From positions 62,001 to 126,000 of the forward strand of contig CAJAFV010000069.1 in NCBI GenBank assembly GCA_903939115.1: a DNA stretch of 64,000 nucleotides, written 5' to 3'. The notes under the pieces were generated by a model. The model had not been told where the DNA came from, did not search any database, and was given only the letters and a program-made list of their open reading frames with translations. A program made the translations under genes and the position numbers. This document shows positions 1 through 64,000 of this stretch, one piece after another (the first letter of the stretch is position 1; every line of letters starts with the position of its first letter). The stretch comes from an uncultured Geobacteraceae bacterium. GTDB taxonomy: Bacteria > Desulfobacterota > Desulfuromonadia > Geobacterales > Pseudopelobacteraceae.

Positions 1-3
1 AGA

Positions 4-609
4 TCATTCCTTCGTGTACATAACCGCCACAGCCCGGGCATTCCCTTCACCGACCGCAACCCAGCCGTGCGGCTGACTCGAATCGTAATAGATGCTGTCG
101 CCGCCCCGCATCCGCAGAACTTCACTGTTGTAGTGAAAATCAAGTTCACCTGAAATGATATAAATAAACTCTTCATCACCCTCATGCCTGAAGAAGAGCG
201 AATCATCCCACTCCCTGTTTTCAAATTCCACCAGAAACGGCTCCATATGTTTGTGACGCAGTCCCTGAGCCAGGGAATGATATGTGTACGGTCGGGAGGT
301 CTGGTTTGCTACCTGTCGCAGCACCTTTTCATCCTCCCGAACATCCTCGCGTCTTGTAAGCACATATTTCTGACTATTGGCGGCGTCCGCAAAGAAAAAG
401 TGAATATCGACCTTAAGCCCCCTGGCAATCTTGAGCAGAGTAGCCAGCGGGGGGATAACCTGCTGGTTTTCGATCTGTGATAACAGTGGCTTTGAAAGGG
501 TCGTCAGCTCAGACAACTCCTGAAGGGTCAGCCGCTTCTGCTGCCGCAGCCCTCTGATTTTCTCCCCGATGCGGAATTCTTTGATCTGAGCTTTGATGTC
601 TGTCGTCAT
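4..609 (-). CDS. XRE-cupin transcriptional regulator
   Basis: Predicted DNA-binding regulator of 201 residues. An N-terminal Cro/C1-type helix-turn-helix spans about residues 13-67 (GEKIRGLRQQ, LSKPLLSQIENQ), followed by a C-terminal cupin barrel at about 125-198 containing HEGDEEFIYIISGEL and DSSQPHGW. Such proteins usually sense a small ligand in the cupin and repress metabolic or stress genes; the ligand here is unknown. I chose the ATG at 609 because GGGAG lies just upstream; an ATG at 654 in the same frame has no comparable ribosome site. It is divergent from the htrA-type gene, with about 200 bp between them, so it could control that gene, but nothing proves this. Confidence 0.85.
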   Translation of the reverse strand: MTTDIKAQIKEFRIGEKIRGLRQQKRLTLQELSELTTLSKPLLSQIENQQVIPPLATLLKIARGLKVDIHFFFADAANSQKYVLTRREDVREDEKVLRQVANQTSRPYTYHSLAQGLRHKHMEPFLVEFENREWDDSLFFRHEGDEEFIYIISGELDFHYNSEVLRMRGGDSIYYDSSQPHGWVAVGEGNARAVAVMYTKE

Positions 610-742
610 ATACACTCCCGGCAACTGTTTGTTTGATGGGATACTTTTACACAAACAGAGCGGCGATTCAATAACATAATTATGCTGTATAGAACGGGAA
701 TTGTTTCACTCCGTTTCACGTTTTTATTCCGTGTTAATTCCG

Positions 743-771
743 TTGACACACCGGGAGACTTTAACTATTGT
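743..771 (+). promoter_or_regulatory. Candidate sigma-70 promoter for the HtrA gene
   Basis: TTGACA at 743-748, a 17-nt spacer and TATTGT at 766-771. The predicted transcript would start near 778, about 39 nt before the ATG at 817. The -35 is perfect and the -10 matches 4 of 6. Confidence 0.4.
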
Positions 772-816
772 TTCGGTATGTTAACTCGAAACCGTTTGAG
801 GCTGGTGACGTCCGAA

Positions 817-2253
817 ATGAAAACACTTCTCCGCATCTCTTTCCTGCTGACCGCCTCCTGGCTGATCGTTTCGCCTCTTGGTGGATGTAGTCAAAAAAAC
901 GAAGCGCCTCTTTTTCACGAATCAAATCGCAAAGGCGGCGAAGCCGATCCCCCGGTAAAAGATGTGCCGATCGATATTCTCGCCACTCAGCGGGCATTTA
1001 GTAATGTCTCAAAAAAAGTGACGCCATCGGTTGTCAACATCTCAACAGTCAGCCGGAAACAAGTCATCCAGCCTTTTTTTGAAGCCAACCCTTTCTTCGA
1101 AGATTTTTTCGGAGGCCCGCAGACCCGCCAGAGCAAAAGCCTCGGCTCCGGCTTTTTGATCAGCAAGGATGGCTACATCGTGACCAACGACCATGTGGTG
1201 CGTGATGCCGAAAGCATTCAGGTCAAACTGTCAAACGACAAGGTATATGATGCCAAAGTGGTTGGAGGGGATCAGAAAACCGACATCGCTGTTATCAAAA
1301 TCAATGCCTCTGATCTTCCAACTGCAGTTCTGGGAGATTCCGACAAACTTGAAGTTGGACAATGGGCCATTGCTATCGGCAATCCATTCGGGCTTGACCG
1401 CACCATGACGGTCGGCGTTATCTCCGCAACCGGGCGCTCCAATATGGGCATTGAAACGTATGAAAACTTTATTCAGACAGATGCCTCCATCAACCCGGGC
1501 AACTCGGGCGGACCGCTTCTTAATGTCTACGGAGAGGTGGTTGGCATTAACACCGCTATCGTTGCGGCGGGACAGGGAATCGGATTTGCGATCCCGGTTA
1601 ACATGGCCAAGCCGATTTTCTCCCAGCTGATTGCCAAAGGGAGCGTCAGTCGAGGCTACATGGGCGTAACCATCCAGCCGGTAACCGAAGAACTGGCAAA
1701 ATCATTCGGCCTGAAAGAGGCTAAAGGCGCGCTGATTAATGATGTTATCAAGGGTAGCCCTGCCGATAAGGCCGGAGTTCGACAAGGTGACGTTATTATC
1801 GGACTGAACGGCAGTGAAGTGAAGGACCCCTCCCATCTTCAGCGACTCGTTGCCGAAGCAGGGATCGGCAAAGTTGCCAAAATGTCCATCATCCGTGACG
1901 GCAAAGCACTTGAACTGGGCATTACCCTGGCAAGCGCCGACACTGCGCCCAAACAACGTAAAAAATTAGAGCGTGGGGGAGACCAGCAGGAGGGTGAAGC
2001 CGATCTGCTCGGCCTGATCGTTGAAAACAGTGAACAGGGTGGCGGCGTTGTTGTCATTGATGCGGTACGGGGCGGAGCGGCCGCGGAAGCCGGCATTAAA
2101 CGGGGTGACGTAATTGTTTCGATTAATCGCACCAGGACGGCAAATACAACGGAATATGCCAGGATGATTCAACAGGCAAGCCGGACCGGCAGCCTGACAA
2201 TGCTGGTTCAGCGCGGTGATGCAAGCATCTACTTTGCATTACGCATAAAATAG
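817..2253 (+). CDS. htrA: HtrA/Deg-family periplasmic serine protease, lipoprotein form
   Basis: Periplasmic quality-control protease and chaperone of 478 residues. The N-terminus is a lipoprotein signal ending in LGGC (Cys24), so the enzyme is probably membrane-anchored rather than soluble. The trypsin-like domain has the triad His126 (TNDHVV), Asp156 (KTDIAV) and Ser230 (GNSGGP). Two PDZ domains follow at about 265-350 and 390-478, typical of DegP/DegQ. The start at 817 is chosen because it gives a clean signal peptide; an upstream in-frame extension to 682 would bury it. It is followed 41 bp later by a small conserved gene, probably co-transcribed. The lipobox is less usual than a cleaved signal peptide in this family. 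Confidence 0.93.
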   Translation: MKTLLRISFLLTASWLIVSPLGGCSQKNEAPLFHESNRKGGEADPPVKDVPIDILATQRAFSNVSKKVTPSVVNISTVSRKQVIQPFFEANPFFEDFFGGPQTRQSKSLGSGFLISKDGYIVTNDHVVRDAESIQVKLSNDKVYDAKVVGGDQKTDIAVIKINASDLPTAVLGDSDKLEVGQWAIAIGNPFGLDRTMTVGVISATGRSNMGIETYENFIQTDASINPGNSGGPLLNVYGEVVGINTAIVAAGQGIGFAIPVNMAKPIFSQLIAKGSVSRGYMGVTIQPVTEELAKSFGLKEAKGALINDVIKGSPADKAGVRQGDVIIGLNGSEVKDPSHLQRLVAEAGIGKVAKMSIIRDGKALELGITLASADTAPKQRKKLERGGDQQEGEADLLGLIVENSEQGGGVVVIDAVRGGAAAEAGIKRGDVIVSINRTRTANTTEYARMIQQASRTGSLTMLVQRGDASIYFALRIK

Positions 2254-2294
2254 TGATATGGTGCCGATAATTTACTCCATGAGGGACATCATCC

Positions 2295-2558
2295 ATGAAC
2301 TTGATTGATAATCCGGATCAGGCAAAGCGACTGGCCAGGGCCATTCTCTCCGACGTGGCCATGTATAACAAGGAAAAGGTCGAGGACGGTATTAAAAACG
2401 ACACTATTTTTGATCTCCTCAAAGAGGAACTTGAAGAGGGACGCCAGCATTTCCTCTCCCGGGTTTCCGCCGATGTCAATCCGGAAGTCATCTATGGAAC
2501 GGCCGTGGTGGATGTTCTGATCAAACGGGCCGGGAAGATAGAATCCTCCATCTGGTAA
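2295..2558 (+). CDS. Small conserved hypothetical protein
   Basis: An 87-residue acidic, mainly helical protein without signal peptide or membrane segment. GAGGGA lies 9 nt before the ATG. It sits 41 bp after the HtrA gene and just before a strong hairpin terminator, so it probably closes that transcription unit. I do not recognise a named domain; the run FDLLKEELEEGRQHF suggests an amphipathic helix. Confidence 0.7.
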   Translation: MNLIDNPDQAKRLARAILSDVAMYNKEKVEDGIKNDTIFDLLKEELEEGRQHFLSRVSADVNPEVIYGTAVVDVLIKRAGKIESSIW

Positions 2559-2582
2559 CTCATCGCCACACACACTATTACT

Positions 2583-2621
2583 GCAAGGCGTACCTAGCTT
2601 CGGTGCGCCTTTGCTGTTTTT
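2583..2621 (+). terminator. Rho-independent terminator after the HtrA operon
   Basis: GCAAGGCGTACC pairs with GGTGCGCCTTTGC around a short TAGCTTC loop, allowing one wobble and one bulge, then a TGTTTTT tract. It ends the transcript of the HtrA and small hypothetical genes. Confidence 0.75.
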
Positions 2622-2666
2622 GAGCAAGTAACGCATTTATCCTGTTTGTCAGGGAAGAGGTTTACA

Positions 2667-3614
2667 TTGAATCATCATTCACTCATATTTTCCCCGGATC
2701 ACGAACCAACCAGAATTGACCTTTTTCTAGGTCGCGCAATTGGCGAATCCAGGGCGACGGTCCAGAGACTCATAGAAACCGGTCATGTACTGGTTGATGG
2801 CAAGCAGGTACGCACTTCCCTGAAACTAAAGGGGGGGGAACAGATCGATGTCGATATTCCACCGCCGTTGCCTGCCGAACCACTGGCCGAGGCTATCCCG
2901 CTGGATGTGCTGTATGAGGACAGCGACCTGATCGTTATCAACAAAGCGGCCGGAATGGTGGTGCACCCTGGAGCAGGCAACACCAGTGGCACACTGGTCA
3001 ACGCCCTGCTGGCACACTGCAGTGATCTGGCCGGAATTGGCGGCGAACTGCGCCCCGGCATCGTCCATCGCCTCGACAAGGGAACCTCCGGCGTACTGGT
3101 GGCAGCAAAACATGACCGTGCCCATCAGATACTTTCAGAGCAGTTCAGCGCTCACACTGTCAAACGTATCTACCAGGCGTTGATCTACGGTTCTCCACCG
3201 GAGGATACCGGAAGAATAGAGGGGATCATCGGGCGCCATCCAACCGAGAGACTACGCATGTCCAGCAAGGCCAAAAACGGGAAAAATGCGGTGACACGCT
3301 GGAAGGTAAAAGAGCGCTACGGCAGGGTTTCTCTGGTGGAGCTGCGGCTTGAGACCGGACGGACGCACCAGATCCGGGTCCATCTGACCGAAGCCGGCTA
3401 CCCGCTGCTGGGAGATCCGCTCTACCCGGACGGTGGACGCTGCAACAACATTCCCGACACCAAGCTGCGCGGCATTATCAACCGCCTTGGCCGTCAGGCG
3501 CTGCACGCCCGCTGTCTCGGCTTCATCCATCCGTCGACGGGAGAGTATATGGAGTTTACGACTGAACCGCCGGAGGATCTGCTGGAACTTTTGAAATATC
3601 TGCGGAAGGAGTAA
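2667..3614 (+). CDS. rluD: RluD-family 23S rRNA pseudouridine synthase
   Basis: Isomerises specific uridines of 23S rRNA to pseudouridine in the cytoplasm. From the chosen start the protein is 315 residues: an S4 RNA-binding domain at about 7-65 and the catalytic domain, with the RluA-family motif HRLDKGTSG carrying the catalytic Asp137. ETGRTHQIRVHL further on is also typical. I chose the TTG at 2667 because AGGGAAGAGG precedes it by about 6 nt; an upstream TTG at 2646 in the same frame has no such site. The 3' end overlaps the convergent HAD gene by 59 nt. RluD versus RluA/RluC specificity is inferred from the S4 domain and overall length. Confidence 0.9.
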   Translation: MNHHSLIFSPDHEPTRIDLFLGRAIGESRATVQRLIETGHVLVDGKQVRTSLKLKGGEQIDVDIPPPLPAEPLAEAIPLDVLYEDSDLIVINKAAGMVVHPGAGNTSGTLVNALLAHCSDLAGIGGELRPGIVHRLDKGTSGVLVAAKHDRAHQILSEQFSAHTVKRIYQALIYGSPPEDTGRIEGIIGRHPTERLRMSSKAKNGKNAVTRWKVKERYGRVSLVELRLETGRTHQIRVHLTEAGYPLLGDPLYPDGGRCNNIPDTKLRGIINRLGRQALHARCLGFIHPSTGEYMEFTTEPPEDLLELLKYLRKE

Positions 3615-4260
3615 TTCCATTTGGAGTGATGAGATATTCCAGCCGCAGCAACTGCTCCAGATTCTGACTCAAATACACGGGACAGCCAAGCTGTTCCGGC
3701 AGACGGAGATCGACATCATAGCGATCTCCGACAAACAGCGCCTCGCGTGGAGAGAGGTCGAGCAACGCCAATACCCTGCGTACCACGTCCTCATCCGGTT
3801 TGCCCCGCCACGTATCATCAATGGTAAAAATATCGTCAACCAAGCCGTCCAACCCAAGAAAGTTCATAATACGGGTCGTTAGGACACGATTGTTGTTCGT
3901 GTAAATGGAGAGCGAAAACTTTTCTGCAAGGCGCTCCAGCAGGCGAATCACACGTTCATCGCGGACAAGGTAGGCTTCCGGTTGCAGGTTTTGCTCAAAG
4001 AAATAATGGAGATCCGGCACATTCCCGCCCAACTCGGTACAAACCGCAGATATCGTCTGAACGGTACCGCTCTCTTCCGTGAGCCTCAACCTGGCCGCAG
4101 CCATTATAAGGCCTGCCTCTGTAGAGCTTATCTGTTTGAGAGCGGCAATATAGGCGGAAGCCGCTGCCTGAATTTCGGCGGCAAAGCGATCGCACACATA
4201 CAGGGTACCGTCGAGATCGAAGATTATCCCCTTTAGTTCTGCACCATCTAGCTCTGCCAT
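3556..4260 (-). CDS. HAD-superfamily hydrolase (phosphoglycolate phosphatase-like)
   Basis: Phosphatase of 234 residues with the HAD nucleophile motif FDLDGT (Asp15, Asp17), a conserved Lys in RGKPDED and the acidic motif GDRYDVD. The residues between motifs I and II form an alpha-helical cap (subclass I), as in Gph/PpaX-type enzymes; the substrate cannot be read from sequence. The ATG directly follows the stop codon of the upstream MidA-like methyltransferase gene, so the two are probably translationally coupled. The 3' end overlaps convergent rluD. Confidence 0.85.
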   Translation of the reverse strand: MAELDGAELKGIIFDLDGTLYVCDRFAAEIQAAASAYIAALKQISSTEAGLIMAAARLRLTEESGTVQTISAVCTELGGNVPDLHYFFEQNLQPEAYLVRDERVIRLLERLAEKFSLSIYTNNNRVLTTRIMNFLGLDGLVDDIFTIDDTWRGKPDEDVVRRVLALLDLSPREALFVGDRYDVDLRLPEQLGCPVYLSQNLEQLLRLEYLITPNGITPSADISKVPADPPAVQS

Positions 4261-5406
4261 TTACCCTCCGATGCCGCGCCGGCAGAGCAGTTGGGGAGCA
4301 TTGATTCCCCTGGACTGGATCAGCACCTTGAAGGTCTCACCCATACCACCGTCAGGCAGGATCAGTTTTTTGAGGGTCAAACGGAGCCGCAGCTTTTCCT
4401 CCTCGGATACTTTAGAGCGCTCAATCTTTTCAATCTCCTCGACGATACCGGCTGAGAGGAGAAAGCGGTACTGCTCTCCGAACCATTCGTTCTGCAGCCC
4501 GGATTGTTCACCACACTTCATCAGAGTTGTAAAATCGACATGTGTGGTAATATCCTGCAGCCCCAGGCGGAGATAGGGATTTTCCTCGGTCTGGTGGCGA
4601 TAGTAACAGAGAAGAGTGCCAAGCTTGCGGCGTGGTGTGTAGAGCTCAGGAGCGGTATAGCCGTAATCGACGGTCAGGATGAAACCCTGCTGGAGCGCTT
4701 TCGCTGCTGCGGCCAGCCATTTGGGAGCGTTCAGATTGACTTCGGCCTGTTGGCCGGGATGGAGTTCCACAGCGACACGTTCCAGGTAGGCGGCAATCTC
4801 GGGAGTAGACAGCTCTCCTGCCTCTTCGACAAACTCACCATCCTTGCAGGTAACGTAGATCTCGCGCAATCCTTCAGCGGTCATAACCACCCGATGAACC
4901 GGCAAGGCATCGATAAGTTCATTAGAATAGAGACAGCCGCTGAAAGTAAAACTTCCTGAGGCAAACTCATCAGGGGAAAGCCAGTCGAGCCGGTCAGCAT
5001 AGGTATTCAGCATCTCGCGTTGCGCCGATTCAAGCGAAGGCTCCTGCTCCACCAGCAGCAGGCGGAGTCCCCCGTACATGTCAGGCTCGTGCTCCGCCAG
5101 AAAATCCATGACATCACAGGCCAGACGACCGTTGCCGGCACCGCACTCCACCAGCGTAAACCCGGACGGACTACCCATGCTGCGCCACATCTGGGCTATT
5201 TCGCGGGCGATCACCCGACCGAAGGCGGCGTGGACGGTGATGCTGGTATAAAAATCACCCTCGGCGCCGACTTTCCGCCCCGGCGAGGTATAGTAGCCGA
5301 GCCCCGGTTCGTAGAGACAGGCGGCCATGAAGTCGGCAAAGGTGATGCGCCCCCGCTCGTTGATGCGAGCGGTGATGATGTCATTGAGTGGGGTGGTATC
5401 AGTCAT
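4261..5406 (-). CDS. MidA/NDUFAF7-like SAM-dependent methyltransferase (DUF185)
   Basis: Class I S-adenosylmethionine methyltransferase of 381 residues. The start ITFADFMAACLYEPGLGYYTS is the hallmark of the DUF185 family. The SAM-binding motif is VECGAGNGR (Glu87 to Arg94), and ELIDALPVHRV follows in the catalytic half. The mitochondrial relative NDUFAF7 methylates an Arg of a complex I subunit; bacterial roles are less clear, so the substrate is unknown. It is the first gene of a two-gene unit with the HAD phosphatase, whose ATG abuts its stop codon. Confidence 0.87.
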   Translation of the reverse strand: MTDTTPLNDIITARINERGRITFADFMAACLYEPGLGYYTSPGRKVGAEGDFYTSITVHAAFGRVIAREIAQMWRSMGSPSGFTLVECGAGNGRLACDVMDFLAEHEPDMYGGLRLLLVEQEPSLESAQREMLNTYADRLDWLSPDEFASGSFTFSGCLYSNELIDALPVHRVVMTAEGLREIYVTCKDGEFVEEAGELSTPEIAAYLERVAVELHPGQQAEVNLNAPKWLAAAAKALQQGFILTVDYGYTAPELYTPRRKLGTLLCYYRHQTEENPYLRLGLQDITTHVDFTTLMKCGEQSGLQNEWFGEQYRFLLSAGIVEEIEKIERSKVSEEEKLRLRLTLKKLILPDGGMGETFKVLIQSRGINAPQLLCRRGIGG

Positions 5407-5485
5407 AATAGAGGGATCCTGTCATAAATAAATTGCATTTATTATAATCAATCTACTTTACAGCAAATGGCGTCGATCTTTTCAA

Positions 5486-6526
5486 CTAAACACGTTTACC
5501 CTTTTTCTCGACCTTTTCCATATCCTTCTCCTTACCCCGGTACATCTCGCGCATCTCTTTCACCTGGCGCCTGACCTCCTTTCGCAGCTCAGCCGGTTCA
5601 AGCACCTCGGCATATATGCCGTAGGACAAAATCCATGAGACCAACTCCATCAGGCCCGACGCCTCAAATTCGACGACCACCCTCCCTGAGCCATCGGTGC
5701 TGACCTTCTGCCCCGGCATCCAGATGCGATCCTTGACCGCGTGTGCAATCTCCGTAGAAAAACGCACCCGTACCTTCATCGGGGAATCGCTCACCAGCCC
5801 GAAAGCGCTGCTGAAATGGGCTTCCGGCTGATAGCTGTCCGGAATCTCAAAACGCTGGCGGGTGATCTCTACCCCCCGGATGCGCTCCAGGGCAAACAGG
5901 CGCATGCCGGCACGGTTGTGGGCGTTCCCCAACAGGTAAATTCCCCCCTTGTAAAAAACCAGGGTATAGGGGTCAACCTCGTAATCATCGACCTCATTCT
6001 TTCCTTTCTTGGCATACTTCAGCCGGATTCGGTACTGCTGCAGCAGAGCTTTCTGCAGATCACCCACAAAGCCGGCTGACGGTGAGTAGTCACGCGCCCC
6101 GTGCGACAGCGGCAGCGAAACTCGCGCGATCCGTTCCAGATGCGCCGCATGACGGTCGGGAAGCACCGAATGAATGCTTTTAAACAGCTCGTCAATCTCG
6201 GCCTGAAACGGCGTACCGGCCAGATGAGCGCCGAGTGAGCGCAGCAGGTAGAGCGACATCAACTGCGGCAGAGTGAAGGTAATCGGGGGAAGATTGCGGG
6301 ATTTGGTCAGAAAGCGATAGACCTTTTTCCCGTTGTTCCACTCCGTTGTCAACGCATACCCGGCCTGTTCCACCGCGTTCAGATCGCGGTGAATGGTACG
6401 CCGGTCGACGTCGCACTCTTCCGCCAGCTCGTCCAGAGTCAGGCCACGCCTGGTCTCCAGCAACCGGATGATCGAATGTAACCGCCCCGCTTGTGAATAT
6501 TTTTTAGCCGGTTTTCCTTTCAGCAT
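5486..6526 (-). CDS. WYL-domain transcriptional regulator
   Basis: A 346-residue regulator. A winged helix-turn-helix lies at about 14-65 (LDELAEECDVDRRTIHRDL), a WYL ligand-sensing domain at about 155-235 (YEVDPYTLVFYKGGIYLLGN), and a WCX-type C-terminal domain ends in a strongly basic tail. WYL proteins often respond to nucleic acid or nucleotide signals and control stress, phage-defence or DNA-repair genes. It is divergent from the small membrane protein at 6644, and the intergenic space holds an inverted repeat that may be its operator. The target genes are unknown. Confidence 0.88.
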   Translation of the reverse strand: MLKGKPAKKYSQAGRLHSIIRLLETRRGLTLDELAEECDVDRRTIHRDLNAVEQAGYALTTEWNNGKKVYRFLTKSRNLPPITFTLPQLMSLYLLRSLGAHLAGTPFQAEIDELFKSIHSVLPDRHAAHLERIARVSLPLSHGARDYSPSAGFVGDLQKALLQQYRIRLKYAKKGKNEVDDYEVDPYTLVFYKGGIYLLGNAHNRAGMRLFALERIRGVEITRQRFEIPDSYQPEAHFSSAFGLVSDSPMKVRVRFSTEIAHAVKDRIWMPGQKVSTDGSGRVVVEFEASGLMELVSWILSYGIYAEVLEPAELRKEVRRQVKEMREMYRGKEKDMEKVEKKGKRV

Positions 6527-6554
6527 TATTCCCCCTTGCCGAAACTGATTTTAT

Positions 6555-6602
6555 CGCTACAATGTCCGCATTATGAGATAGAATTATGGGGACATTGTAA
6601 CG
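6555..6602. promoter_or_regulatory. Inverted repeat, candidate operator of the WYL regulator
   Basis: CGCTACAATGTCCGC at 6555-6569 and its near-perfect inverse at 6588-6602 match at 13 of 15 positions, with 18 nt between them. Half-site centres are 33 bp apart, about three helical turns, so a dimer on one DNA face could bind both. It begins 29 bp from the WYL gene start. Confidence 0.5.
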
Positions 6603-6643
6603 ATTTGAGCCATTTTGACAATCAATTTCTGACATATACTGTC

Positions 6644-7093
6644 ATGCTGCATGACTGGCTCAACCAACCAGGCTACGTCACACTTTTTTTCATGAGCTTT
6701 CTCGCGTCAACGCTGCTGCCGCTTGGCTCAGAGTGGCTGCTGGTAATGATGCTGACGGGTGGCTACGATCCGCTGTCAACGGTTGCCACTGCCACTGTCG
6801 GCAACTATCTGGGGGCAGTTGTTACATATCTGATCGGAATCGCAGGTGGGAACTGGCTGATTGAACGGGTACTGCGCGTTTCACCGGAGCAGCAGGAGCG
6901 GGCACACGGCTATTACCGACGCTACGGCGCCTTCTCGCTGTTATTTTCCTGGCTGCCGATTGTCGGTGATCCACTCTGCCTCGTCGGAGGCATGTTGCGG
7001 GTAAATTTCGGGCTGTTTTCGCTGCTGGTTGCAGCAGGAAAACTGATTCGATATATAGTCACTGCCTGGATAACCCTCGCTGCAACCGGATAG
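6644..7093 (+). CDS. YqaA/DedA (SNARE-associated)-family small membrane protein
   Basis: An inner-membrane protein of 149 residues with about four hydrophobic segments. It contains TLLPLGSEWLLVMMLTGGYDP near the N-terminus and FSWLPIVGDPLCLVGGMLR, both characteristic of YqaA/DedA proteins, which act in lipid scrambling or membrane homeostasis. The ATG at 6644 is chosen because it removes an unrelated polar extension of 36 residues; its ribosome site is weak. It lies 14 bp before sco, so it may be the first gene of the oxidase operon or a read-in gene. Confidence 0.8.
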   Translation: MLHDWLNQPGYVTLFFMSFLASTLLPLGSEWLLVMMLTGGYDPLSTVATATVGNYLGAVVTYLIGIAGGNWLIERVLRVSPEQQERAHGYYRRYGAFSLLFSWLPIVGDPLCLVGGMLRVNFGLFSLLVAAGKLIRYIVTAWITLAATG

Positions 7094-7107
7094 CAAAGGA
7101 TACTGGT

Positions 7108-7935
7108 ATGAATGACATCACCACCCGACTTTTCGGATCGCCTTCAATGGCGCTCTTGTATCAGGTGTCACTGCTGCTGATGGTACTCTTTGCGTACAGC
7201 GGCGCGCATACGGCTGACGCTGAGGAGCTGCCGGTCGGTCTCACGGAGCATCTTGGCTCCAGAGTTCCGCTGGACATCACCTTTCGGGACGAGGCTGGCA
7301 GACCGGTGCGACTGTCCGAGCTGGTGACCGGCCCGACTATTATTCTGCCGGTCTACTTCAACTGCACGAATGTCTGCTATAACCTCCAATGGGGCCTGGC
7401 GCAGGCTCTTCCGAAGATTAAGAGCCGTCCGGGCGAGGAGTACCGGGTTATTTCCATCAGCTTTGACGAAAACGACCCTCCAGAGCTGGCGGCCAAATTC
7501 AAGCGGGTCTATCTGACCTCGATGCACGCCCCCTTTCCACAGGACGGCTGGCGCTTTTTGACAGGAGACGCTGCTAACATCAGGGAATTTACGACAGCTG
7601 CCGGGTACGGTTTTCAACGCAAGGGGAGGGATTTTCTCCATCCATCTGCCAGCCTTATCATCACCAATGACGGAACAATCGTGCGGTACCTGTACGGCAC
7701 AACCTTTCTCCCCAAAGATCTTGCCCTCGCTTTGATCGAGGCTCGGGACGGCACCTCTGGCACCACTATCCGGAAGATTGTGGATTATTGTTTTACTTTT
7801 GATCCGGAACAGAAAACATATGCTTTTAATCTCCTCAGAGTTAGTGCTACTGTTGTCATCGTCTGCACCGGCGGATTTTTGGCTTTTTTAATAGTGACCG
7901 GCAAAAAACGTAAAAAACTTGATCCGAGGACCTAA
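7108..7935 (+). CDS. SCO1/SenC copper chaperone for cytochrome oxidase
   Basis: Thioredoxin-fold copper chaperone of 275 residues that helps build the CuA centre of oxidase subunit II. It has an N-terminal signal or anchor (about 13-36), the metal-binding CTNVC motif (Cys86, Cys90) and the conserved His178 in FLHPSAS. A second hydrophobic segment at about 243-263, followed by a basic tail, suggests a C-terminal anchor, which many SCO proteins lack. The stop overlaps the ATG of ctaD (TAATG), a sign of coupled translation. Confidence 0.9.
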   Translation: MNDITTRLFGSPSMALLYQVSLLLMVLFAYSGAHTADAEELPVGLTEHLGSRVPLDITFRDEAGRPVRLSELVTGPTIILPVYFNCTNVCYNLQWGLAQALPKIKSRPGEEYRVISISFDENDPPELAAKFKRVYLTSMHAPFPQDGWRFLTGDAANIREFTTAAGYGFQRKGRDFLHPSASLIITNDGTIVRYLYGTTFLPKDLALALIEARDGTSGTTIRKIVDYCFTFDPEQKTYAFNLLRVSATVVIVCTGGFLAFLIVTGKKRKKLDPRT

Positions 7936-9560
7936 TGGCTTCGAACGCACCTGTACACCATGCCACCGGCAGCAGTTTCTGGAACGATACCGGCAAAACC
8001 GGCATCACCTCCTGGATCTTCTCCACCGACCACAAACGGATCGGTTTCCTCTACTTTTATTCGACCTTCGGTTTCTTTCTGGTCGGAGTGCTGCTGGGCC
8101 TGCTGCTCCGCATCGAGTTGATGGCACCGGGGCGGACTATCATGGGGCCGCAGACGTATAACGCGCTCTTTACCGTGCATGGCGTGGTCATGATCTTCCT
8201 CTTTATCATTCCCGGCATACCGGGTGCGTTCGGCAATCTGGTCATGCCGATACAAATCGGCGCCCGCGATGTCGCCTTCCCGCGCCTGAACCTCCTTTCG
8301 TGGTGGCTCTATATCATCGGCGCCGTAATTGTACTCACGTCACTTTTCAGCGGTGGCGGCGCGCCCGATACCGGCTGGACTTTTTACGTTCCCTTCAGTT
8401 CCCGCACCGGCACTAACGTCTCACTGGCGGTTTTCGGAGTGTTCATCGTCGGTTTCTCATCAATCCTGACCGGGGTTAACTTCGTTACCACTATTCACCG
8501 CCTGCGGACGGAAGGAATGTCATGGGGACGCATACCGCTCTTCACCTGGTCGCTCTATGCCACTGCCTGGGTGCAGATTCTGGCAACGCCGATTCTTGCA
8601 ATCACCCTGGTATTAGTCATGGCTGAAAGGATCATTGGTGCCGGTCTGTTCGATCCGACCAGAGGAGGTGATCCGGTCATGTACCAGCATCTGTTCTGGA
8701 TCTATTCCCACCCGGCGGTCTACATCATGATCCTGCCGGCGATGGGAATCATTTCGGATATCATCCCGGTCTTTTCCCGCAAACCTATTTTCGGCTATAA
8801 AATGATCGCCTTCTCCAGTGTTGCCATTGCTGCCGCCGGCTCTCTGGTCTGGGGGCATCATATGTTCACCAGCGGCATGAGCGATACCGCCGTCATGGTC
8901 TTCTCGTTTCTGACCTTCGTTGTCGCCATTCCCTCAGCCATCAAGGTCTTTAACTGGGTTTCCACTCTCTACAAAGGGTCGATTTCTCTGGAAGCCCCGA
9001 TGCTGTTCGCCCTCTCCTTCATTCTGCTCTTCTCCATCGGGGGCCTGAGCGGCCTGATCCTTGGCGCTGCCGCCACTGATATCCACGTCCATGATACCCA
9101 TTTCGTGGTCGGTCACTTTCACTACGTTATGTTCGGCGGCACTGCATTTGCTTTTTTTGCGGCCATGCACTACTGGCTGCCTAAATTTTACGGCCGCCGC
9201 TATGCCGAAAAACCGGCAGTCGTCGCCTGGGCCCTCATGTTCAGCGGTTTCAACATCCTCTACTTCACCATGCAGGTCCTCGGCATGCAGGGAATGCCGC
9301 GCCGCTACTACGACTATCTGCCGGAATTTGCCAACCTCAACCTGGTTGCGACAATCGGGAGCTGGATTCTGGCTGCAGGGTTGGTCATCATGCTGGTCAA
9401 CCTCTTTCGGGGACTCTGGTGGGGCGTACCGTTTGAAGGCAACCCCTGGGGAGGAGCATCCCTTGAGTGGAGTGTTCCGACGCCGCCGCCGACCGAGAAC
9501 TTTATCGAGGAACCGGTCGTGACACACGGACCGTACGACTTCAATGGTGTGGAGAGATGA
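7935..9560 (+). CDS. ctaD: Cytochrome c oxidase subunit I (A2-type heme-copper reductase)
   Basis: Catalytic subunit (541 residues, about 12 membrane helices) that reduces oxygen to water and pumps protons. Visible ligands are His82 (low-spin heme), His259, His308 and His309 (CuB), and His394 and His396 in HFVVGHFHYV (hemes a3 and a). The K-channel Tyr263 follows His259. The segment reads YSHPAVY where A1 oxidases have GHPEV, so the D-channel glutamate is missing; YSHP marks the A2 subfamily known from Thermus-type caa3 enzymes. It is the second gene of the sco-ctaDEFCB operon and overlaps both neighbours by a few bases. Confidence 0.97.
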   Translation: MASNAPVHHATGSSFWNDTGKTGITSWIFSTDHKRIGFLYFYSTFGFFLVGVLLGLLLRIELMAPGRTIMGPQTYNALFTVHGVVMIFLFIIPGIPGAFGNLVMPIQIGARDVAFPRLNLLSWWLYIIGAVIVLTSLFSGGGAPDTGWTFYVPFSSRTGTNVSLAVFGVFIVGFSSILTGVNFVTTIHRLRTEGMSWGRIPLFTWSLYATAWVQILATPILAITLVLVMAERIIGAGLFDPTRGGDPVMYQHLFWIYSHPAVYIMILPAMGIISDIIPVFSRKPIFGYKMIAFSSVAIAAAGSLVWGHHMFTSGMSDTAVMVFSFLTFVVAIPSAIKVFNWVSTLYKGSISLEAPMLFALSFILLFSIGGLSGLILGAAATDIHVHDTHFVVGHFHYVMFGGTAFAFFAAMHYWLPKFYGRRYAEKPAVVAWALMFSGFNILYFTMQVLGMQGMPRRYYDYLPEFANLNLVATIGSWILAAGLVIMLVNLFRGLWWGVPFEGNPWGGASLEWSVPTPPPTENFIEEPVVTHGPYDFNGVER

Positions 9561-10159
9561 CCGGCCACCTCCATAAAGATGACTTCGGCGCCAAGCTTGG
9601 CATGTGGCTGTTCCTGTTTACCGAACTGCTGCTGTTCGGCGGGCTGTTCCTGCTCTACGCGGTGTATCTCAAGCGCTATCCGCACGAGTTTGCCGCAGGG
9701 GGTACCCAACTCAACTGGATCATGGGCACGGCAAACACGGCCATCCTGCTCACCAGCAGCCTCTCTGCCGCCATGGCGGTTACCGCCGTGCAGCGGGGCG
9801 AACTCAAGCGCACCGTGGCGCTTCTCGGAGGAACGGTACTCTGCGCCGCATGCTTCATGGTCATAAAATATTTTGAATGGAGCGCCAAGATCGGGCATGG
9901 CATCTATCCCGGTTCCGAGCATTTGAAAGCCGGTGCCCCAGGCGAATCGGTGTTCTTCAGCCTGTACTACATTTCTACCGGCATTCACGGACTTCATGTC
10001 ATGATCGGCGCAGCCCTGCTAACCTGGATCGGAGTAAAAGTCCGCTCCGGTGAAGTCAATGCCGACAACTATATCCTGCTGGAGAACGGCGCGCTCTACT
10101 GGCATCTGGTTGACCTGATCTGGATTTTCATCTTCCCGTTGTATTATCTGGTTCTGTGA
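9557..10159 (+). CDS. ctaE: Cytochrome c oxidase subunit III
   Basis: Membrane subunit of 200 residues with five hydrophobic segments and the family motifs FLFTELLLFGG, YYISTGIHGLHV and LYWHLVDLIWIF. Subunit III stabilises the oxidase and its proton uptake. The ATG at 9557 overlaps the ctaD stop (ATGA) and carries GGAGAG upstream; a longer in-frame reading to 9467 lies wholly inside ctaD and is rejected. Confidence 0.95.
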   Translation: MTGHLHKDDFGAKLGMWLFLFTELLLFGGLFLLYAVYLKRYPHEFAAGGTQLNWIMGTANTAILLTSSLSAAMAVTAVQRGELKRTVALLGGTVLCAACFMVIKYFEWSAKIGHGIYPGSEHLKAGAPGESVFFSLYYISTGIHGLHVMIGAALLTWIGVKVRSGEVNADNYILLENGALYWHLVDLIWIFIFPLYYLVL

Positions 10160-10169
10160 AGGGAGGATC

Positions 10170-10451
10170 ATGAACGAACACCATCACATTGTAAGCTACA
10201 GTAAGCTGATTGCCATCTGGCTGATTCTTCTGGCGCTGACCGCTCTGACCGTGGCAATCACCCGCGTGAACCTCGGTGGTTACAAGGTCCTCGGCGCGCT
10301 GGTCATTGCCTGTGTCAAGTCAGGTCTGGTCATTGCAGTATTCATGCATATGAAATATGAAGGACGCCTGTTGCGCTGGCTGCTGTTCCTGGCGCTGGTG
10401 ACTCTGGCTGTTTTTATCGGCCTTACTTTTTTTGACGTACTCTACCGGTGA
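10170..10451 (+). CDS. ctaF: Cytochrome c oxidase subunit IV (CtaF/COX4-like)
   Basis: A 93-residue membrane protein with three hydrophobic segments and the short motif IAVFMHMKYEGRL found in prokaryotic subunit IV. GGGAGG precedes the ATG by about 5 nt. It lies 10 bp after ctaE and 10 bp before ctaC. It has no cofactors and an assembly or stability role. Confidence 0.88.
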   Translation: MNEHHHIVSYSKLIAIWLILLALTALTVAITRVNLGGYKVLGALVIACVKSGLVIAVFMHMKYEGRLLRWLLFLALVTLAVFIGLTFFDVLYR

Positions 10452-10461
10452 CGGAAAAGAT

Positions 10462-11382
10462 ATGAACCAACTACCGCTCATAACCACGACTGAGGCCATC
10501 GATCCGGTCTTCATGTTCATCTTCGGCGCCTGCCTGGTACTGCTGCTCGGCATCACACTGGTCATGCTCTTTTTCGTGCTGCGCTACCATCGCTCCCGTT
10601 CGCCGCAACCAACTTCTCAGGCAGACGGCAACCTCTGGCTGGAAATCGTCTGGATCGTGTTGCCGACGCTGCTGGTGCTGGCAATGTTCTGGTACGGTTG
10701 GAAAGAGTACCTGGTTTTGCGGACGGTGCCGAAAGGGGCACTTCCGGTGACCGCCACGGCACGCATGTGGTCCTGGGAGTTCACCTACGAGGGGGGCAAA
10801 ACCGCTCCCAAGCTCTATGTGCCGGTCGGTAAACCGGTACGGGTTGAACTGGTTTCAAAAGATGTCATCCACGGGTTTTTCCTCCCCGCCTTTCGCGTCA
10901 AGCGCGACGTTGTGCCGGGGATGAGCAACTACGCCTGGTTCGTGGCAACAAAGCCGGGCAGTTATGATCTCTTCTGCTCCCAGTTCTGCGGTACGCAACA
11001 TGCGGCGATGGTCACCACGGTGGAAGCGCTGCCGGAGAAGGATTTCGCGGAATGGCTTGAACATGGACCCGGCGGCGAGGACAAGGGCGCTCATCTTGAC
11101 GGCAAACAACTGGCGACGGCGAAAGGGTGCCTTGCCTGCCATTCACTGGATGGCAGCAAAGGGGTCGGGCCGACTTTCAGAGGGCTCTTTACCAGCCAGG
11201 TTACCGTTATGAAGGATGGCAAGTCACTGGTTGTGACCGCCGACGATGCGTTTCTGAAGGAGTCAATCCGACTGCCGGCAGCGACGATTGTGGATGGTTT
11301 CCCGCCGATCATGCCGGGTAATCCGGATATGCCGGATGAGCAGGTTACGGCACTGGTCGAGTTTATAAAGAGCGTAAAATGA
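10462..11382 (+). CDS. ctaC: Cytochrome c oxidase subunit II fused to cytochrome c (caa3 type)
   Basis: Electron-entry subunit of 306 residues. Two membrane helices (about 15-40 and 62-82) are followed by the periplasmic cupredoxin domain with CuA ligands His137, Cys172, Cys176, His180 and Met183 (CSQFCGTQHAAM). A cytochrome c domain is fused at the C-terminus with CLACH at 223-227 and a candidate axial Met near IMPGNPDM. The fusion means electrons can enter from a soluble donor straight onto the oxidase. The gene lies after subunits I, III and IV rather than first, unlike the common ctaCDEF order. Its last bases overlap ctaB (ATGA). Confidence 0.95.
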   Translation: MNQLPLITTTEAIDPVFMFIFGACLVLLLGITLVMLFFVLRYHRSRSPQPTSQADGNLWLEIVWIVLPTLLVLAMFWYGWKEYLVLRTVPKGALPVTATARMWSWEFTYEGGKTAPKLYVPVGKPVRVELVSKDVIHGFFLPAFRVKRDVVPGMSNYAWFVATKPGSYDLFCSQFCGTQHAAMVTTVEALPEKDFAEWLEHGPGGEDKGAHLDGKQLATAKGCLACHSLDGSKGVGPTFRGLFTSQVTVMKDGKSLVVTADDAFLKESIRLPAATIVDGFPPIMPGNPDMPDEQVTALVEFIKSVK

Positions 11383-12206
11383 TCCGCGCATGTGCCACAT
11401 TATTCCGGCTGAAGCTGTCACTCTTAAATGGCGTATCCGCCCTGGCCGGCTATCTTCTGTTCCCTTCCTCGGGCGAAATCCTGACCGCCCTGACTGCATT
11501 TGCCGGAGTCTCACTTCTTGCCGCCGGCGGATCCGCCCTGAATCAGGCTCTGGAGCGCGATCTGGACATCAGAATGCTGCGGACACGAATGAGGCCGGTT
11601 CCACAGCAGGTAATGACGCCAACAGGCGCCTCTGCAGCAGGTGCCATCGCGATACTGCTCGGTTTTATGCTGCTCGGTGCCGTCGGCTCTGCCGTGGCCG
11701 CACTCCTTGGAGCGGCGGCTCTGGTCTGGTATCTGGCCGTCTACACCCCCCTGAAAACAAGAACGACATTGGCGTTGCCGCTCGGAGCACTCTGCGGCGC
11801 GTTTCCACCGCTGATCGGTTGGAGCCTGGCCGGCGGTCATCCGGGAGATTACCGGATCATCACCCTCGCGGGCCTGCTATTCCTGTGGCAGGTCCCGCAT
11901 TTCTGGCTGTTCCAGCGTCGCCACGCTGAAGATTATCGACAGGCCGGAATCCCGCTGTTCAGCACACAAGGAACCATCGCCGGCAGCAGCCCCTTCTTTT
12001 GGCTCTGGATAGTGGCGCTCTCTGCTGCGGCTATGCTGCTGCCGGCTTTTGGGCTCATTGTCCGGCCCGGTGCACTCTGGTATGCCCTCTTTCCCCTGCC
12101 GATCATTTTTTTCTCCCTGTTTCGCTCCGGCCAGCTGCTCTTCCCCTATATCAACTGTTTCCCACTGCTGGTAACACTGCTGCTGGTGATTCAGAAACAG
12201 GCGTAA
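11379..12206 (+). CDS. ctaB: Protoheme IX farnesyltransferase
   Basis: UbiA-type integral membrane prenyltransferase of 275 residues that converts heme b to heme o, the step before heme a for this oxidase. The prenyl-diphosphate motif NQALERDLD (Asn55, Asp61, Asp63) and a second motif around YTPLKTR are visible, with about eight hydrophobic segments. The start overlaps the ctaC stop. A heme a synthase (CtaA) is not present in the window. Confidence 0.93.
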   Translation: MIRACATLFRLKLSLLNGVSALAGYLLFPSSGEILTALTAFAGVSLLAAGGSALNQALERDLDIRMLRTRMRPVPQQVMTPTGASAAGAIAILLGFMLLGAVGSAVAALLGAAALVWYLAVYTPLKTRTTLALPLGALCGAFPPLIGWSLAGGHPGDYRIITLAGLLFLWQVPHFWLFQRRHAEDYRQAGIPLFSTQGTIAGSSPFFWLWIVALSAAAMLLPAFGLIVRPGALWYALFPLPIIFFSLFRSGQLLFPYINCFPLLVTLLLVIQKQA

Positions 12207-12233
12207 CCGGATACGCTCAGAAAAGGAGTCGCC

Positions 12234-13118
12234 ATGAAGATTTTTATCGCCGGGGGTACCGGCTTTGTCGGGGAGCATCTGGTTGCGGAGCTGCAGAAGA
12301 GCGGCCATAGCGTACGGCTGCTTGTACATAGCCGCAGAACGCTGCCAGGGAACGCCGAACAGGTTGCCGGGGACGTTACCCGACTGGAGAGCTTCGCCGA
12401 AAGTGTGGCCGGGTGCGACGCCGTTATTAATCTGGTTGGCATCATTCGCGAATTTCCTTTCCGGGGGATTACCTTTAAAAAGATGCATGTCTCCGCAACG
12501 GCAAACATGCTCGCCGCTGCAGCGGGAAGCGGGATCAGCCGTTACCTGCAGATGTCGGCGCTCGGAGTCCGCCCACAGGCAGTTTCAGCGTATCATCAGA
12601 CCAAGTGGCGGGCGGAGGAACTGGTACGGGCAAGCGCTCTTGAATGGACTATTTTCCAGCCGTCACTAATCTACGGGCCACATGACGCCTTTATCAATAT
12701 GCTGGCATCTCAGCTGCGCCTTGCTCCGGTCATGCCGGTTATCGGCAGCGGCAGCTACCGTCTGCAGCCGATCCATGCCGATGACGTGGCCCGCTGCTTT
12801 ACCCGCGCGCTGGAGATGCCGGGAACGATCGGCCAAACGTATGAACTGTGTGGTAATGACCGGCTGAGTTACGAAGAGCTGCTCGATATGGTTGCCGACG
12901 TTCTGGGACGTGTCCGACCACTCAAGCCGCACCTCCCTCTCGGATTAATGAAGCTGATAATACCGGTTTTTCAGAAGATCCCCCCGTTTCCGATTACAAC
13001 GGATCAGCTGCAGATGCTGCTGGAGGAGAGCATAGGAGGGAACGAATGGCAGCAGGTGTTCGGCTTTGTGCCACGCGGTTTGCGTGAGGGAATCGCGGAA
13101 TATCTGGGTAAAACTTGA
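12234..13118 (+). CDS. NDUFA9-like atypical SDR (NAD(P)-binding epimerase/reductase family)
   Basis: A 294-residue Rossmann protein with the dinucleotide motif GGTGFVG at residues 7-13 and NLVGIIRE at about 67, as in the complex I NDUFA9 and YbjT/SDR_a5 group. Relatives bind NADPH and several act in quinone or respiratory chain assembly; the substrate is not evident. AAAGGAG is 7 nt before the ATG. It lies 27 bp after ctaB and may be the last gene of the oxidase transcript. The promoter for rlpA overlaps its final codons. Confidence 0.85.
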   Translation: MKIFIAGGTGFVGEHLVAELQKSGHSVRLLVHSRRTLPGNAEQVAGDVTRLESFAESVAGCDAVINLVGIIREFPFRGITFKKMHVSATANMLAAAAGSGISRYLQMSALGVRPQAVSAYHQTKWRAEELVRASALEWTIFQPSLIYGPHDAFINMLASQLRLAPVMPVIGSGSYRLQPIHADDVARCFTRALEMPGTIGQTYELCGNDRLSYEELLDMVADVLGRVRPLKPHLPLGLMKLIIPVFQKIPPFPITTDQLQMLLEESIGGNEWQQVFGFVPRGLREGIAEYLGKT

Positions 13119-13143
13119 CTATCTGGTCGAGACAGGGTATAAG
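13115..13143 (+). promoter_or_regulatory. Strong sigma-70 promoter for rlpA
   Basis: TTGACT at 13115-13120, exactly 17 nt, then TATAAG at 13138-13143. The expected +1 (about 13150) falls on or next to the rlpA ATG at 13151, so the mRNA would be leaderless or nearly so. Confidence 0.65.
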
Positions 13144-13150
13144 CGTTGCC

Positions 13151-13642
13151 ATGAATCGTTTATTTTCCAATATGATAACTGTTGCAACCGTTGTCGTGAC
13201 CCTGTTTCTGGCGGTCTCTGGCACCCGGGCTGACCCCGGCATGAGCGCTGTCGAAGCACCACAACAGGAGGCTTCACGCCCAACGACAGTTCTGCTGGAA
13301 GAGTTGCTGTTACAGAGCAGTCCGTACGAATCGGTCGAAGGTTTTGCCTCCTATTACGCCCGCCGTTTTGACGGACGCCGCACGACTTCCGGCCATCGTT
13401 ATAATCCGGACAAAATGACCGCTGCCCACGAAAGCCTGCCGCTCGGCACGGTCGTACGGGTTGTCAATCCAGCAAACAACCAGGAAGTTCACGTCACCAT
13501 CACCGACCGGTGCGCTTCAAAATCCTTCCATTTTATTGACCTTTCCCGCGCCGCCGCAAAAAAAATCGGCCTCTGGGGCAAAGGTAGAATCAAGGTCGTC
13601 ATCATCCCGCTCCTCGTGCAAAAAGCGGAAAGACCGGTTTAA
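13151..13642 (+). CDS. rlpA: RlpA-like septal ring/peptidoglycan protein
   Basis: A 163-residue exported protein with an N-terminal signal (about 1-28) and one double-psi beta-barrel domain (about 58-150; GFASYYARRFDGRRT, TDRCASK, IDLSRAAAKKIG). RlpA proteins bind or cleave naked glycan strands during division. There is no SPOR domain, so this is a short form. The ATG at 13151 is preferred because TTG at 13115 is part of the -35 box. It has no lipobox, unlike E. coli RlpA. Confidence 0.85.
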   Translation: MNRLFSNMITVATVVVTLFLAVSGTRADPGMSAVEAPQQEASRPTTVLLEELLLQSSPYESVEGFASYYARRFDGRRTTSGHRYNPDKMTAAHESLPLGTVVRVVNPANNQEVHVTITDRCASKSFHFIDLSRAAAKKIGLWGKGRIKVVIIPLLVQKAERPV

Positions 13643-13877
13643 AATCTGGTATTCAACTCTTGTAGCGCCCTGCTAATTCCATTACTAAAATTCTTTTCCC
13701 AGGTATTCCAGTTCAATTACTTGCCCGCTTCCATGCCTTGTATGACAAGACGTATCGGGCCGACATCCTTAGTCAGGGCTACACGATGCTTGCCGTCCAG
13801 TAATACCAGTGTCGCATCTCCCATCGCTCGCCGACGCTCTTCCCCATAGCTTGCATGGCTTAATACGTTTCTTGTTA

Positions 13878-13905
13878 TTGACATTTTGGCCTTATTGCAT
13901 ATAAT
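13878..13905 (+). promoter_or_regulatory. Consensus sigma-70 promoter for the XRE/AbiEii pair
   Basis: TTGACA at 13878-13883, 16 nt, TATAAT at 13900-13905. The predicted start (about 13912) lies 4 nt before the ATG at 13916, downstream of GAGGA at 13907-13911, so that apparent ribosome site may not be transcribed. It may also be the site of autorepression. Confidence 0.7.
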
Positions 13906-13915
13906 GAGGAACACT

Positions 13916-14398
13916 ATGCCATCTAAACTACCTGTCATCGCCGGTAACACGGCAGAGCAACTGGCTGCCCTGGGGCAGCAGATCCGTGCTCATCGCAAGG
14001 CACTGCGGATCAGCGCCATCGCGACAGCAGAAGCTGCGGGCATGTCGCGGGTTACGTTGCACCGCATCGAAAAAGGTGAACCGGCCGTGACCATGGGTGC
14101 CTACGTTAATGCCATGGCTGTGCTCGGCTTGAACTTCGGGGTGGTCACGCCTGCAGATTCGAGTGAATCGCACGGTGCAACAGACCGGGATGGCTGGATA
14201 CCAGCGCGTATTCACATGATGGAGTATCCGCAGCTTAGGCAACTCGCATGGCAGGTGCAAGGCGCAGATACATTATCGCCAAAAGAGGCGTTGGACATAT
14301 ACGAGCGAAATTGGCGACATCTGGATGAACAGGCTCTGACGCTGCACGAGCGGCAACTGATCGATGCGTTGCGATTGGCGTTTGAGGGGGGGCGATAG
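13916..14398 (+). CDS. XRE-family antitoxin of an AbiEii-type pair
   Basis: A 160-residue protein with a helix-turn-helix at about 15-70 (ATAEAAGMSRVTLHRIEKGE) and a C-terminal helical domain ending LTLHERQLIDALRLAFEGGR. It is followed 2 bp later by a nucleotidyltransferase-fold gene, the usual antitoxin-toxin order for this class. It presumably represses its own promoter, which is a near-perfect sigma-70 site. Partner assignment is by adjacency and family habit. Confidence 0.8.
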   Translation: MPSKLPVIAGNTAEQLAALGQQIRAHRKALRISAIATAEAAGMSRVTLHRIEKGEPAVTMGAYVNAMAVLGLNFGVVTPADSSESHGATDRDGWIPARIHMMEYPQLRQLAWQVQGADTLSPKEALDIYERNWRHLDEQALTLHERQLIDALRLAFEGGR

Positions 14399-14400
14399 CC

Positions 14401-15174
14401 ATGTTTGAGCGTCCCCTTCACCAACGGATTGCTCAGGTCCTCGGCGCATTGAACGGAACAGTGCTGAAAGAGCATAGTTGCCTGTTCGGTGGCGGAACAG
14501 TAATTGCGCTCCGTTTCGGCGAATTCCGCGAGTCAGTCGACATCGACTTTCTGCTGTCGGATGTAACCCGTTACCAAAGCTTGCGACAATTGCTGAAGGG
14601 GAGTGATGGTATTAACGCCATCTTGCTGACTGGGCAGCCCTTCTTGACACAGCTGCGCGACATGCGGGCTGATCAATACGGCATCAGGACAATGATCTCG
14701 ATGGCCGGGCAGCCCATCAAATTCGAGATCATTCTGGAAGGTCGGATCGAACTGGCCGCGCCAACTTCGAAAGATGTGGTCTGCGGCATTTCCACCCTGA
14801 CGGTTCTGGATATGGTGGCGAGCAAACTCCTGGCTAACTCCGACCGCTGGGCTGACGACGGGGTTTTTAGTCGGGATCTGATTGACCTGGCCATGATGCA
14901 GCCCCGATTGCCCCTGTTACGCCGGGCTATCGCCAAGACTAATGTTGTTTATGGTCAAGCAATCAGCGTTGATCTAGGGAAAGCCGTTCACCAGCTTCAA
15001 CAGCGGCAGGGATGGCTTGAGCGCTGCATGCAGGCGATGGCCATGACGCTGCCGAAAGCGCTGGTCTGGCAGCGGGTGCACAATTTGTACAAGACTTTGG
15101 CGGCGTGTGAAAAAGAGCAGGCTAATGCTGATCCAATGGACGGTAGAGTAGGAAGCAGGCCACTGCAACCGTAG
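14401..15174 (+). CDS. AbiEii/MNT-like nucleotidyltransferase toxin
   Basis: A 257-residue member of the nucleotidyltransferase superfamily. GGGT at 30-33 and the metal-binding pair Asp47/Asp49 (SVDIDF) match the GS...DxD core of AbiEii toxins, which inactivate tRNA or other targets by adding nucleotides. The C-terminal half is helical. It is tightly linked to the XRE gene and probably co-transcribed. An abortive-infection (anti-phage) or plasmid-type addiction role is an inference from the family. Confidence 0.8.
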   Translation: MFERPLHQRIAQVLGALNGTVLKEHSCLFGGGTVIALRFGEFRESVDIDFLLSDVTRYQSLRQLLKGSDGINAILLTGQPFLTQLRDMRADQYGIRTMISMAGQPIKFEIILEGRIELAAPTSKDVVCGISTLTVLDMVASKLLANSDRWADDGVFSRDLIDLAMMQPRLPLLRRAIAKTNVVYGQAISVDLGKAVHQLQQRQGWLERCMQAMAMTLPKALVWQRVHNLYKTLAACEKEQANADPMDGRVGSRPLQP

Positions 15175-15260
15175 GTTTGGCTTGTCTGTTTCCGCCTCTT
15201 TCGTTTGGCGGTACCCTAGTAGCCTTGCTGTATAGGCCTTAACCAGCGCTTCCGCTCATC

Positions 15261-15293
15261 AAACCGTACGTGCGGATTTCCCGCATACGGCTA
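15261..15293 (-). ncRNA. Group II intron domain V (remnant)
   Basis: Read on the minus strand, TAGCCGTATGCGG, a GAAA-containing loop, then CCGCACGTACGGTTT closely matches the conserved 34-nt domain V of bacterial group II introns. It lies 25 bp downstream of the maturase fragment, the normal order. The rest of the ribozyme is missing, so it cannot splice by itself. Confidence 0.75.
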
Positions 15294-15318
15294 ACAGACG
15301 GTCTTCTTGCAACAGGCA

Positions 15319-15540
15319 TTATAGAGGAGTTGAAGACGGTGCTTTTACAGGTACCAGACCATAGCGTTTCAGTCCGGCATACAGGCTCTCACCTGCCCTG
15401 AAGGGTTTGCTCCGTCGTTGGCTCCGATTGTTCAGAAATATTTGAAAGCGAGTCCTTGTATAATGGTTCACGCCTCGAAACACTTTACGGGGATACCCGT
15501 AGTCGAAGTAGTTACCCCATCCACGAAGGATGCTGTTCTT
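15319..15540 (-). pseudogene. Group II intron reverse transcriptase/maturase, C-terminal fragment
   Basis: The open frame encodes 73 residues starting KNSILRGWGNYFDYGYPRKVF, the GIIM maturase domain X signature (normally LRGWANYF...). An in-frame stop bounds it upstream and TAA at 15319-15321 ends it. About 80% of a normal protein (reverse transcriptase fingers and palm) is gone and no endonuclease domain follows. Together with domain V it marks the 3' end of a degraded group II intron beside the cassette array. Confidence 0.85.
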
Positions 15541-15643
15541 CTACGATTACATGGACAATATGAAAGTGCATCTTTTGATACTGGGTGTTGCCAGCGGATG
15601 TTACTTGAGGATCAATAAATAAATCTGTCCCCTTTTTCCTTCC

Positions 15644-15940
15644 TTACGCAGCCATTTTCCACGGATGGATTTTTCTCAGTTCAGCGTGCATGGTCTTTTC
15701 AATCTCTTCGGTATCATAATCCGCCTGCAACCCTAGCCAGAAAGCTGCCGTTGTGCCAAAAAAACGTGCAAGTCGTATTGCAGTATCCGCACCGATCGCC
15801 CGCTTCCTCAAGCAGATGGCAGAGACTCTTGATTCCGTCACGCCGATCTCCTTTGCAAGCCGATACTGGCTTATTCCCATTGGAGCAAGAAACTCTTCTT
15901 TCAAAACTTCACCAGGGTGTACGTTTGCTAGTTGTGCCAT
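15644..15940 (-). CDS. higA: HigA-family antitoxin
   Basis: A 98-residue XRE antitoxin starting with the HigA signature HPGEVLKEEFLAPMGISQYRLAKEIGV; the helix-turn-helix spans about 22-75. It neutralises the HigB encoded 9 bp upstream (toxin first, as usual for higBA) and represses the shared promoter. It is the last cassette at the low-coordinate edge of the minus-strand array, about 100 bp from the intron remnant. Confidence 0.9.
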   Translation of the reverse strand: MAQLANVHPGEVLKEEFLAPMGISQYRLAKEIGVTESRVSAICLRKRAIGADTAIRLARFFGTTAAFWLGLQADYDTEEIEKTMHAELRKIHPWKMAA

Positions 15941-15949
15941 AGAATCACC

Positions 15950-16231
15950 TCAATGATAATCACAAATCTCAACACGCGACGCAGTACCTTTATCCCACAG
16001 GAAGCATACACGCCACTGGTCGTTAATCCGAATACTCCACTGCCCTTCTCGATCATTAGAAAGCTTTTCAAGTCTATTTTGCGGAGGTATGCGAAGATCG
16101 TCAATCTTGTTCGAGTTGTTCAGCATCCTTAATTTCCTTCTAGCTACCTGCTGTATATCGTTTGGTAGCTTGCGTGAAAACTCACCATTCCACACTTTTT
16201 GGGATTCATTGTCATAGAAGGAAGTAATCAT
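15950..16231 (-). CDS. higB: HigB-family mRNA interferase toxin
   Basis: A 93-residue RelE-fold ribosome-dependent endoribonuclease. It begins MITSFYDNES, the HigB N-terminus (usually MIKSFKDKET), and has NRLEKLSNDREGQWSIRIND and WRVCFLW as in the family. I start at the ATG at 16231 by homology, although an ATG 9 nt upstream exists. First gene of a higBA pair. Confidence 0.88.
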   Translation of the reverse strand: MITSFYDNESQKVWNGEFSRKLPNDIQQVARRKLRMLNNSNKIDDLRIPPQNRLEKLSNDREGQWSIRINDQWRVCFLWDKGTASRVEICDYH

Positions 16232-16240
16232 TGTGCACAT

Positions 16241-16589
16241 ACTACCGTTTCATGGCAGTAGTGGCAAGGAAATTAATTGACGGGAATGTCCGTATCGATT
16301 GAAAAATTTCATTGTCCCTTTGGCCCTTAACATCATTTATGTCAAAAACGGTCGATAGAAAAATAACAAACAGTATTCCCCTGATGGCACACGTAAACAG
16401 ACAATAACAAAAGCCTGACCCCGTAGGTTCTTTTCATAATCGACTCGTTCCTTATTGGTCGTTTGGCGTGCGCTGATAATTCAGATTTCAGCGTTAGAGA
16501 CAACAACAAAAGCCTAACTCCGTAAACTCCCGCGTATGCTCGAAATCAGTGGTCGACTTGGCGTGGAATCCCCAACTAACTCACTAAAC
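16241..16589 (-). repeat. Inter-cassette repeat region 1
   Basis: No gene. It contains a partial copy of the array repeat (about 16400-16430, gacaataacaaaagcctg then accccgtaggttc) and a degenerate copy near 16500-16530 (agcctaactccgtaaac). The left arm of the inverted repeat is not recognisable here, so this spacer is the most decayed of the set. The rest is AT-rich and probably holds the higBA promoter. Confidence 0.7.
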
Positions 16590-16940
16590 TCACAAAAACA
16601 AGCGATAATCGCAATGAAGAGCTGCAGCTAATTTCTTGGCATTTTCTTTGCCAATTGGCCTCGCTCCACTCTCCATACCAGAAATATGGGGGCGAGGAAT
16701 TCCACTTATTCTTGACAACTGTTCTTGCGTCATATCGTCTTTATAGCGGGAGCCACGTAAGACAACCCCACCTTTATTTGTACGTACTTCAGGAAACACT
16801 TCTTCAATGGAAAGAGTGTCAGTAATATCTTCAACACCGGCTTCTTTTGCCAGCTCACGCAAGCGGCGTATACGATCAGGAGTACCGGCAAAACGTGCCT
16901 CAATGTGCTTAGTATGGTGCTTTTTCGTGTGTTCCAACAT
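16590..16940 (-). CDS. XRE-family antitoxin
   Basis: A 116-residue antitoxin. The helix-turn-helix is in the C-terminal half (about 65-112; MTQEQLSRISGIPRPHISGMESG). The N-terminal half, with a basic His-rich start, probably contacts the toxin. It overlaps the upstream toxin gene by 32 nt, so translation is coupled. Arrangement and sizes fit the RelE/ParE-XRE (higBA-like) group. Confidence 0.85.
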   Translation of the reverse strand: MLEHTKKHHTKHIEARFAGTPDRIRRLRELAKEAGVEDITDTLSIEEVFPEVRTNKGGVVLRGSRYKDDMTQEQLSRISGIPRPHISGMESGARPIGKENAKKLAAALHCDYRLFL

Positions 16941-17187
16941 AAATCACCTCAATCAAACGTATCTCATTTTTTCGTTCTTCCCAAACAGCAACATAAGTGG
17001 GCTGTCCTGCTTTCAAATGGCAATGATGCCGTGTATCGGTCAGCTTGCCATAGCTTGACCAGTTACCACGTACAGCACCAGATAACTGAAGTTCAAGCAT
17101 CAGACGTGTCAGAATATCCTGTATCCTCTGTGGTAGCTTCTTAATCTGCTTTTCAGTTTTCCTGTGAGTAGTCACTGTCCAAGTCAT
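16909..17187 (-). CDS. RelE-superfamily toxin
   Basis: A 92-residue RelE/YafQ-fold protein. Visible features are the basic helix KTEKQIKKLPQRIQDIL, the central GNWSSYGKLTDTRHHCHLKAG strand region and the C-terminal WEERKNEIRLIEVIYVGTH. These are the usual elements of ribosome-associated RNases of this family. First gene of the pair, directly followed by its XRE antitoxin. Confidence 0.85.
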   Translation of the reverse strand: MTWTVTTHRKTEKQIKKLPQRIQDILTRLMLELQLSGAVRGNWSSYGKLTDTRHHCHLKAGQPTYVAVWEERKNEIRLIEVIYVGTHEKAPY

Positions 17188-17417
17188 AACTGTAATGTAT
17201 CATTTATTGATACATCGTCAAGAGTTATTTCTAAACATAGTTATTTCTAAACATGGAAGAATTGTCAAACAATGACCCCACGCTATCATGTGTTTAGCAG
17301 GCATTTAATTGATTGTGGAATGAAAATAATGATTTAATCAAAGACCTAAATGGTTCCACTGCAGCTTCTGGTTTCTTCTTAAATAAAGCTCTCATAGAGT
17401 TTTAAGGTTGAAATCTG

Positions 17418-17490
17418 TCTCATAACAGTTTGTATGTCAATTCGTGTTACCAGCATTGCAGGCAATAACAACAGCCTGACCCCTTAGGTT
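17418..17490 (-). repeat. Inter-cassette repeat 2
   Basis: One full unit: ctcataacagtttgtatg, gtcaattcgtgttacc, then ggcaataacaacagcctgac with ccccttaggttc. Left arm GTCAATTCGTG pairs imperfectly with the right arm ending in GCCTGAC. The surrounding 17188-17417 has no gene and presumably carries the promoter of the RelE/XRE pair. Confidence 0.8.
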
Positions 17491-17492
17491 CC

Positions 17493-17520
17493 CTGATGCC
17501 GCCCTCAAAAGCGGCATCAG
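17493..17520 (-). terminator. Hairpin terminator after a DUF2442 gene
   Basis: CTGATGCCGC and GCGGCATCAG form a perfect 10-bp stem around an 8-nt loop, directly after the DUF2442 stop codon at 17522. A T-rich tract exists only on the other strand, so termination efficiency on the minus strand is uncertain. Confidence 0.5.
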
Positions 17521-17521
17521 T

Positions 17522-17851
17522 TTATTTTAAGACGCACTCGCCAGTTCTACAAATATCCTCGTACATGGCGTCGGGTGCAAGATCGAGATCTCCCGGCCAA
17601 GTGACGGCTCCATAGTGCAGAGAAACTTGAGAAAACAGATTTTCGTCTCTTAGAGCTTCAAAAACGCCGGCTCTTGGCGAATGGATAAATCCAGACATAA
17701 CAACCGTACCTTCTGTTCCATCATTAAAGCGAACTGAAAGCCTGAATCCTGGTAAAAGTGAAACAACTGCAACTCTCCAGGCAGCCTTTGGAATGATTGC
17801 AGGTACTATTTCAAAGGAGAGATTTTCTTCGGAGTTTGCATACGCGCACAT
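17522..17851 (-). CDS. DUF2442 protein of a DUF4160-DUF2442 pair (copy A)
   Basis: A 109-residue small beta-rich protein. The DUF2442 pattern is clear: FRLSVRFNDGTEGTV, EALRDENLFSQVSLHYGAVTWPGDLDLAPDAMYEDI. It overlaps the upstream DUF4160 gene by 46 nt; GGAGG is about 10 nt before the ATG. Biochemical function is unknown. Constant pairing with a DUF4160 gene and occurrence in a TA array suggest it is one half of a toxin-antitoxin-like module, probably the antitoxin or immunity side by gene order, but this is inference. Confidence 0.8.
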   Translation of the reverse strand: MCAYANSEENLSFEIVPAIIPKAAWRVAVVSLLPGFRLSVRFNDGTEGTVVMSGFIHSPRAGVFEALRDENLFSQVSLHYGAVTWPGDLDLAPDAMYEDICRTGECVLK

Positions 17852-18066
17852 AATTCCCAGTCCTCCATAAGTTCGGTTCTGTGTTCACTGGCCCACTCAA
17901 GTACCAAAACACGTGCACGGTTTGGTAGTTCACCTTTTATAATATCTAAGGTTTGTAGATTGAATTGTGCCTCATACTCAGCATAAAGCACATGAAAGTG
18001 TGGTGGTGAATGGTCAACCCAGAACATCTGTATAATTATTCCGTAAAACATGCTGATAGTAGGCAC
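17806..18066 (-). CDS. DUF4160 protein of a DUF4160-DUF2442 pair (copy A)
   Basis: An 86-residue protein beginning MPTISMFYGIIIQMFW with a histidine pair at residues 23 and 25 in SPPHFHVLYAEYEA, then LVLEWASEHRTELMEDWELC. The HxH and the acidic helix are conserved in all four copies in this window. I chose the GTG at 18066, placed 6 nt after AGGAGG; a TTG just upstream is less well placed. First gene of the pair. Function is unknown; the HxH could bind metal or nucleotide. Confidence 0.8.
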   Translation of the reverse strand: MPTISMFYGIIIQMFWVDHSPPHFHVLYAEYEAQFNLQTLDIIKGELPNRARVLVLEWASEHRTELMEDWELCARMQTPKKISPLK

Positions 18067-18088
18067 TACCAACCTCCTTGCGAAAACA

Positions 18089-18530
18089 GATCACAGTTTA
18101 AGATGCAGATGAAAATACCTCATAACTGCTTTTATGTCAATTTGTGTCCACCTTCGGAAATAAGCGGACTTGTAGGGGCGCTGCTTGCCGCGCCCGCCTT
18201 TAGATGTTGTGTTTCAAGAAAGCAGAACGCGACTGCAGGAGTGGGACATTCGGAAATCAACGATAGAAAAATAACCCGCACCGACCTCCACTTTTACCCC
18301 TAAAATAGGCAATAACAAGAGCCTGACCCTGGAGGTTTACCCTTCGGCAATAAGCGGACTTGTAGGGGCGCTGCTTACCGCGCCCGCCTTTAGACGTTGT
18401 GTTTCAAGAAGGCAGAATCCGACATCATGTGTGGGATATTCGGAAAGAAACAATAGAAAAACAACCAGCAACGACCTCCTCTTTTACCTTGCAAATAGGC
18501 AATAACAAAAGCCTGACCCCGTACGTTCCA
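18089..18530 (-). repeat. Inter-cassette repeat 3 (extended, two units)
   Basis: A long variant: the standard left arm, then about 150 bp containing a REP-like hairpin (GGGCGC stem closing on GCGCCC at about 18178-18198), then the standard right arm ending at 18330. A second extended unit lacking the left arm follows (18343-18530). The two share about 180 bp. Confidence 0.8.
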
Positions 18531-18564
18531 CTGTAGTTTTTTTCTTTTAGGTTTATTTGAGGTT

Positions 18565-18894
18565 TCAAGCGACTCTCTTTAATGGTCGCTTTGGTTGACT
18601 GCTGTGCTGTTCGGTATCATTGCGGTGTGCAGTCAGTTCTTTGTGAACTGCATCGACTTTCTTGTCAACTGCATCGACTTTCTTGTCAACTGCATCTACT
18701 TTCTTGTCAATAGTGTCGACACGTTTACTCAAACCCATTATCTTGCAATCAAGAATGGCTATTTCCTCTTTTAATTCATCTCTTACAGAATCAATCTTAT
18801 GATCAACTGCTGTAACAGCCTCTAATGTGATCTGCATTTTACTGTCCATCGATTCAAGCAGAATCATTAAATGGTCTTTTTGCAGTTTTGTCAT
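18565..18894 (-). CDS. Solitary coiled-coil protein
   Basis: A 109-residue protein with no partner gene. Start MTKLQKDHL is preceded by GAGGTG. The centre (about residues 30-85) is a coiled coil, with an exact heptad block KKVDAVD repeated about four times and encoded by 21-bp tandem DNA repeats. The C-terminus is polar and basic (QPKRPLKR). No signal peptide or membrane helix. The function is not recognisable; it occupies a cassette position between two array repeats like its neighbours. Confidence 0.65.
   Translation of the reverse strand: MTKLQKDHLMILLESMDSKMQITLEAVTAVDHKIDSVRDELKEEIAILDCKIMGLSKRVDTIDKKVDAVDKKVDAVDKKVDAVHKELTAHRNDTEQHSSQPKRPLKRVA
18650..18715 (-). repeat. 21-bp in-frame tandem repeat
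   Basis: About three copies of tttcttgtcaactgcatcga plus one base, coding the KKVDAVD heptads. Copies are nearly identical, so the number could change by slippage without breaking the frame. Confidence 0.8.
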
Positions 18895-19008
18895 AACACA
18901 CCTCTCAACTGAAATAGTGTCGAAAAATAGCACGGGGGACTCAGTTACGTCAAAGTATTTTATCTGCTATTTTTCTATAAAAACGGGGGAACGATCGTAA
19001 ATATTAGT

Positions 19009-19080
19009 CTCATAAACTGCTTTTATGTCAATTTGTGTTGCCATTCGCGAATAGGCATTAATGATAGCCTGACCCCGTAT
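19009..19080 (-). repeat. Inter-cassette repeat 4
   Basis: A standard unit with central TGCC-ATTCGCGAAT-A-GGCA hairpin: cataaactgcttttatgtca, atttgtgttgccattcgcga, ataggcattaatgatagcct, gaccccgtatttt. Confidence 0.85.
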
Positions 19081-19119
19081 TTTGAATAACTTTCAAAAAT
19101 TCACTGTAGAAGATGAGCT

Positions 19120-19353
19120 TTAGATTGGTATTGAAAGATCATAAAGGGTTTCTGGTGCAATATCAAGTTCACCAGGCCAGCACACAGTATCGAGCGCAAC
19201 GAACGCCTGCTTGAATAGGGTTAAGTCTTGCAATTTTATAAATACACCCCGATTCAGATATGGCCGCGCGTCAAACAAACGATGATCTCCTGTGTTGAAC
19301 CACAGTTCTAAGAAGAAGTCGTCTCGAGGTATGACATTAGTAACGGACTCCAT
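19120..19353 (-). CDS. DUF2442 protein (copy B), partner frameshifted
   Basis: A 77-residue DUF2442 protein: DDFFLELWFNTGDHRLFDARPYLNRG and CWPGELDIAPETLYDL. It starts 8 bp after the stop of a broken DUF4160 gene. If the pair forms a TA unit, this copy may now be an orphan. It belongs to the same subfamily as the copy at 20383 and differs from copies at 17522 and 23623, where the genes overlap. Confidence 0.78.
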   Translation of the reverse strand: MESVTNVIPRDDFFLELWFNTGDHRLFDARPYLNRGVFIKLQDLTLFKQAFVALDTVCWPGELDIAPETLYDLSIPI

Positions 19354-19361
19354 ATACCCTC

Positions 19362-19630
19362 CTAGCGTAAAGGTTCAATCGTAAATGGTGTTTGCCCACT
19401 GACAGCAAGTTCCCAATCTGCCAAAAGCGACTCTCGATGAATTTCAATCCAAGCCTGTACTAACCGTACTTTAGTAACAGGGATTTCGCCTGCAAAACTG
19501 AGCTATCTATAATTGAAAAAGAAGCATCTTGCCCTTGATATTTTGCATGAATATGAGGCAACTTATGTCTCTCATCATCGTAGAAGTAAAGGCTTATTAT
19601 AATTCCATAAAACATGCTGATTGTCGGCAT
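19362..19630 (-). pseudogene. DUF4160 gene with one-base deletion
   Basis: Reads MPTISMFYGIIISLYFYDDE and LPHIHAKYQGQDASFSIIDSS, then runs into a stop. Shifting frame near 19490-19497 restores GEIPVTKVRLVQAWIEIHRE and LLADWELAVSGQTPFTIEPLR to the expected end. One base is missing, most simply from the TTTT run. It aligns end to end with the intact gene at 20632-20901. Either a decayed gene or a sequencing error. Confidence 0.8.
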
Positions 19631-19678
19631 ATTCAATCCCCTTCTTAAAACAGGTCGCTACTCATCATGTGGATAAAA

Positions 19679-19830
19679 TAGCTCATAAACTGCTTTTATG
19701 TCAATTCGTGATGCCAGCGATATAGACAACAACAAAAGCCTGACCCCGTAGATTCTCCATAACTGCTTTTATGTCAATTTGTGTTGCCATTCTCGAATAG
19801 GCATTAATAAAAGCCTGACCCCGAAGGTTT
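19679..19830 (-). repeat. Inter-cassette repeat 5 (two units)
   Basis: Two adjacent units. The first has the alternative centre gatgccagcgatatagacaa (ends about 19755); the second has the ATTCTCGAAT centre (ends about 19828). Both end in gcctgaccccg. Confidence 0.85.
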
Positions 19831-19848
19831 TCATGGCAATAATGCTGC

Positions 19849-20139
19849 CTACTTGATCAATTTCATCAAGAGTGCAGCGATGAGAACTGTCTGAAAAAAG
19901 CCCGCACCGACGACCCAGCGAACCAATTCTGATTTAGTCTCGGCGATTTCTTTACGAACCGTTTCAATATCACGCTTCAACTCTAACTTCACAACTTCAA
20001 GATCATTTTTAGTGGCAACCTCTGAAGACGCAACGGCATCGCGCACGACGTCAATTATAACTTCAGCTTGCGGCTCCGTGATTCCCGTTTCTCGCAGTCT
20101 GCGAACAAATAAATGTGTGTCAAAAGTTATAGCAGACAT
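19849..20139 (-). CDS. DUF1640-like coiled-coil membrane protein, solitary
   Basis: A 96-residue protein. The N-terminus ITFDTHLFVRRLRETGITEPQAEVI and the coiled coil KNDLEVVKLELKRDIETVRKEIAETKSELVRW fit the DUF1640/CCDC90 group. One C-terminal membrane helix (VGAGFFQTVLIAALLMKLI) anchors it. Start ATG at 20139 follows AGAGGTGG. A single-gene cassette. Function unknown; a related, frameshifted copy lies at 22100-22370. Confidence 0.78.
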   Translation of the reverse strand: MSAITFDTHLFVRRLRETGITEPQAEVIIDVVRDAVASSEVATKNDLEVVKLELKRDIETVRKEIAETKSELVRWVVGAGFFQTVLIAALLMKLIK

Positions 20140-20230
20140 AAACCACCTCTGACCGGATAGTAACAAAGAAAAATATTGAAGTCAAAAAAGAAATCTGCAT
20201 CTTTCTTTGCACAAAATAATGGTATGAAAA

Positions 20231-20355
20231 TCTGTCCCATAAACTGCTTTTATGTCAATTTGTGTTGCCATTCGCGGATAGGCATTAATGAGAGCCTGAC
20301 CCCTTATTTTTTCCGTAGATTTATATAGGACAAAACAAAAGCCTGACCCCGGAGG
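20231..20355 (-). repeat. Inter-cassette repeat 6 (one full, one partial unit)
   Basis: A full unit with ATTCGCGGAT centre ends in gcctgaccccttatttt (about 20310). A right-arm-only copy (aaaacaaaagcctgaccccg, then gaggttta) ends about 20358. Confidence 0.85.
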
Positions 20356-20382
20356 TTTATTGATGCCGCTTAACAAACTACG

Positions 20383-20622
20383 TTAGAGAATCGACTTTCC
20401 GCGTAAATACAACGTATCTGGCGAGAGGTCGATCTCGTCATTCCAGGTAACTGCTCCATAAACTACTGACGCGCGCGTAAATAACCCGTCCTCTTTGAGT
20501 GCAGAAAACGCAGGAAAAGCAAGAAATGGCTTCATATCAAACCAGCGGATCTCCCCTGTGTCAAATTCTGCCTCAATGCAATAATCCGGCAACGTTTTTA
20601 CTTTAATCACATCCGGGGCCAT
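20383..20622 (-). CDS. DUF2442 protein of a DUF4160-DUF2442 pair (copy C)
   Basis: A 79-residue DUF2442 protein (YCIEAEFDTGEIRWFDMKPFL, then VVYGAVTWNDEIDLSPDTLY). It starts 9 bp after the DUF4160 stop. Closest relative in the window is the 19120 copy: same gene spacing and the same FD(M/A)xP(F/Y)L motif. Function unknown; see the pair at 17522-18066 for the rationale of a TA-like role. Confidence 0.8.
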   Translation of the reverse strand: MAPDVIKVKTLPDYCIEAEFDTGEIRWFDMKPFLAFPAFSALKEDGLFTRASVVYGAVTWNDEIDLSPDTLYLRGKSIL

Positions 20623-20631
20623 ATAAACCTC

Positions 20632-20901
20632 TTAACGTAAAGGATCAATCTTAAATGGTGTCTGGCCGTTTGTAGCCAGAAACCAGTCTGCCATAAGTTC
20701 GTCACGATGTAGTTCCAGCCAAGCTTGCACTAATTTCATCTGCCGAGAGGGAATACTTCCCTCCAAGACGTCACCATTTGGGATCTCAACTACTACCTTA
20801 AATTCGTTGTAACGAATGTGGATGTGAGGTAGATGGTGCTTCTCCGCATCAAATACATACATAGATACTAAAATCCCATAAAACATACTAATTGTCGGCA
20901 T
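20632..20901 (-). CDS. DUF4160 protein of a DUF4160-DUF2442 pair (copy C)
   Basis: An 89-residue DUF4160 protein: MPTISMFYGILVSMYVF, the HxH in HHLPHIHIRYNEF, then VQAWLELHRDELMADW and PFKIDPLR at the end. It is intact over the position where the 19362-19630 copy is frameshifted. AAGGAG lies about 8 nt before the ATG at 20901; a longer start to 20934 adds an unrelated hydrophobic stretch and is rejected. Confidence 0.82.
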   Translation of the reverse strand: MPTISMFYGILVSMYVFDAEKHHLPHIHIRYNEFKVVVEIPNGDVLEGSIPSRQMKLVQAWLELHRDELMADWFLATNGQTPFKIDPLR

Positions 20902-20950
20902 GTTCAATCTCCTTATATAAAAGAATCCAAACATACATATGGGTAAAATA

Positions 20951-21170
20951 CCCCATAACTGCTTTTATGTCAATTCGTGTCCGCCTTCGGAAATAAGCGG
21001 ACTTGTAGGGGCGCTGCTTGCCGCGCCCGCCTTTAGATGTTGTGTTTCAAGAAGGCAGAACGCGACTGCAGGAGTGGGACATTCGGAAATCAACGATAGA
21101 AAAATAACCAGCACCGACCTCCACTTTTACCCCGAAAATAGGCAATAACAAGAGCCTGACCCCGTAAGTT
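20951..21170 (-). repeat. Inter-cassette repeat 7 (extended unit)
   Basis: Nearly identical over about 210 bp to the extended unit at 18098-18330, including the REP-like GGGCGC/GCGCCC hairpin at about 21008-21027 and the same internal text up to gagcctgaccccg. Confidence 0.85.
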
Positions 21171-21227
21171 CTTTCAGTGGGTTTCCTCCGTTAGACTCTG
21201 CTAGACTTCCGCGTAGGTTCTTGTTGA

Positions 21228-21515
21228 TCACGCTGCCAACGCTAGTCGCTCTACTTTAAGTATTTTAGTTTTTTTGCGAGCCTGCCAAAGGTCATACTGC
21301 ATTTGCTGTGATAGCCAACTTTCAGGTGTTGTGTCGAATGCAATAGACAAACGCATGGCCATTTCAGTGCTTATTCGTGAATGACCATTCAAAAGATCTG
21401 AAAGCGTTTTTCTGCTAATACCCAGAGCCGCCGCAGTCTGGCTTGTTGTTATGCCAAGTGGTTCAATGCAAAGTTCGCGTATTACTTCGCCAGGGTGTGG
21501 TGGGTTGTACATCAT
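21228..21515 (-). CDS. higA: HigA-family antitoxin
   Basis: A 95-residue XRE antitoxin with the HigA start [20 protein letters not shown] and helix-turn-helix [19 protein letters not shown]. It follows the HigB gene by 12 bp. It differs strongly from the HigA at 15644, so the two pairs are probably not recent duplicates. Confidence 0.9.
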
Positions 21516-21527
21516 AATGATGCTCCT

Positions 21528-21806
21528 TTAATGATAATCAAGATAGTCTACATCAGCCACATGTGCACCATGAAAACGGAAAATAATTCTCCAGTTGCCA
21601 GATACATTAAGCGCGAACCAGCCGTTTAAATCACCTGAAAGAGAATGGAGCCTCAGACCGGGCAAGTTCATATCTCTGGATTCACATGCAACCGTTAGGC
21701 GAGCAAGAATAAGACGTAATTTTTTTTCATGTTGAGCCTGAATTCCATTTTTTCGACCGTTCTCGAAAAAAGATGCCAATCCTTTATGACGGAAGTTCAG
21801 TATCAT
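21528..21806 (-). CDS. higB: HigB-family toxin
   Basis: A 92-residue RelE-fold RNase: MILNFRHKGLASFFENGRKNG at the start, RLHSLSGDLNGWFALNVSGN centrally and WRIIFRF near the end, all typical HigB elements. The ATG at 21806 gives the family N-terminus; the frame stays open to 21872 but that extension is unrelated. Toxin-first order. Confidence 0.9.
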   Translation of the reverse strand: MILNFRHKGLASFFENGRKNGIQAQHEKKLRLILARLTVACESRDMNLPGLRLHSLSGDLNGWFALNVSGNWRIIFRFHGAHVADVDYLDYH

Positions 21807-21916
21807 ACGGACGTTTATATCATGTAGCACAAGATTGTAAATAAGAAAAACAGAATCAGTTAAACACTTCATATGTTTGACTTAACAGTTTAAAGAGTGA
21901 AACTGAAATTTATTTG

Positions 21917-22090
21917 TCTCATAAACTGCTTTTATGTCAATTCGTGATGCCAGCGATATAGACAACAACAAAAGCCTGACCCCGTAGATTCTTATACTGT
22001 GTAAATCAGTCCATAACTGCTTTTATGTCAATTTGTGTTGCCATTCGCGGATAGGCATTAAGAGAGCCTGACCCCTTATTTTTTCACCGA
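21917..22090 (-). repeat. Inter-cassette repeat 8 (two units)
   Basis: Same pair of variants as repeat 5: first the gatgccagcgatatagacaa centre, then the ATTCGCGGAT centre ending gcctgaccccttatttttt. The tandem pair thus occurs twice in the array in the same order. Confidence 0.85.
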
Positions 22091-22099
22091 AGGTTCTTC

Positions 22100-22370
22100 T
22101 TACTTGATCAGCTTCATCAGCAGCGCAGCAATAAGTACTGTTTGCAAGAAACCTGCGCCAACAATCCATCGCACAAGTTCTGCTTTATTTTCAGACATTC
22201 GGGCTTCAAATTTCAATTCAAGCTCCCTGATATCAGCTTTTGTAGCCACCTCAGGCTTCACCATGTGCCTCTCGGAAAGCTTCAGTAATAGCAATTGATT
22301 GAAATTCAGATAGTCCTGAGTCCTTCAGACGAGTGACAAACTTCAGTGTATCAAAAGTAATAGTTGACAT
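22100..22370 (-). pseudogene. DUF1640-like coiled-coil membrane gene, frameshifted
   Basis: Starts MSTITFDTLKFVTRLKDSG after AGGTGAG, matching the gene at 19849-20139, but stops after EAFREAHGEA. The +1 frame continues VKPEVATKADIRELELKF and ends in the same membrane anchor TVLIAALLMKLIK. The span is 271 nt, one base too many, near 22256-22262. Overlapping ATGGTGAAG and TGAGG could allow a restart, giving a 55-64 residue anchor fragment. Confidence 0.78.
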
Positions 22371-22486
22371 AAACTCACCTCAGGCTTTGATGGACAATAG
22401 CAAACAGGCGACATAAAGTCAAATAGAACAAAATGAGGCCGAAATGAATGATTAAATGACAAATAAATAGTGCGTTACACTTTTGT

Positions 22487-22640
22487 CCCATAAACACCTC
22501 TTATGTCAATTTGTGTTCCCGGCTATCGTTAAAGGCAATAACAAGAGCCTGACCCCGTAGGTTTTCCTAACCAGCACCGACCTCCTCTTTTACCCCCACA
22601 AATAGGCATTAACAAGAGCCTGACCCCGTAGGTTCTCCCG
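22487..22640 (-). repeat. Inter-cassette repeat 9 (one unit plus tail)
   Basis: A unit with the gttcccggctatcgttaaag centre ends about 22562; then only the last 65 bp of an extended unit (accagcaccgacctcctctt to gaccccgtaggtt). Confidence 0.8.
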
Positions 22641-22702
22641 GGAAGTGTCCCTTATTATCCTTGTGTTCCTCCAATGCAAGCCAAGCACCGATGATCGATC
22701 AT

Positions 22703-22987
22703 CTAAACTAATTCAAGATGGAGTTCACGCCCTATAAGTGCAGCAGCACGTTGGAGTGTCTCAATTGTCACGTTACCCTTTGCCTTAAAAATACGGTCTA
22801 CTTGTGAACGACTTGTGTGCATCTGTTCAGCCATTTGCGTTTTGGTAAGTCCTTTTTTGTGGATTTCCTCGGCAAGCTGCCACATAAGTACACGAGTCAC
22901 AGCTTCAGCCTTCGCAGCTTTATGAATACCTTCCTCATGCAGAAATTCCTCAAGTGATGAACCCCAATGTTGATTTTTCACGCTCAT
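22703..22987 (-). CDS. XRE-family antitoxin of a Gp49-type pair
   Basis: A 94-residue antitoxin: helix-turn-helix at about 42-80 (LTKTQMAEQMHTSRSQVDRIF), with EEIHKKGLTK just before it. It overlaps the toxin stop by 4 nt (ATGA type). Partner and order fit type II modules of the phage Gp49-like/HigA group. Confidence 0.85.
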   Translation of the reverse strand: MSVKNQHWGSSLEEFLHEEGIHKAAKAEAVTRVLMWQLAEEIHKKGLTKTQMAEQMHTSRSQVDRIFKAKGNVTIETLQRAAALIGRELHLELV

Positions 22988-23337
22988 GATGTCATCTCCT
23001 TCATTCGTTTCCGTGCTAATTCAAGTTCATTTTGCGGCGTTTTATCAGTTTTCTTTATGAAACCATTTACTATGCCGATTCGCGCATCATGCATAAAAAA
23101 CAACACTCGTGCGATACGACGGCTTGGCAAACTACTACGCACTTCCCATAATCCTCCACCAAGCGGACGGCATAACGGCATGCCAATCGGCCAACCTACT
23201 TGCACCGTGGCGAGGTCAATCCCAATTGATCGTCGATCCTCCTCAGGTAAGCACCGCAACCATTCTCTAACCGGTTCAACCCCGTTAGAAGTGCGGTAAA
23301 ATGTAACAGGAATCTCTGTTAAATGAATATCAGACAT
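22984..23337 (-). CDS. Phage-derived Gp49-like (HigB-type) toxin
   Basis: A 117-residue RelE-superfamily protein of the Gp49 group: VTFYRTSNGVEPVREWLRCLP, PLCRPLGGGLWEVRSSLPS and RVLFFMHDARIGIVNGFIKKT are the family landmarks. ATG at 23337 chosen; the frame extends to 23433 but that stretch has no ribosome site and overlaps repeat-like DNA. First gene of the pair. Confidence 0.87.
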   Translation of the reverse strand: MSDIHLTEIPVTFYRTSNGVEPVREWLRCLPEEDRRSIGIDLATVQVGWPIGMPLCRPLGGGLWEVRSSLPSRRIARVLFFMHDARIGIVNGFIKKTDKTPQNELELARKRMKEMTS

Positions 23338-23531
23338 AAACAATCCCTTTAAAGTATGTGTACCATACAAGGTACAGTCGAGCAAGAAAAAATTCCGGAT
23401 TATGCTGTTTCGTTGGTACGCTTGCCGCGCCAACCTTTAGGTGTTGTATTTGTAAGTGAGAAGAATGCGAGCGCAGCAGAGTGATAATAGGAAATAAATA
23501 ACCAGCAGCGTTAGAACCGAAATTTTTTTGT

Positions 23532-23606
23532 CTCATAAACTGCTTTTATGTCAATTTGTGTTGCCATTCGCGAATAGGCATTAATAAAAGGCTGACCCCG
23601 AAGGTT
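23532..23606 (-). repeat. Inter-cassette repeat 10
   Basis: A standard unit with ATTCGCGAAT centre, right arm variant aaaaggctgaccccgaaggt. Upstream DNA at about 23405-23520 is a degenerate relative of the extended variant (cgcttgccgcgcc and related text). Confidence 0.85.
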
Positions 23607-23622
23607 TTCCTAGGTTTCCCCG

Positions 23623-23949
23623 TCATTCTGAGTCAGGTACCCGCCATATTCCAGAATCACGAATTGCCTTGTACATTGTTTCTGGTGCTAGGTCAGCGCC
23701 GTTGGGCCAAGCCACTGAACCATAGTCCAAATAGGCCTGTGCGAAGTAAGAGGGATCACGCAGCGCAGAAAATATACCAGGGTCGTTAGAATATATTAAA
23801 TCTGTAATATCTACTAAACCAACGAGACCGTCATTAAATTTTACTGACAGTTTCCAATCTGGTAACACCTTTAAATCGCAAGCTCTCCATGGCGTAGAAG
23901 GCATTAATCCAGTGGCTTGATTGACTTTGGCAACTGTTTGGCACGACAT
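23623..23949 (-). CDS. DUF2442 protein of a DUF4160-DUF2442 pair (copy D)
   Basis: A 108-residue DUF2442 protein: LKVLPDWKLSVKFNDGLVGLVDI, ALRDPSYFAQAYLDYGSVAWPNGADLAPETMYKAI. It overlaps its DUF4160 partner by 46 nt, as in copy A, and shares A-type motifs such as (K/R)FNDG and ALRDxxxF. This defines a second subfamily of the module. Confidence 0.8.
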   Translation of the reverse strand: MSCQTVAKVNQATGLMPSTPWRACDLKVLPDWKLSVKFNDGLVGLVDITDLIYSNDPGIFSALRDPSYFAQAYLDYGSVAWPNGADLAPETMYKAIRDSGIWRVPDSE

Positions 23950-24167
23950 AAGTTCCAATCCTCCAATAGCTCTTCTCGATGTTCGTTAGCCCACTCCAAC
24001 ACCAACGCTAAAGCACGTCGGGGTAATTTACCTTCAATAACTTCAAGACGCTGAATATCCACCAGTGCCTCATGTTCACCATATATGGCGTGAAAGTGTG
24101 GTGGATTATGTTCACCACGAATATACATATGAATGATGATACCAAAAAACATACTGATTGTCGGCAT
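23904..24167 (-). CDS. DUF4160 protein of a DUF4160-DUF2442 pair (copy D)
   Basis: An 87-residue DUF4160 protein: MPTISMFFGIIIHMYIR, NPPHFHAIYGEHEALVDIQ, LVLEWANEHREELLEDWNLC. It is closest to copy A at 17806. GGAGATTG precedes the ATG at 24167. First cassette at the high-coordinate end of the array. Confidence 0.82.
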   Translation of the reverse strand: MPTISMFFGIIIHMYIRGEHNPPHFHAIYGEHEALVDIQRLEVIEGKLPRRALALVLEWANEHREELLEDWNLCRAKQLPKSIKPLD

Positions 24168-24216
24168 GTTCAATCTCCTTCTAAAAGCATCACACCACTG
24201 ATCGTGTGGATAAAAT

Positions 24217-24380
24217 AGCTCATAACGGCTTTTATGTCAATTCGTGATGCCAGCGATATAGACAACAACAAAAGCCTGACCCCGTAGGTTCCGCTTATGT
24301 CAATTTGTGTTCCCGGCTATCGTTAAAGGCAATAATAAAAGCCTGACCCCAAAGGTTTAAAGCCTGACCCCAAAGGTTTT
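24217..24380 (-). repeat. Inter-cassette repeat 11 (three ends)
   Basis: A full unit with the gatgccagcgatatagacaa centre (to about 24292), a second lacking its left end (cttatgtcaatttgtgttcc, to about 24358), and a bare right-arm copy (aaagcctgaccccaaaggtt, 24360-24380). Confidence 0.8.
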
Positions 24381-24391
24381 CCTGTAAATGT

Positions 24392-24427
24392 AAAAAGACC
24401 CCGCCTACTTGGTAGAAGACGGGGTCT
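24392..24427 (-). terminator. Rho-independent terminator after the DUF6447-like gene
   Basis: On the minus strand AGACCCCGTC and GGCGGGGTCT form a stem with CTAC/GTAG extending it, followed by TTTTTACA. It separates the surface-protein cluster from the cassette array. Confidence 0.85.
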
Positions 24428-24449
24428 CTAATGTTTATGCCAGCGGATC

Positions 24450-24674
24450 TTACTTCAAATTCCCTACAACCACTTCCGACATATCAACTGATTTTGGCAG
24501 ATTGGTATTCACAGCATTTGCATAAGCGATTCTGGCAGTCTGTGCAATGGCAAGTTTCATATTTAACTGTGCAATTTCCTGATCAGTTGCTGCCAACATG
24601 TTTAGCTGTGCTTTCGTATCATCAGACAGTTTATCCAATTCATATACCTTATTATCAATCGTAATCGTATTCAT
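24450..24674 (-). CDS. Small DUF6447-like protein
   Basis: A 74-residue protein: MNTITIDNKVYELDKLSDDTKAQL, then a helix rich in Ala and Gln. The pattern resembles DUF6447, short proteins often encoded next to type I secreted proteins. GGAG lies 6 nt before the ATG at 24674. It is downstream of the giant surface gene, separated by a hairpin, and ends at its own terminator. Function unknown. Confidence 0.65.
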   Translation of the reverse strand: MNTITIDNKVYELDKLSDDTKAQLNMLAATDQEIAQLNMKLAIAQTARIAYANAVNTNLPKSVDMSEVVVGNLK

Positions 24675-24702
24675 TACATTCTCCACTTTCTGGTTTAATT
24701 TA

Positions 24703-24734
24703 AAACACCCTACCCCCGTAAGGGTAGGGTGTTC
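24703..24734 (-). terminator. Terminator after the giant surface-protein gene
   Basis: AACACCCTACCC and GGGTAGGGTGTT form a perfect 12-bp stem with a 6-8 nt loop; the minus strand continues TTTTAAATT. Confidence 0.8.
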
Positions 24735-24790
24735 ATGTTGCTTTATCTCACTTCGTTTGTGAAGTAGAGATTCGATTGAGACTCTAAATA

Positions 24791-27700
24791 TTAGAGTCCG
24801 ATTACACCTGTTGTATTGGCGATCGCGAGATGTCCTGAAAGATCAACTAAACCAGTAAGCTTGATAACGTAGTCGTTTGTACTTAATGCTGTCTCTGCAG
24901 CACCAATATGTTCAACTACATAGGTGTTACCACTGAACTGGAACCAGTCAACATATGCATCACCAGCAGCTGTTCCAATGGCACTCGTATGCGCAGCAGC
25001 GATATCAAGTGCGGCAGCCAATGAAGTACCAGCCGAAGCGACGTTAACTGCAGTCGCATCAGCAGCGTTAGCTGCACCACCAAGTGAAGCTATAACTTTA
25101 GTACCAGCTGAGGCTGCGGCATCATGAGCACCAGTAATAGTGGTCCAGTTGGATCCTGCTACAACCGCTGCTGAAGTTCCGCCAGCAACGTCGCCAGTAA
25201 TAGTTATTACACTAACGTCACCGTTTGCAGTGTTAAGCGTAACACTTGAATGATCGCCTACAGTGATCAGGTTAATAGATGTATTGGCCTTCTGAATAGT
25301 AATGTTATTACCTGAACCTGAAGCTACCACGGTATTAACGTGTGATGTGGTGGAGCTGTCAGTGTATGTCAGGCCGCTACCGGTATCTGTGATGGTGGCG
25401 GTAGTTGCATCCGCAACTGTCACGATATCATTTGCACCACTCAACGTAATGTTATGTGCTGCAGTACCTGCACCAGCCTTAAGTGCAACGGTCAAGCCTG
25501 CCTGTGACAGTGGTGTATTGGTTGATCCAAGTGTAACAGCAGCTGAATCGGTGATGTTGATAGTTTTCAGTGCTGAATCTGTGATGGTCCCAATTCCTAA
25601 TGTACTTGCACCACTGATATTAAGAGTTGCTGCAGTGTTGTTTGCGTCTACCAATGTAGCGATGACACTGTTGCCAGCAGCAGCGGCTTTTGTGCCGATG
25701 GTCCACGCATTGTCGCCGTTAAAGGTCAGTGTCCCATAATGGGTATCAGCATCAGTAATATTAAAAGTAAGGCTGTTAGATCCGGCTGTAGCTGCTGCGA
25801 GATGAGACGTAGTTATGTTTACAACACCATTAGCAGTAATATCAGCTGAGTTAACAATGGCAGACGGTGCCAAGTTGGTGATAGTCTGCGTACCAGTTGC
25901 AGTTGCAAGGAGGCTGACAACACCAAAACCGGTCTCATCAAAAGTTGCAGTTGGTGTTGCTTTAACAACTGCGTCAGCCGTACCGGTAAAGTCGGTGAGT
26001 GCACCACCGGAAATAACGATGCTGTTGGCGGCGGCTGTAGTACCGAAACCAAGCACGCCTGTCACACCGTTTAATGTTACTACAGTATCTGTAGCAACTG
26101 TTTTAGTTGTTGTAGAAGTAATCACATAGGTATTACCACCAGCAGTGTACGCGCCGATTTGTGCTACTAAACCAACATTAGTATTAACGATAGATTCTGC
26201 GTCGGCAAGCAATGTAGCACCCGTGTCAGGACCGGTGAAAGTGATGATACCGTTAGAAACCGTATAGGTATCAGCGCCTGTTCCTGGTGTTGTAACCGGA
26301 ACAGCCACACCAGCTGTAGTCTGATTGGCAATTGTGACTGGAGAAGCTCCAGCTGTGACTGCCGCTGCAGTTCCAACGTTAATTACATCGCTGGAAGTGG
26401 GACTAGCAGTTATAGAAAAGCCAGTAACATTGATTGACTTATTACCAACTGTGGCCGTTGCCGCTTGTGCCAAGTTGATAGTATCGTTAACCGTTGCTGC
26501 AGAAGCTAATGTGATGTTTTCAATAGTGGAGAGACCATTTTCTGTGAATATGGTTCCGCCTATTCCACCGGTGATAGTGTCGGTACCAGCTGCGCTACCT
26601 TTGACTGTCAGCGAACCAGTACCTGCTTTGACTGTTAAGCCGGCAGCAGCACCAGTAACATTAGTAGTGTCAATGTTTCCGGTTGACTGTGATGCATCAA
26701 CTGTAGCGAGGGCATTTGTAGCACCGCCGCCACCAATTCCGTAAGCAAGTGCCAATCCGCCAGCGCCTTTAACTACGATACTGGTTGCAGGATTAGCATC
26801 AGCTGCCAAGGTTTGATCAAGAACAGACAGGTAGTTCATGCTGGTTACTTTATCTGCCTGTGCTGTTACAGTAATCGTCTGGTTGCTTGCCTCATTAAGT
26901 GTTACAGGCAATGCAGCAGATGTACCAATGGCGGCTGTTGTTGTGCCGATGGTGATTGGCAGGTTGTTTGCTGTTGCTACTGTTGCTGCTGCAGCTGTCA
27001 GTGAATAAGTGATTGCGTTCGATGCTGCTGCAGTTTGCCCAGTAAATGCGTGAACGCCATCAGCTAATACTAAGCTCGTAAAGTTACCATGGGAAGTAAC
27101 TACGGTATTACCGGCATTAGCAGTGAAATAAACACCTGAACCATTCAGTGCTGTATTCAATGCTGTCGCAATACCTATAGCATCATTTGATCCAGTAGCG
27201 AAGATTACTGGAGCAGCGCCATTCAGGGCATAAGTAGGAAAGTCGCCAGTTACAAAACCGGCGCCCACAGTGGCGTTCGTAAAATTCCCTGGGCTAGCTT
27301 TGAGATTAAGGGCAATCGGTGCACTCATCGACGTGATTGAAGTGTTCGTGCCAACTAAACCACCAATAACAACAGATGTATTGCCTGTACCGACGTAGGC
27401 TCCATTTGCCATTGTAATAAGTGCAGGTGTAGCTGCAGTCGTAAAGTTTGATTGCAATTGCATGTTCTGGAAGTTGGCAGGTGCAGTATTACCACCGAAA
27501 GTATAGTTGGAAATTGCATCCGTGAAAATGATCGTGTTGTTTGTGCCCGATCCACCATTGAAAGGCTGAGCAACAACTACTGGTGCAGCTGCGGTGCCTG
27601 TACGTGCAACAGGTACTGCAGAAACAGTGTCAATCTGCAAAACATTCGCACCTGAGCCACCAGTGAATGTTGTGCTTCCTCCAGCTAAAATTTCTGCTGT

Positions 27701-29806
27701 GATTGCACCTGTTGCAGTAGAGCCATTGATTGAAAGAAGAGCAGTGTTAGCATCAAGATTACCAAGTGCTACTGCGCCTGATCCTGCAACGGTAACTGCT
27801 GCTGCGGCATTAGACAGCCCTTTCAATGTGAGAGCTGCTGTGCCATTGTTTGTCAATGACAGGGCTGTTAAAGCTGTGTCGGTCAGCGTGATGTTGTTTG
27901 CTACTGTACCTGTTGCCGTAACGTTAATGGTTTTAGTAAGGTTAGCAGCGTCTGTTACACCAGTTCCAGTATTGCTGGCGCCGTTCAGATTTACTGCCAG
28001 AGCGTTAGCAGCAACACCTTGGTAACTAACCGTTGTAGCGGTAGCAGTAGCACCAAATGCATTTTTTGCCAGGCTGTCATTGATTGCTACTGTTGCAAGT
28101 GCAGTGTCGGCAGCAATTGTCGCCAGACCAGTAACTCCTGTTAATGTCACAGTAGCAAGTTTGTTTGTTGCTCCTTGATCAGTAATGTGTACTGCTCCTG
28201 CTCCGCCACCTGCTCCGGTTACTGAAGCAGATGTTGCACCGTTTGTGAATATGTTTACAGCCTCAACGCCGTAGTACGTTGTAGAACCAGCAACCGTCTT
28301 GTCAACAACAGTAACTGCGCCAGTAGGGCTTTGCAGTTTGTCAGCTGTATTACCTACTGTAATAGTGCTATTAGTTGCGGTCGTTGTGACATTCGCAGTT
28401 CCTGTGGCATAAACAGTGAGTACGTCAGCATTTGCACCATAGCTGGAGCTATTTGTATCTGTGACGCTTGCGTTCCCTGCGACAACCAGTGTTGATGAAG
28501 TGGTGCCGGCAGCAGTACCACCAAGAGTTACATTGTTACCACCAGTTGTGTTGAACGTAGCACCCGTTCCGCCGGTAACATAGCTGGCACCAGTCGTAAC
28601 GCCGGTCAAGTTAGCAGTAGTAGCACCTGTCACACCAGCAACTTGCACAGCACCAATTGCAGTAGCTTTAGCGGTAACTGTTGCAGATGCGCCACCAGTG
28701 ATACTAGTGGCGTTACCACCATTATCAGTAACAGTGACTGCACCGGCAGGCGCTGTAACGGCACCGATTGTGACACCACCGGTTGAAGTGGTAGTAACGG
28801 TGACTGATGTGCCGCCATCTACGGCAACGGTAGCTGTACCAGTTCCATTTTCGTTAACAACGACAGCACCTGCAGGGTTAGTAGTAAGTGCACCACCCAC
28901 TTGAACACCTGCTGAGGCAACATTCGCATCAGTTACTGTGACGTTTTTACCACCCTCTGTGAAAACCTTCGCTCCAGAATTATTACGAACTACTGTAATA
29001 TCGGCAGTAGTAGCTGCTTGAACGCTATCTATTCCAGTACCGCCAGTTGTCACGTTTACTGAAGTGAGACCGGTTACACCAGATACGTTAAATGGTGTAG
29101 CCTGATTGATGCCGGCGTTGCCGGAGGTGGTCAAGGTGACATTCTGGATGTTTGATATGGTGATCCCAACTGGGAACATATCGCCTGAAGCACCTTTGTG
29201 TGTAGAGTCGCCATCAACAATAACAAGTTTATTGTTGGCACTGCCTGCTGTACCGTTCAAGGTATCAAACATTTGCAGAGTTACTGGGTTACTTGCAGAT
29301 CCAGTCAAGTCGCCATAGAAAGTGGTGGCTGTTTTAACGTCCGCACCAGTAGTGAGCGTATAAGTTGTCCCCGCAGCGGCTCCTGGGGATTTCAAGGTAG
29401 TGTCAATTGCTGATGCCGCTACAGTCGGAGTAGTATCCGAAATAGTAGTGATAGTAGCATCACCGAGTTTCATGGTAGTGCCATCGTAAGTAACATTTAT
29501 TGTGCCATCCAAGAAAGTCAGTCGGGTACCATCAGCATTGTCCTGAACAATTGCGTTGGCGACTTCTGATTTTACGCCACCAACAGTCTGGTACACGTGA
29601 ACTACGTTACCTGCTTTCTGATAGGAATAATTTGTGTACAAACCGCCCAAATCCACTCGCTCAACACTCTGACTAAGAGTTACTCCTGTAACACCCGATG
29701 CGATCGTAACTACCTCAGTTGAGGTTGCAGCGTCGTTACCAACAATATTCTCGTTGATGTTGCTTGCCAACCAACTGTCATTAACTCCTAGATAAACCTT
29801 TCCCAT
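24791..29806 (-). CDS. Giant beta-strand-repeat surface protein (S-layer or adhesin type)
   Basis: A 1671-residue protein, very rich in Ala, Thr, Val, Gly and Asn, with no cysteine that I can see and no N-terminal signal peptide (MGKVYLGVNDSWLASNINEN). Short irregular beta-strand repeats such as TVTTTSTGGVTIG fill the length. The C-terminus (VDWFQFSGNTYVVEHIGAAE, then VIKLTGLVDLSG) resembles the uncleaved secretion end of type I secreted S-layer-like proteins. I infer export by an ABC/MFP/OMP system not seen in this window and assembly on the cell surface. GGAGGCAAC precedes the ATG. It has a strong terminator; the Thr-rich lipoprotein gene lies 39 bp upstream on the same strand. Confidence 0.75.
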   Translation of the reverse strand: MGKVYLGVNDSWLASNINENIVGNDAATSTEVVTIASGVTGVTLSQSVERVDLGGLYTNYSYQKAGNVVHVYQTVGGVKSEVANAIVQDNADGTRLTFLDGTINVTYDGTTMKLGDATITTISDTTPTVAASAIDTTLKSPGAAAGTTYTLTTGADVKTATTFYGDLTGSASNPVTLQMFDTLNGTAGSANNKLVIVDGDSTHKGASGDMFPVGITISNIQNVTLTTSGNAGINQATPFNVSGVTGLTSVNVTTGGTGIDSVQAATTADITVVRNNSGAKVFTEGGKNVTVTDANVASAGVQVGGALTTNPAGAVVVNENGTGTATVAVDGGTSVTVTTTSTGGVTIGAVTAPAGAVTVTDNGGNATSITGGASATVTAKATAIGAVQVAGVTGATTANLTGVTTGASYVTGGTGATFNTTGGNNVTLGGTAAGTTSSTLVVAGNASVTDTNSSSYGANADVLTVYATGTANVTTTATNSTITVGNTADKLQSPTGAVTVVDKTVAGSTTYYGVEAVNIFTNGATSASVTGAGGGAGAVHITDQGATNKLATVTLTGVTGLATIAADTALATVAINDSLAKNAFGATATATTVSYQGVAANALAVNLNGASNTGTGVTDAANLTKTINVTATGTVANNITLTDTALTALSLTNNGTAALTLKGLSNAAAAVTVAGSGAVALGNLDANTALLSINGSTATGAITAEILAGGSTTFTGGSGANVLQIDTVSAVPVARTGTAAAPVVVAQPFNGGSGTNNTIIFTDAISNYTFGGNTAPANFQNMQLQSNFTTAATPALITMANGAYVGTGNTSVVIGGLVGTNTSITSMSAPIALNLKASPGNFTNATVGAGFVTGDFPTYALNGAAPVIFATGSNDAIGIATALNTALNGSGVYFTANAGNTVVTSHGNFTSLVLADGVHAFTGQTAAASNAITYSLTAAAATVATANNLPITIGTTTAAIGTSAALPVTLNEASNQTITVTAQADKVTSMNYLSVLDQTLAADANPATSIVVKGAGGLALAYGIGGGGATNALATVDASQSTGNIDTTNVTGAAAGLTVKAGTGSLTVKGSAAGTDTITGGIGGTIFTENGLSTIENITLASAATVNDTINLAQAATATVGNKSINVTGFSITASPTSSDVINVGTAAAVTAGASPVTIANQTTAGVAVPVTTPGTGADTYTVSNGIITFTGPDTGATLLADAESIVNTNVGLVAQIGAYTAGGNTYVITSTTTKTVATDTVVTLNGVTGVLGFGTTAAANSIVISGGALTDFTGTADAVVKATPTATFDETGFGVVSLLATATGTQTITNLAPSAIVNSADITANGVVNITTSHLAAATAGSNSLTFNITDADTHYGTLTFNGDNAWTIGTKAAAAGNSVIATLVDANNTAATLNISGASTLGIGTITDSALKTINITDSAAVTLGSTNTPLSQAGLTVALKAGAGTAAHNITLSGANDIVTVADATTATITDTGSGLTYTDSSTTSHVNTVVASGSGNNITIQKANTSINLITVGDHSSVTLNTANGDVSVITITGDVAGGTSAAVVAGSNWTTITGAHDAAASAGTKVIASLGGAANAADATAVNVASAGTSLAAALDIAAAHTSAIGTAAGDAYVDWFQFSGNTYVVEHIGAAETALSTNDYVIKLTGLVDLSGHLAIANTTGVIGL

Positions 29807-29845
29807 GTGTTGCCTCCTGTTGTTTTTTGTATTTAACTTCTAGAT

Positions 29846-30331
29846 TTAATACTGAATTGTGCCTGTTCCAAGTATCGAGTTGAATTTATCAACTGAATAT
29901 AGTAGCGAGTTACTCATTGCAGGCAAATTAACAATAATTGTCTGTGTCGGTGAAACATCCCACTTGACATTAATACTGCCATCACTGTCACTATTATTTT
30001 GTACTGAAGGTGTTGCAAGCCCAGAAGGGAAAATCAACTTATTGCCGGCAGCAAAATTCTTGATCGTGTAGGTGTAAGCACCTGTCGCGAAGGTGTATGT
30101 TTTACCGGTAGTTGTTGTAACAGTGGCGCCATTATCGGCTGCTGTTACATTAGTGTTAACAGGAAGAGTTGTTGTCGTTGTTGTCGTTGTTGACGTCGTT
30201 GTTGTTGACGTCGTCGTTGTTGTTGTCGGGGTTGTAGTACTATCACCACCGCCGCCACCGCCACAACCACCAACCATCAATATCGCTGCCAATAGACCTG
30301 TTGCTCCAAACATCATTAAATACTTTTTCAT
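29846..30331 (-). CDS. Thr-rich lipoprotein
   Basis: A 161-residue lipoprotein. The signal peptide ends VGGC (Cys23), then six Gly, then an almost pure Thr/Ser linker (about 30-57), then a small beta-rich domain (GKTYTFATGAYTYTIKNFAAG) to the end. The linker probably spaces the domain from the outer membrane. It is 39 bp before the giant surface gene and likely co-transcribed, which suggests an anchoring or assembly role. No known domain recognised. Confidence 0.78.
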   Translation of the reverse strand: MKKYLMMFGATGLLAAILMVGGCGGGGGGDSTTTPTTTTTTSTTTTSTTTTTTTTLPVNTNVTAADNGATVTTTTGKTYTFATGAYTYTIKNFAAGNKLIFPSGLATPSVQNNSDSDGSINVKWDVSPTQTIIVNLPAMSNSLLYSVDKFNSILGTGTIQY

Positions 30332-30749
30332 GCATTACCTCCTTGTTTTATTACTTCTGTTTTTTATCCTTCACCCTAGCCGAATCTACTTTATTTTAAT
30401 AAAAGAGCGATGCAACACCTCCACTTTCATTTAAAAATAAATTTATTGAATGGTCTAGTTAATACCAAAACAATAGTTTGTCAAGCAAGATATTCGTTTA
30501 AAGCTAGATTTATAGCCATTTTTCAGATTTGTTCGGTCTTATACAATAGTAATTTTTAAAAATATATAAAAAAATGCACGGCTAAACGATATTAACGGTA
30601 GATGAACTGAGTATTCATCAAGTTCTACGCTTAAAAGCGCCTGTTTTTGTGTGTATCTTGCCAGGATGAGTCTAATTCGGGTTACGGTTAGTATCGGCCT
30701 AAATCTTGATAGCTTGAGCGGAAAAGATGACAGGCAAAAGGCAAAAAAA

Positions 30750-30873
30750 TTACCGCGAAGGCGCGAAGGACGCTAAGGAAGTCAAAGGCAACAGTCTTAA
30801 AGCTTTTGGTTAAAAACAAAAAGGGTGGTTTTAGCTTTAGATCTTCTTCGCGTACTTCGCGGCTTTGCGGTAA
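30750..30873. repeat. Long hairpin repeat P1
   Basis: TTACCGCGAAGGCGCGAAGG at the left pairs over about 30 bp with the right end CTTCGCGGCTTTGCGGTAA, around a 55-60 nt AT-rich loop. First of a family of near-identical elements in 30.7-33.3 kb. The 30332-30749 stretch has no gene; it probably carries the lipoprotein promoter. Confidence 0.75.
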
Positions 30874-30919
30874 ATGCAGTTTAAAAGCTTGAATGCCGTG
30901 AATTCTTGAAAAGCTTGAA

Positions 30920-31063
30920 CCGCTACCAAAAGTAGGTGCCTCTAGGCAAGGCGCAAAGGACGCTAAGGAAGTCAAAGACAAGAGATTTAAGCTTTTTGTT
31001 AAAAACAAAAAAGATTGATTCTGGTTTTAAGGTTCTCTTCGCGTACTTAGCGGCTTGGCGGTA
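30920..31063. repeat. Long hairpin repeat P2
   Basis: Same family as P1, but with a 27-bp insertion (taccaaaagtaggtgcctct) after the first CCGC that is itself a small dyad (ACC...GGT). Confidence 0.7.
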
Positions 31064-31108
31064 AAATCGGTTTAAAAGCTTGAACCGTGAATTCTTGAAA
31101 AGCTTGAA

Positions 31109-31231
31109 CCGCCAAGGCGCAAAGGACGCGAAGGAAGTCAAAGGCAACTGAATTGAACTTTTGGTTAAAAACAATAAAAAAATGATTCTGGTTTTCAGGT
31201 TCTCTTCGCGTCCTTCGCGGCTTTGCGGTAA
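31109..31231. repeat. Long hairpin repeat P3
   Basis: Cleanest copy: CCGCCAAGGCGCAAAGGACG at left, CGTCCTTCGCGGCTTTGCGG at right, with the common loop text tttggttaaaaacaataaaa. Confidence 0.75.
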
Positions 31232-31265
31232 ATGCATTGTGCCTTTTATGATTTCGTCTTTATAT

Positions 31266-32995
31266 CCTGCATTCCCGGTTTATTGTAACGAGGCAGGCGG
31301 AACAACACCCATGTCCTCATAAAGTGCTGCTTGTCGCTTTGTTACTTCACCCATACGTGGATCACGCCCGGGGCTCTCGAAGCATTCAATTACGTCAAGT
31401 TCGTCAAGAAACTCATGCATTGTGTATCTTTTGAATAGATTCTTCTCCTGCATCCCCTTTTTGAGGTAGGAAAGATATATGAGTGCTATGAACTCCACGA
31501 ACAGCTTACCATCAAGGCTTTGATCTGAGGAAACAGCCGTTCGACTAAAATTCAGCCGCTCCTTCAAGTTGCCGAATGCCTTTTCAACAAGGTCTTTATT
31601 TCGATAGATTTCAAGCGCTTCGATTGAATCCTTTACCTCATTACTGAGTAGCGTAAAATATCCGTAGTTTTTCTTTGCTTCATTTACAACGTCCTGGCGG
31701 ACGGTGACCTTTGTTCCCCTTATTGGGGTGCTCTTGCTATCAAAGTATTTTGCATACTGTTTCTCATGTTCCTGAACTTTTTTTCCACTTTCCAGTTCGC
31801 CCTGGAGTGTACAAAGCATAGTGTTGAAGTTTTTCTCATCCTCTAAGGCCCTTTCCCCGTTGAAAAAAAGATGGAGATACATCCGCCGTTTTTCTTTCAA
31901 GGTATCGCCCTTGTAGGGTCGATCCTGTGAATAGGCCCAATCTATTTTTGTGGAGCAAGAATACAGATCATACTTTTGACTGTAGTTTGTCCATGTACGG
32001 ATGGAATCGCGAACTTTATCCAGTTCTGATTGTACAAATTTCAGCGATACCTTTGCGGCTATAAGGAATTTCAGATGGCTTTGATACAGGTCATTAATAT
32101 TGGCCTCGCTATAAAATCCTCTGTCCATAACCAGTTTGATCTTGTCATACCCAAGCAGATTAATATCAGCCAAGAGATTCTTGACCGTTTTTACGTCGGG
32201 AATGTTGCCCGCCAACTTGCGGTAATAAAACGGCAGGTTGGATTCCTCACCAAAGAGAAGTGCAATATTGATCTGTGGAAGCGGGTCGTGGTCTTTGTTT
32301 ACACCGTACCTAACCTGCTTCAAGCAGTTGGAATAGCTTGATATAGAGGTGGTGTCATATGCCCAGTATTCCTTCTCTACCCGACGTTTTCCCTGTAGTC
32401 GGAAAAAATGATTCTTGGCCTCCTCAGTAATAGATGCGAATAATTCACTACTCCTTTGAGATGGAATGCTCTTCCCATACGGATGCTTATGTGTAGTTGC
32501 CCACTTGGGAAAGCGACTTAATGGGTTTTTGTCTTCCAAAATCAGATAGTACGCTGTCGACAGAAGCTGCTTGTAGGTATCTGGAAAGCATCTTTTTAAA
32601 TCCGACGTGGTCCCGAGTTTGTCACCTATGGCATCAAAAAGATAAGTGGCCCCAAAGAAGCTTCGAGAAGTATCAGATGTCGGAAGGGAGTCTGCTTTCT
32701 CCTTCTTCCTTGTGGGTATAATCTCCTTTGTTCCAGGATCTACACGACCAATGCATCTTCGTTTCGCACGGGACTGCTGCTTTTCTTTGTCCCAACAGGA
32801 AACAGATTCGTAAGCATAAGTAATCTGAGTTTGTTTATTGGTCTGGTATACGATCGCAGCCATAAGTGTCCCCTCCCATTCATCGTTACACATATAATAA
32901 TATGTAACGATGAAAAGTCAAGAGAAAAACACATTAACAGGCTAATATTATGTATATTATTGCAAATTACTCGTTACAATGTCTGGGAATGCAGG
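31266..32995 (-). mobile_element. IS1634-type insertion sequence
   Basis: A complete-looking element with imperfect terminal inverted repeats: CCTGCATTCCCGGTTTATTG at the left (31266-31292) and CCTGCATTCCCAGACATTGT read inward from the right (32970-32995), both continuing TGTAACGAG. It carries one transposase. I see no target-site duplication. The right edge cuts a hairpin repeat of the P family. Confidence 0.85.
31280..32863 (-). CDS. IS1634-family (IS4-like DDE) transposase
   Basis: A 527-residue transposase. Landmarks are LFGEESNLPFYYRKLAGNIPD, LVMDRGFYSEANIND (a catalytic Asp) and the C-terminal IYRNKDLVEKAFGNLKERL with the catalytic Glu in the Y-R-E-K block. Start ATG at 32863 follows GAGGGGAC; the longer frame to 32893 lacks a site. 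The stop lies inside the left terminal repeat. No frameshift, so the element may be active. Confidence 0.9.
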   Translation of the reverse strand: MAAIVYQTNKQTQITYAYESVSCWDKEKQQSRAKRRCIGRVDPGTKEIIPTRKKEKADSLPTSDTSRSFFGATYLFDAIGDKLGTTSDLKRCFPDTYKQLLSTAYYLILEDKNPLSRFPKWATTHKHPYGKSIPSQRSSELFASITEEAKNHFFRLQGKRRVEKEYWAYDTTSISSYSNCLKQVRYGVNKDHDPLPQINIALLFGEESNLPFYYRKLAGNIPDVKTVKNLLADINLLGYDKIKLVMDRGFYSEANINDLYQSHLKFLIAAKVSLKFVQSELDKVRDSIRTWTNYSQKYDLYSCSTKIDWAYSQDRPYKGDTLKEKRRMYLHLFFNGERALEDEKNFNTMLCTLQGELESGKKVQEHEKQYAKYFDSKSTPIRGTKVTVRQDVVNEAKKNYGYFTLLSNEVKDSIEALEIYRNKDLVEKAFGNLKERLNFSRTAVSSDQSLDGKLFVEFIALIYLSYLKKGMQEKNLFKRYTMHEFLDELDVIECFESPGRDPRMGEVTKRQAALYEDMGVVPPASLQ

Positions 32996-33250
32996 TTAAA
33001 AACAAAAAAGAATGATTTTGGTTTTAAGGTTCTCTTCGCGTACTTCGCGTCTTTGCGGTAAATGCAGTTTAAAAGCTTGAATGCCGTGAATTCTTGAAAA
33101 GCTTGAACCGCTACCAAAAGTAGGTGCCTCTAGGCAAGGCGCAAAGGACGCGAAGGAAGTCAAAGGCAACTGAATTGAACTTTTGGTTAAAAACAATAAA
33201 AAAAAGATTCTGGTTTTAAGGTTCTCTTTGCATACTTCGCTTAACGGCGG
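32996..33250. repeat. Hairpin repeats P4 (half) and P5
   Basis: P4 (32996-33063) is the right half of a P element, cut by the IS edge in its loop (ttaaaaacaaaaaag). P5 (33108-33250) is a full copy with the 27-bp insertion as in P2; its right arm is degenerate (catacttcgcttaacggcgg). No gene in 32996-33313. Confidence 0.7.
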
Positions 33251-33313
33251 ATAAAAGCGGATAACGGCAAATGCAAAAGACTTTGGGGGCAACTGATTTA
33301 TTGCGGTTGTGGG

Positions 33314-33583
33314 CTATTTAAAAAGGTCACTGTGTGAACCAGTTCTTTCAAGGTAGAGTATTCCTGACTCAACCCGGTAGATCAAAAGCCAGTCAGGCTC
33401 AATGTGGCAATCGCGAAAGCCACTATAATTGCCCGTTAAGGAGTGGTCACGGAATCTTTTTTCGAGTGGTTGTTCGTTCACAAGAACAATAATTACCCGC
33501 TTGATTTTTTCAGGATCTTTTCCCCTTTGGATCATGAGTTCAAGATTCTTTTTGAACTTATTTCGGTAAACAACTGAAAGCAT
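33314..33583 (-). CDS. yafQ: YafQ-family mRNA interferase toxin
   Basis: An 89-residue RelE-fold RNase: MLSVVYRNKFKKNLELMIQRG, RFRDHSLTGNYSGFRDCHIEPDWLLIYRV and LYLERTGSHSDLF are classic YafQ positions, with the His residues used for ribosome-dependent mRNA cleavage. The ATG abuts the antitoxin stop codon. Second gene of the pair. Confidence 0.92.
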   Translation of the reverse strand: MLSVVYRNKFKKNLELMIQRGKDPEKIKRVIIVLVNEQPLEKRFRDHSLTGNYSGFRDCHIEPDWLLIYRVESGILYLERTGSHSDLFK

Positions 33584-33856
33584 TTATATTCCCAGCTTTG
33601 CGAAGAGTTCATCAGTATTATTGCAAGCAGTATAATGGACTTTACCGGCCTTGGCCTCCCTGAGGTCACGTTTTGTTTCTTCATTTAGTTCCAAATCAGA
33701 ACAGAAACAGCTATCTCCGGCTTTACGGTGATCGCTCACTATCTTGCCAAGGAACGCTGAAATCGTGTCTTTGGCGGTCATGCCATGCTGCTTCATAATT
33801 TCCATGGCCGCAGATTTGATACCGGGATCTATGTTATGAATTGTCAGGCTTGCCAT
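33584..33856 (-). CDS. dinJ: RelB/DinJ-family antitoxin
   Basis: A 90-residue antitoxin. The N-terminal ribbon-helix-helix (MASLTIHNIDPGIKSAAMEIMKQHGMTAKDTI) binds DNA; the C-terminal part wraps the toxin. It has an atypical insertion SCFCSDLELNEETKRDL with two cysteines. Antitoxin-first order and zero spacing to yafQ ensure coupled translation. Confidence 0.88.
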   Translation of the reverse strand: MASLTIHNIDPGIKSAAMEIMKQHGMTAKDTISAFLGKIVSDHRKAGDSCFCSDLELNEETKRDLREAKAGKVHYTACNNTDELFAKLGI

Positions 33857-33877
33857 ATCGTCACCTCATTACTCATT

Positions 33878-34059
33878 TTTGTATGAGCTGAACATATCAA
33901 AAACTCCACCGGAAATATATTGATTTTGCACAGACGTCATAACTCCCCCAACCCCTTTAGGCCCCAGAGGGTCCTCTTATTTCAAGAGGGGGCTAAAAAA
34001 ACCTGTAGGCTGGTGGTTAAAGCCCTCCCCTTGATATAAGGGGAGGTTGGGAGGGATTA
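33878..34059. repeat. 183-bp direct repeat, copy A
   Basis: About 95% identical to 34832-35014. It includes TTTTGCACAGACGTCATAAC and a CCCTCCCC-TTGATAT-AAGGGGAGG hairpin. The two copies flank the BrnT/BrnA pair. The remainder of the 33857-34202 gap has no gene. Confidence 0.9.
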
Positions 34060-34202
34060 AGGCCTTTGAAGTTAAAAGCAAACCATTTATTTAACAGGGA
34101 TAACGGCGGATTACTTCAAAAAGCAAAATACTTTGGGGTAGGCAAGGCGAACCAAAAACCCGCTTAAGACTTGGTCCTTTCTTGACCTTACAGATATTAA
34201 CA

Positions 34203-34738
<536 letters not shown>

Positions 34739-34831
34739 TATCGGCTCGATTTCTGTGAAACCGTATTAAATTTTAGCTTTGATCCAGAGAACTCCTGAAG
34801 CTAAATCCTTTCTTTCAGCCTCGGGATTTAG

Positions 34832-35014
34832 TTTGTATGAGCCGAACATAACAAAAACTCCGCCGGAAATATATTGATTTTGCACAGACGTCATAACTCC
34901 CCCAACCCCTTTAGGCCCCAGAGGGTCCTCTTATTTCAAGAGGGGGCTAAAAAAACCTGTAGGCTGGTGGTTAAAGCCCCTCCCCTTGATATAAGGGGAG
35001 GTTGGGAGGGGTTA
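34832..35014. repeat. 183-bp direct repeat, copy B
   Basis: Second copy of the 33878-34059 repeat, in the same orientation, ending 4 bp before the stop of the DUF2079 gene. A related but rearranged copy lies at 37050-37200. Confidence 0.9.
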
Positions 35015-35018
35015 GCCA

Positions 35019-37037
35019 TTACGGCAGTGTCGCTCCGCTTTTTAGTGATTTAAACTGCCCCCCCACAGCTTTCCATTCGACGCTGAGACCGGCGTTACCT
35101 CCCCATTCAAAGTAGTCGACTACGATTCTATGCGGGCCTTTGCCTAGGCGGAGCGGTTTACTGAGGGTTTCGGCGCCAAAGGCGTGTACCCCATCATAAT
35201 CGATGATCATCTTGCCATCCATATAAACACGGCACCCATCATCGGCACGAACACGGAAAATCGTCTCGCCACTGCCGATGGCGGGCCATTTTCCGGAAAA
35301 AACAATGCGCACGTTGTCGGCGCCCTTTAACGATTGGCCATCTCCCATGGTTAGGGTACCTGCGGTCTCCGGTATCTCCAGCGTGTCCGTCATAATTTTG
35401 AAATCCGGCTTAGCTCCGAAGAGTGGCCGCAGCGAGGTTACTGCGGTTTTACTCAAGAAGACGCTCGCACGGATCCCCTTTTCCGAAGGCTCGACCTGAA
35501 GCTGGTCGTCACTCCATGGAGTTATAATGCGCTGCTGCTTGTCTGTCGACTCATTGCGCTTTGCCACCAGCCAATCACCATCTGAGGCAACTTTATAAAA
35601 CTCACCGGAATCAAACAACCGCCTGACGAGATGCTCGTTTTCCTTATCGATAGTTTTGCAGTCGAGAACCAACCACTTTATCCGTTCAGGCGAGTGGCTA
35701 TTCTCTCCGGCGATTCCCCAGTAAGCTACCTTCCACGGGTTAGGGAACATATATATTTCATTGCGGTGCGTCAGCGCAGGTACGAGATTATGTGAGGCGG
35801 CAAGCGGGATATCCGGATTCGCGGGCAATACGGCGGTGAGTCGCTTAAAACGGCTCCAATCCTGCCCCCCTTGAAGGTAACGCCATTGATTGACAAGACG
35901 GGTACCCCATCGTGTTATCGGCGCTTGCCCCCAGGCGATGTTAGCGGAGAGTGAGGCGGCGACAAGGAGCAGGGCAAGGATGTTGACCGGGACGCGACCG
36001 ATACGCACCCAACCAGCCATTACAGCAACACCGCTTGCTGCTGCGGCAAATATGATCGGCAGGGTGTGATAGTTGTAATGGTAGTCGATGCCTATGAGAT
36101 AGACGTTGCCGCTGAGAATGTTGATGAGGAAACCCGGCAGAGCAGCACTTAACAGCAACGGATCGAGTAGAAAGACGCCAAGCAGCGGTGCTGCGAGCTT
36201 CCACGCGTACAGGCCGACACCGGGACGTGATAAAACTGTGAGGTAATAGCCTGCATCAAACTTATGCGCCCAAAAATCACTGAACCAGTAGCCGCTCTGG
36301 AAGCGGAAAAAACCGGAACCGTTCGAGTAGGGGAGAATGACCTTCATGCAGATGAGAAAATAGATGATGCTTAAGAGCATGGTGATAACACCGGCTCTTT
36401 TACTGCGACGAAAGAATATGTAAAAGCCAACTGCAAAGGTGGTAAGGGCGATATCCTCTTTGCAGAAGAGCGCGAGGAGCAGGGCTACCCCGTATGCCGG
36501 CCAGGAATCGGCCTCTGCAGCTGCAATCATCCAGAGGATAAAAGGAACCGCGATTACCTCCGGGTGGGCGTTTTCGAGGTTCATGTTCTGCAGGGCAGGG
36601 GAAAGGAGAAAAGCGGCCGCCAGCAGGAGCGCTGCAGGACGACTACCGATCCTCCGGTAGGCATAGGCAGCCAGAGGGAAGGCGCCGGCGGCGAGCGCAA
36701 CGCTCTGTACCGTCAGAAGAGTTTCGAGTGCCGGTGCGATGCGGTACAACGGCGCGATCAGAGCCATGATGAGCCAACAGTGGTCACCCCAGATATTCAT
36801 CCCCCTGATCGTGTTGAAGAAGCCGCGCAAGGTGGAGAGCTTCCAGAGCGCCTGGTCATGGATACCGATATCATAGGCCGACATACCAAAGCCCCAATAG
36901 GTCATAAATGAGGTGGCGCAGAAGAAGGCGACGTAGACGAGGACCAGGATGATGATCATTGCTGTTGCAGTGCGATTGGCAAAGAAGCTGTCACGCCCGG
37001 CGGTGGTGGTACTATGTTTCTTATCTGCTGATGTCAT
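35019..37037 (-). CDS. DUF2079 membrane protein with C-terminal PA14 domain
   Basis: A 672-residue protein. The N-terminal about 390 residues hold roughly ten membrane helices with FGMSAYDIGIHDQALWKLS and ENAHPEV, marks of DUF2079, a GT-C-like family. A soluble region follows, then a PA14 beta domain at about 560-668 (FRVRADDGCRVYMDGKMIIDY). PA14 domains bind glycans, so this may transfer or modify surface sugars; no activity is proven. It is separated from gtrA by a repeat-rich spacer. Confidence 0.82.
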   Translation of the reverse strand: MTSADKKHSTTTAGRDSFFANRTATAMIIILVLVYVAFFCATSFMTYWGFGMSAYDIGIHDQALWKLSTLRGFFNTIRGMNIWGDHCWLIMALIAPLYRIAPALETLLTVQSVALAAGAFPLAAYAYRRIGSRPAALLLAAAFLLSPALQNMNLENAHPEVIAVPFILWMIAAAEADSWPAYGVALLLALFCKEDIALTTFAVGFYIFFRRSKRAGVITMLLSIIYFLICMKVILPYSNGSGFFRFQSGYWFSDFWAHKFDAGYYLTVLSRPGVGLYAWKLAAPLLGVFLLDPLLLSAALPGFLINILSGNVYLIGIDYHYNYHTLPIIFAAAASGVAVMAGWVRIGRVPVNILALLLVAASLSANIAWGQAPITRWGTRLVNQWRYLQGGQDWSRFKRLTAVLPANPDIPLAASHNLVPALTHRNEIYMFPNPWKVAYWGIAGENSHSPERIKWLVLDCKTIDKENEHLVRRLFDSGEFYKVASDGDWLVAKRNESTDKQQRIITPWSDDQLQVEPSEKGIRASVFLSKTAVTSLRPLFGAKPDFKIMTDTLEIPETAGTLTMGDGQSLKGADNVRIVFSGKWPAIGSGETIFRVRADDGCRVYMDGKMIIDYDGVHAFGAETLSKPLRLGKGPHRIVVDYFEWGGNAGLSVEWKAVGGQFKSLKSGATLP

Positions 37038-37049
37038 AAAACCTCATAT

Positions 37050-37200
37050 CATAACTCCCCCAACCCCTTTAGGCTTAACTCCCCCCAATCCCTTTAGGCC
37101 CCAGAGGGTCCTCTTATCTTAAGAGGGGGCTTAAAATGGCCCCTCCCCTTAACAGAAGGGGAGGTTGGGAGGGGTTAAAAGGGGGGCTGGGAGGGGTTAA
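37050..37200. repeat. Rearranged relative of the 183-bp repeat
   Basis: Starts ATAACTCCCCCAACCCCTTT as in copies A and B, has that block twice, then the GAGGGTCCTCTTAT hairpin and a CCCCTCCCCTTAACAGAAGG hairpin. Its end covers the last bases of gtrA. Confidence 0.75.
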
Positions 37201-37645
37201 CCTTAAACACCCAATATTTGCTGGCAACAAAATTTATCACCGTTACAAAAGCCATCGTTACCATCCAGACAGGGTTGTATGGGAGGTTATTCAGGTCGGT
37301 GAACACAAAAACTGCGGCGGTACTAAGCAACAGACAGGCCATATTTACCACAACAAACCTGCGCGCCTGCCTGTGGGTCTCCGCTACCGCTTTGAATGTC
37401 CAGAGCTTGTTCCAGAGGAAGCTGTTGGCCATGCCGGCGGCGAAGCCGATTATGTTGGCAGATGCGGCGTCAATGGAGGTGACTCCAAGCCGCTGAAGGG
37501 CGGCGCTCACATATGCGGCCGCGCCACCCGGGAGTGAGGCGAGCAGCGCGGAAAATGGCCAATAACGGTAGGAGATAAAAAAGACCGAGTAGCTGATGCC
37601 GAAGTTCGCGCAACCGACGATGCAGAACCTAAGGAGCTGTTTCAT
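37175..37645 (-). CDS. gtrA: GtrA-family flippase-like membrane protein
   Basis: A 156-residue protein with four membrane helices: LLRFCIVGCANFGISYSVFF and SFLWNKLWTFK are GtrA signatures. It is thought to help move a polyprenyl-linked sugar across the membrane for the adjacent glycosyltransferase. It overlaps the GT2 gene by 17 nt. The final codons run into the repeated hairpin DNA at 37050-37200, so the C-terminus may have been altered. Confidence 0.88.
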   Translation of the reverse strand: MKQLLRFCIVGCANFGISYSVFFISYRYWPFSALLASLPGGAAAYVSAALQRLGVTSIDAASANIIGFAAGMANSFLWNKLWTFKAVAETHRQARRFVVVNMACLLLSTAAVFVFTDLNNLPYNPVWMVTMAFVTVINFVASKYWVFKVNPSQPPF

Positions 37646-38609
37646 TCGTTATCCCGACCTGTTCACTTACGAGGAAGCGGGGGCGACTGCGGACCTCAAT
37701 CAGGATGCGGCCGACGTACTCGCCGATCAGACCAAGAAGTATGAAGAGGATGCCGAACAGAAATGACACAACTGCAACTCCGGAGGCCCAGCCGGGAACG
37801 GCTGTTGTAGTGAAAAGACGCATGAAGATCGCATAGGCCATTTCGGCAAAAGCCAGCATACTGGTTACTATTCCGATATATATCCCTACCCTCAATGGAA
37901 TAACCGAAAACGAGGTAATTCCGGTCCAGGCGAGTGAAATCATCTTTCGCACGGTATATTTGCTCGAACCGCTGAAGCGTTCCTGACAACGGTAGGTGAG
38001 CGTACTACTCTGATAACCGACCCACTGGACAATCCCGCGCAAGAACAGGCCATCTTCGCGGAACCGGAGGATTTCATCCAATACTTGACGGTCCAGCAGC
38101 CTGAAATCAGCCATGCCGCTCTCCATTGGCACCCCGCTCAGCAGGGAGAATATGTCATAAAAAAGTTTCGAACTCCATTTTTTGAAGCGGCTTATGTCTG
38201 GTGGATCGGTGCGACGCGTGTGGACTATCTTGTATCCCTGCTGCCACTGCTCGACCAGCTGCGAGATCATGGCTGGCGGGTGCTGAAGGTCGGCGTCCAT
38301 GGAAATGACCGCTTCCCCCTGTGCATGTGCCAGGCCGGCCATGAGGGCGTACTGGTGGCCGAAGTTGCGTGACAGGCGCACACCCTTGATCCGTCGGTCC
38401 TGACGATGCAGTTCCACAATCTCGTCCCAGCTTCCGTCGCGACTTCCGTCGTCAGCAATAATAATTTCCCAGGTCATCAAGGTTGCGGAGAGGACCGGCT
38501 CCAGAGCGGCATACAGTTGCCGAAGATTCCCCTGCTCATTGAAAGCGGGAATGACGATGGAGAGTTGTGGCGAGTGGAGCGATGGCTGATTTTGTGGCGA
38601 GGACGTCAT
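37629..38609 (-). CDS. GtrB/DPM1-like family 2 glycosyltransferase
   Basis: A 326-residue enzyme: GT2 domain at about 15-240 with IVIPAFNEQGNLRQLY, ADDGSRDGS and the metal-binding DADLQHPP, then two C-terminal membrane helices (about 240-310). It makes polyprenyl-phosphate sugars. The ATG at 38609 overlaps the stop of the upstream 1168-residue gene (ATGA) and has GGAG 8 nt before it; the longer frame to 38672 is rejected. Confidence 0.9.
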   Translation of the reverse strand: MTSSPQNQPSLHSPQLSIVIPAFNEQGNLRQLYAALEPVLSATLMTWEIIIADDGSRDGSWDEIVELHRQDRRIKGVRLSRNFGHQYALMAGLAHAQGEAVISMDADLQHPPAMISQLVEQWQQGYKIVHTRRTDPPDISRFKKWSSKLFYDIFSLLSGVPMESGMADFRLLDRQVLDEILRFREDGLFLRGIVQWVGYQSSTLTYRCQERFSGSSKYTVRKMISLAWTGITSFSVIPLRVGIYIGIVTSMLAFAEMAYAIFMRLFTTTAVPGWASGVAVVSFLFGILFILLGLIGEYVGRILIEVRSRPRFLVSEQVGITNETAP

Positions 38610-41600
38610 GATTGACTCTCCGTTATTAGAACCTTTTTCTCCGCCAACCGCTCTTTTGCGTGTTTCGCCCATTCCGTTCCGGAGAAGTCGCTGACAATTC
38701 GCTTCATGGTGACGATCCCCTCCGTTTGCTGTTCGAGGCGAAATTGGCAGAGACCGATGTGATACAAGGCTTCCGGTACCCGCAGACTTTTTGGATAATC
38801 GTTGATCAGCCGGCTGAAGGCGGTAATCGCCTCGCTGTTCTTTTGTTCCAGGTAGTAGCAGACGGCAACATAGTAGAAGGAGTCCTGCGAGAGCCTGGCA
38901 AAGGGGCGGCCTGCCGCCGCTGCGCGAAAGGCGCGCCTGGCCTCATCGAAGCGCTTGGCATCTTTGTACTGTATGGCTCTGCTGAAAAGCCTGTCCGGAT
39001 CGCTCGCAGTGACATTATAGCAGAACCAGGCTACGGCCAATGAAGCAGCGAGCAGCGATGCCGCCAGAATTATTTTTCTGATTCCAGACGGGATGTTGAT
39101 GCCAAAAACTGGTGACAATGAAGTGGGGAGACCGACACGAGCAGCCGACAGTTGCCAGAGTGTTTTGCGTTCACGCCCGGGCAGCGGCAGATTCAGTGCC
39201 AATATTGCCAGACCGAGAATGGTGAGGAGTGCGCCGGCCTTATCCGGCCAGCCACGGCCATAATAGAGGCGTACTGCCGATTGGGTCGGATAGATGAGCA
39301 TGAATGAGGGCGAGACAAGATAGATTCGGTCCGCTCCCTCGACCCGCCAATTGGGGTGGTAGGATACCTTGACGAGCAGAGGTTTGCCGATCCAGTTGGT
39401 TTCGATCCTGATTTCCTCATTGCTGATTGTTTCTTTAATGCGGCAATTTGTGGTATCGAGCGGTATGCGGGGGAGGTTCGTCACGTCCCCCTTCCCGGCC
39501 GTAACGCGCCCCGCCGGATCGGTGCCAAAGACGAGGTGGCGATCCAGCTGTTTCTCGTCCATGAACCAGCGATAACTGGCAATCTTCCACTGGTCCGACG
39601 TGGTCAGAACCGGTTCGTAAGCCAGTGGTTCTACATAGTGGCCGCTGTTGGCGGTTACCTCCCACAGTTCGTAAGCACCGATCGTTTTTTTGAGGCTGTA
39701 ACCTCCGGTCATGCGGATCGCCTTCTTTGCGCCGTCGCTCCGGATCACCAGGGTACCGACATTGAAGAGGCGCAGGTGCGGCAGGGCGTGTTCAAAATTC
39801 ATGGTGGTGTATTCATATTGAGGGAAAGGTGCAGAGCTAACCGCCGATATCTCGGACTGGAGGTAAAAGACGAACGGTGCGCTGATGGAGGCCTGCATGT
39901 AGAGCCCCTCAAGGGTACTTCGACCAGCAAAAAGAGGCAGCGATTCGAACGCCCGGCTGCTGCCGAAGACGTTGTGCTCTTCGGAGTGTTCGAACACGAC
40001 TCGCGGGTCGCCCAATCCCCCCTTCAGTTCACTGTTAATCTCTTTGAATGTCGGCCAGACCGGCTTTGCTTCAAATCCTTCGTAGTTCCATTTCGCCCAA
40101 CCGGAAGCCGGCCCGGGGTTGCCACCTACCCAGATGAAGACACCAAGCATACAGAGTAATGGGAGCGTCCAGAGCGGGCCTTTTTCCGGCAGAAACCGTG
40201 CCAACCAACCGAGGCTTATCGCGGCCAGCATGACGACCAGAAGCTGCCCGTACGGGACATAACGAATGTCCACAACGCCCAGCTTCGGAGCGGCTATAAA
40301 GAAGACAACTGCGGCAACAATCCCGAACCAGAGATAGGTAAGAGCTGTCACGACTTCATTGTCAGGGCGCCTGAAGGTGGACCACCAGAGGATAACGACA
40401 CTCCCGACCGTTGCAAGGAGCGCAAATGGCAAAATCTGCGGCGGTATAATCTCTCGCCAGGAGTTGATTGTCCAGACCAGATGATATGATGTCGTAAAGC
40501 GGGTGTAGATCAGTAACGGCACGAGCCAGAAAGCGAGAAGCAGAAAGCCGAGAGCGTATACTTTAAACAGATACATAAAGCGTCTGATAAACCCGTCAGG
40601 TGTTATCAGGAAGAACAGTGACACCGCCTCGACAAACAGAAGCGTGTAACCGTGACTGAAGCCGACCAGAAAAACCAGCACCGCATTGCCGATGACCCAT
40701 TTGTCGTGCCTGGCTCCGTGGTACAGTGTGCCAAGCAGCATTAACGAGAGGGAAAAACTGAGGCTGTAGGAAAACTCGCCGGCCAGTGTACTGAGAATAT
40801 TGGCGCCCCACATAGAGTTGGCTGAGTGGAACAAAAACGGCACGGTGAAAATTGCGCCGAGAATCGGAGCAGGAGATGAACGCCGCAGACAACGCAGCAG
40901 CAGATATGCTGCGACCGGCAGCAGCAGTGTCCCTAGAATACTCACAATTTTGAATGCCACTTGCAGGGGGATCGCAACATTCAGCAGGCACATGAGGAGG
41001 AACGGCAGCGGGAAGTAAAATTGGAGGAGCGGAAAACCGGCATAGTTTCCCATGGTCCACCCGGAAATTTTCCCTGAAGGGAGGAGTACATGCCGGAGAT
41101 AGTCAAGGGTGTAATAGTGAGAGGCTGTGTCACCACCGGTTGTTGTGGTTTGAGTCACCAGAAACTGGGGGTTGAGATTTAAAAGGATAAAGAGGATGCA
41201 GATGGCCAAAACAACGGCATCCATTGTTCCGGTCTTTATCTGAAGGGGAAAGCTTGCAACACGCGAAAGGACTCCGCTCCGCCGTGGCAGGAGTGACACA
41301 ATTCCCAGGACAACAGTCAGGATTACCCCGCCATAACCAAGCCTCTGCCACGCCACGCGACTCAAACGATCAAGGAGAATCTTTGCAGGCCCTGTCGGCA
41401 CAACAATAGCCGAGGAGGCCAGTTCATGACTGCCGTGTGACTCTGCTTCGGCGACGACATAAACCGAATAATTTCCCTGTTCTCCCTTTACAGTACCGAG
41501 GTTAAACGTTGCCGTGCCGGTACCGTTATCGAGGCGAACCCGCAGCTCTCGCTGTTCAACTGTCAGAGCCGCCGGGACAACACACGTCAGATCGACCTCT

Positions 41601-42112
41601 TTTATCAATGGATCTTTCGTTACGACACGGACGATAAGCTGTTTCCCCACGCTGTTCTCATTTTGTTTCAAATCCAAAACAAGCGGGGTCGGCTCTGTGG
41701 TCGCCGAAGCCCGGAGCAGCGCCAGGGCGGCTGTCTCTGCGGACTGACCATTGGGGTGCTGGTAGCGCACTTTCAAATGGAGCGGATAGGAACCGCGGAG
41801 GGTGCCGGGAACCGGCATCTTAAAGGCAACATCACACGATTTTCCTGGCAGCAACTGACCGGCGACAGTAACACTCTGAGTACGATTCAATAACCTGGTT
41901 TCTATTACGACATCTCTGGCTGTTTCATTCCCCTTGTTGGTAACAGATATTTTTATGTCGGCCATATCAGTGGAGGCAGTATTATCAATAGAGCGGATAA
42001 CCATGGCGGTGGTAACAATAGAAAGAGATATATCACCGCCGTACGCTGGGGAACGATATGATCCCAAGGATATGCAAAGGAGAGTAATGACGAGCAGGGC
42101 AGCTTTGTTCAT
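38606..42112 (-). CDS. Large membrane protein: CARDB-like, GT-C/PTPS-related and TPR parts
   Basis: An 1168-residue protein. Signal peptide 1-25; two Ig/CARDB-like domains (about 30-235); one helix near 255; about ten membrane helices (290-680) with a WTMGNYAGFPLLQFYFPLPF segment typical of PTPS-related GT-C proteins; a soluble region (690-940); two more helices; then tetratricopeptide-like repeats (1045-1160, ARRAFRAAAAGRPFARLSQD). Co-directional and coupled with the GT2 and gtrA genes. Probably a glycan transferase or assembly scaffold; no catalytic motif is certain. Confidence 0.72.
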   Translation of the reverse strand: MNKAALLVITLLCISLGSYRSPAYGGDISLSIVTTAMVIRSIDNTASTDMADIKISVTNKGNETARDVVIETRLLNRTQSVTVAGQLLPGKSCDVAFKMPVPGTLRGSYPLHLKVRYQHPNGQSAETAALALLRASATTEPTPLVLDLKQNENSVGKQLIVRVVTKDPLIKEVDLTCVVPAALTVEQRELRVRLDNGTGTATFNLGTVKGEQGNYSVYVVAEAESHGSHELASSAIVVPTGPAKILLDRLSRVAWQRLGYGGVILTVVLGIVSLLPRRSGVLSRVASFPLQIKTGTMDAVVLAICILFILLNLNPQFLVTQTTTTGGDTASHYYTLDYLRHVLLPSGKISGWTMGNYAGFPLLQFYFPLPFLLMCLLNVAIPLQVAFKIVSILGTLLLPVAAYLLLRCLRRSSPAPILGAIFTVPFLFHSANSMWGANILSTLAGEFSYSLSFSLSLMLLGTLYHGARHDKWVIGNAVLVFLVGFSHGYTLLFVEAVSLFFLITPDGFIRRFMYLFKVYALGFLLLAFWLVPLLIYTRFTTSYHLVWTINSWREIIPPQILPFALLATVGSVVILWWSTFRRPDNEVVTALTYLWFGIVAAVVFFIAAPKLGVVDIRYVPYGQLLVVMLAAISLGWLARFLPEKGPLWTLPLLCMLGVFIWVGGNPGPASGWAKWNYEGFEAKPVWPTFKEINSELKGGLGDPRVVFEHSEEHNVFGSSRAFESLPLFAGRSTLEGLYMQASISAPFVFYLQSEISAVSSAPFPQYEYTTMNFEHALPHLRLFNVGTLVIRSDGAKKAIRMTGGYSLKKTIGAYELWEVTANSGHYVEPLAYEPVLTTSDQWKIASYRWFMDEKQLDRHLVFGTDPAGRVTAGKGDVTNLPRIPLDTTNCRIKETISNEEIRIETNWIGKPLLVKVSYHPNWRVEGADRIYLVSPSFMLIYPTQSAVRLYYGRGWPDKAGALLTILGLAILALNLPLPGRERKTLWQLSAARVGLPTSLSPVFGINIPSGIRKIILAASLLAASLAVAWFCYNVTASDPDRLFSRAIQYKDAKRFDEARRAFRAAAAGRPFARLSQDSFYYVAVCYYLEQKNSEAITAFSRLINDYPKSLRVPEALYHIGLCQFRLEQQTEGIVTMKRIVSDFSGTEWAKHAKERLAEKKVLITESQS

Positions 42113-42199
42113 AGATGTTTTCCTGGTACGTTAGCGTACGTTTTTCTAATTAATCTGATCCGTATGAGTGTTCATCCTGAGTTCTTGTAGACCTACTAT

Positions 42200-43366
42200 T
42201 TATCTATTCTGCCCGACCAGTTCCGCCAATAACACCAGAGGTATTGCTTCAATATCAGTCGCCATCCGATAGCGCTCACTGCCAGGATACACCACAAACT
42301 TTTTTGCCGGAGCAAGGTCAGCACAGGCGGCGTAGAAGCCCCGCTCCAGCTTGGGAGTGAGACTGCGCTTGATTTCTACCGCCCACAGAGTGCCATCCGG
42401 CCATACCAGGAGCAGATCTATCTCTGCACCACCGCCGGTTCGATAGAAAAAGCCCTGAACCTGCCCCATTCCGGCGGTAAGCAGGTTTTCAATCACAAAG
42501 CACTCCCAGCTCTGCCCGACAACCGGGTGAGCAAGAAGGCTTTCCTTATCCTGGATGGCAAGTAACGCATGAACGAGACCACTATCACGTACATAGACCT
42601 TGGGTGATTTTACCAGTCGTTTACCGATATTGGTATGCCACGGGGGGAGACGACGCACAAGCATCATGTCAACAAGGAGATCAAGATAGCTGTTGACCGT
42701 TTTCACATCGATACCGAGGTTACGGGAAAATTGTGCGGTATTCAGCAGTCCGCCTTGATTATGGGCCAGCATGACCCAGAAACGACGCAATGTTTCTGCA
42801 GCAATCCGTGGCCCAAACTGTGGGATATCTCTTTCAAGGTAGGTACGGATAAAATCCTGCCGCCAAAGCAGACTCTGACGGGGATCTGCAGCAAGCAGAC
42901 TTTCGGGGAAGCCCCCCGCGACCCAGAGATTGTCTGTTGGCAGCTCACCGGTTTCCAAAACAGTAAAGGTGGATAGTTCAAGGTATGCGATACGTCCCGC
43001 TAATGTTTCGCCAGACTGCTTGAGCAGATCTAGTGAGGCAGATCCCAACAGCAAGTAACGCCCGGTACGCAGACCGGTACGGCGCCCCCGATCAATCAAC
43101 CCGCGCAGAACAGGGAACAAGCCGGGGAGACGATGTACCTCATCGAAAATAACCAGCCTGTCCTGATGATCAGCAAGATAGAGCTCCGGTTGTGCAAGCT
43201 TGGCTAAATCCTGCTCGGACTCAAGGTCGATGTAGAGTGCGTTGACAGTTTGGCCAATTTCAAGGGCAAGAGTCGTTTTGCCAACCTGGCGGGGCCCAAG
43301 CAGGGCAACGGCAGGAGAGCAGGCAAGAGCTTCCGACAGTTTGGGATAAAGTAGACGGGGTATCAT
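42200..43366 (-). CDS. AAA ATPase with DUF4143
   Basis: A 388-residue P-loop protein: Walker A GPRQVGKTT (24-32), Walker B LVIFDEVHR, then DUF4143 with winged-helix-like QFSRNLGIDVKTVNSYLDLL and a C-terminal nuclease-like patch GGGAEIDLLLVWPDGTLWAVEIK. The family is widespread and mobile and has been proposed to act in DNA-linked or TA-like systems, but its function is unsettled. It stands alone between two glycan operons. A second, distinct family member lies at 54725. Confidence 0.88.
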   Translation of the reverse strand: MIPRLLYPKLSEALACSPAVALLGPRQVGKTTLALEIGQTVNALYIDLESEQDLAKLAQPELYLADHQDRLVIFDEVHRLPGLFPVLRGLIDRGRRTGLRTGRYLLLGSASLDLLKQSGETLAGRIAYLELSTFTVLETGELPTDNLWVAGGFPESLLAADPRQSLLWRQDFIRTYLERDIPQFGPRIAAETLRRFWVMLAHNQGGLLNTAQFSRNLGIDVKTVNSYLDLLVDMMLVRRLPPWHTNIGKRLVKSPKVYVRDSGLVHALLAIQDKESLLAHPVVGQSWECFVIENLLTAGMGQVQGFFYRTGGGAEIDLLLVWPDGTLWAVEIKRSLTPKLERGFYAACADLAPAKKFVVYPGSERYRMATDIEAIPLVLLAELVGQNR

Positions 43367-43439
43367 GTTTGCAAATATGGAGTTTCGTTACCTGAATTGC
43401 AAGGATAAAAATAAAACTTCTGATTTGCGAAATTTTCTC

Positions 43440-43624
43440 CCTCACCTCTCATCAAGGTTTCTCTCCTCTCTCATCACTCTTCAGTTCCCCCCGTCCTCCT
43501 CTAAATACACTCAAATACCTGCCTTAATTAATTGGATGTTCCGCAGTATTTATCCATCATTCCTCAAATCTCATCAGCATTTGCTCATCCATCATCAGTT
43601 TTCACCCCTTCCCTCCGCCTCTAA
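43440..43624. repeat. CTCATC-rich low-complexity leader, copy 1
   Basis: Repeated CCTCATC-like heptamers (cacctctcatcaag, ctctctcatcac, ctcatcagcatttgctcatc) leading into cttccctccgcctctaaatg. The same arrangement precedes the flippase at 44230-44316, so this is a duplicated leader. No gene in 43367-43624. Confidence 0.65.
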
Positions 43625-43711
43625 ATGAACGCATCCTGGACCAAATATCTGCCGGAAATGCTGCGGGAGCGAGTTGAAGAGGCAAAAGTAATCTTGGAAC
43701 CTGCTCACTGA
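43625..43711 (+). pseudogene. Duplicated 5' fragment of the flippase gene
   Basis: Encodes 28 residues; the first 15 (MNASWTKYLPEMLRE) match the flippase at 44317 exactly, then the sequence diverges and stops. About 55-60 bp including the leader ttccctccgcctctaa are duplicated. It marks where foreign DNA with the BrnT remnant and antitoxin entered or where a recombination event occurred. Confidence 0.8.
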
Positions 43712-43767
43712 TGTCAAAGAGGGAATAAAGACAAAGGCAGATTGCAACCATATTACAAGCCATAGAA

Positions 43768-43938
43768 TAATATGGTTTTTTACTTAGATTCCTGATAGGG
43801 TGCTCGTGCGGCAAGTCCGGTAATGGAATCCTGACAGTACGGTTTACGTATAGAAGAAACGTGATTCGAATTATTGGTGCCGGCTACTGGCGGAAAGGAA
43901 AGGCCATATATGAACACGAAAATAAAATACACCGATGA
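43768..43938 (+). pseudogene. BrnT-family toxin, C-terminal remnant
   Basis: After an in-frame TAA the frame reads LRFLIGCSCGKSGNGILTVR, FTYRRNVIRIIGAGYWRKGK and AIYEHEN before TGA at 43936. This is the last third of a BrnT toxin (usual pattern RF-IG-S-G-LLTV-RR---IRIIGAGYWRKGR-IYE). The N-terminal two thirds are missing. It overlaps the antitoxin ATG as in intact operons. Confidence 0.82.
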
Positions 43939-44209
43939 ACCCTTAGGCGAGATAAATATTATACGTGATTTTCTTCCATCACCTGCTGAACTGGCCTTTA
44001 GCGAGGAATCAGTCAAGGTGACGATTTCCCTTAGCAAGAAGAGCGTCGAGTTCTTCAAAACGGAGGCATCAAAATATCATACGCAATATCAGCGAATGAT
44101 CCGACAATTGCTCGATTCCTATGCAGATATTAACGAACAACGCGTTCAACCGGACGCACGTAGAAGTCGCCTGCCGGTCAGCACTGACACCGTTGATCGA
44201 AACTGTTGA
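43910..44209 (+). CDS. BrnA/COG3514-like antitoxin, orphaned
   Basis: A 99-residue protein: MNTKIKYTDEPLGE at the start and VTISLSKKSVEFFKTEASKYHTQYQRMIRQLLDSYAD, a ribbon-helix-helix typical of BrnT-linked antitoxins. GGAAAGG is about 8 nt before the ATG at 43910. The toxin upstream is a fragment, so this is an antitoxin without its toxin; it may still regulate or protect against related BrnT proteins such as that at 34462. Confidence 0.8.
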   Translation: MNTKIKYTDEPLGEINIIRDFLPSPAELAFSEESVKVTISLSKKSVEFFKTEASKYHTQYQRMIRQLLDSYADINEQRVQPDARRSRLPVSTDTVDRNC

Positions 44210-44229
44210 GAAATAAAGTGAACCGTGCC

Positions 44230-44316
44230 GAGATCTTCTCAACCCTCATCCCTCATCGCTCATCAGTCTTTGATTGTCCCTCATCAGGTTTCTACCCTTC
44301 CCTCCTCCGCCTCTAA
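44230..44316. repeat. CTCATCC heptamer leader, copy 2
   Basis: caaccctcatccctcatcgc, tcatcag, then cctcatcagg: three to four CTCATC-type heptamers just before the flippase start. Same family as 43440-43624 and as the inverse GATGAGG repeats at 61814-61834. Confidence 0.65.
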
Positions 44317-45648
44317 ATGAACGCATCCTGGACCAAATATTTGCCGGAAATGCTGCGAGAATGGCTTGATGGGCGATTGGTGCTGCAAAAAACCATCGGC
44401 AACACCGGTTGGCTACTGTTCGACAGAGTGCTGCGCATCGTAATAGGGCTTACCGTAGGCGCATGGATTGCCAGATACCTCGGGCCGGCGCAGTTTGGCG
44501 AACTTGCCTACGTACTTTCTTTTATCGCTTTCTTTCAGGTGATAGCAGACCTTCAGGCGGATGGATTCATCGTACGGGATATTGCGCAAGAAAAGGGTGA
44601 AGCATCCGTCATCCTCGGTACTACGCTATGGCTTCGTTTGGTATTTGGCATAATTTCATTGGCGTGCGCAGCCATCCTGATGTATCTCCTTCATCCACAG
44701 GATCGACAACTCTTCCTGCTTACCGCTATCATTGGCGGAACGTTGATATTCCGGGCATCGGATACCGTGGACCTCTGGTTTCAAAGCCAAACTCAGAGCA
44801 AAAGAACCGTGGTCACCAAACTGGTTGCGTATCTTTTTTCTAATGGCGTGAAAATATTTCTGCTGCTCACCAAAGCCCCGCTGATCGCCTTTGCCGGAGC
44901 TATGTGCCTCGAAGCCGCCGCTACAACACTGGGCCTGATTATCGCGTATCGACGCTTTCCAACACGTGATCGCTGGAAAGCAACCGTAACGCAGGCGAAG
45001 ATACTTTTACATCTCTGTTGGCCGTTTATTGTCTGCAGCTTTATGATTACGATTTTTATGAGAATAGACCAGATCATGCTTAAAGAAATGCTCGGTGAGA
45101 GTCAACTCGGTATATTTGCTGCCGCCCTGCCGATATCACAGGCGTTAAGTGTCGTTCCCTCCGCGCTGATAGTAAGCCTGGCTCCTATTGTCGCTCGTAA
45201 AATACGTCAGGATGAACGGCTCTACGAAGATGCCATGGTGACAATATTCCGCACTTTTGCCGTTTTATCGATAGCTGGAGCATCGCTGATAGCATTAGTG
45301 TCGCCATGGCTGATTTCATTAATGTATGGCCCGGAGTACGAATATTCTGCCGTCATCCTCAGCGCCCATGTTTTTGTCAATGTGATAATATTTCAAGGCA
45401 TTGCCCAGGATCTCTGGATTATCAATAAAACGGTGCGAAGAGAATTGCTGATAAGCACATTTATAGCTGCTATTATCGGTATAGCTTCAAATGCCCTGTT
45501 AATAAGAAAATTTGGTGCCCTCGGTGCCGTTTTTTCGTATATGCTTGCACAAGGGACTTCCATTGTCATCATTCCATGCCTGTTACGGCGTGATTTGCTT
45601 GATCTCTATAAAAGAGCTTTTTTGGGCATAGCAAAATCTGAAATATAA
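44317..45648 (+). CDS. Polysaccharide flippase (Wzx/MATE-like)
   Basis: A 443-residue membrane protein with about 12-14 helices. LLFDRVLRIVIGLTVGAWIARYLGPAQFGELAYVLSFIAFF is the standard start of O-antigen/EPS translocases. It flips lipid-linked oligosaccharide to the periplasm. First gene of a plus-strand EPS cluster running to about 52 kb. The ribosome site is weak (CCTCCGCCTCTAA before ATG), and the 5' end is duplicated at 43625. Confidence 0.9.
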   Translation: MNASWTKYLPEMLREWLDGRLVLQKTIGNTGWLLFDRVLRIVIGLTVGAWIARYLGPAQFGELAYVLSFIAFFQVIADLQADGFIVRDIAQEKGEASVILGTTLWLRLVFGIISLACAAILMYLLHPQDRQLFLLTAIIGGTLIFRASDTVDLWFQSQTQSKRTVVTKLVAYLFSNGVKIFLLLTKAPLIAFAGAMCLEAAATTLGLIIAYRRFPTRDRWKATVTQAKILLHLCWPFIVCSFMITIFMRIDQIMLKEMLGESQLGIFAAALPISQALSVVPSALIVSLAPIVARKIRQDERLYEDAMVTIFRTFAVLSIAGASLIALVSPWLISLMYGPEYEYSAVILSAHVFVNVIIFQGIAQDLWIINKTVRRELLISTFIAAIIGIASNALLIRKFGALGAVFSYMLAQGTSIVIIPCLLRRDLLDLYKRAFLGIAKSEI

Positions 45649-45680
45649 ATTATGAATTTATTTTAAAGCAAGGGACCCTG

Positions 45681-46661
45681 ATGGGCTTTATCTCGGATTA
45701 CATAAAGCGTGAGGCGCTCCGCGTTAACCGCCTTCTCGATCTGATGCATAACCTCAATCTCGTTGTCATTACTAAAGAGGATCTGGTCAAATTTCGTGGC
45801 GGAGGATATCGCCAGAAAATACACTTTGCTCAGGAAGGCCATGATCGCGTCTCGGATTTGATTTCCCGCAACGAACCGCTACTGGTAGCCCGGCTCGGTT
45901 CTGTGGAATTATCGTGCCTGCGCTTCTATCTGGAAAAAAGGAGCGGCAAGAGCAGGGGATACAGCAGAAAGATCCGATCTACCATGGCCAATAACGCCGG
46001 ATTCTTTCCGGCCGATGATGAGTCTCTCGACACCTTTGCAGAATTTTACCTCGATCTGTTGCCACAGGTTGATATCATGGGTGTCTGGTTCAATCAATAT
46101 GAAGATGTCATCTGCAATGCCTATTGCCAGAACGCCGAACTGGTCGACCTCGACTGTTTCGAGCCGTTTCACTTCAGCAATCCTTGGAGCAGCATGCTGG
46201 CAGGTCGCAAGGTGCTGGTAGTTCATCCCTTTGTTGAGTCAATAAAAAAACAATATTCCGAAAAGCGGCACCTTCTCTTTCCTTCACCTGATGTCCTGTC
46301 CGATTTTGAACTGAAAACGCTCAAGACGGTGCAATCGATCGCTGGTTCAAAAGTGGATTTCCCGACATGGTTCGATGCGTATCACCACATGTGCGATGAG
46401 ATTGCAAAAGTCGATTTTGACATCTGTATCATCGGGGCGGGCGCATACGGCCTCCCCTTGGCATCATTTGCCAAGCAGTTGGGAAAACAGGCGATTCACC
46501 TGGGAGGAGTCACTCAAATTCTCTTTGGTATTAAAGGGAGAAGATGGGAACGGGAATATGCAGATACGACGGCAAAACTTTTCAATGAACACTGGATTCG
46601 GCCTCTGGCTTCAGAAACGCCTGCAAATGTTGAAAAAATAGAGAGAGGGTGTTACTGGTAG
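45681..46661 (+). CDS. GT-D fold (DUF1792-like) putative glycosyltransferase
   Basis: A 326-residue protein. EPLLVARLGSVELSCLRFYL resembles the RxGxxE nucleotide-sugar motif of GT-D enzymes, and DICIIGAGAYGLPLASFAKQ, then LGGVTQILFGIKGRRW near the end, is the other conserved block. No membrane helix. Placed between flippase and methyltransferase, it probably adds a sugar to the EPS repeat. Family assignment is from memory of the motif pattern. Confidence 0.6.
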   Translation: MGFISDYIKREALRVNRLLDLMHNLNLVVITKEDLVKFRGGGYRQKIHFAQEGHDRVSDLISRNEPLLVARLGSVELSCLRFYLEKRSGKSRGYSRKIRSTMANNAGFFPADDESLDTFAEFYLDLLPQVDIMGVWFNQYEDVICNAYCQNAELVDLDCFEPFHFSNPWSSMLAGRKVLVVHPFVESIKKQYSEKRHLLFPSPDVLSDFELKTLKTVQSIAGSKVDFPTWFDAYHHMCDEIAKVDFDICIIGAGAYGLPLASFAKQLGKQAIHLGGVTQILFGIKGRRWEREYADTTAKLFNEHWIRPLASETPANVEKIERGCYW

Positions 46662-46708
46662 CACTCATTTGAAGTTCCAGAGACAACGACCATGAAAGAT
46701 TTCAACCA

Positions 46709-47407
46709 TTGATACCGATTCTTCACGACATAATTAAATATCTGACCCGCAAAAAGGTCCGGGTAGTGTTTAACAGTTTTGAGAACACCCGACCTGTAAG
46801 TTCTCTACTTGGCTGCGATCGTGGCACTCCTATCGACCGCTATTATATTGAAAATTTCCTCCAGAAAAATTCACGCCATATCAAGGGTAGCGTCCTTGAG
46901 ATTGCCGACAGCTCCTATAGCCGACGTTTCGGCGGCGACCAGGTGACAACGTTTGAGGTGCTGCATGCAACCTCGGGCAACCATAAAGCCACAATAACAG
47001 GTGACCTTACCAACCCGGAGACGCTACCGGAGAATGCCGTGGACTGTTTCATCTGCACCCAGACGTTTCAGTTCATCTTCGATATTCAAAAAGCGATTAT
47101 TGGCGCCCACCACATACTGAAACCGGGGGGGGTTCTGTTGGCTACCGTTTCCGGCATAAGCCAGATTAGCCGGTATGATATGGACAGATGGGGGGACTAC
47201 TGGCGTTTTACAACCGCCTCCGTGAAATGTCTTTTTGAACCGGTTTTCAAGGGTGGCATCGAGATTGAATCATTTGGCAACGTCCTTGCTGCAACGGCAT
47301 TCCTGCAAGGACTCTCGGTTGAAGACCTGCCCGACCGCCCCCTCCTCGACCATAACGACCCTGACTACCAATCGTTAATAACGATAGTCGCACGTAAGCA
47401 ACAATGA
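46709..47407 (+). CDS. SAM-dependent methyltransferase (Methyltransf_11 type)
   Basis: A 232-residue class I methyltransferase: GSVLEIADSS (motif I, degenerate), TITGDLTNPETLPENAVDCF (motif III region), AHHILKPGGVLLATV (post motif). Likely modifies a sugar or lipid in EPS assembly. The frame opens at a TTG (46709) without a clear ribosome site; an ATG at 46692 is out of frame and stops at once, so the true start is uncertain. The stop overlaps the deacetylase gene by 4 nt. Confidence 0.75.
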   Translation: MIPILHDIIKYLTRKKVRVVFNSFENTRPVSSLLGCDRGTPIDRYYIENFLQKNSRHIKGSVLEIADSSYSRRFGGDQVTTFEVLHATSGNHKATITGDLTNPETLPENAVDCFICTQTFQFIFDIQKAIIGAHHILKPGGVLLATVSGISQISRYDMDRWGDYWRFTTASVKCLFEPVFKGGIEIESFGNVLAATAFLQGLSVEDLPDRPLLDHNDPDYQSLITIVARKQQ

Positions 47408-48384
47408 TGCTCCGAAAGCTCTTGGGCTCTGTTCGTAAAAAGGTGATTTCGCCTCTAAAATACCTGATCAACCTGACTGACCCGCCTGTGCTGGTGCTAC
47501 TTTACCATAGGGTAACATCTCTTCCCTCCGATCCGGAAATGCTTGCCGTTTCGCCTGACAATTTCCGGTCCCAGATGCTCTTTCTTAAAAAAACGTTCCC
47601 TGTCGTCAGGTTTGAAGAGAACTGGGCGAAGGTGCCGAAACCGGCCGTGGCCATAACCTTCGATGATGGTTATGCCGACAATGCACTGGAGGCGCTGCCT
47701 ATCCTTGAAGAAGTGGGGCTGCCGGCAACATTCTTTGTCAGCACCGGGACTATCGGCAGCTTGAAGGAGTTTTGGTGGCATGAACTGGAACGCTTGATAC
47801 TGGAGAAACAGGACACTCCCCTCAGCTTCACCCTGGAAGACGACCGTTGCGGAAGGGTCTGGCCGTCCGGTAACCTCAAGGAGCGGCAGGAATTTTACCA
47901 GGGGATCGTGCAACTCATGACCAATGCCGACACCGCCCAGCGTGACAACTGGCTTGCACAGCTTCGCCGCTGGGCATCGGCAGAAGACGCGATTTCCGAC
48001 ACCCACCGCGCAATGACATTACAAGAATTACGGCTGCTTTCCATGAGCAAATGGGTCACTATCGGCGCCCATACTGTGACGCACACCCAGCTATCTTCTC
48101 TCTCACCTGATAAGCAACGTGAAGAAATAGTTGCATCAAAACAACAGTTGGAAGCGTGGCTTGACCGGGAGGTCTCCGCGTTTTCCTACCCGTTCGGCAG
48201 GCGCTGTCACTATACGAGTGAAACGGTAACATTATGCCGTGAGGCCGGATTTACTAAAGTTGCTGCCAATTTTCCCGGCCAGGCACACCGTTGGACCGAC
48301 CCGCTTCAAATTCCTCGCCACCTGATCCGTAATTGGCCAATTGAGACGTTTACCGAAAAGCTTCGGGGGTTCTGGACGCGATGA
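47404..48384 (+). CDS. Polysaccharide deacetylase (NodB domain)
   Basis: A 326-residue protein with the carbohydrate esterase 4 core: AITFDDGYADN (catalytic Asp pair), the HTVTHTQLSSL metal-binding histidines and FSYPFGRR. It removes N-acetyl groups from amino sugars of the glycan. No signal peptide evident, so it may act on the cytoplasmic side or use another export route. It overlaps both neighbours (ATGATG and ATGA junctions). Confidence 0.9.
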   Translation: MMLRKLLGSVRKKVISPLKYLINLTDPPVLVLLYHRVTSLPSDPEMLAVSPDNFRSQMLFLKKTFPVVRFEENWAKVPKPAVAITFDDGYADNALEALPILEEVGLPATFFVSTGTIGSLKEFWWHELERLILEKQDTPLSFTLEDDRCGRVWPSGNLKERQEFYQGIVQLMTNADTAQRDNWLAQLRRWASAEDAISDTHRAMTLQELRLLSMSKWVTIGAHTVTHTQLSSLSPDKQREEIVASKQQLEAWLDREVSAFSYPFGRRCHYTSETVTLCREAGFTKVAANFPGQAHRWTDPLQIPRHLIRNWPIETFTEKLRGFWTR

Positions 48385-49628
48385 AGGTTCTCCATCTGAA
48401 TGGTGCCGATATCGAGGGTGGGGCCGCGAAGGCCGCGACCCGGCTGCTTCAGGGGCTCACAGCTGCAGGGGTTGACGCACGGCTCCACGTGCAGCGAAAG
48501 TACGGCACTGCGTCTCAGGTTGATGGGCCCCGGTCACTGCTTGAAAAAGCAATGAGCGCAGCCCGACCAACCTTCGAACAGCTCCTTTTTGGCACCACAT
48601 CAGGAAAAGTAAACGGCCCATTCTCTGCCGCCTTTTTGCCGGACGGACTATTGGCCAAAGTGAACGAGGCGGCACCTGACATTGTCCACCTCCACTGGGT
48701 TGCACGCATGATGCGACTGGAGACGCTGCAACGATTCAACGTGCCGATTGTCTGGACCATGCATGACTCCTGGGCTTTCACCGGCGGCTGCTATCTACCC
48801 GGTGATTGCACACGTTACCGTGATTCATGCGGGAAATGCCCGGTTCTTAAATCTACCCGTGACGATGATCTCTCGAACCGGATCTGGCGGAGAAAGCAGA
48901 AAGCGTGGGAGCGTTTGGATCTGACGATTATTGCCCCGAGCCATTGGATGGCCGCTTGTGCGCGGGCAAGTTCGCTCTTTCGGAACAGTCGCATTGAGGT
49001 CATCCCTAATGGACTTGACCTGAATCGTTTCCAGCCGTCTGACCAGCGCAAGGCGCGTGAAATCCTGTCCCTTCCGCAGGGCAAGAAATTGATCCTGTTC
49101 GGCGCAAAGGGAGCCACGAGCGACCGGAACAAGGGGTTCCATCTTCTCTCTGAAGCGCTACGACAACTGGCGGGAAATTCCATGCTCAACGTCTCGACAG
49201 AACTGCTTATATTCGGCTCGCCAGAACCGGAACCGCCGCCGAACCTCGGCTTCAAAACACATTATCTGGGATGGCAGAATGATGAGGTTGGCCTTGCACG
49301 GCTCTATGCAGCAGCAGACGTTTTCATCCTGCCATCCCTTCAGGAGAGCCTTGGCTATACAGCTATGGAAGCAATGGCCTGCGGAACACCGTGTGTTGCC
49401 TTCAACCAGGGAGGTGTGCCTGATTTGATTGATCACCAACAGAATGGCTATCTGGCAACTCCGTACGAGCCGGCTGATCTGGCACGGGGGATTGCCTGGG
49501 TGCTGGATGATAAAAAACGCTGGAGAGAATTATCCAGTTATGCACGCCAGAAAATTGAAAATGTTTATGCCATTGAGAAAGCGGTGGAACGGCATATTAC
49601 CCTTTACAGAGAAATTGAACCCATATGA
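48381..49628 (+). CDS. Family 4 glycosyltransferase (WcaC-like)
   Basis: A 415-residue GT-B enzyme. Substrate-side LHLNGADIEGGAAKAATRLL and VWTMHDSWAFTGGCYLPGDC with CxxC-type cysteines (as in colanic acid WcaC-like enzymes); donor-side FILPSLQESLGYTAMEAMACGTPCVAF, the GT4 EX7E motif. Start overlaps the deacetylase stop (ATGA), and its own stop overlaps the radical SAM start. Confidence 0.92.
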   Translation: MKVLHLNGADIEGGAAKAATRLLQGLTAAGVDARLHVQRKYGTASQVDGPRSLLEKAMSAARPTFEQLLFGTTSGKVNGPFSAAFLPDGLLAKVNEAAPDIVHLHWVARMMRLETLQRFNVPIVWTMHDSWAFTGGCYLPGDCTRYRDSCGKCPVLKSTRDDDLSNRIWRRKQKAWERLDLTIIAPSHWMAACARASSLFRNSRIEVIPNGLDLNRFQPSDQRKAREILSLPQGKKLILFGAKGATSDRNKGFHLLSEALRQLAGNSMLNVSTELLIFGSPEPEPPPNLGFKTHYLGWQNDEVGLARLYAAADVFILPSLQESLGYTAMEAMACGTPCVAFNQGGVPDLIDHQQNGYLATPYEPADLARGIAWVLDDKKRWRELSSYARQKIENVYAIEKAVERHITLYREIEPI

Positions 49629-51097
49629 AAATTTTGTTTGTCTATTCCCTAGATGATATTCATTCGACCAGTAAGCCGCTACGGACATGGTCAAGCATGC
49701 AGTTTGGGATTTCTTATATCTCATCACTATTAAAAACGCATGGACACCAAACTTGCCTGTTAGTTCTGGGAAGCAATTATTACAAAGAGAGTATTAACCA
49801 GTTAAAAGAACACATGAATGAGTTTGACCCGGGCTTGGTCTGTTTTACAGCGGTATTTTCTCAATATCAGTTCATAGAAACGATAGCCCAACAAGTAAAA
49901 ACCCAATGGCCCGACAGGTACCTGACACTGGGAGGAGTACATGCCACGCTGCAGCCGGAAGAGGTCATATCAGGACCTTTTGACGCGGTATGCGTCGGTG
50001 AAGGGGAATACCCGGTTCTTGAATTATGCCATCAACTGGAATCTCAGCAAATGCCACGTGGTATAGCTAATTTTTGGATCAAAACTGTCGATGGAAATAT
50101 TGAAAAAAACCCTCCCAGAGAATTCATTCAAGACCTCAACTTACTCCCTTTTCCAGACCACGCTATGTGGGAACCCTGGCTGTGTGACCGAAATGATGAT
50201 GAGATGGTTATATTAGGCGGGAGAGGCTGCCCGTATAATTGCACCTATTGCTCTAATCATGCGCTCCGAAAGGTGTCCAAAGGAAACTATGTAAGAATGC
50301 GATCTCCGGAAAACATTCTTGATGAAGTTGAGTTTCTCTACAGGAATTACCCACATCGAAGGTTCTTCTTTGAAATAGAAACCCTTGATTGTTACAAAAG
50401 CTGGACAACAGAACTGTGCAGCAAATTGGCAAGCTTCAATGCATCAATACCGGACCCTGTTTTCTTTGGGTCTAATTATCGAATAAACCCTCACACAATA
50501 GATGAAAGCCTGTTTTCAGCACTTGAGAAAGCGAATTTCGACAGTTTAAACATTGGATTAGAATCAGGAAGTGAGCGAATTCGGCGTGACATTCTTAAAC
50601 GAAACTACACAAACGATGATTTTTTAAAGGTCGTTTCCATGGCTCGCAAGCATGGGTTGAAAATCTTTGTCTACAATATGATCGGCCTTCCGGGAGAGTC
50701 CTTTAGTGATCATAAGGAAACCGTACGATTAAATCGACAGGTTCAGCCGGATGGGCATTACACCGGGATCTATTATCCATACCCAGGTACGGAGCTTTAT
50801 TCAACTTGTATCGAGCAAGGACTTATAAAGAAAAAATCCTTTGTACAAATGGAACGAAGACAACCAATAATGGCACTTCCTAACTTCTCTAAATCCCAGA
50901 TCAGGAGCGCATATATCTGGTTTAATTATCATGTTTACAAGGGATACAAGCCGGTTTGGAATATTCTGACACAAGTTGCTCTGATTACGATCAGCTCCAA
51001 CCCATTAGTCAATTTCCTGTTTCATAAAACAGTTCAGTCTATTGATTTGGGTTTAATTCGAATAAAAAGACTTTTTTCTTTGGGCTCGGCAAAATAG
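49625..51097 (+). CDS. B12-binding-domain radical SAM protein
   Basis: A 490-residue enzyme: a cobalamin-binding Rossmann domain at about 20-140, then the radical SAM barrel with Cys202, Cys206 and Cys209 (GCPYNCTYC) and GLESGSERIRRDILKRNYT. Family members methylate or rearrange unactivated carbons, often in lipid or sugar modification. The substrate is not evident; in this operon, modification of a lipid carrier or glycan is likely. Base composition is more AT-rich than the upstream genes, suggesting separate acquisition. Confidence 0.9.
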   Translation: MKILFVYSLDDIHSTSKPLRTWSSMQFGISYISSLLKTHGHQTCLLVLGSNYYKESINQLKEHMNEFDPGLVCFTAVFSQYQFIETIAQQVKTQWPDRYLTLGGVHATLQPEEVISGPFDAVCVGEGEYPVLELCHQLESQQMPRGIANFWIKTVDGNIEKNPPREFIQDLNLLPFPDHAMWEPWLCDRNDDEMVILGGRGCPYNCTYCSNHALRKVSKGNYVRMRSPENILDEVEFLYRNYPHRRFFFEIETLDCYKSWTTELCSKLASFNASIPDPVFFGSNYRINPHTIDESLFSALEKANFDSLNIGLESGSERIRRDILKRNYTNDDFLKVVSMARKHGLKIFVYNMIGLPGESFSDHKETVRLNRQVQPDGHYTGIYYPYPGTELYSTCIEQGLIKKKSFVQMERRQPIMALPNFSKSQIRSAYIWFNYHVYKGYKPVWNILTQVALITISSNPLVNFLFHKTVQSIDLGLIRIKRLFSLGSAK

Positions 51098-51247
51098 ATA
51101 AGGGGCAGACAAAATATATTAATTATAAGCTCTGTCATTGTAATTTTCCCTCGGTAGCAATGGTGAATTCCAATTATCGCTACATAATTAACCAGCAAAT
51201 GCATAGTCGACAAAGTCTATAATTTTAACAAGAAACGGACAAAACGC

Positions 51248-52036
51248 ATGACCAGGTTCCAGATAGAAGCTCAAAAATACATCAAGAGCGTCATCAGCTG
51301 TTTGTACCTCTGTGCTGGAGGCTTTCTCCGAAAAAAGCACCGGCCGCTTCTCAAAACAATCAGTGACCATTTCGATCTCTCAGCCGGGCCCAAACCGCTG
51401 GTACCTAAAATTACCATAGGAGACCTTCTCGGCAATGACATCTCGCTGAAGCTTACAGAGGTAGATGCTATCGAAGGAAACGTCGTAGAATGCGAGTTGC
51501 TGGTGATTGCCGCTCTGGTCAATCAGGCAGAACCCAGCGTATGTTTTGAGATCGGTACTTTTGACGGAAGAACAGCACTTAACATTGCCATGAACCAACC
51601 CGCTGACGGGCAGTTGTTTACGCTCGATTTGCTTAGAAGCGAAATAAACACCACACAGCTATCACTCGACAAAGCAGAAATAAGGTACATTGACAAACCT
51701 GCTTCAGGCACCAGATTTGCGGGCCATCAACTCGCGAAGAAAATCACTCAATTGTACGGTGATTCTGCGACCTTCGATTTCTCCCGGTTCCATAAAAGCG
51801 TGGATTTCATGTTTGTTGACGGCTCACATAGCTATGAATATGCGATGTCCGATTCTCTTGCGGCTATAAAAATGGTACACCCAAATACGGGAATAATCCT
51901 GTGGCATGACTATGACTCGCCGTATTGGCCTGGTGTTACTCAGGCGATGAACGAATTATATTTGTCCGATCCTGAGTTTTCTGGCTTGCGACATATCCAG
52001 AACACATCCCTCTGTATTCTGGCAAAGAGACTATGA
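51248..52036 (+). CDS. Class I SAM methyltransferase (Methyltransf_24 type)
   Basis: A 262-residue protein: CFEIGTFDGRTALNIAMN (SAM site), SVDFMFVDGSHSYEYAMSDS and IILWHDYDSPYWPGVTQAM, as in glycan-linked methyltransferases of the CmcI/TylF-like group. 150 bp after the radical SAM gene; AAACGGACAAAACGC before the ATG is a poor ribosome site. Last plus-strand EPS gene before the ccd module. Confidence 0.85.
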   Translation: MTRFQIEAQKYIKSVISCLYLCAGGFLRKKHRPLLKTISDHFDLSAGPKPLVPKITIGDLLGNDISLKLTEVDAIEGNVVECELLVIAALVNQAEPSVCFEIGTFDGRTALNIAMNQPADGQLFTLDLLRSEINTTQLSLDKAEIRYIDKPASGTRFAGHQLAKKITQLYGDSATFDFSRFHKSVDFMFVDGSHSYEYAMSDSLAAIKMVHPNTGIILWHDYDSPYWPGVTQAMNELYLSDPEFSGLRHIQNTSLCILAKRL

Positions 52037-52136
52037 TCCGTCAGCAACATTTCCAGCTCTATCCCGCTGCGCAATTTCAAGCCCTGCTTTATATTTGAAA
52101 TTCACTGACTGAAACGCCATCCCCCGCAATCTGCTC

Positions 52137-52165
52137 TTGACGTGCATTTTAATGCGTATTATTAT
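52137..52165 (+). promoter_or_regulatory. ccdAB promoter with palindromic operator
   Basis: TTGACG at 52137-52142, 17 nt, TATTAT at 52160-52165. The spacer contains GCATTTTAATGC (52144-52155), an inverted repeat between -35 and -10, as expected for autorepression by the CcdAB complex. SD AAGGAGG lies 6 nt before the ccdA ATG. Confidence 0.65.
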
Positions 52166-52194
52166 GCGCGTATCAATGTCGAAGGAGGTTATTT

Positions 52195-52443
52195 ATGCAA
52201 CTTACCTATAATGTACAAGCAGCCCGCCGTCCGGTAAATCTGACCGCTAATAGTGACCTGATAGACCGTGTACGCAGTGAAAAAGGAAACCTTTCCGCAC
52301 TGTTTGAACAATCTATGATTACATTTCTTGCTGAACGTGAACTCATGCGCTGGAAAGAAGAGAGCCAGGCATCATTTAGTTCATATAACCGCATGATTGA
52401 AGAACGTGGCACATTATCAGACGACATTGGTCCTGGGTTGTAA
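52195..52443 (+). CDS. ccdA: CcdA-type antitoxin
   Basis: An 82-residue antitoxin: ribbon-helix-helix YNVQAARRPVNLTANSDLIDRVR at the start, and the toxin-binding tail RWKEESQASFSSYNRMIEERGTLSDD, matching CcdA (WxxENxxAxxxxNxxxEExGxFxD). The stop overlaps the ccdB ATG (TAATG). Confidence 0.92.
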   Translation: MQLTYNVQAARRPVNLTANSDLIDRVRSEKGNLSALFEQSMITFLAERELMRWKEESQASFSSYNRMIEERGTLSDDIGPGL

Positions 52444-52748
52444 TGGCACAGTTCGATGTCTATAAAAACCCAGGTTCACGCACCAGCAAACAAGCGCCAT
52501 ATTTGGTAGAAATCCAGGGGCGTTTTGTCGATTCATTGGCAACATGCGTTGTCATACCTTTGGTGCGAAAAGAGTTTTTCTCCGGCGCAAAGGTACTCAA
52601 TCCGGTCATTCTGGTTAATGGTGTCGAATATCTGCTGTCAACTGCCGAAATAACGTCAGTGTTAAGAAGCATACTCGGGCAACCAATCACTTCTGTACTG
52701 TCAAATCGTCCGGAAATAATTGCTGCAATTGACCGATTATTGTTGTAG
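52443..52748 (+). CDS. ccdB: CcdB gyrase-poison toxin
   Basis: A 101-residue CcdB: MAQFDVYKNPGSRTSKQAPYLVEIQ at the start, IPLVRKEFF in the middle. CcdB traps GyrA-DNA complexes through the C-terminal Trp-Gly-Ile in the F-plasmid protein; here the end is EIIAAIDRLLL, so the gyrase-contact end differs and the target should be tested. TAATG coupling to ccdA. Confidence 0.9.
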   Translation: MAQFDVYKNPGSRTSKQAPYLVEIQGRFVDSLATCVVIPLVRKEFFSGAKVLNPVILVNGVEYLLSTAEITSVLRSILGQPITSVLSNRPEIIAAIDRLLL

Positions 52749-52814
52749 AGCTCGGTTTTACCCACACATATCCACCAGCAAACAGATGGAAGGACGGATT
52801 GTCAGCTATCAGAT

Positions 52815-52836
52815 GCATATTGAAGTATAATCTTTT
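52815..52836. repeat. 22-bp direct repeat, left of hipBA
   Basis: gcatattgaagtataatctt plus tt; an identical copy is at 54553-54574, just after hipA. It contains TATAAT and might alternatively be a promoter. Confidence 0.7.
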
Positions 52837-52943
52837 CAGATAAGGCAAAGCCGGGTATAAGCTATGAATAACAAAATAAATAATGGACTAATTTAAGACT
52901 ATTATTCATATTTATTGAGTTAGGAGACCTAAAAAGGACTTTT

Positions 52944-53255
52944 ATGCAAAGTTCAGATACATCAGAAGAGATTGAAGTTGCATTCGGTCAACAACTGCGC
53001 AATCTGCGTCTGCGTCGGAACATCGACCAACGCCAGCTTGCCGAGCAGGCGGGGGTTGCACTCAATGCCGTGAAAAACCTGGAAAACGGCAGAGGTGCGA
53101 CGTTCACTTCTCTGGTAAAGATTCTGCGTACACTGGGTCGGGTCGATTGGCTTAAAACCCTGGCTCCGACGGTTGGCATCAGCCCGATACAGATGCTGAA
53201 GGCTAAACAGCCGCGACAACGCGCTTCTAAAACCAAAGGTCTTTCAGATGTTTAA
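52944..53255 (+). CDS. hipB: HipB-like XRE antitoxin
   Basis: A 103-residue protein with a helix-turn-helix at about 14-70 (NIDQRQLAEQAGVALNAVKNLENGRG) and a basic tail PRQRASKTK. It overlaps hipA by 8 nt. It binds its own promoter and the HipA kinase. Confidence 0.9.
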   Translation: MQSSDTSEEIEVAFGQQLRNLRLRRNIDQRQLAEQAGVALNAVKNLENGRGATFTSLVKILRTLGRVDWLKTLAPTVGISPIQMLKAKQPRQRASKTKGLSDV

Positions 53256-54534
53256 ACCGGTCCAGGCCATTGAAGTACGTATCTGGGGCACAACCGTCGG
53301 AGCGGCAGCCCTGGCTCCAAATCTTGGCTATTACGCCTTTGAGTACGACGGCAGCTTCATCAAATCCGGCATCGAACTTGCGCCGCTTGCTATGCCGCTC
53401 TCCGAAGCCAGTGAACCGTTTGTTTTTGTCGATCTTCCCGAGTTGAGTTTCAAACGGTTGCCTGCAATGCTGGCCGATGCCCTGCCGGACGATTTTGGCA
53501 ATGCCTTGATCGATGCCTGGATGGCTGGGAAAGGTATTGACAAGAAACAGGTGACACCGCTTGATCGCCTGGCCTATATGGGCAAGCGCGGCATGGGGGC
53601 ACTGGAATTCAAGCCGGCTCGCACACCAGCCATTGCCAGCAGCACGGCCATCAAGCTTTCCCGTCTGGTTGAGAGCGCCCGACAGGCGGTACATGGCGAA
53701 CTCGGTGAGGATCAGCTTGCCAAAGCAGCACTGGCCCAGATTATTCAGGTTGGAACTTCGGCAGGTGGCGCGCGAGCTAAAGCGGCCATTGCCTGGAATC
53801 CGGTCACTGACGAGATACGACCAGGGCAGTTCGACGTGGAGCCCTGCTTTGAGCATTGGCTGCTCAAATTCGACGGCATGGGCGCTGATCGGGAACTGGG
53901 CGGCACACAGGATTATGGCCGCATTGAGTTCGCCTACTATCGTATGGCGTCTGCAGCCGGAATTGATATGTCGCCCTGTCGTCTGCTTGAAGAAAATGGT
54001 CGGGCACATTTCATGACCCGGCGCTTTGATAGGCAGGAGAATCGCAAGCATCATCTGCAGTCCCTCTGCGCCATGGCTCATCTGGACTACAAGCAGAAGG
54101 CAAGTCATGACTACAGCCAGCTTTTCCACACCGTTGTCCGTCTGGGACTCGACTACGCAGCACTTGAGGAGGCGTTCCGGCGCATGGCCTTCAACGTCAT
54201 GGCGGCCAATTGCGACGACCACACCAAGAATATCTCATTCATGCTGCGGGAAGGAAAGCGCTGGGAGCTGGCACCAGCCTATGATGTGACGTATGCCTTT
54301 AACCCTGACGGAGAGTGGACCTGGCAGCATCTTATGGCAGTGAACGGCAAGTTTTCCGGTATTACACAAGCTGACCTTTTGACCGTTGCCGACCGCTTCG
54401 GTATCGGCACGGCGGCAAAGGTGCTGAAACAGGTGCGAGAGGCCGTTGCCGCCTGGCCAGACTTTGCCAATCATGCCGGGGTGAGTCCGGCTGAGACAAA
54501 TAGAATTATTGAACATCATTTCCTGATTCAGTAG
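53248..54534 (+). CDS. hipA: HipA-family Ser/Thr kinase toxin
   Basis: A 428-residue HipA: N-terminal HipA_N subdomain (about 1-110), then the kinase with the ATP-loop-like GTSAGGARAKA and the catalytic NCDDHTKN (HipA pattern NxDDHxxN). HipA-type kinases phosphorylate glutamyl-tRNA synthetase or related targets and induce persistence. Complete, in tandem with hipB, and bracketed by a 22-bp direct repeat. Confidence 0.93.
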   Translation: MFKPVQAIEVRIWGTTVGAAALAPNLGYYAFEYDGSFIKSGIELAPLAMPLSEASEPFVFVDLPELSFKRLPAMLADALPDDFGNALIDAWMAGKGIDKKQVTPLDRLAYMGKRGMGALEFKPARTPAIASSTAIKLSRLVESARQAVHGELGEDQLAKAALAQIIQVGTSAGGARAKAAIAWNPVTDEIRPGQFDVEPCFEHWLLKFDGMGADRELGGTQDYGRIEFAYYRMASAAGIDMSPCRLLEENGRAHFMTRRFDRQENRKHHLQSLCAMAHLDYKQKASHDYSQLFHTVVRLGLDYAALEEAFRRMAFNVMAANCDDHTKNISFMLREGKRWELAPAYDVTYAFNPDGEWTWQHLMAVNGKFSGITQADLLTVADRFGIGTAAKVLKQVREAVAAWPDFANHAGVSPAETNRIIEHHFLIQ

Positions 54535-54552
54535 TGGATTATCTGGACTACA

Positions 54553-54574
54553 GCATATTGAAGTATAATCTTTT
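54553..54574. repeat. 22-bp direct repeat, right of hipBA
   Basis: Identical copy of 52815-52836, 18 bp after the hipA stop. The remaining spacer to 54724 has another small repeated text (tatatattaccgg, at about 54665 and 54702). Confidence 0.7.
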
Positions 54575-54724
54575 TCGATAACACCAGCTCAACTCAAGGG
54601 GCTCCGCAGTTGCTAAAAATCTCCCCTCATAAAAACATATTGCCAAATATTTGTTAACTGGCTATATATATTACCGGATACAGCCTACATCTGGAAATAT
54701 ATATTACCGGTCATAAGGGGCATT

Positions 54725-56035
54725 ATGTTGGAAACAGTAAAAGAGATCATCCTGGACTTTCAGGATGTTGATCTGGCGACCGGCATTCCTCGCCGCCTCA
54801 TGGTCACTCCTGTCGCCGGAAAGGCTACTGTTTGTATTGGAGTACGACGCTGTGGAAAATCCACATTCATGTCCCAACTTATGCGGCGTCTGCTTGATAC
54901 CGGCGTATCCCGGCAGAATATTATTCACCTGAATTTTTTTGATGATCGCCTGCACAATCTGCAGCACGGTGGGTTGAGTGTAATCCTTGAAGCTTATTTT
55001 TCCCTCTACCCGGAAAAGAAAAATACCGAAAAAGTATACTGTTTTTTTGATGAGATACAGGTCGTAGTTGGTTGGGAACCATTTGTAGATCGCCTGATGC
55101 GCACTGAAAAATGTGAGGTGTACATCACCGGTTCGTCAGCGCAGATGCTTTCCCGGGAGATTGCCACGCAGATGCGTGGCAGAGCGCTTTCCTGGGAGGT
55201 ATTCCCTTTCTCCTTCCGGGAGTTCCTCAGCTTCAAAGACATTGAAAGCGCTGGTCCCCTCACCAGCAGGCAGCGCCTTGTTATCCAGAAGCTGTTCTCG
55301 GAATATTGGGAGGTCGGAGGATTCCCCGAAACAGCCGGGCTTGACCGTCATTTGCGCATCAAAACACATCAGGAATACTTCAATGCTGTGCTGTTTCGCG
55401 ATCTTGTCGAGCGTCATGACGTTGCACATCCCAGAGCAGTCGCGGATCTTGCCCACTGGCTTGTGGACAATACTGCTTCCCTGTATTCCGTAAACAATCT
55501 CACCGGCTACCTGAAATCATTAGGGCACAAAGCGCCTAAATCTGCTGTATCCGACTACCTTGAGTGGTTCGAGGACGCCTACTTCCTCTTCACTGTGCGC
55601 ATATATGACGCATCCCTGGCACGGGCCAACTCCAACCCCAAAAAAATCTACTGCATCGACCATGCGCTGGTAACGTCGGTCAGTTCCGGCATCCTCGTCA
55701 ATTCCGGCCATCTCCTCGAAAACCTGGTGTTTAATGCTTTGCGGCGGATCACTCCGGATATCTTCTATTTCAAGACCAAAGGCGGCCGTGAAGTTGATTT
55801 CATCGCCCAGATGCCGGATCGATCCAGAATGCTGGTTCAGGTGTGTGAATCAATAGCTGATCCGCAAACGCGGAAACGTGAAATTACAGCGCTTACTGAA
55901 GCAATGGCTGAGCTGAAATTAAAATCCGGCACCATCGTGACACGTGGCGTAGAGGAAAAAATAGAAGGTGAATACGGGACAATTTTTGTAACTTCTGTAT
56001 GGCGTTTTCTTTTGAATCTGCCGGAACCCAGATAA
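54725..56035 (+). CDS. AAA ATPase with DUF4143
   Basis: A 436-residue P-loop protein: GVRRCGKST (Walker A), VYCFFDEIQ (Walker B), DUF4143 in the middle (NNLTGYLKSLGHKAPKSAVSDYLEWF) and the nuclease-like TKGGREVDFIAQ. Different subgroup from the gene at 42200, about 50 residues longer. Its placement between hipBA and phd/vapC fits a mobile defence/TA neighbourhood. Confidence 0.88.
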   Translation: MLETVKEIILDFQDVDLATGIPRRLMVTPVAGKATVCIGVRRCGKSTFMSQLMRRLLDTGVSRQNIIHLNFFDDRLHNLQHGGLSVILEAYFSLYPEKKNTEKVYCFFDEIQVVVGWEPFVDRLMRTEKCEVYITGSSAQMLSREIATQMRGRALSWEVFPFSFREFLSFKDIESAGPLTSRQRLVIQKLFSEYWEVGGFPETAGLDRHLRIKTHQEYFNAVLFRDLVERHDVAHPRAVADLAHWLVDNTASLYSVNNLTGYLKSLGHKAPKSAVSDYLEWFEDAYFLFTVRIYDASLARANSNPKKIYCIDHALVTSVSSGILVNSGHLLENLVFNALRRITPDIFYFKTKGGREVDFIAQMPDRSRMLVQVCESIADPQTRKREITALTEAMAELKLKSGTIVTRGVEEKIEGEYGTIFVTSVWRFLLNLPEPR

Positions 56036-56198
56036 ACGTGATGAACCAGATAACTTCTGATAAAGGCGGATCAAACTTTTTTTATTAAAGTCCCTCGGTT
56101 CTTGGTTTTAAGAATAATTCAATTGTTTGTATTGTTCTTTACTAAACGAGTCTTTATTGGTAGCATCTGGCTAGACTGTCTATTTTTTTGGAGGGGCT

Positions 56199-56480
56199 AT
56201 GAAATCTAATAAACACACACACTCTATCCATGATCGTGAATGGCAGCTTCAAGAGGCCAAGAACCGCTTGAGTCAGGTGCTGAATTCAGCAATACACGAC
56301 GGACCACAGACCATAACTCTCCATGGCAAGCCGACTGCTGTGGTAGTGTCTTTTGAAGAATACCGGAAATTGATCCAGCCACGAACCACATTATCCCAAT
56401 TTTTTAGACAATCTCCTCTCTTCTCTGTTGAACTTGATCTGATCCGAAGTACCGATGTCTCCCGAGAGGTAGACCTGTGA
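56199..56480 (+). CDS. Phd/YefM-type antitoxin
   Basis: A 93-residue antitoxin with the PhdYeFM pattern WQLQEAKNRLSQVLNSAIHDGPQTITLHGKPTAVVVSFEEYRKL. GGAGGGG is 3 nt before the ATG. It overlaps the VapC gene by 4 nt. The C-terminal region should occupy the PIN toxin active site. Confidence 0.93.
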   Translation: MKSNKHTHSIHDREWQLQEAKNRLSQVLNSAIHDGPQTITLHGKPTAVVVSFEEYRKLIQPRTTLSQFFRQSPLFSVELDLIRSTDVSREVDL

Positions 56481-56914
56481 AGTTTCTTCTTGATACCTGT
56501 CTGGTCTCCGAGCTTGTGAAAAAGGAACCGAATTTGAGGATCGTTTCCTGGCTTGATGAGTGCGACGAGCAAGGTTTGTACCTGAGTGTCCTTACCGTCG
56601 GCGAATTACAGAAGGGTGTCAGTAAATTGCCTGCAGGCATAAGGAAAGAGAATCTTCAGATGTTGATCGAACACGACCTGGCGGAACGATTCAAAGGACG
56701 CATTCTTGAATTGGACATGGATACGTCATTAACATGGGGAAAACTTCAAGGAGAAGCAGAACAAAGGGGTGAAAAACTCTCGGTAATGGACTCACTTATT
56801 GCCGCCACAGCCATAACCCATGGATTGATCGTTGTGACACGCAACTTAAAAGATCTCGAACGGTGTCAAGCCAAGGTGTTCAACCCGTGGGATGATGATC
56901 CTCCTGCCTGGTGA
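56477..56914 (+). CDS. vapC: VapC-family PIN-domain RNase toxin
   Basis: A 145-residue PIN protein: LLDTCLVSEL with catalytic Asp, Glu in VGELQKGVSKLP, Asp in VMDSLIAATAITHGLIVVTRNLKDL. VapC toxins cleave tRNA or rRNA. It is paired with a Phd-type antitoxin, the FitB-like PIN/Phd arrangement. Confidence 0.93.
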   Translation: MKFLLDTCLVSELVKKEPNLRIVSWLDECDEQGLYLSVLTVGELQKGVSKLPAGIRKENLQMLIEHDLAERFKGRILELDMDTSLTWGKLQGEAEQRGEKLSVMDSLIAATAITHGLIVVTRNLKDLERCQAKVFNPWDDDPPAW

Positions 56915-57026
56915 AAGTTCAGCTCTCTTTCCTATCTCATGGCAGTGAACGGCTGGTATTCTGTCATTTACACAAGTTGACGAGTAAACCAAAATGGCTG
57001 CTCTACAGAATTAACGTCAAGGTACC

Positions 57027-57998
57027 ATGACTCCTCAAAATAAGACATTTCCCACCGTCTCCATCATTACCCCCTCCTACAACCAGGGCGCGTTCCTGGC
57101 TGAGACGATCGAGAGCGTTATCAGCCAGCAGGGAGAGTTCTTCATTGACTACATCATCATTGATGGCGGATCTGGCGACAACTCTGTTGATATCATCACG
57201 AGGTATGACTCACTGCTGAAAACGGGGCACTGGCCAATCAGATGCCAGGGGATTACCTTTCGGTGGATGAGCAAGAAAGACAACGGGCAGACGGATGCCC
57301 TGATGAAGGGCTTTCGCATAATGCGGGGGGAAATACTGGCCTGGCTGAACTCCGATGACACCTATCTACCTGGAGCCTTGCAGAGTGCAGTCGATTTTTT
57401 CCGTGCCGAGCCGGATGCGGCACTTGTTTATGGAGATGCCCACTACACTGATGCCGCAGGCTCTGTCATCAGCAACTATCGAACAGCAGATTTCGACCTT
57501 GTCAAGCTGGCCTCCGCCAACATCATCTGCCAGCCAGCGGCTTTTTTCCGGAGAGCCGCTTTCGAGGCGGTCGGAGGCCTCGACGAGACGCTGCACTTTG
57601 CCATGGATTACGACCTCTGGATCAGGCTCGGCAGGCGCTTTTCCTGTCATCACATCCACCAACTGCTGGCAAACTATCGTCTCCACGAAACATCCAAGAC
57701 CATCAACAGCGACACGCTCATCAGCAACAGCGAAGAATCTCTTGACGTCACCCGCAGACATTTCGGCTGGGCGCCGTTAACCAGAGTCTACACATCATGC
57801 CACATCCGCTGTTCAGCCAGCCTGCCAGTCATGTTAGCCAGAAGCAGGTTTGCAGTAGCATCTGCATCAATGTTCTGTTCGTTGAGCCGTTACCTGTATC
57901 TAAATCACGGCTTTCACCGTAATGACCTGAGACTGCTGAACAGAGAGAACTTCAGCAAGCTCTTTAAAAGCCGGATTGAGATCATGATCGGTAAATAA
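57027..57998 (+). CDS. Family 2 glycosyltransferase
   Basis: A 323-residue GT2 enzyme: SIITPSYNQGAFLAETIESV, IIDGGSGDNS and the nucleotide-sugar/metal motif NSDDTYLPGA. LHFAMDYDLWIRLG is the acceptor-side motif. No membrane segment. Resumes the glycan gene set after the TA block. ATG is preceded by AAGGTACC only. Confidence 0.9.
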   Translation: MTPQNKTFPTVSIITPSYNQGAFLAETIESVISQQGEFFIDYIIIDGGSGDNSVDIITRYDSLLKTGHWPIRCQGITFRWMSKKDNGQTDALMKGFRIMRGEILAWLNSDDTYLPGALQSAVDFFRAEPDAALVYGDAHYTDAAGSVISNYRTADFDLVKLASANIICQPAAFFRRAAFEAVGGLDETLHFAMDYDLWIRLGRRFSCHHIHQLLANYRLHETSKTINSDTLISNSEESLDVTRRHFGWAPLTRVYTSCHIRCSASLPVMLARSRFAVASASMFCSLSRYLYLNHGFHRNDLRLLNRENFSKLFKSRIEIMIGK

Positions 57999-58082
57999 GA
58001 GTCCAGGTACTTAACATAGACATATACGCCAAATTCTGATATGCCTGCTTTTAAAAGAGACTACTACATACAGGAGCGAAAT

Positions 58083-58451
58083 ATGAGAGGGATGTTTTTT
58101 GTCGTCATACTAATAGTGTCATCGATGCTGTCCGGCTGCGGAAATGATCAGGATAAAATTGTAACAAACTATTGCAAAGCGCTTGAAGCCGGAAAGCTTG
58201 ACGATGCAGTATCATATCTGTCTAAATCTGCCAGACAGGAGTTGGAAAAAGCCGGGGGGAAATCTCTATTAACGTCGGCAGCCGATGTCTTCAAGCAGCG
58301 TAAAGGTATTAAAAAAATCACCATTTCCAAAAGAGATGTAAAGGGGGATACAGCCATGATTATGTTCGTCTATAATTTCAAAGACGGCACGACAAGTTCT
58401 GATTTTTTCCCTTTAGTGAAAGAAGACGGTAAATGGAAAATCTCAAAGTAG
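58083..58451 (+). CDS. DUF4878-like lipoprotein
   Basis: A 122-residue lipoprotein with signal ending LSGC (Cys19), then an NTF2-like domain (IVTNYCKALEAGKLDDAVSYLSKSA and LVKEDGKWKIS). Such domains occur in secreted or periplasmic proteins with unknown ligands. The ATG at 58083 has AGGAGCG just before; the frame is open to 58041 but that is unlikely to be translated. Convergent overlap of 9 nt with the GT4 gene. Confidence 0.82.
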   Translation: MRGMFFVVILIVSSMLSGCGNDQDKIVTNYCKALEAGKLDDAVSYLSKSARQELEKAGGKSLLTSAADVFKQRKGIKKITISKRDVKGDTAMIMFVYNFKDGTTSSDFFPLVKEDGKWKISK

Positions 58452-59555
58452 ATGGTTCGCCATCTCCTCAATAGCATTAACCAGGGACCCCCAGGACATC
58501 TTTTGCGCCACCACGGTATTGATATTTTTTTCGAAGTCTATCTGCCTGTTGTTATAAAACCACCGAATCCCCTCGGCAATAGCCAGAGGATCGTTTGGCT
58601 GGACAAGTCTGCCGGTACATCCGTCCACAACAACCTCATGGAAACCGCCGACATCGGTAGCCAGAACCGGTTTTCCAAATCCGTACGAAGTAGCTATTAC
58701 TCCTGACGTTTTAGTCGTTCGGTATGGAAGAACGACCAGGTCGGTGCGGGCAAAATATCCGACCATCTCTTCATCAGCGACATAGCGGTCGACAATCTCC
58801 ACCCTGTCAGATATATCAAGCTCGTGAATCAGAAGCCGGTACTCTTCACTACCATGCCAGAATTCACCGACAACAGTCAGCTTAATATCAAGATCTGCTG
58901 CCATGGCAACGGCCCTGAGCAGGAGATCCAGTCCTTTATAGGGTCTAACGAAACCAAAGAAAAGAAGATGTAAGGTCGTTCCGGAATGGAGCGGTTTTGA
59001 GGAGTCGTAACTGAAAATCGGCAAGAGATGCAGACGAACTGCGGCAGTACCGTTTATCGCCTGAAGTTCGGCTTGCTCCAGAGTGGAATGAACAATCATC
59101 TTCTCGGCTCGCCGTAAAACAAAGCGCGCCAGTATTTTTTTGAAAAGAGAATCTTCGTGCTCGTACACATTGATGCAGAGCAGTATGCATGATATGCCCC
59201 GCTTACGGAGGCGGCGCATTAACCAGGCGTACATCGGTGTCCAGTAGGTTACCCACCACGGGAGAATGACAACATCAGGGGAGAAGGCCTCTATTCTGCG
59301 TGCCGTCGCCAGCCACGAGGCAACACTCACAGAATCGATATTGTATGAGATGCGCCGGAACTCTTCTGTTATGGTTTTGCGGTCAGATGTGGCATCCAGT
59401 TGAGGCTTCTTCCCGTAGAGCAGCGCCGGATACTGTCGGCGGTAACTGAGCAGCAGCAGTTCATGTCGCTTTTCCAGTTCCTGCGCCAGAGAATAACAGT
59501 ACTTGGCGATCCCCCCCCTGAAGGGGGGTATGGGGGCGATCAGGCAAACTTTCAT
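58443..59555 (-). CDS. Family 4 glycosyltransferase
   Basis: A 370-residue GT-B enzyme: APIPPFRGGIAKYCYSLAQELEKRH at the start, LLFFGFVRPYKGLDLLLRAVAM and LPYRTTKTSGVIATSYGFGKPVLATDVGG for donor binding. Cytoplasmic or peripheral membrane. Opposite strand to the surrounding EPS genes. The start codon region has the hairpin CCCCCCTGAAGGGGGG (59512-59527) coding part of its N-terminus. Confidence 0.9.
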   Translation of the reverse strand: MKVCLIAPIPPFRGGIAKYCYSLAQELEKRHELLLLSYRRQYPALLYGKKPQLDATSDRKTITEEFRRISYNIDSVSVASWLATARRIEAFSPDVVILPWWVTYWTPMYAWLMRRLRKRGISCILLCINVYEHEDSLFKKILARFVLRRAEKMIVHSTLEQAELQAINGTAAVRLHLLPIFSYDSSKPLHSGTTLHLLFFGFVRPYKGLDLLLRAVAMAADLDIKLTVVGEFWHGSEEYRLLIHELDISDRVEIVDRYVADEEMVGYFARTDLVVLPYRTTKTSGVIATSYGFGKPVLATDVGGFHEVVVDGCTGRLVQPNDPLAIAEGIRWFYNNRQIDFEKNINTVVAQKMSWGSLVNAIEEMANHLL

Positions 59556-59572
59556 GCAACCTTCAAACTGTT

Positions 59573-60058
59573 TTAATTCGGGAACTTTACCTTGTATTTT
59601 GTCACCAGATCATATTGCGCTTGCTGCATCGGAGAGCCACGAAGAATCTTACTCCAGGATTTATCAAATTCAGTCCCGGTGTCTATATGGGTACAAATCA
59701 ACTTATTGTCCTTGTTGTAGTATCTCTTGGCAACGCCACGAAATTTCCCCTTCTCAATCTGGTAATCCAGCTGGAATTGAGTCACATCACCCTTTGTGGC
59801 TATATTTCCCTTGCATACCTCATGTTTTGAAAGCTCGTCTACGGTAGAAGTTATACCTCCGCTTGTTAAAATATACTTCTCAGTCCAGCTCACCACACTG
59901 CCCTTCACTTTGATACTGTCGACATCATAGAAACCAGAAGCAACTTTTTCATCTGAATAGCTGTTTTTATCCCATTTTGCTGCTTGGCACACAAGAGTCC
60001 CAAATATAAGTACTGACCCAATGACTCCGGACAAAATAACATTATTTTTCATACACAT
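59573..60058 (-). CDS. Exported hypothetical protein (surface-adhesin E-like)
   Basis: A 161-residue protein with a signal peptide ending about VCQA (residue 26). WDKNSYSDEKVASGFYDVDSIKVKGSVVSWTEKYILTSGG is like the YYD...SI-G----W-- pattern of surface-adhesin-E proteins. Two later cysteines may pair. AGGAGATG lies before the ATG. No operon partner is clear. Confidence 0.65.
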   Translation of the reverse strand: MCMKNNVILSGVIGSVLIFGTLVCQAAKWDKNSYSDEKVASGFYDVDSIKVKGSVVSWTEKYILTSGGITSTVDELSKHEVCKGNIATKGDVTQFQLDYQIEKGKFRGVAKRYYNKDNKLICTHIDTGTEFDKSWSKILRGSPMQQAQYDLVTKYKVKFPN

Positions 60059-60252
60059 CTCCTTTGTGGTTAATTATGGTTCTTATTCAGGTAGAAAATT
60101 AGTGTGGACAGAGGCAGCAGCATCCTTTGAATACAGCCAGCCTTTAAAGACATTATAGGGCAAAATAACATAATTACCCTTTCAAATAAAGTGTCATTAT
60201 GCAAAAATAGCGCTCTTGCGGCAACCTCCATTGGATGTAAGGAACCACAAAA

Positions 60253-61788
60253 ATGTATTCAGCAATAGTTCAAGAGTCCACTCGAAATATAATTGAAAAA
60301 ACTCCAACAGAAATGTCCGCTTTAAGCTCAAAGAAAGAATTACTATCACTACAGAATCTGAAGTGGGCAATCGGGGGTTTGCTCGTATATTTTGGCTTTC
60401 GACTGGTGTATCTGGCACTGAATGTTTCTTCGTTTGCCCCTCCTGACGAAGTAACCCATGCCGGACTGTGTAAAATATTTGCCTCGGTTTTCCTGCTTCC
60501 AGAAAACTCCCCGCGTACATACGAATTCGGTCTGGTCACTAACATCCCCTGGCTCTATTACTGGACCATGGGAAAGTTACTTCACCTCAACATCATTGGC
60601 CTTTCTGATCTGGTGTTTCTTCGCCTTCTCAATATCCCGCTGGCATTCGGAACCGTTTTTTTTGTCAGACAAACGCTGCTCCTCTTCAGTAACGACCGGC
60701 TTACCCAAATTCTGGTGGTCGTTGTTATGACAAATACCGCGATGTTTTCACTTTTGTCGGCTTCGGTCTCGTACGACAACCTGACAAATCTACTGGCAGC
60801 CATGGCAATCTTTTATCTTTTCGCCTTCCTCAAGAACCGCTCAGGTGACCTGCTCGCCGCATCAATCCTCTGCCAGCTGGCTGGGTGCCTGACCAAAGTA
60901 ACGTTCCTGCCCCTGGTTTTGGCGCTGACTCTGCTGTTGATTGTGTATGAAGGGAAGAATCTGCGCCGCTTTCCCGCCACAGTGACAAATTACTTTCGAA
61001 CGATGAACCGCCTGGCGTGGCTGTCTGCGCTGGCTATTTTCGTGGTTTTCGGGCTGAACCTTCAGCTTTATGCCGGTAATTACCTCACCTACGGGACTCT
61101 TAACCCCGGTATGGCAGAAGTCGTCTCTCCCGAGAATTCCATGCAGTACCGTATCTCGGCACGTGAGACGATTTTCAGGCTCTACACGGATGCTAAGATT
61201 TCCTACATGGAAGCGTTAATAATGGCAGGAGACATAAAGCATATCGGGGACAAATCCGACACGTTCTATATGTTGATGACCTATGAAAACCTGAAGAGGA
61301 ACCCAGGGCTCTGGATGAGTCCACTACAGTACTCCAAGGTCTGGTTTGAAAGCATGGCCAGCACCATATTCGGCATTAAAGCGCATCTGCCGATGTATAA
61401 AGACACGCTGTATTTGATGCCACTCTATCTGGTAATGGCACTTTCTCTCCTCGGTTTTGTCATCCGCTGGCGCCCTCGGGAATCAGGGTGGCTGCCACTT
61501 TGCCTTGCTGTGATCGCATGTTTTTATGCGGGATATCTTTTGTTCAAGATTAACTACAACGCGTATCTTTACTATGGGACACCGGGAATTACCTTACAGG
61601 GACGCTACCTTTTCCCTGTAATCGGTCCGATCTACGTCTTATTAAGTCTATACCTGCTGCGACTCTTCCGTGCTGATTACCTCCGGATTCCACTGGCGCT
61701 GGTAACGATACTGCTATTCATCACGTACGATTTCCCCTGGTTTCTGATGCACGCCACCCCACAATGGTATGAGTGGATGCCGAGGTAA
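60253..61788 (+). CDS. GT-C-type membrane protein (DUF2142-like)
   Basis: A 511-residue protein with about 11 membrane helices; APPDEVTHAGLCKIF in the first loop resembles the PDExxH motif of DUF2142/GT-C transferases, where Asp/Glu act as base on a polyprenyl-phosphate sugar. AAGGAA is 9 nt before the ATG. It precedes another GT-C protein gene in the same direction. Confidence 0.8.
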   Translation: MYSAIVQESTRNIIEKTPTEMSALSSKKELLSLQNLKWAIGGLLVYFGFRLVYLALNVSSFAPPDEVTHAGLCKIFASVFLLPENSPRTYEFGLVTNIPWLYYWTMGKLLHLNIIGLSDLVFLRLLNIPLAFGTVFFVRQTLLLFSNDRLTQILVVVVMTNTAMFSLLSASVSYDNLTNLLAAMAIFYLFAFLKNRSGDLLAASILCQLAGCLTKVTFLPLVLALTLLLIVYEGKNLRRFPATVTNYFRTMNRLAWLSALAIFVVFGLNLQLYAGNYLTYGTLNPGMAEVVSPENSMQYRISARETIFRLYTDAKISYMEALIMAGDIKHIGDKSDTFYMLMTYENLKRNPGLWMSPLQYSKVWFESMASTIFGIKAHLPMYKDTLYLMPLYLVMALSLLGFVIRWRPRESGWLPLCLAVIACFYAGYLLFKINYNAYLYYGTPGITLQGRYLFPVIGPIYVLLSLYLLRLFRADYLRIPLALVTILLFITYDFPWFLMHATPQWYEWMPR

Positions 61789-61813
61789 ATCAGTTGAGAG
61801 ATGAGTCAGAACC

Positions 61814-61834
61814 GACGAGGGATGAGGGATGATG
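61814..61834 (+). repeat. Heptamer repeat containing the ribosome site and start codon
   Basis: GACGAGG-GATGAGG-GATGATG: three heptamers. The GAGG of the first supplies an SD about 8 nt before ATG 61829, and the third supplies the start codons. Gain or loss of one heptamer would change SD spacing. Confidence 0.7.
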
Positions 61835-63505
61835 GATAAAAATAGCCATAATAAAGATAGGGTGAGTTTTTCTCATCCTTCCTCTCTCATCTCTCATCAG
61901 TATTTTGCTAAGTGGCAATTACCAGCGGCCTTGTTCCTGATCGTGGTACTGACGGTCGCAGTCTACTGGCCGGTTCTGCATAACGATTTCATCAGCTACG
62001 ACGATACCGATTACGTGACTGTCAACATGATGGTACGCAATGGGTTGTCTATCAAGGGGTTCTTCTGGGCCTTCAGCGCGTTTCATGCCGGCAACTGGCA
62101 TCCGCTCACCTGGCTCTCCCACATGCTCGATGTCGAACTGTTTGGCCTGAACCCGCTGGGGCACCATGCCACCAGCCTGCTGATCCATACGTTAAATGCG
62201 GTTCTGCTCTGCGCTCTCCTTCAGCGCCTGACCGGCTTTCTCGGCAGAAGCGTCATTGTGGCGTTGCTATTTGCCATTCACCCGCTTCATGTCGAGTCCG
62301 TTGCCTGGGTATCAGAACGAAAAGATGTTCTCTCGACACTGTTCTGGCTCCTGACCATGTGGTCTTATGCCTGCTATGCCAACAGGCCGGGTATAAAACG
62401 CTACCTTTCTGTTGTCGCTTTGTTCGCTCTGGGGTTGATGGCCAAGCAGATGCTGGTGACCCTCCCTCTTGTCTTGCTGCTCATGGACTACTGGCCGCTG
62501 AAGCGACTCACTATCGGTCAGGAGAAGGGCAAAGAGGGCAGAGTCGCCAGGAAACTTCTGCTGGCAGAGAAAGTTCCACTCTTCATCATCTCTGCAGCAG
62601 CTTCATTTGTTACCATACGTGCCCAGGACTCCGCCGGAGCGCTTGCCCATGGTGACAGCCAATCCATGTTCGTGTGTGCCGGTAACGCTTTTATCTCCTA
62701 TGTAACGTACCTGCGGAACACTGTATGGCCGGCAGATCTTGCCCTGTTCTACCCGTTCGAGCAAGCTGCGGTTACCCCTCTAAAGGTTACGGCAGCAATT
62801 GCGCTCCTGGCTGTTCTAAGCGGCTTGGTGCTTACACAGTGGCACAAGCGCCCCTATCTGATTTTCGGCTGGTTCTGGTACATTATTACGCTATTGCCGG
62901 TGATTGGCTTCATGCGGATCGGGGGGCAGGCTTTAGCGGACCGATACACGTACATCCCGCTGACAGGACTTTTTCTGATTATAGTATGGGGTGGGGCGGA
63001 GGTCGCGGGAGCAGGGCGAAAAGGGATCTCAATAATGGCGGGTGTGGCACTAATCGTGGTTGCGATCCTCTCTGTGCTGACGGTTACACAGATTCGCTAC
63101 TGGCAAAACAGTTATGTTCTGTATAACCACGCCCTGTCTGTAGTGAAGCGTAACTGGATGGCACACAACAACATCGGCATTCTCTTGGCACAATATAACC
63201 GTGTCGATGAAGCCATTTTCCACTTTCAGGAATCGGTGCGGCTCAATCCAGAGGGTGTTGAAGGATTCAGGAACCTCGGTAATACGCTCCAGATGGCCGG
63301 AAAGAACCGGGAGGCTATCGAGGCCTTCCGCCAAGCGGTCAGGATCGGCCCGAACGATGCGGAAAGTCACTATCGTCTCGGCTATGCCTATCTACTGGGC
63401 GGAAACAGCGACTTCGCCTTCCGGGAATATCGCCAGTTGCTACGCCTGGATGAATCACGTGCAAACTCGCTGCTTGATTCAATCAGGATAATTGGCAAAC
63501 AATAA
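61829..63505 (+). CDS. GT-C/TMTC-like membrane protein with TPR repeats
   Basis: A 558-residue protein: about 11 membrane helices (from residue 29), first luminal loop HNDFISYDDTDYVT with the acidic pair, AFHAGNWHPLTWLSHMLD and LFAIHPLHVESVAWVSERKDVLS, typical of bacterial TMTC-like O-glycosyltransferases. The C-terminal about 100 residues carry three TPR units (NPEGVEGFRNLGNTLQMAGK). Two adjacent ATGs compete as start. A CTCATC-rich stretch also encodes SHPSSLISHQ inside the N-terminus. Confidence 0.82.
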   Translation: MMDKNSHNKDRVSFSHPSSLISHQYFAKWQLPAALFLIVVLTVAVYWPVLHNDFISYDDTDYVTVNMMVRNGLSIKGFFWAFSAFHAGNWHPLTWLSHMLDVELFGLNPLGHHATSLLIHTLNAVLLCALLQRLTGFLGRSVIVALLFAIHPLHVESVAWVSERKDVLSTLFWLLTMWSYACYANRPGIKRYLSVVALFALGLMAKQMLVTLPLVLLLMDYWPLKRLTIGQEKGKEGRVARKLLLAEKVPLFIISAAASFVTIRAQDSAGALAHGDSQSMFVCAGNAFISYVTYLRNTVWPADLALFYPFEQAAVTPLKVTAAIALLAVLSGLVLTQWHKRPYLIFGWFWYIITLLPVIGFMRIGGQALADRYTYIPLTGLFLIIVWGGAEVAGAGRKGISIMAGVALIVVAILSVLTVTQIRYWQNSYVLYNHALSVVKRNWMAHNNIGILLAQYNRVDEAIFHFQESVRLNPEGVEGFRNLGNTLQMAGKNREAIEAFRQAVRIGPNDAESHYRLGYAYLLGGNSDFAFREYRQLLRLDESRANSLLDSIRIIGKQ

Positions 63506-63540
63506 AACGCAGACCAGATTTTGGCCTGTGGCAGGTATTT

Positions 63541-64000
63541 TCAGCGGTTTTCCATGGGTATAAATCTATATACAGCAGCTGTATAACCGCTCTCTGGTGA
63601 CCGGTACATGGTCTCAAATTTAAGCCCTGGCGGTACCGTAGTAATTTCCTCGATCGGAACGGAACCATCCAATTCAGCAACAAAGTACTCAGCACCTTCG
63701 CCGATAGCGTAGCCATGGAGTCTTTCATAGTCGGCAACCGGTGTCGCGGTCCAGAATCCGTTTAGAGGATAGATTAACTTTGAAAAGGCAGGAACCATGT
63801 AATTATGGCCCTGGCCAAGTTTTTCAGCTATCCAGCGTCCCGCTTTATCCGCGTCAGCCGCATAGGTTTGACGTGACTTGATAGATGCCGACGGCTGTAT
63901 CGCAGTAGTGCTGCTTTTGTCTGGAGAAGAAAAAATCTCCACGGGGAAAGCCGTGAGGCGGAAATACAGCGCAAGTGCCAGCATGGCGACGAGTGAAATA
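63541..64000 (-). CDS. C-terminal part of a membrane glycosyltransferase-like protein (runs off the window)
   Basis: The frame is open to the window edge. A hydrophobic segment (ISLVAMLALALYFRLTAF) precedes a soluble domain of about 130 residues (ADADKAGRWIAEKLGQGHNYM, YAIGEGAEYFV). This order, membrane region then periplasmic tail, is usual for the end of GT-C proteins. The N-terminus lies beyond position 64000, so the full length and family cannot be given. Confidence 0.6.
   Translation of the reverse strand, partial: ISLVAMLALALYFRLTAFPVEIFSSPDKSSTTAIQPSASIKSRQTYAADADKAGRWIAEKLGQGHNYMVPAFSKLIYPLNGFWTATPVADYERLHGYAIGEGAEYFVAELDGSVPIEEITTVPPGLKFETMYRSPESGYTAAVYRFIPMENR

Follow-up and report, generated by a model that had tools for sequence, protein, structure and literature searches.

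The window analysed here, a stretch of 64,000 nucleotides from an uncultured Geobacteraceae bacterium, contains the 3′ remnant of a group II intron, located between the end of an abiEii-type toxin gene and the edge of an array of small toxin-antitoxin modules with a recurring separator repeat. The features of this part of the window are as follows.

14401-15174, plus strand: abiEii-type toxin gene (PF08843, 76.2 bits)
15142/15143, minus strand: 3′ splice junction, exon at ≤15142 and intron at ≥15143 (twelve agreeing 3′ ends)
15143-15556, minus strand: entire extent of the group II intron 3′ remnant (396 of 415 ungapped columns identical to the intact intron L032)
15143-15257, minus strand: domain VI, with basal helix, large tip insertion and intron 3′ end (..CTCTAC)
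15262-15292, minus strand: domain V, catalytic hairpin (RF00029 match; alignment of 12 relatives)
15352-15552, minus strand: remnant of the maturase (domain X) with two stops, corresponding to residues 459-525 of 527 (protein match; frame readings)
15556/15557, no strand: intron break point (start of homology to the intact intron)
15557-15632, no strand: diverged separator-like stretch at the array edge (local score 31 against separators)
15644-15940, minus strand: HigA-type antitoxin, first array module (TIGR02607, 103.6 bits, cut-off 47.7)
15950-16240, minus strand: HigB-type toxin (PF05015, 66.2 bits)
16384-24292, no strand: array region, in which the separator repeat (family D1) occurs 15 times

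The extent of the remnant was established through its homology to L032, which runs from 15556 to 15140, the last three bases (15140-15142) being exon, and which identifies the remnant as approximately the 3′ fifth of the intron. As this homology reaches 15140, the remnant includes the full domain VI and the 3′ splice junction, and the interval of 15261-15540 assigned in the initial annotation was too short. The recognition in that annotation of a group II intron 3′ remnant with domain V and the maturase domain X was nevertheless correct. The Rfam family RF00029 (group II intron, D5-D6) matched 15143-15295 on the minus strand with 45.5 bits (E 9.6e-6, against a gathering score of 40) and was the sole Rfam match at gathering scores in the window, and the maturase fragment, 67 codons interrupted by two internal stops, was 91% identical (E 8.8e-37) to the C-terminal residues of the intact protein. 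The AGC motif at the start of domain V was invariant in the 12 sequences aligned. In the consensus fold of 12 relatives, domain VI of the group forms a helix with a bulged branch-point region, within which the branch-point base is presumably located, and has an AY 3′ end.

Domains I-III and the full reverse transcriptase/maturase protein, all present in the intact relative, were absent from the window, in agreement with the earlier reading, in which neither the 5′ ribozyme nor the larger part of the reverse transcriptase is left. Lacking these domains and a working protein, the remnant cannot splice or move alone. The other four fifths of the intron could not be located in the organism's own genome (G000), and neither could a second copy of the remnant, the DNA search yielding one match, to the remnant only, and the protein search one maturase match plus a distant fragment. 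The latter, a reverse transcriptase stretch at G000:C36:121586-121801, showed 32% identity over residues 433-504. The remnant is confirmed as an ordinary fossil, and on the alignment position 15556 is a break and not a splice site.

On its 3′ side the intron abuts the abiEii-type gene, to which it is antisense. Among the relatives of abiEii, six of the nine with a match were examined, and in these six the homology stops between 15099 and 15124. The last 32 nt of the abiEii frame (15143-15174) are antisense intron, and the protein encoded by 14401-15174 carries a foreign C-terminal tail from this source. No empty site corresponding to the window was found, the DNA beyond abiEii differing in each of the five readable relatives out of the six examined. 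The insertion junction sits at the end of the abiEii gene and not at a separator; the intron insertion boundary, which was to be looked for beside a separator repeat, faces the abiEii end instead.

On the opposite side, homology to the intron gives way to the 76 bases of 15557-15632, followed by the HigA- and HigB-type genes. The score of 31 for this stretch against the separators was reached by 8 of 1000 dinucleotide shuffles and by 6 of 1500 random window segments. Genomes G030, G003 and G028 contain units of the form TTTTATGTCAATTT..AATAAATAAATCTGTCCCC, or close to it, and the edge in the window likewise ends in AATAAATAAATCTGTCCCC. The stretch may accordingly be read as a diverged separator, in which case the intron would have been cut within a few bases of the separator start, and since the break abuts this putative separator, array turnover probably took the rest of the intron. 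The suggestion that the intron scar might not lie next to the array by mere coincidence gains support from this abutment. Variants of the motif AATAAATAAATCTGTCCCCTTTTT (window 15612-15641) were also seen in G030, G003, G028 and G006, and a plasmid search with 15550-15660 gave one 25-base match, in two short Pseudomonas aeruginosa records.

The main competing explanation is that the separator lies beside the break by chance and that an unrelated deletion truncated the remnant. It draws on the moderate likeness of the stretch to the separators (about 70% over 34-40 nt in blastn, E 0.14), which was moreover sought after the location was known. The rarity of comparable scores among shuffles and random segments weighs against coincidence, as does the presence of both halves of the pattern in separators of this type from G030, G003 and G028. 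Coincidence is thus considered unlikely, though it retains an appreciable share of the probability. Insertion plus deletion and a simple deletion are indistinguishable here, as the missing intron part was not found.

An intact relative from the same genus was located in G033, a metagenome-assembled genome of an uncultured Geobacteraceae bacterium (MJ3_bin-256, contig CAIOXL010000178.1, G033:C178). This intron (L100 2713-4784, 2072 nt) belongs to the same family as the remnant, with 396 of 415 columns identical, and has the domain VI insertion and the 3′ end in common with it. Unlike the window copy it is intact, its 5′ exon ends in CCTCTG, and at least seven 3′ ends occur in its genome. A second intron, from Geobacter sp. 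UBA6802 (DKFG01000083.1; L101 2710-4703, 1994 nt), was 89% identical to L100 over 1989 bases and occupies the 3′ arm of an inverted repeat; unlike L100, it has a plain short domain VI without the insertion. The four introns measured ranged from 1994 to 2079 nt, L100 stopping at its contig end. In Pfam searches the protein of the relatives contained reverse transcriptase and maturase domains only, and no endonuclease.

Twelve 3′ ends (seven in G033, one in G007, two in G024 and two in G008) agreed through CTCTAC and continued with TG (10) or CG (2), past which the DNA differed among them. A thirteenth, the diverged L045 from G013, was excluded from this count, its match stopping 36 bases early. 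As the twelve ends agree up to CTCTAC, the junction in the window was placed at 15142/15143, with CG as the first exon bases. At the other terminus, 11 intron ends were available (eight loci in one set, together with L101, L102 and L103), and all began with GTACG except that of L102, which began with GTGCG. One copy, in G007 (L039 ~2038-4940, G007:C56), is a twintron, in which another group II intron, with an RF02003 ribozyme and a 446-residue protein, interrupts the copy directly behind domain V; the last 121 bases of the interrupted copy are identical to those of G033.

As the window has no D1-D4 part, ribozyme class was tested on the relatives. Three class C controls, picked by 43-65% identity to GsI-IIC, matched the ribozyme model RF02001 at 129, 135 and 147 bits, whereas the best match of L102, in a search that lists only the top of overlapping matches within one clan, was RF02005, over its gathering score. 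For L100, L101 and L103, none of the D1-D4 models gave a match with E of 0.5 or below, which, as a failure to match, is weak evidence. In a first quick tree of 59 rows, the six class C rows formed a clade (support 96) away from the four relatives, which grouped at 99 and joined L105 and eight introns (from Nitrobacter hamburgensis, Bradyrhizobium, Azotobacter, Planctomyces, Buttiauxella, Microvirga and, twice, Paraburkholderia) at a fork of support 94 that is left open. A second tree of 38 rows, from which 21 of the 59 that were long, broken or redundant had been dropped, including the broken L103 protein, split off class C at 100 and placed the N. hamburgensis intron at the neighbouring fork (83, likewise open). 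Both trees contain few named references, among them none taken knowingly from classes A, B, D or E. The lineage is most likely non-IIC, chiefly on the evidence of the ribozyme and with the trees in support.

The nearest named neighbour is the N. hamburgensis plasmid intron (L161), which we take to be Ni.ha.I1 or I2. The Ni.ha introns were placed in class F/g3 by Toro 2013 (PMC3552965). The term class F-like, as used below, is a label drawn from this tree neighbourhood, and the fit is untidy because the N. hamburgensis intron matches RF02003 and not RF02005. Assignment to group g2 by the FADD motif (Toro 2013) was also considered and set aside: the L100 protein has FADD, but that of L101, 90% identical to it, has YADD, so the motif does not decide the matter.

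These results bear on the proposal, made in the initial annotation, that a class C-attC intron had homed to an attC-like site of the cassette array and left a scar. Points in its favour are the endonuclease-less maturase, the best solved-structure matches of which are class C enzymes (6ar1, 7uim), the position of the remnant next to an array of small modules, and an AU test in which the relatives, forced together with class C, gave a grouping that was not rejected (p-AU 0.149). The proposal was nonetheless discarded, mainly on the ribozyme model, and both trees likewise place the relatives outside class C. A crude consensus scan for paired R boxes found 0 attC-like sites in 15557-24700, against a mean of 0.64 in 100 shuffles, an expectation so small that the scan has low power. 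No integron integrase (TIGR02249) exceeded the cut-off in the 99 contigs of the own-genome assembly, the best score being 99.6 bits against 265, and the insertion junction faces abiEii. Homing of a class C-attC intron is accordingly very unlikely; it had been anticipated that the fragment might prove to belong to an intron class with other targets, and this is probably the case.

Domain VI of the family has a basal helix and, at its tip, an insertion of about 90 nt. The insertion was common to introns or fragments of the window, G033, Paraburkholderia, Burkholderia, Microvirga, Xenorhabdus, Buttiauxella, Azotobacter and Planctomyces, among them the class F-like introns L149, L150, L152, L153, L155 and L163; L102 has a diverged form of it, and L161, L170 and L105 have a shorter domain VI. 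The consensus fold of 12 sequences comprised 36 pairs; 15 of these, 4 in domain V and 11 in domain VI, showed one or more changes on both sides, but the covariation term was small (-2.07). In the closely related pair described above, domain VI is plain and short in L101 (4634-4703) and in L100 (4634-4784) bears the large insertion that introns of other phyla have as well, a difference that may possibly reflect loss or swap of a module. That the remnant has been kept for a function, for example as a hairpin ending abiEii transcription or as a structured RNA, is the least probable of the explanations considered, for although 200 of 200 shuffles fold less well than its strand (z -2.89), domain V owes its fold to the live intron, domain VI of the window copy folded alone lacks the ancestral pairing, and the remnant was seen in one genome only.

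The insertion sites of the relatives were then compared; of 12 regions fetched, six consisted of the repeat only and were left out. In 10 of 11 relatives the 5′ exon ended in CTCTG (7), CTTTG (1) or TTTTG (2), and in L102, the most distant, it ended in ATCCTG. An opposite arm, for example CAGAGGGCACAGAG, was found 102-157 bases upstream in six of the 11, scoring above all 30 shuffles in each case, in one barely (10 versus 9), and no arm scoring above the shuffles was found in the other five flanks. The flanks of L032 and L039 are not independent of each other, since both share one upstream repeat. Among nine loci viewed in the own genome, six (representing three distinct elements) had both arms uninterrupted and three did not. 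A filled site with a TG or CG 3′ exon reads CTCTG/TG or CTTTG/CG, the slash marking the junction, which is the sequence of an intact arm. Taken together, the flanking sequences suggest that these introns enter a terminator-like dispersed repeat close to where its 3′ arm ends; that the 3′ exon of the window (CG) fits such an arm proves little.

In G033 and G007 the intron is preceded by a dispersed hairpin repeat (..CCCCCTCAACCGGCC..CTTCTCCCCCAGGGAGAAGG..; positions 30-121 of the query L032:1901-2241), which has matches across the genus, with at least 19 in the own genome (e.g., G000:C71:207732-207779). The own-genome matches listed for the query spanning the intron 5′ end covered query positions 30-97 only, a repeat upstream of the intron. 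Within the window, several copies of CTTCGCGTACTTCGCGTCTTTGCGGT-type repeats, resembling the arms targeted by intact introns, occur at 30757-33240 (families D6 and D9-D11), and one-mismatch matches to CTYTGYGYCTYTGYG were found at 31110 and 33043. The letters of the repeat were found in no paper of the literature searched.

Genome counts of CTYTGYG were rejected as evidence and prove nothing, because a reversed control pattern also matches, the repeat being tandem. A search for an empty site of the cobS copy in G007, across 13 orthologous upstream regions of 37 relatives with a match, loosely flagged two, none of them convincing. As a candidate exon-binding site, a 7-base exon complement was present in L102 at intron position 196, and L100 and L101 offered only weak or wobble complements.

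On balance, it is probable that a non-IIC, class F-like intron inserted antisense at the 3′ end of abiEii and that an array module later replaced everything 5′ of 15556. While still active, the intron would have moved by reverse splicing into DNA, with a short exon pairing directing it to a site close to where the 3′ arm of terminator-like, dispersed inverted repeats ends, as several intact relatives seem to do. A toxin-antitoxin module with its separator (15557 onward) may then have recombined into the intron at a point within the protein gene, or a deletion may have brought the two together there. The DNA 5′ of 15556 would thereby have been lost, leaving the 3′ end, domains V and VI and the maturase tail, which would since have decayed by frameshifts. 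The remnant would be a victim of array turnover and not an attC-homing element.

A broader reading is offered tentatively, namely that a non-IIC lineage took up hairpin-directed targeting itself, using the repeats as a safe harbour throughout the genome, with a domain VI module shared with distant introns and with the separator edge serving as a joining end for modules of separator and toxin-antitoxin pair, one such joining being recorded by the stump. Its particulars, which are held with similar reserve, are that the targeted arms would be CACAGAG.. with ..CTCTG/TG and CGCAAAG.. with ..CTTTG/CG, and that the domain VI module would be missing from an intron 89% identical to one that has it.

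The relatives matter more than the remnant, being multi-copy introns, most likely outside class C, that seemingly target the arms of inverted repeats, and they include a natural pair of introns with and without the large domain VI insertion. The value of the stump is that it orders events, with the intron first and DNA with a separator-like edge then replacing the rest, and it provides a handle on the growth of arrays that look unlike integrons. No published description of this intron family was found in the literature searched, which mostly excluded subscription papers. In the portions of the sources available, PMC4424553 associates class C introns with terminators and attC, and other lineages with homing sites, and in PMC8919778 types g6, U1 and U2 also often lie directly behind terminators, so that the targeting habit seems to be described chiefly for class C and, in one survey, also for g6, U1 and U2.

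Among known systems, the tree neighbours of the window's family are the class F-like introns of the N. hamburgensis plasmid, Paraburkholderia, Microvirga, Buttiauxella, Azotobacter and a Planctomyces plasmid. These differ from it in their exon sequences, and L161 also in its lack of the insertion and its match to RF02003. Class C and C-attC introns (GsI-IIC and relatives) resemble the family in lacking an endonuclease and, according to the accessible part of PMC4424553, in inserting at or after DNA hairpins. The family differs from class C in its ribozyme model and clade, and its site is in the last part of a repeat arm itself instead of in attC or behind a terminator. In the Halorhodospira halochloris CALIN, as far as the available text describes it (PMC7923331), class E fragments provide a parallel in that non-IIC 3′ fragments lie beside a toxin-antitoxin-rich array with no integrase; attC sites are reported there, whereas the crude scan found none in the window array. 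A further likeness, in the part of PMC1525189 available, is to Pseudomonas putida KT2440, where REP elements, which are dispersed palindromic repeats, harbour two of the nine group II intron copies, although in that case, unlike the family described here, the repeat is a different one and a minority of the copies is concerned.
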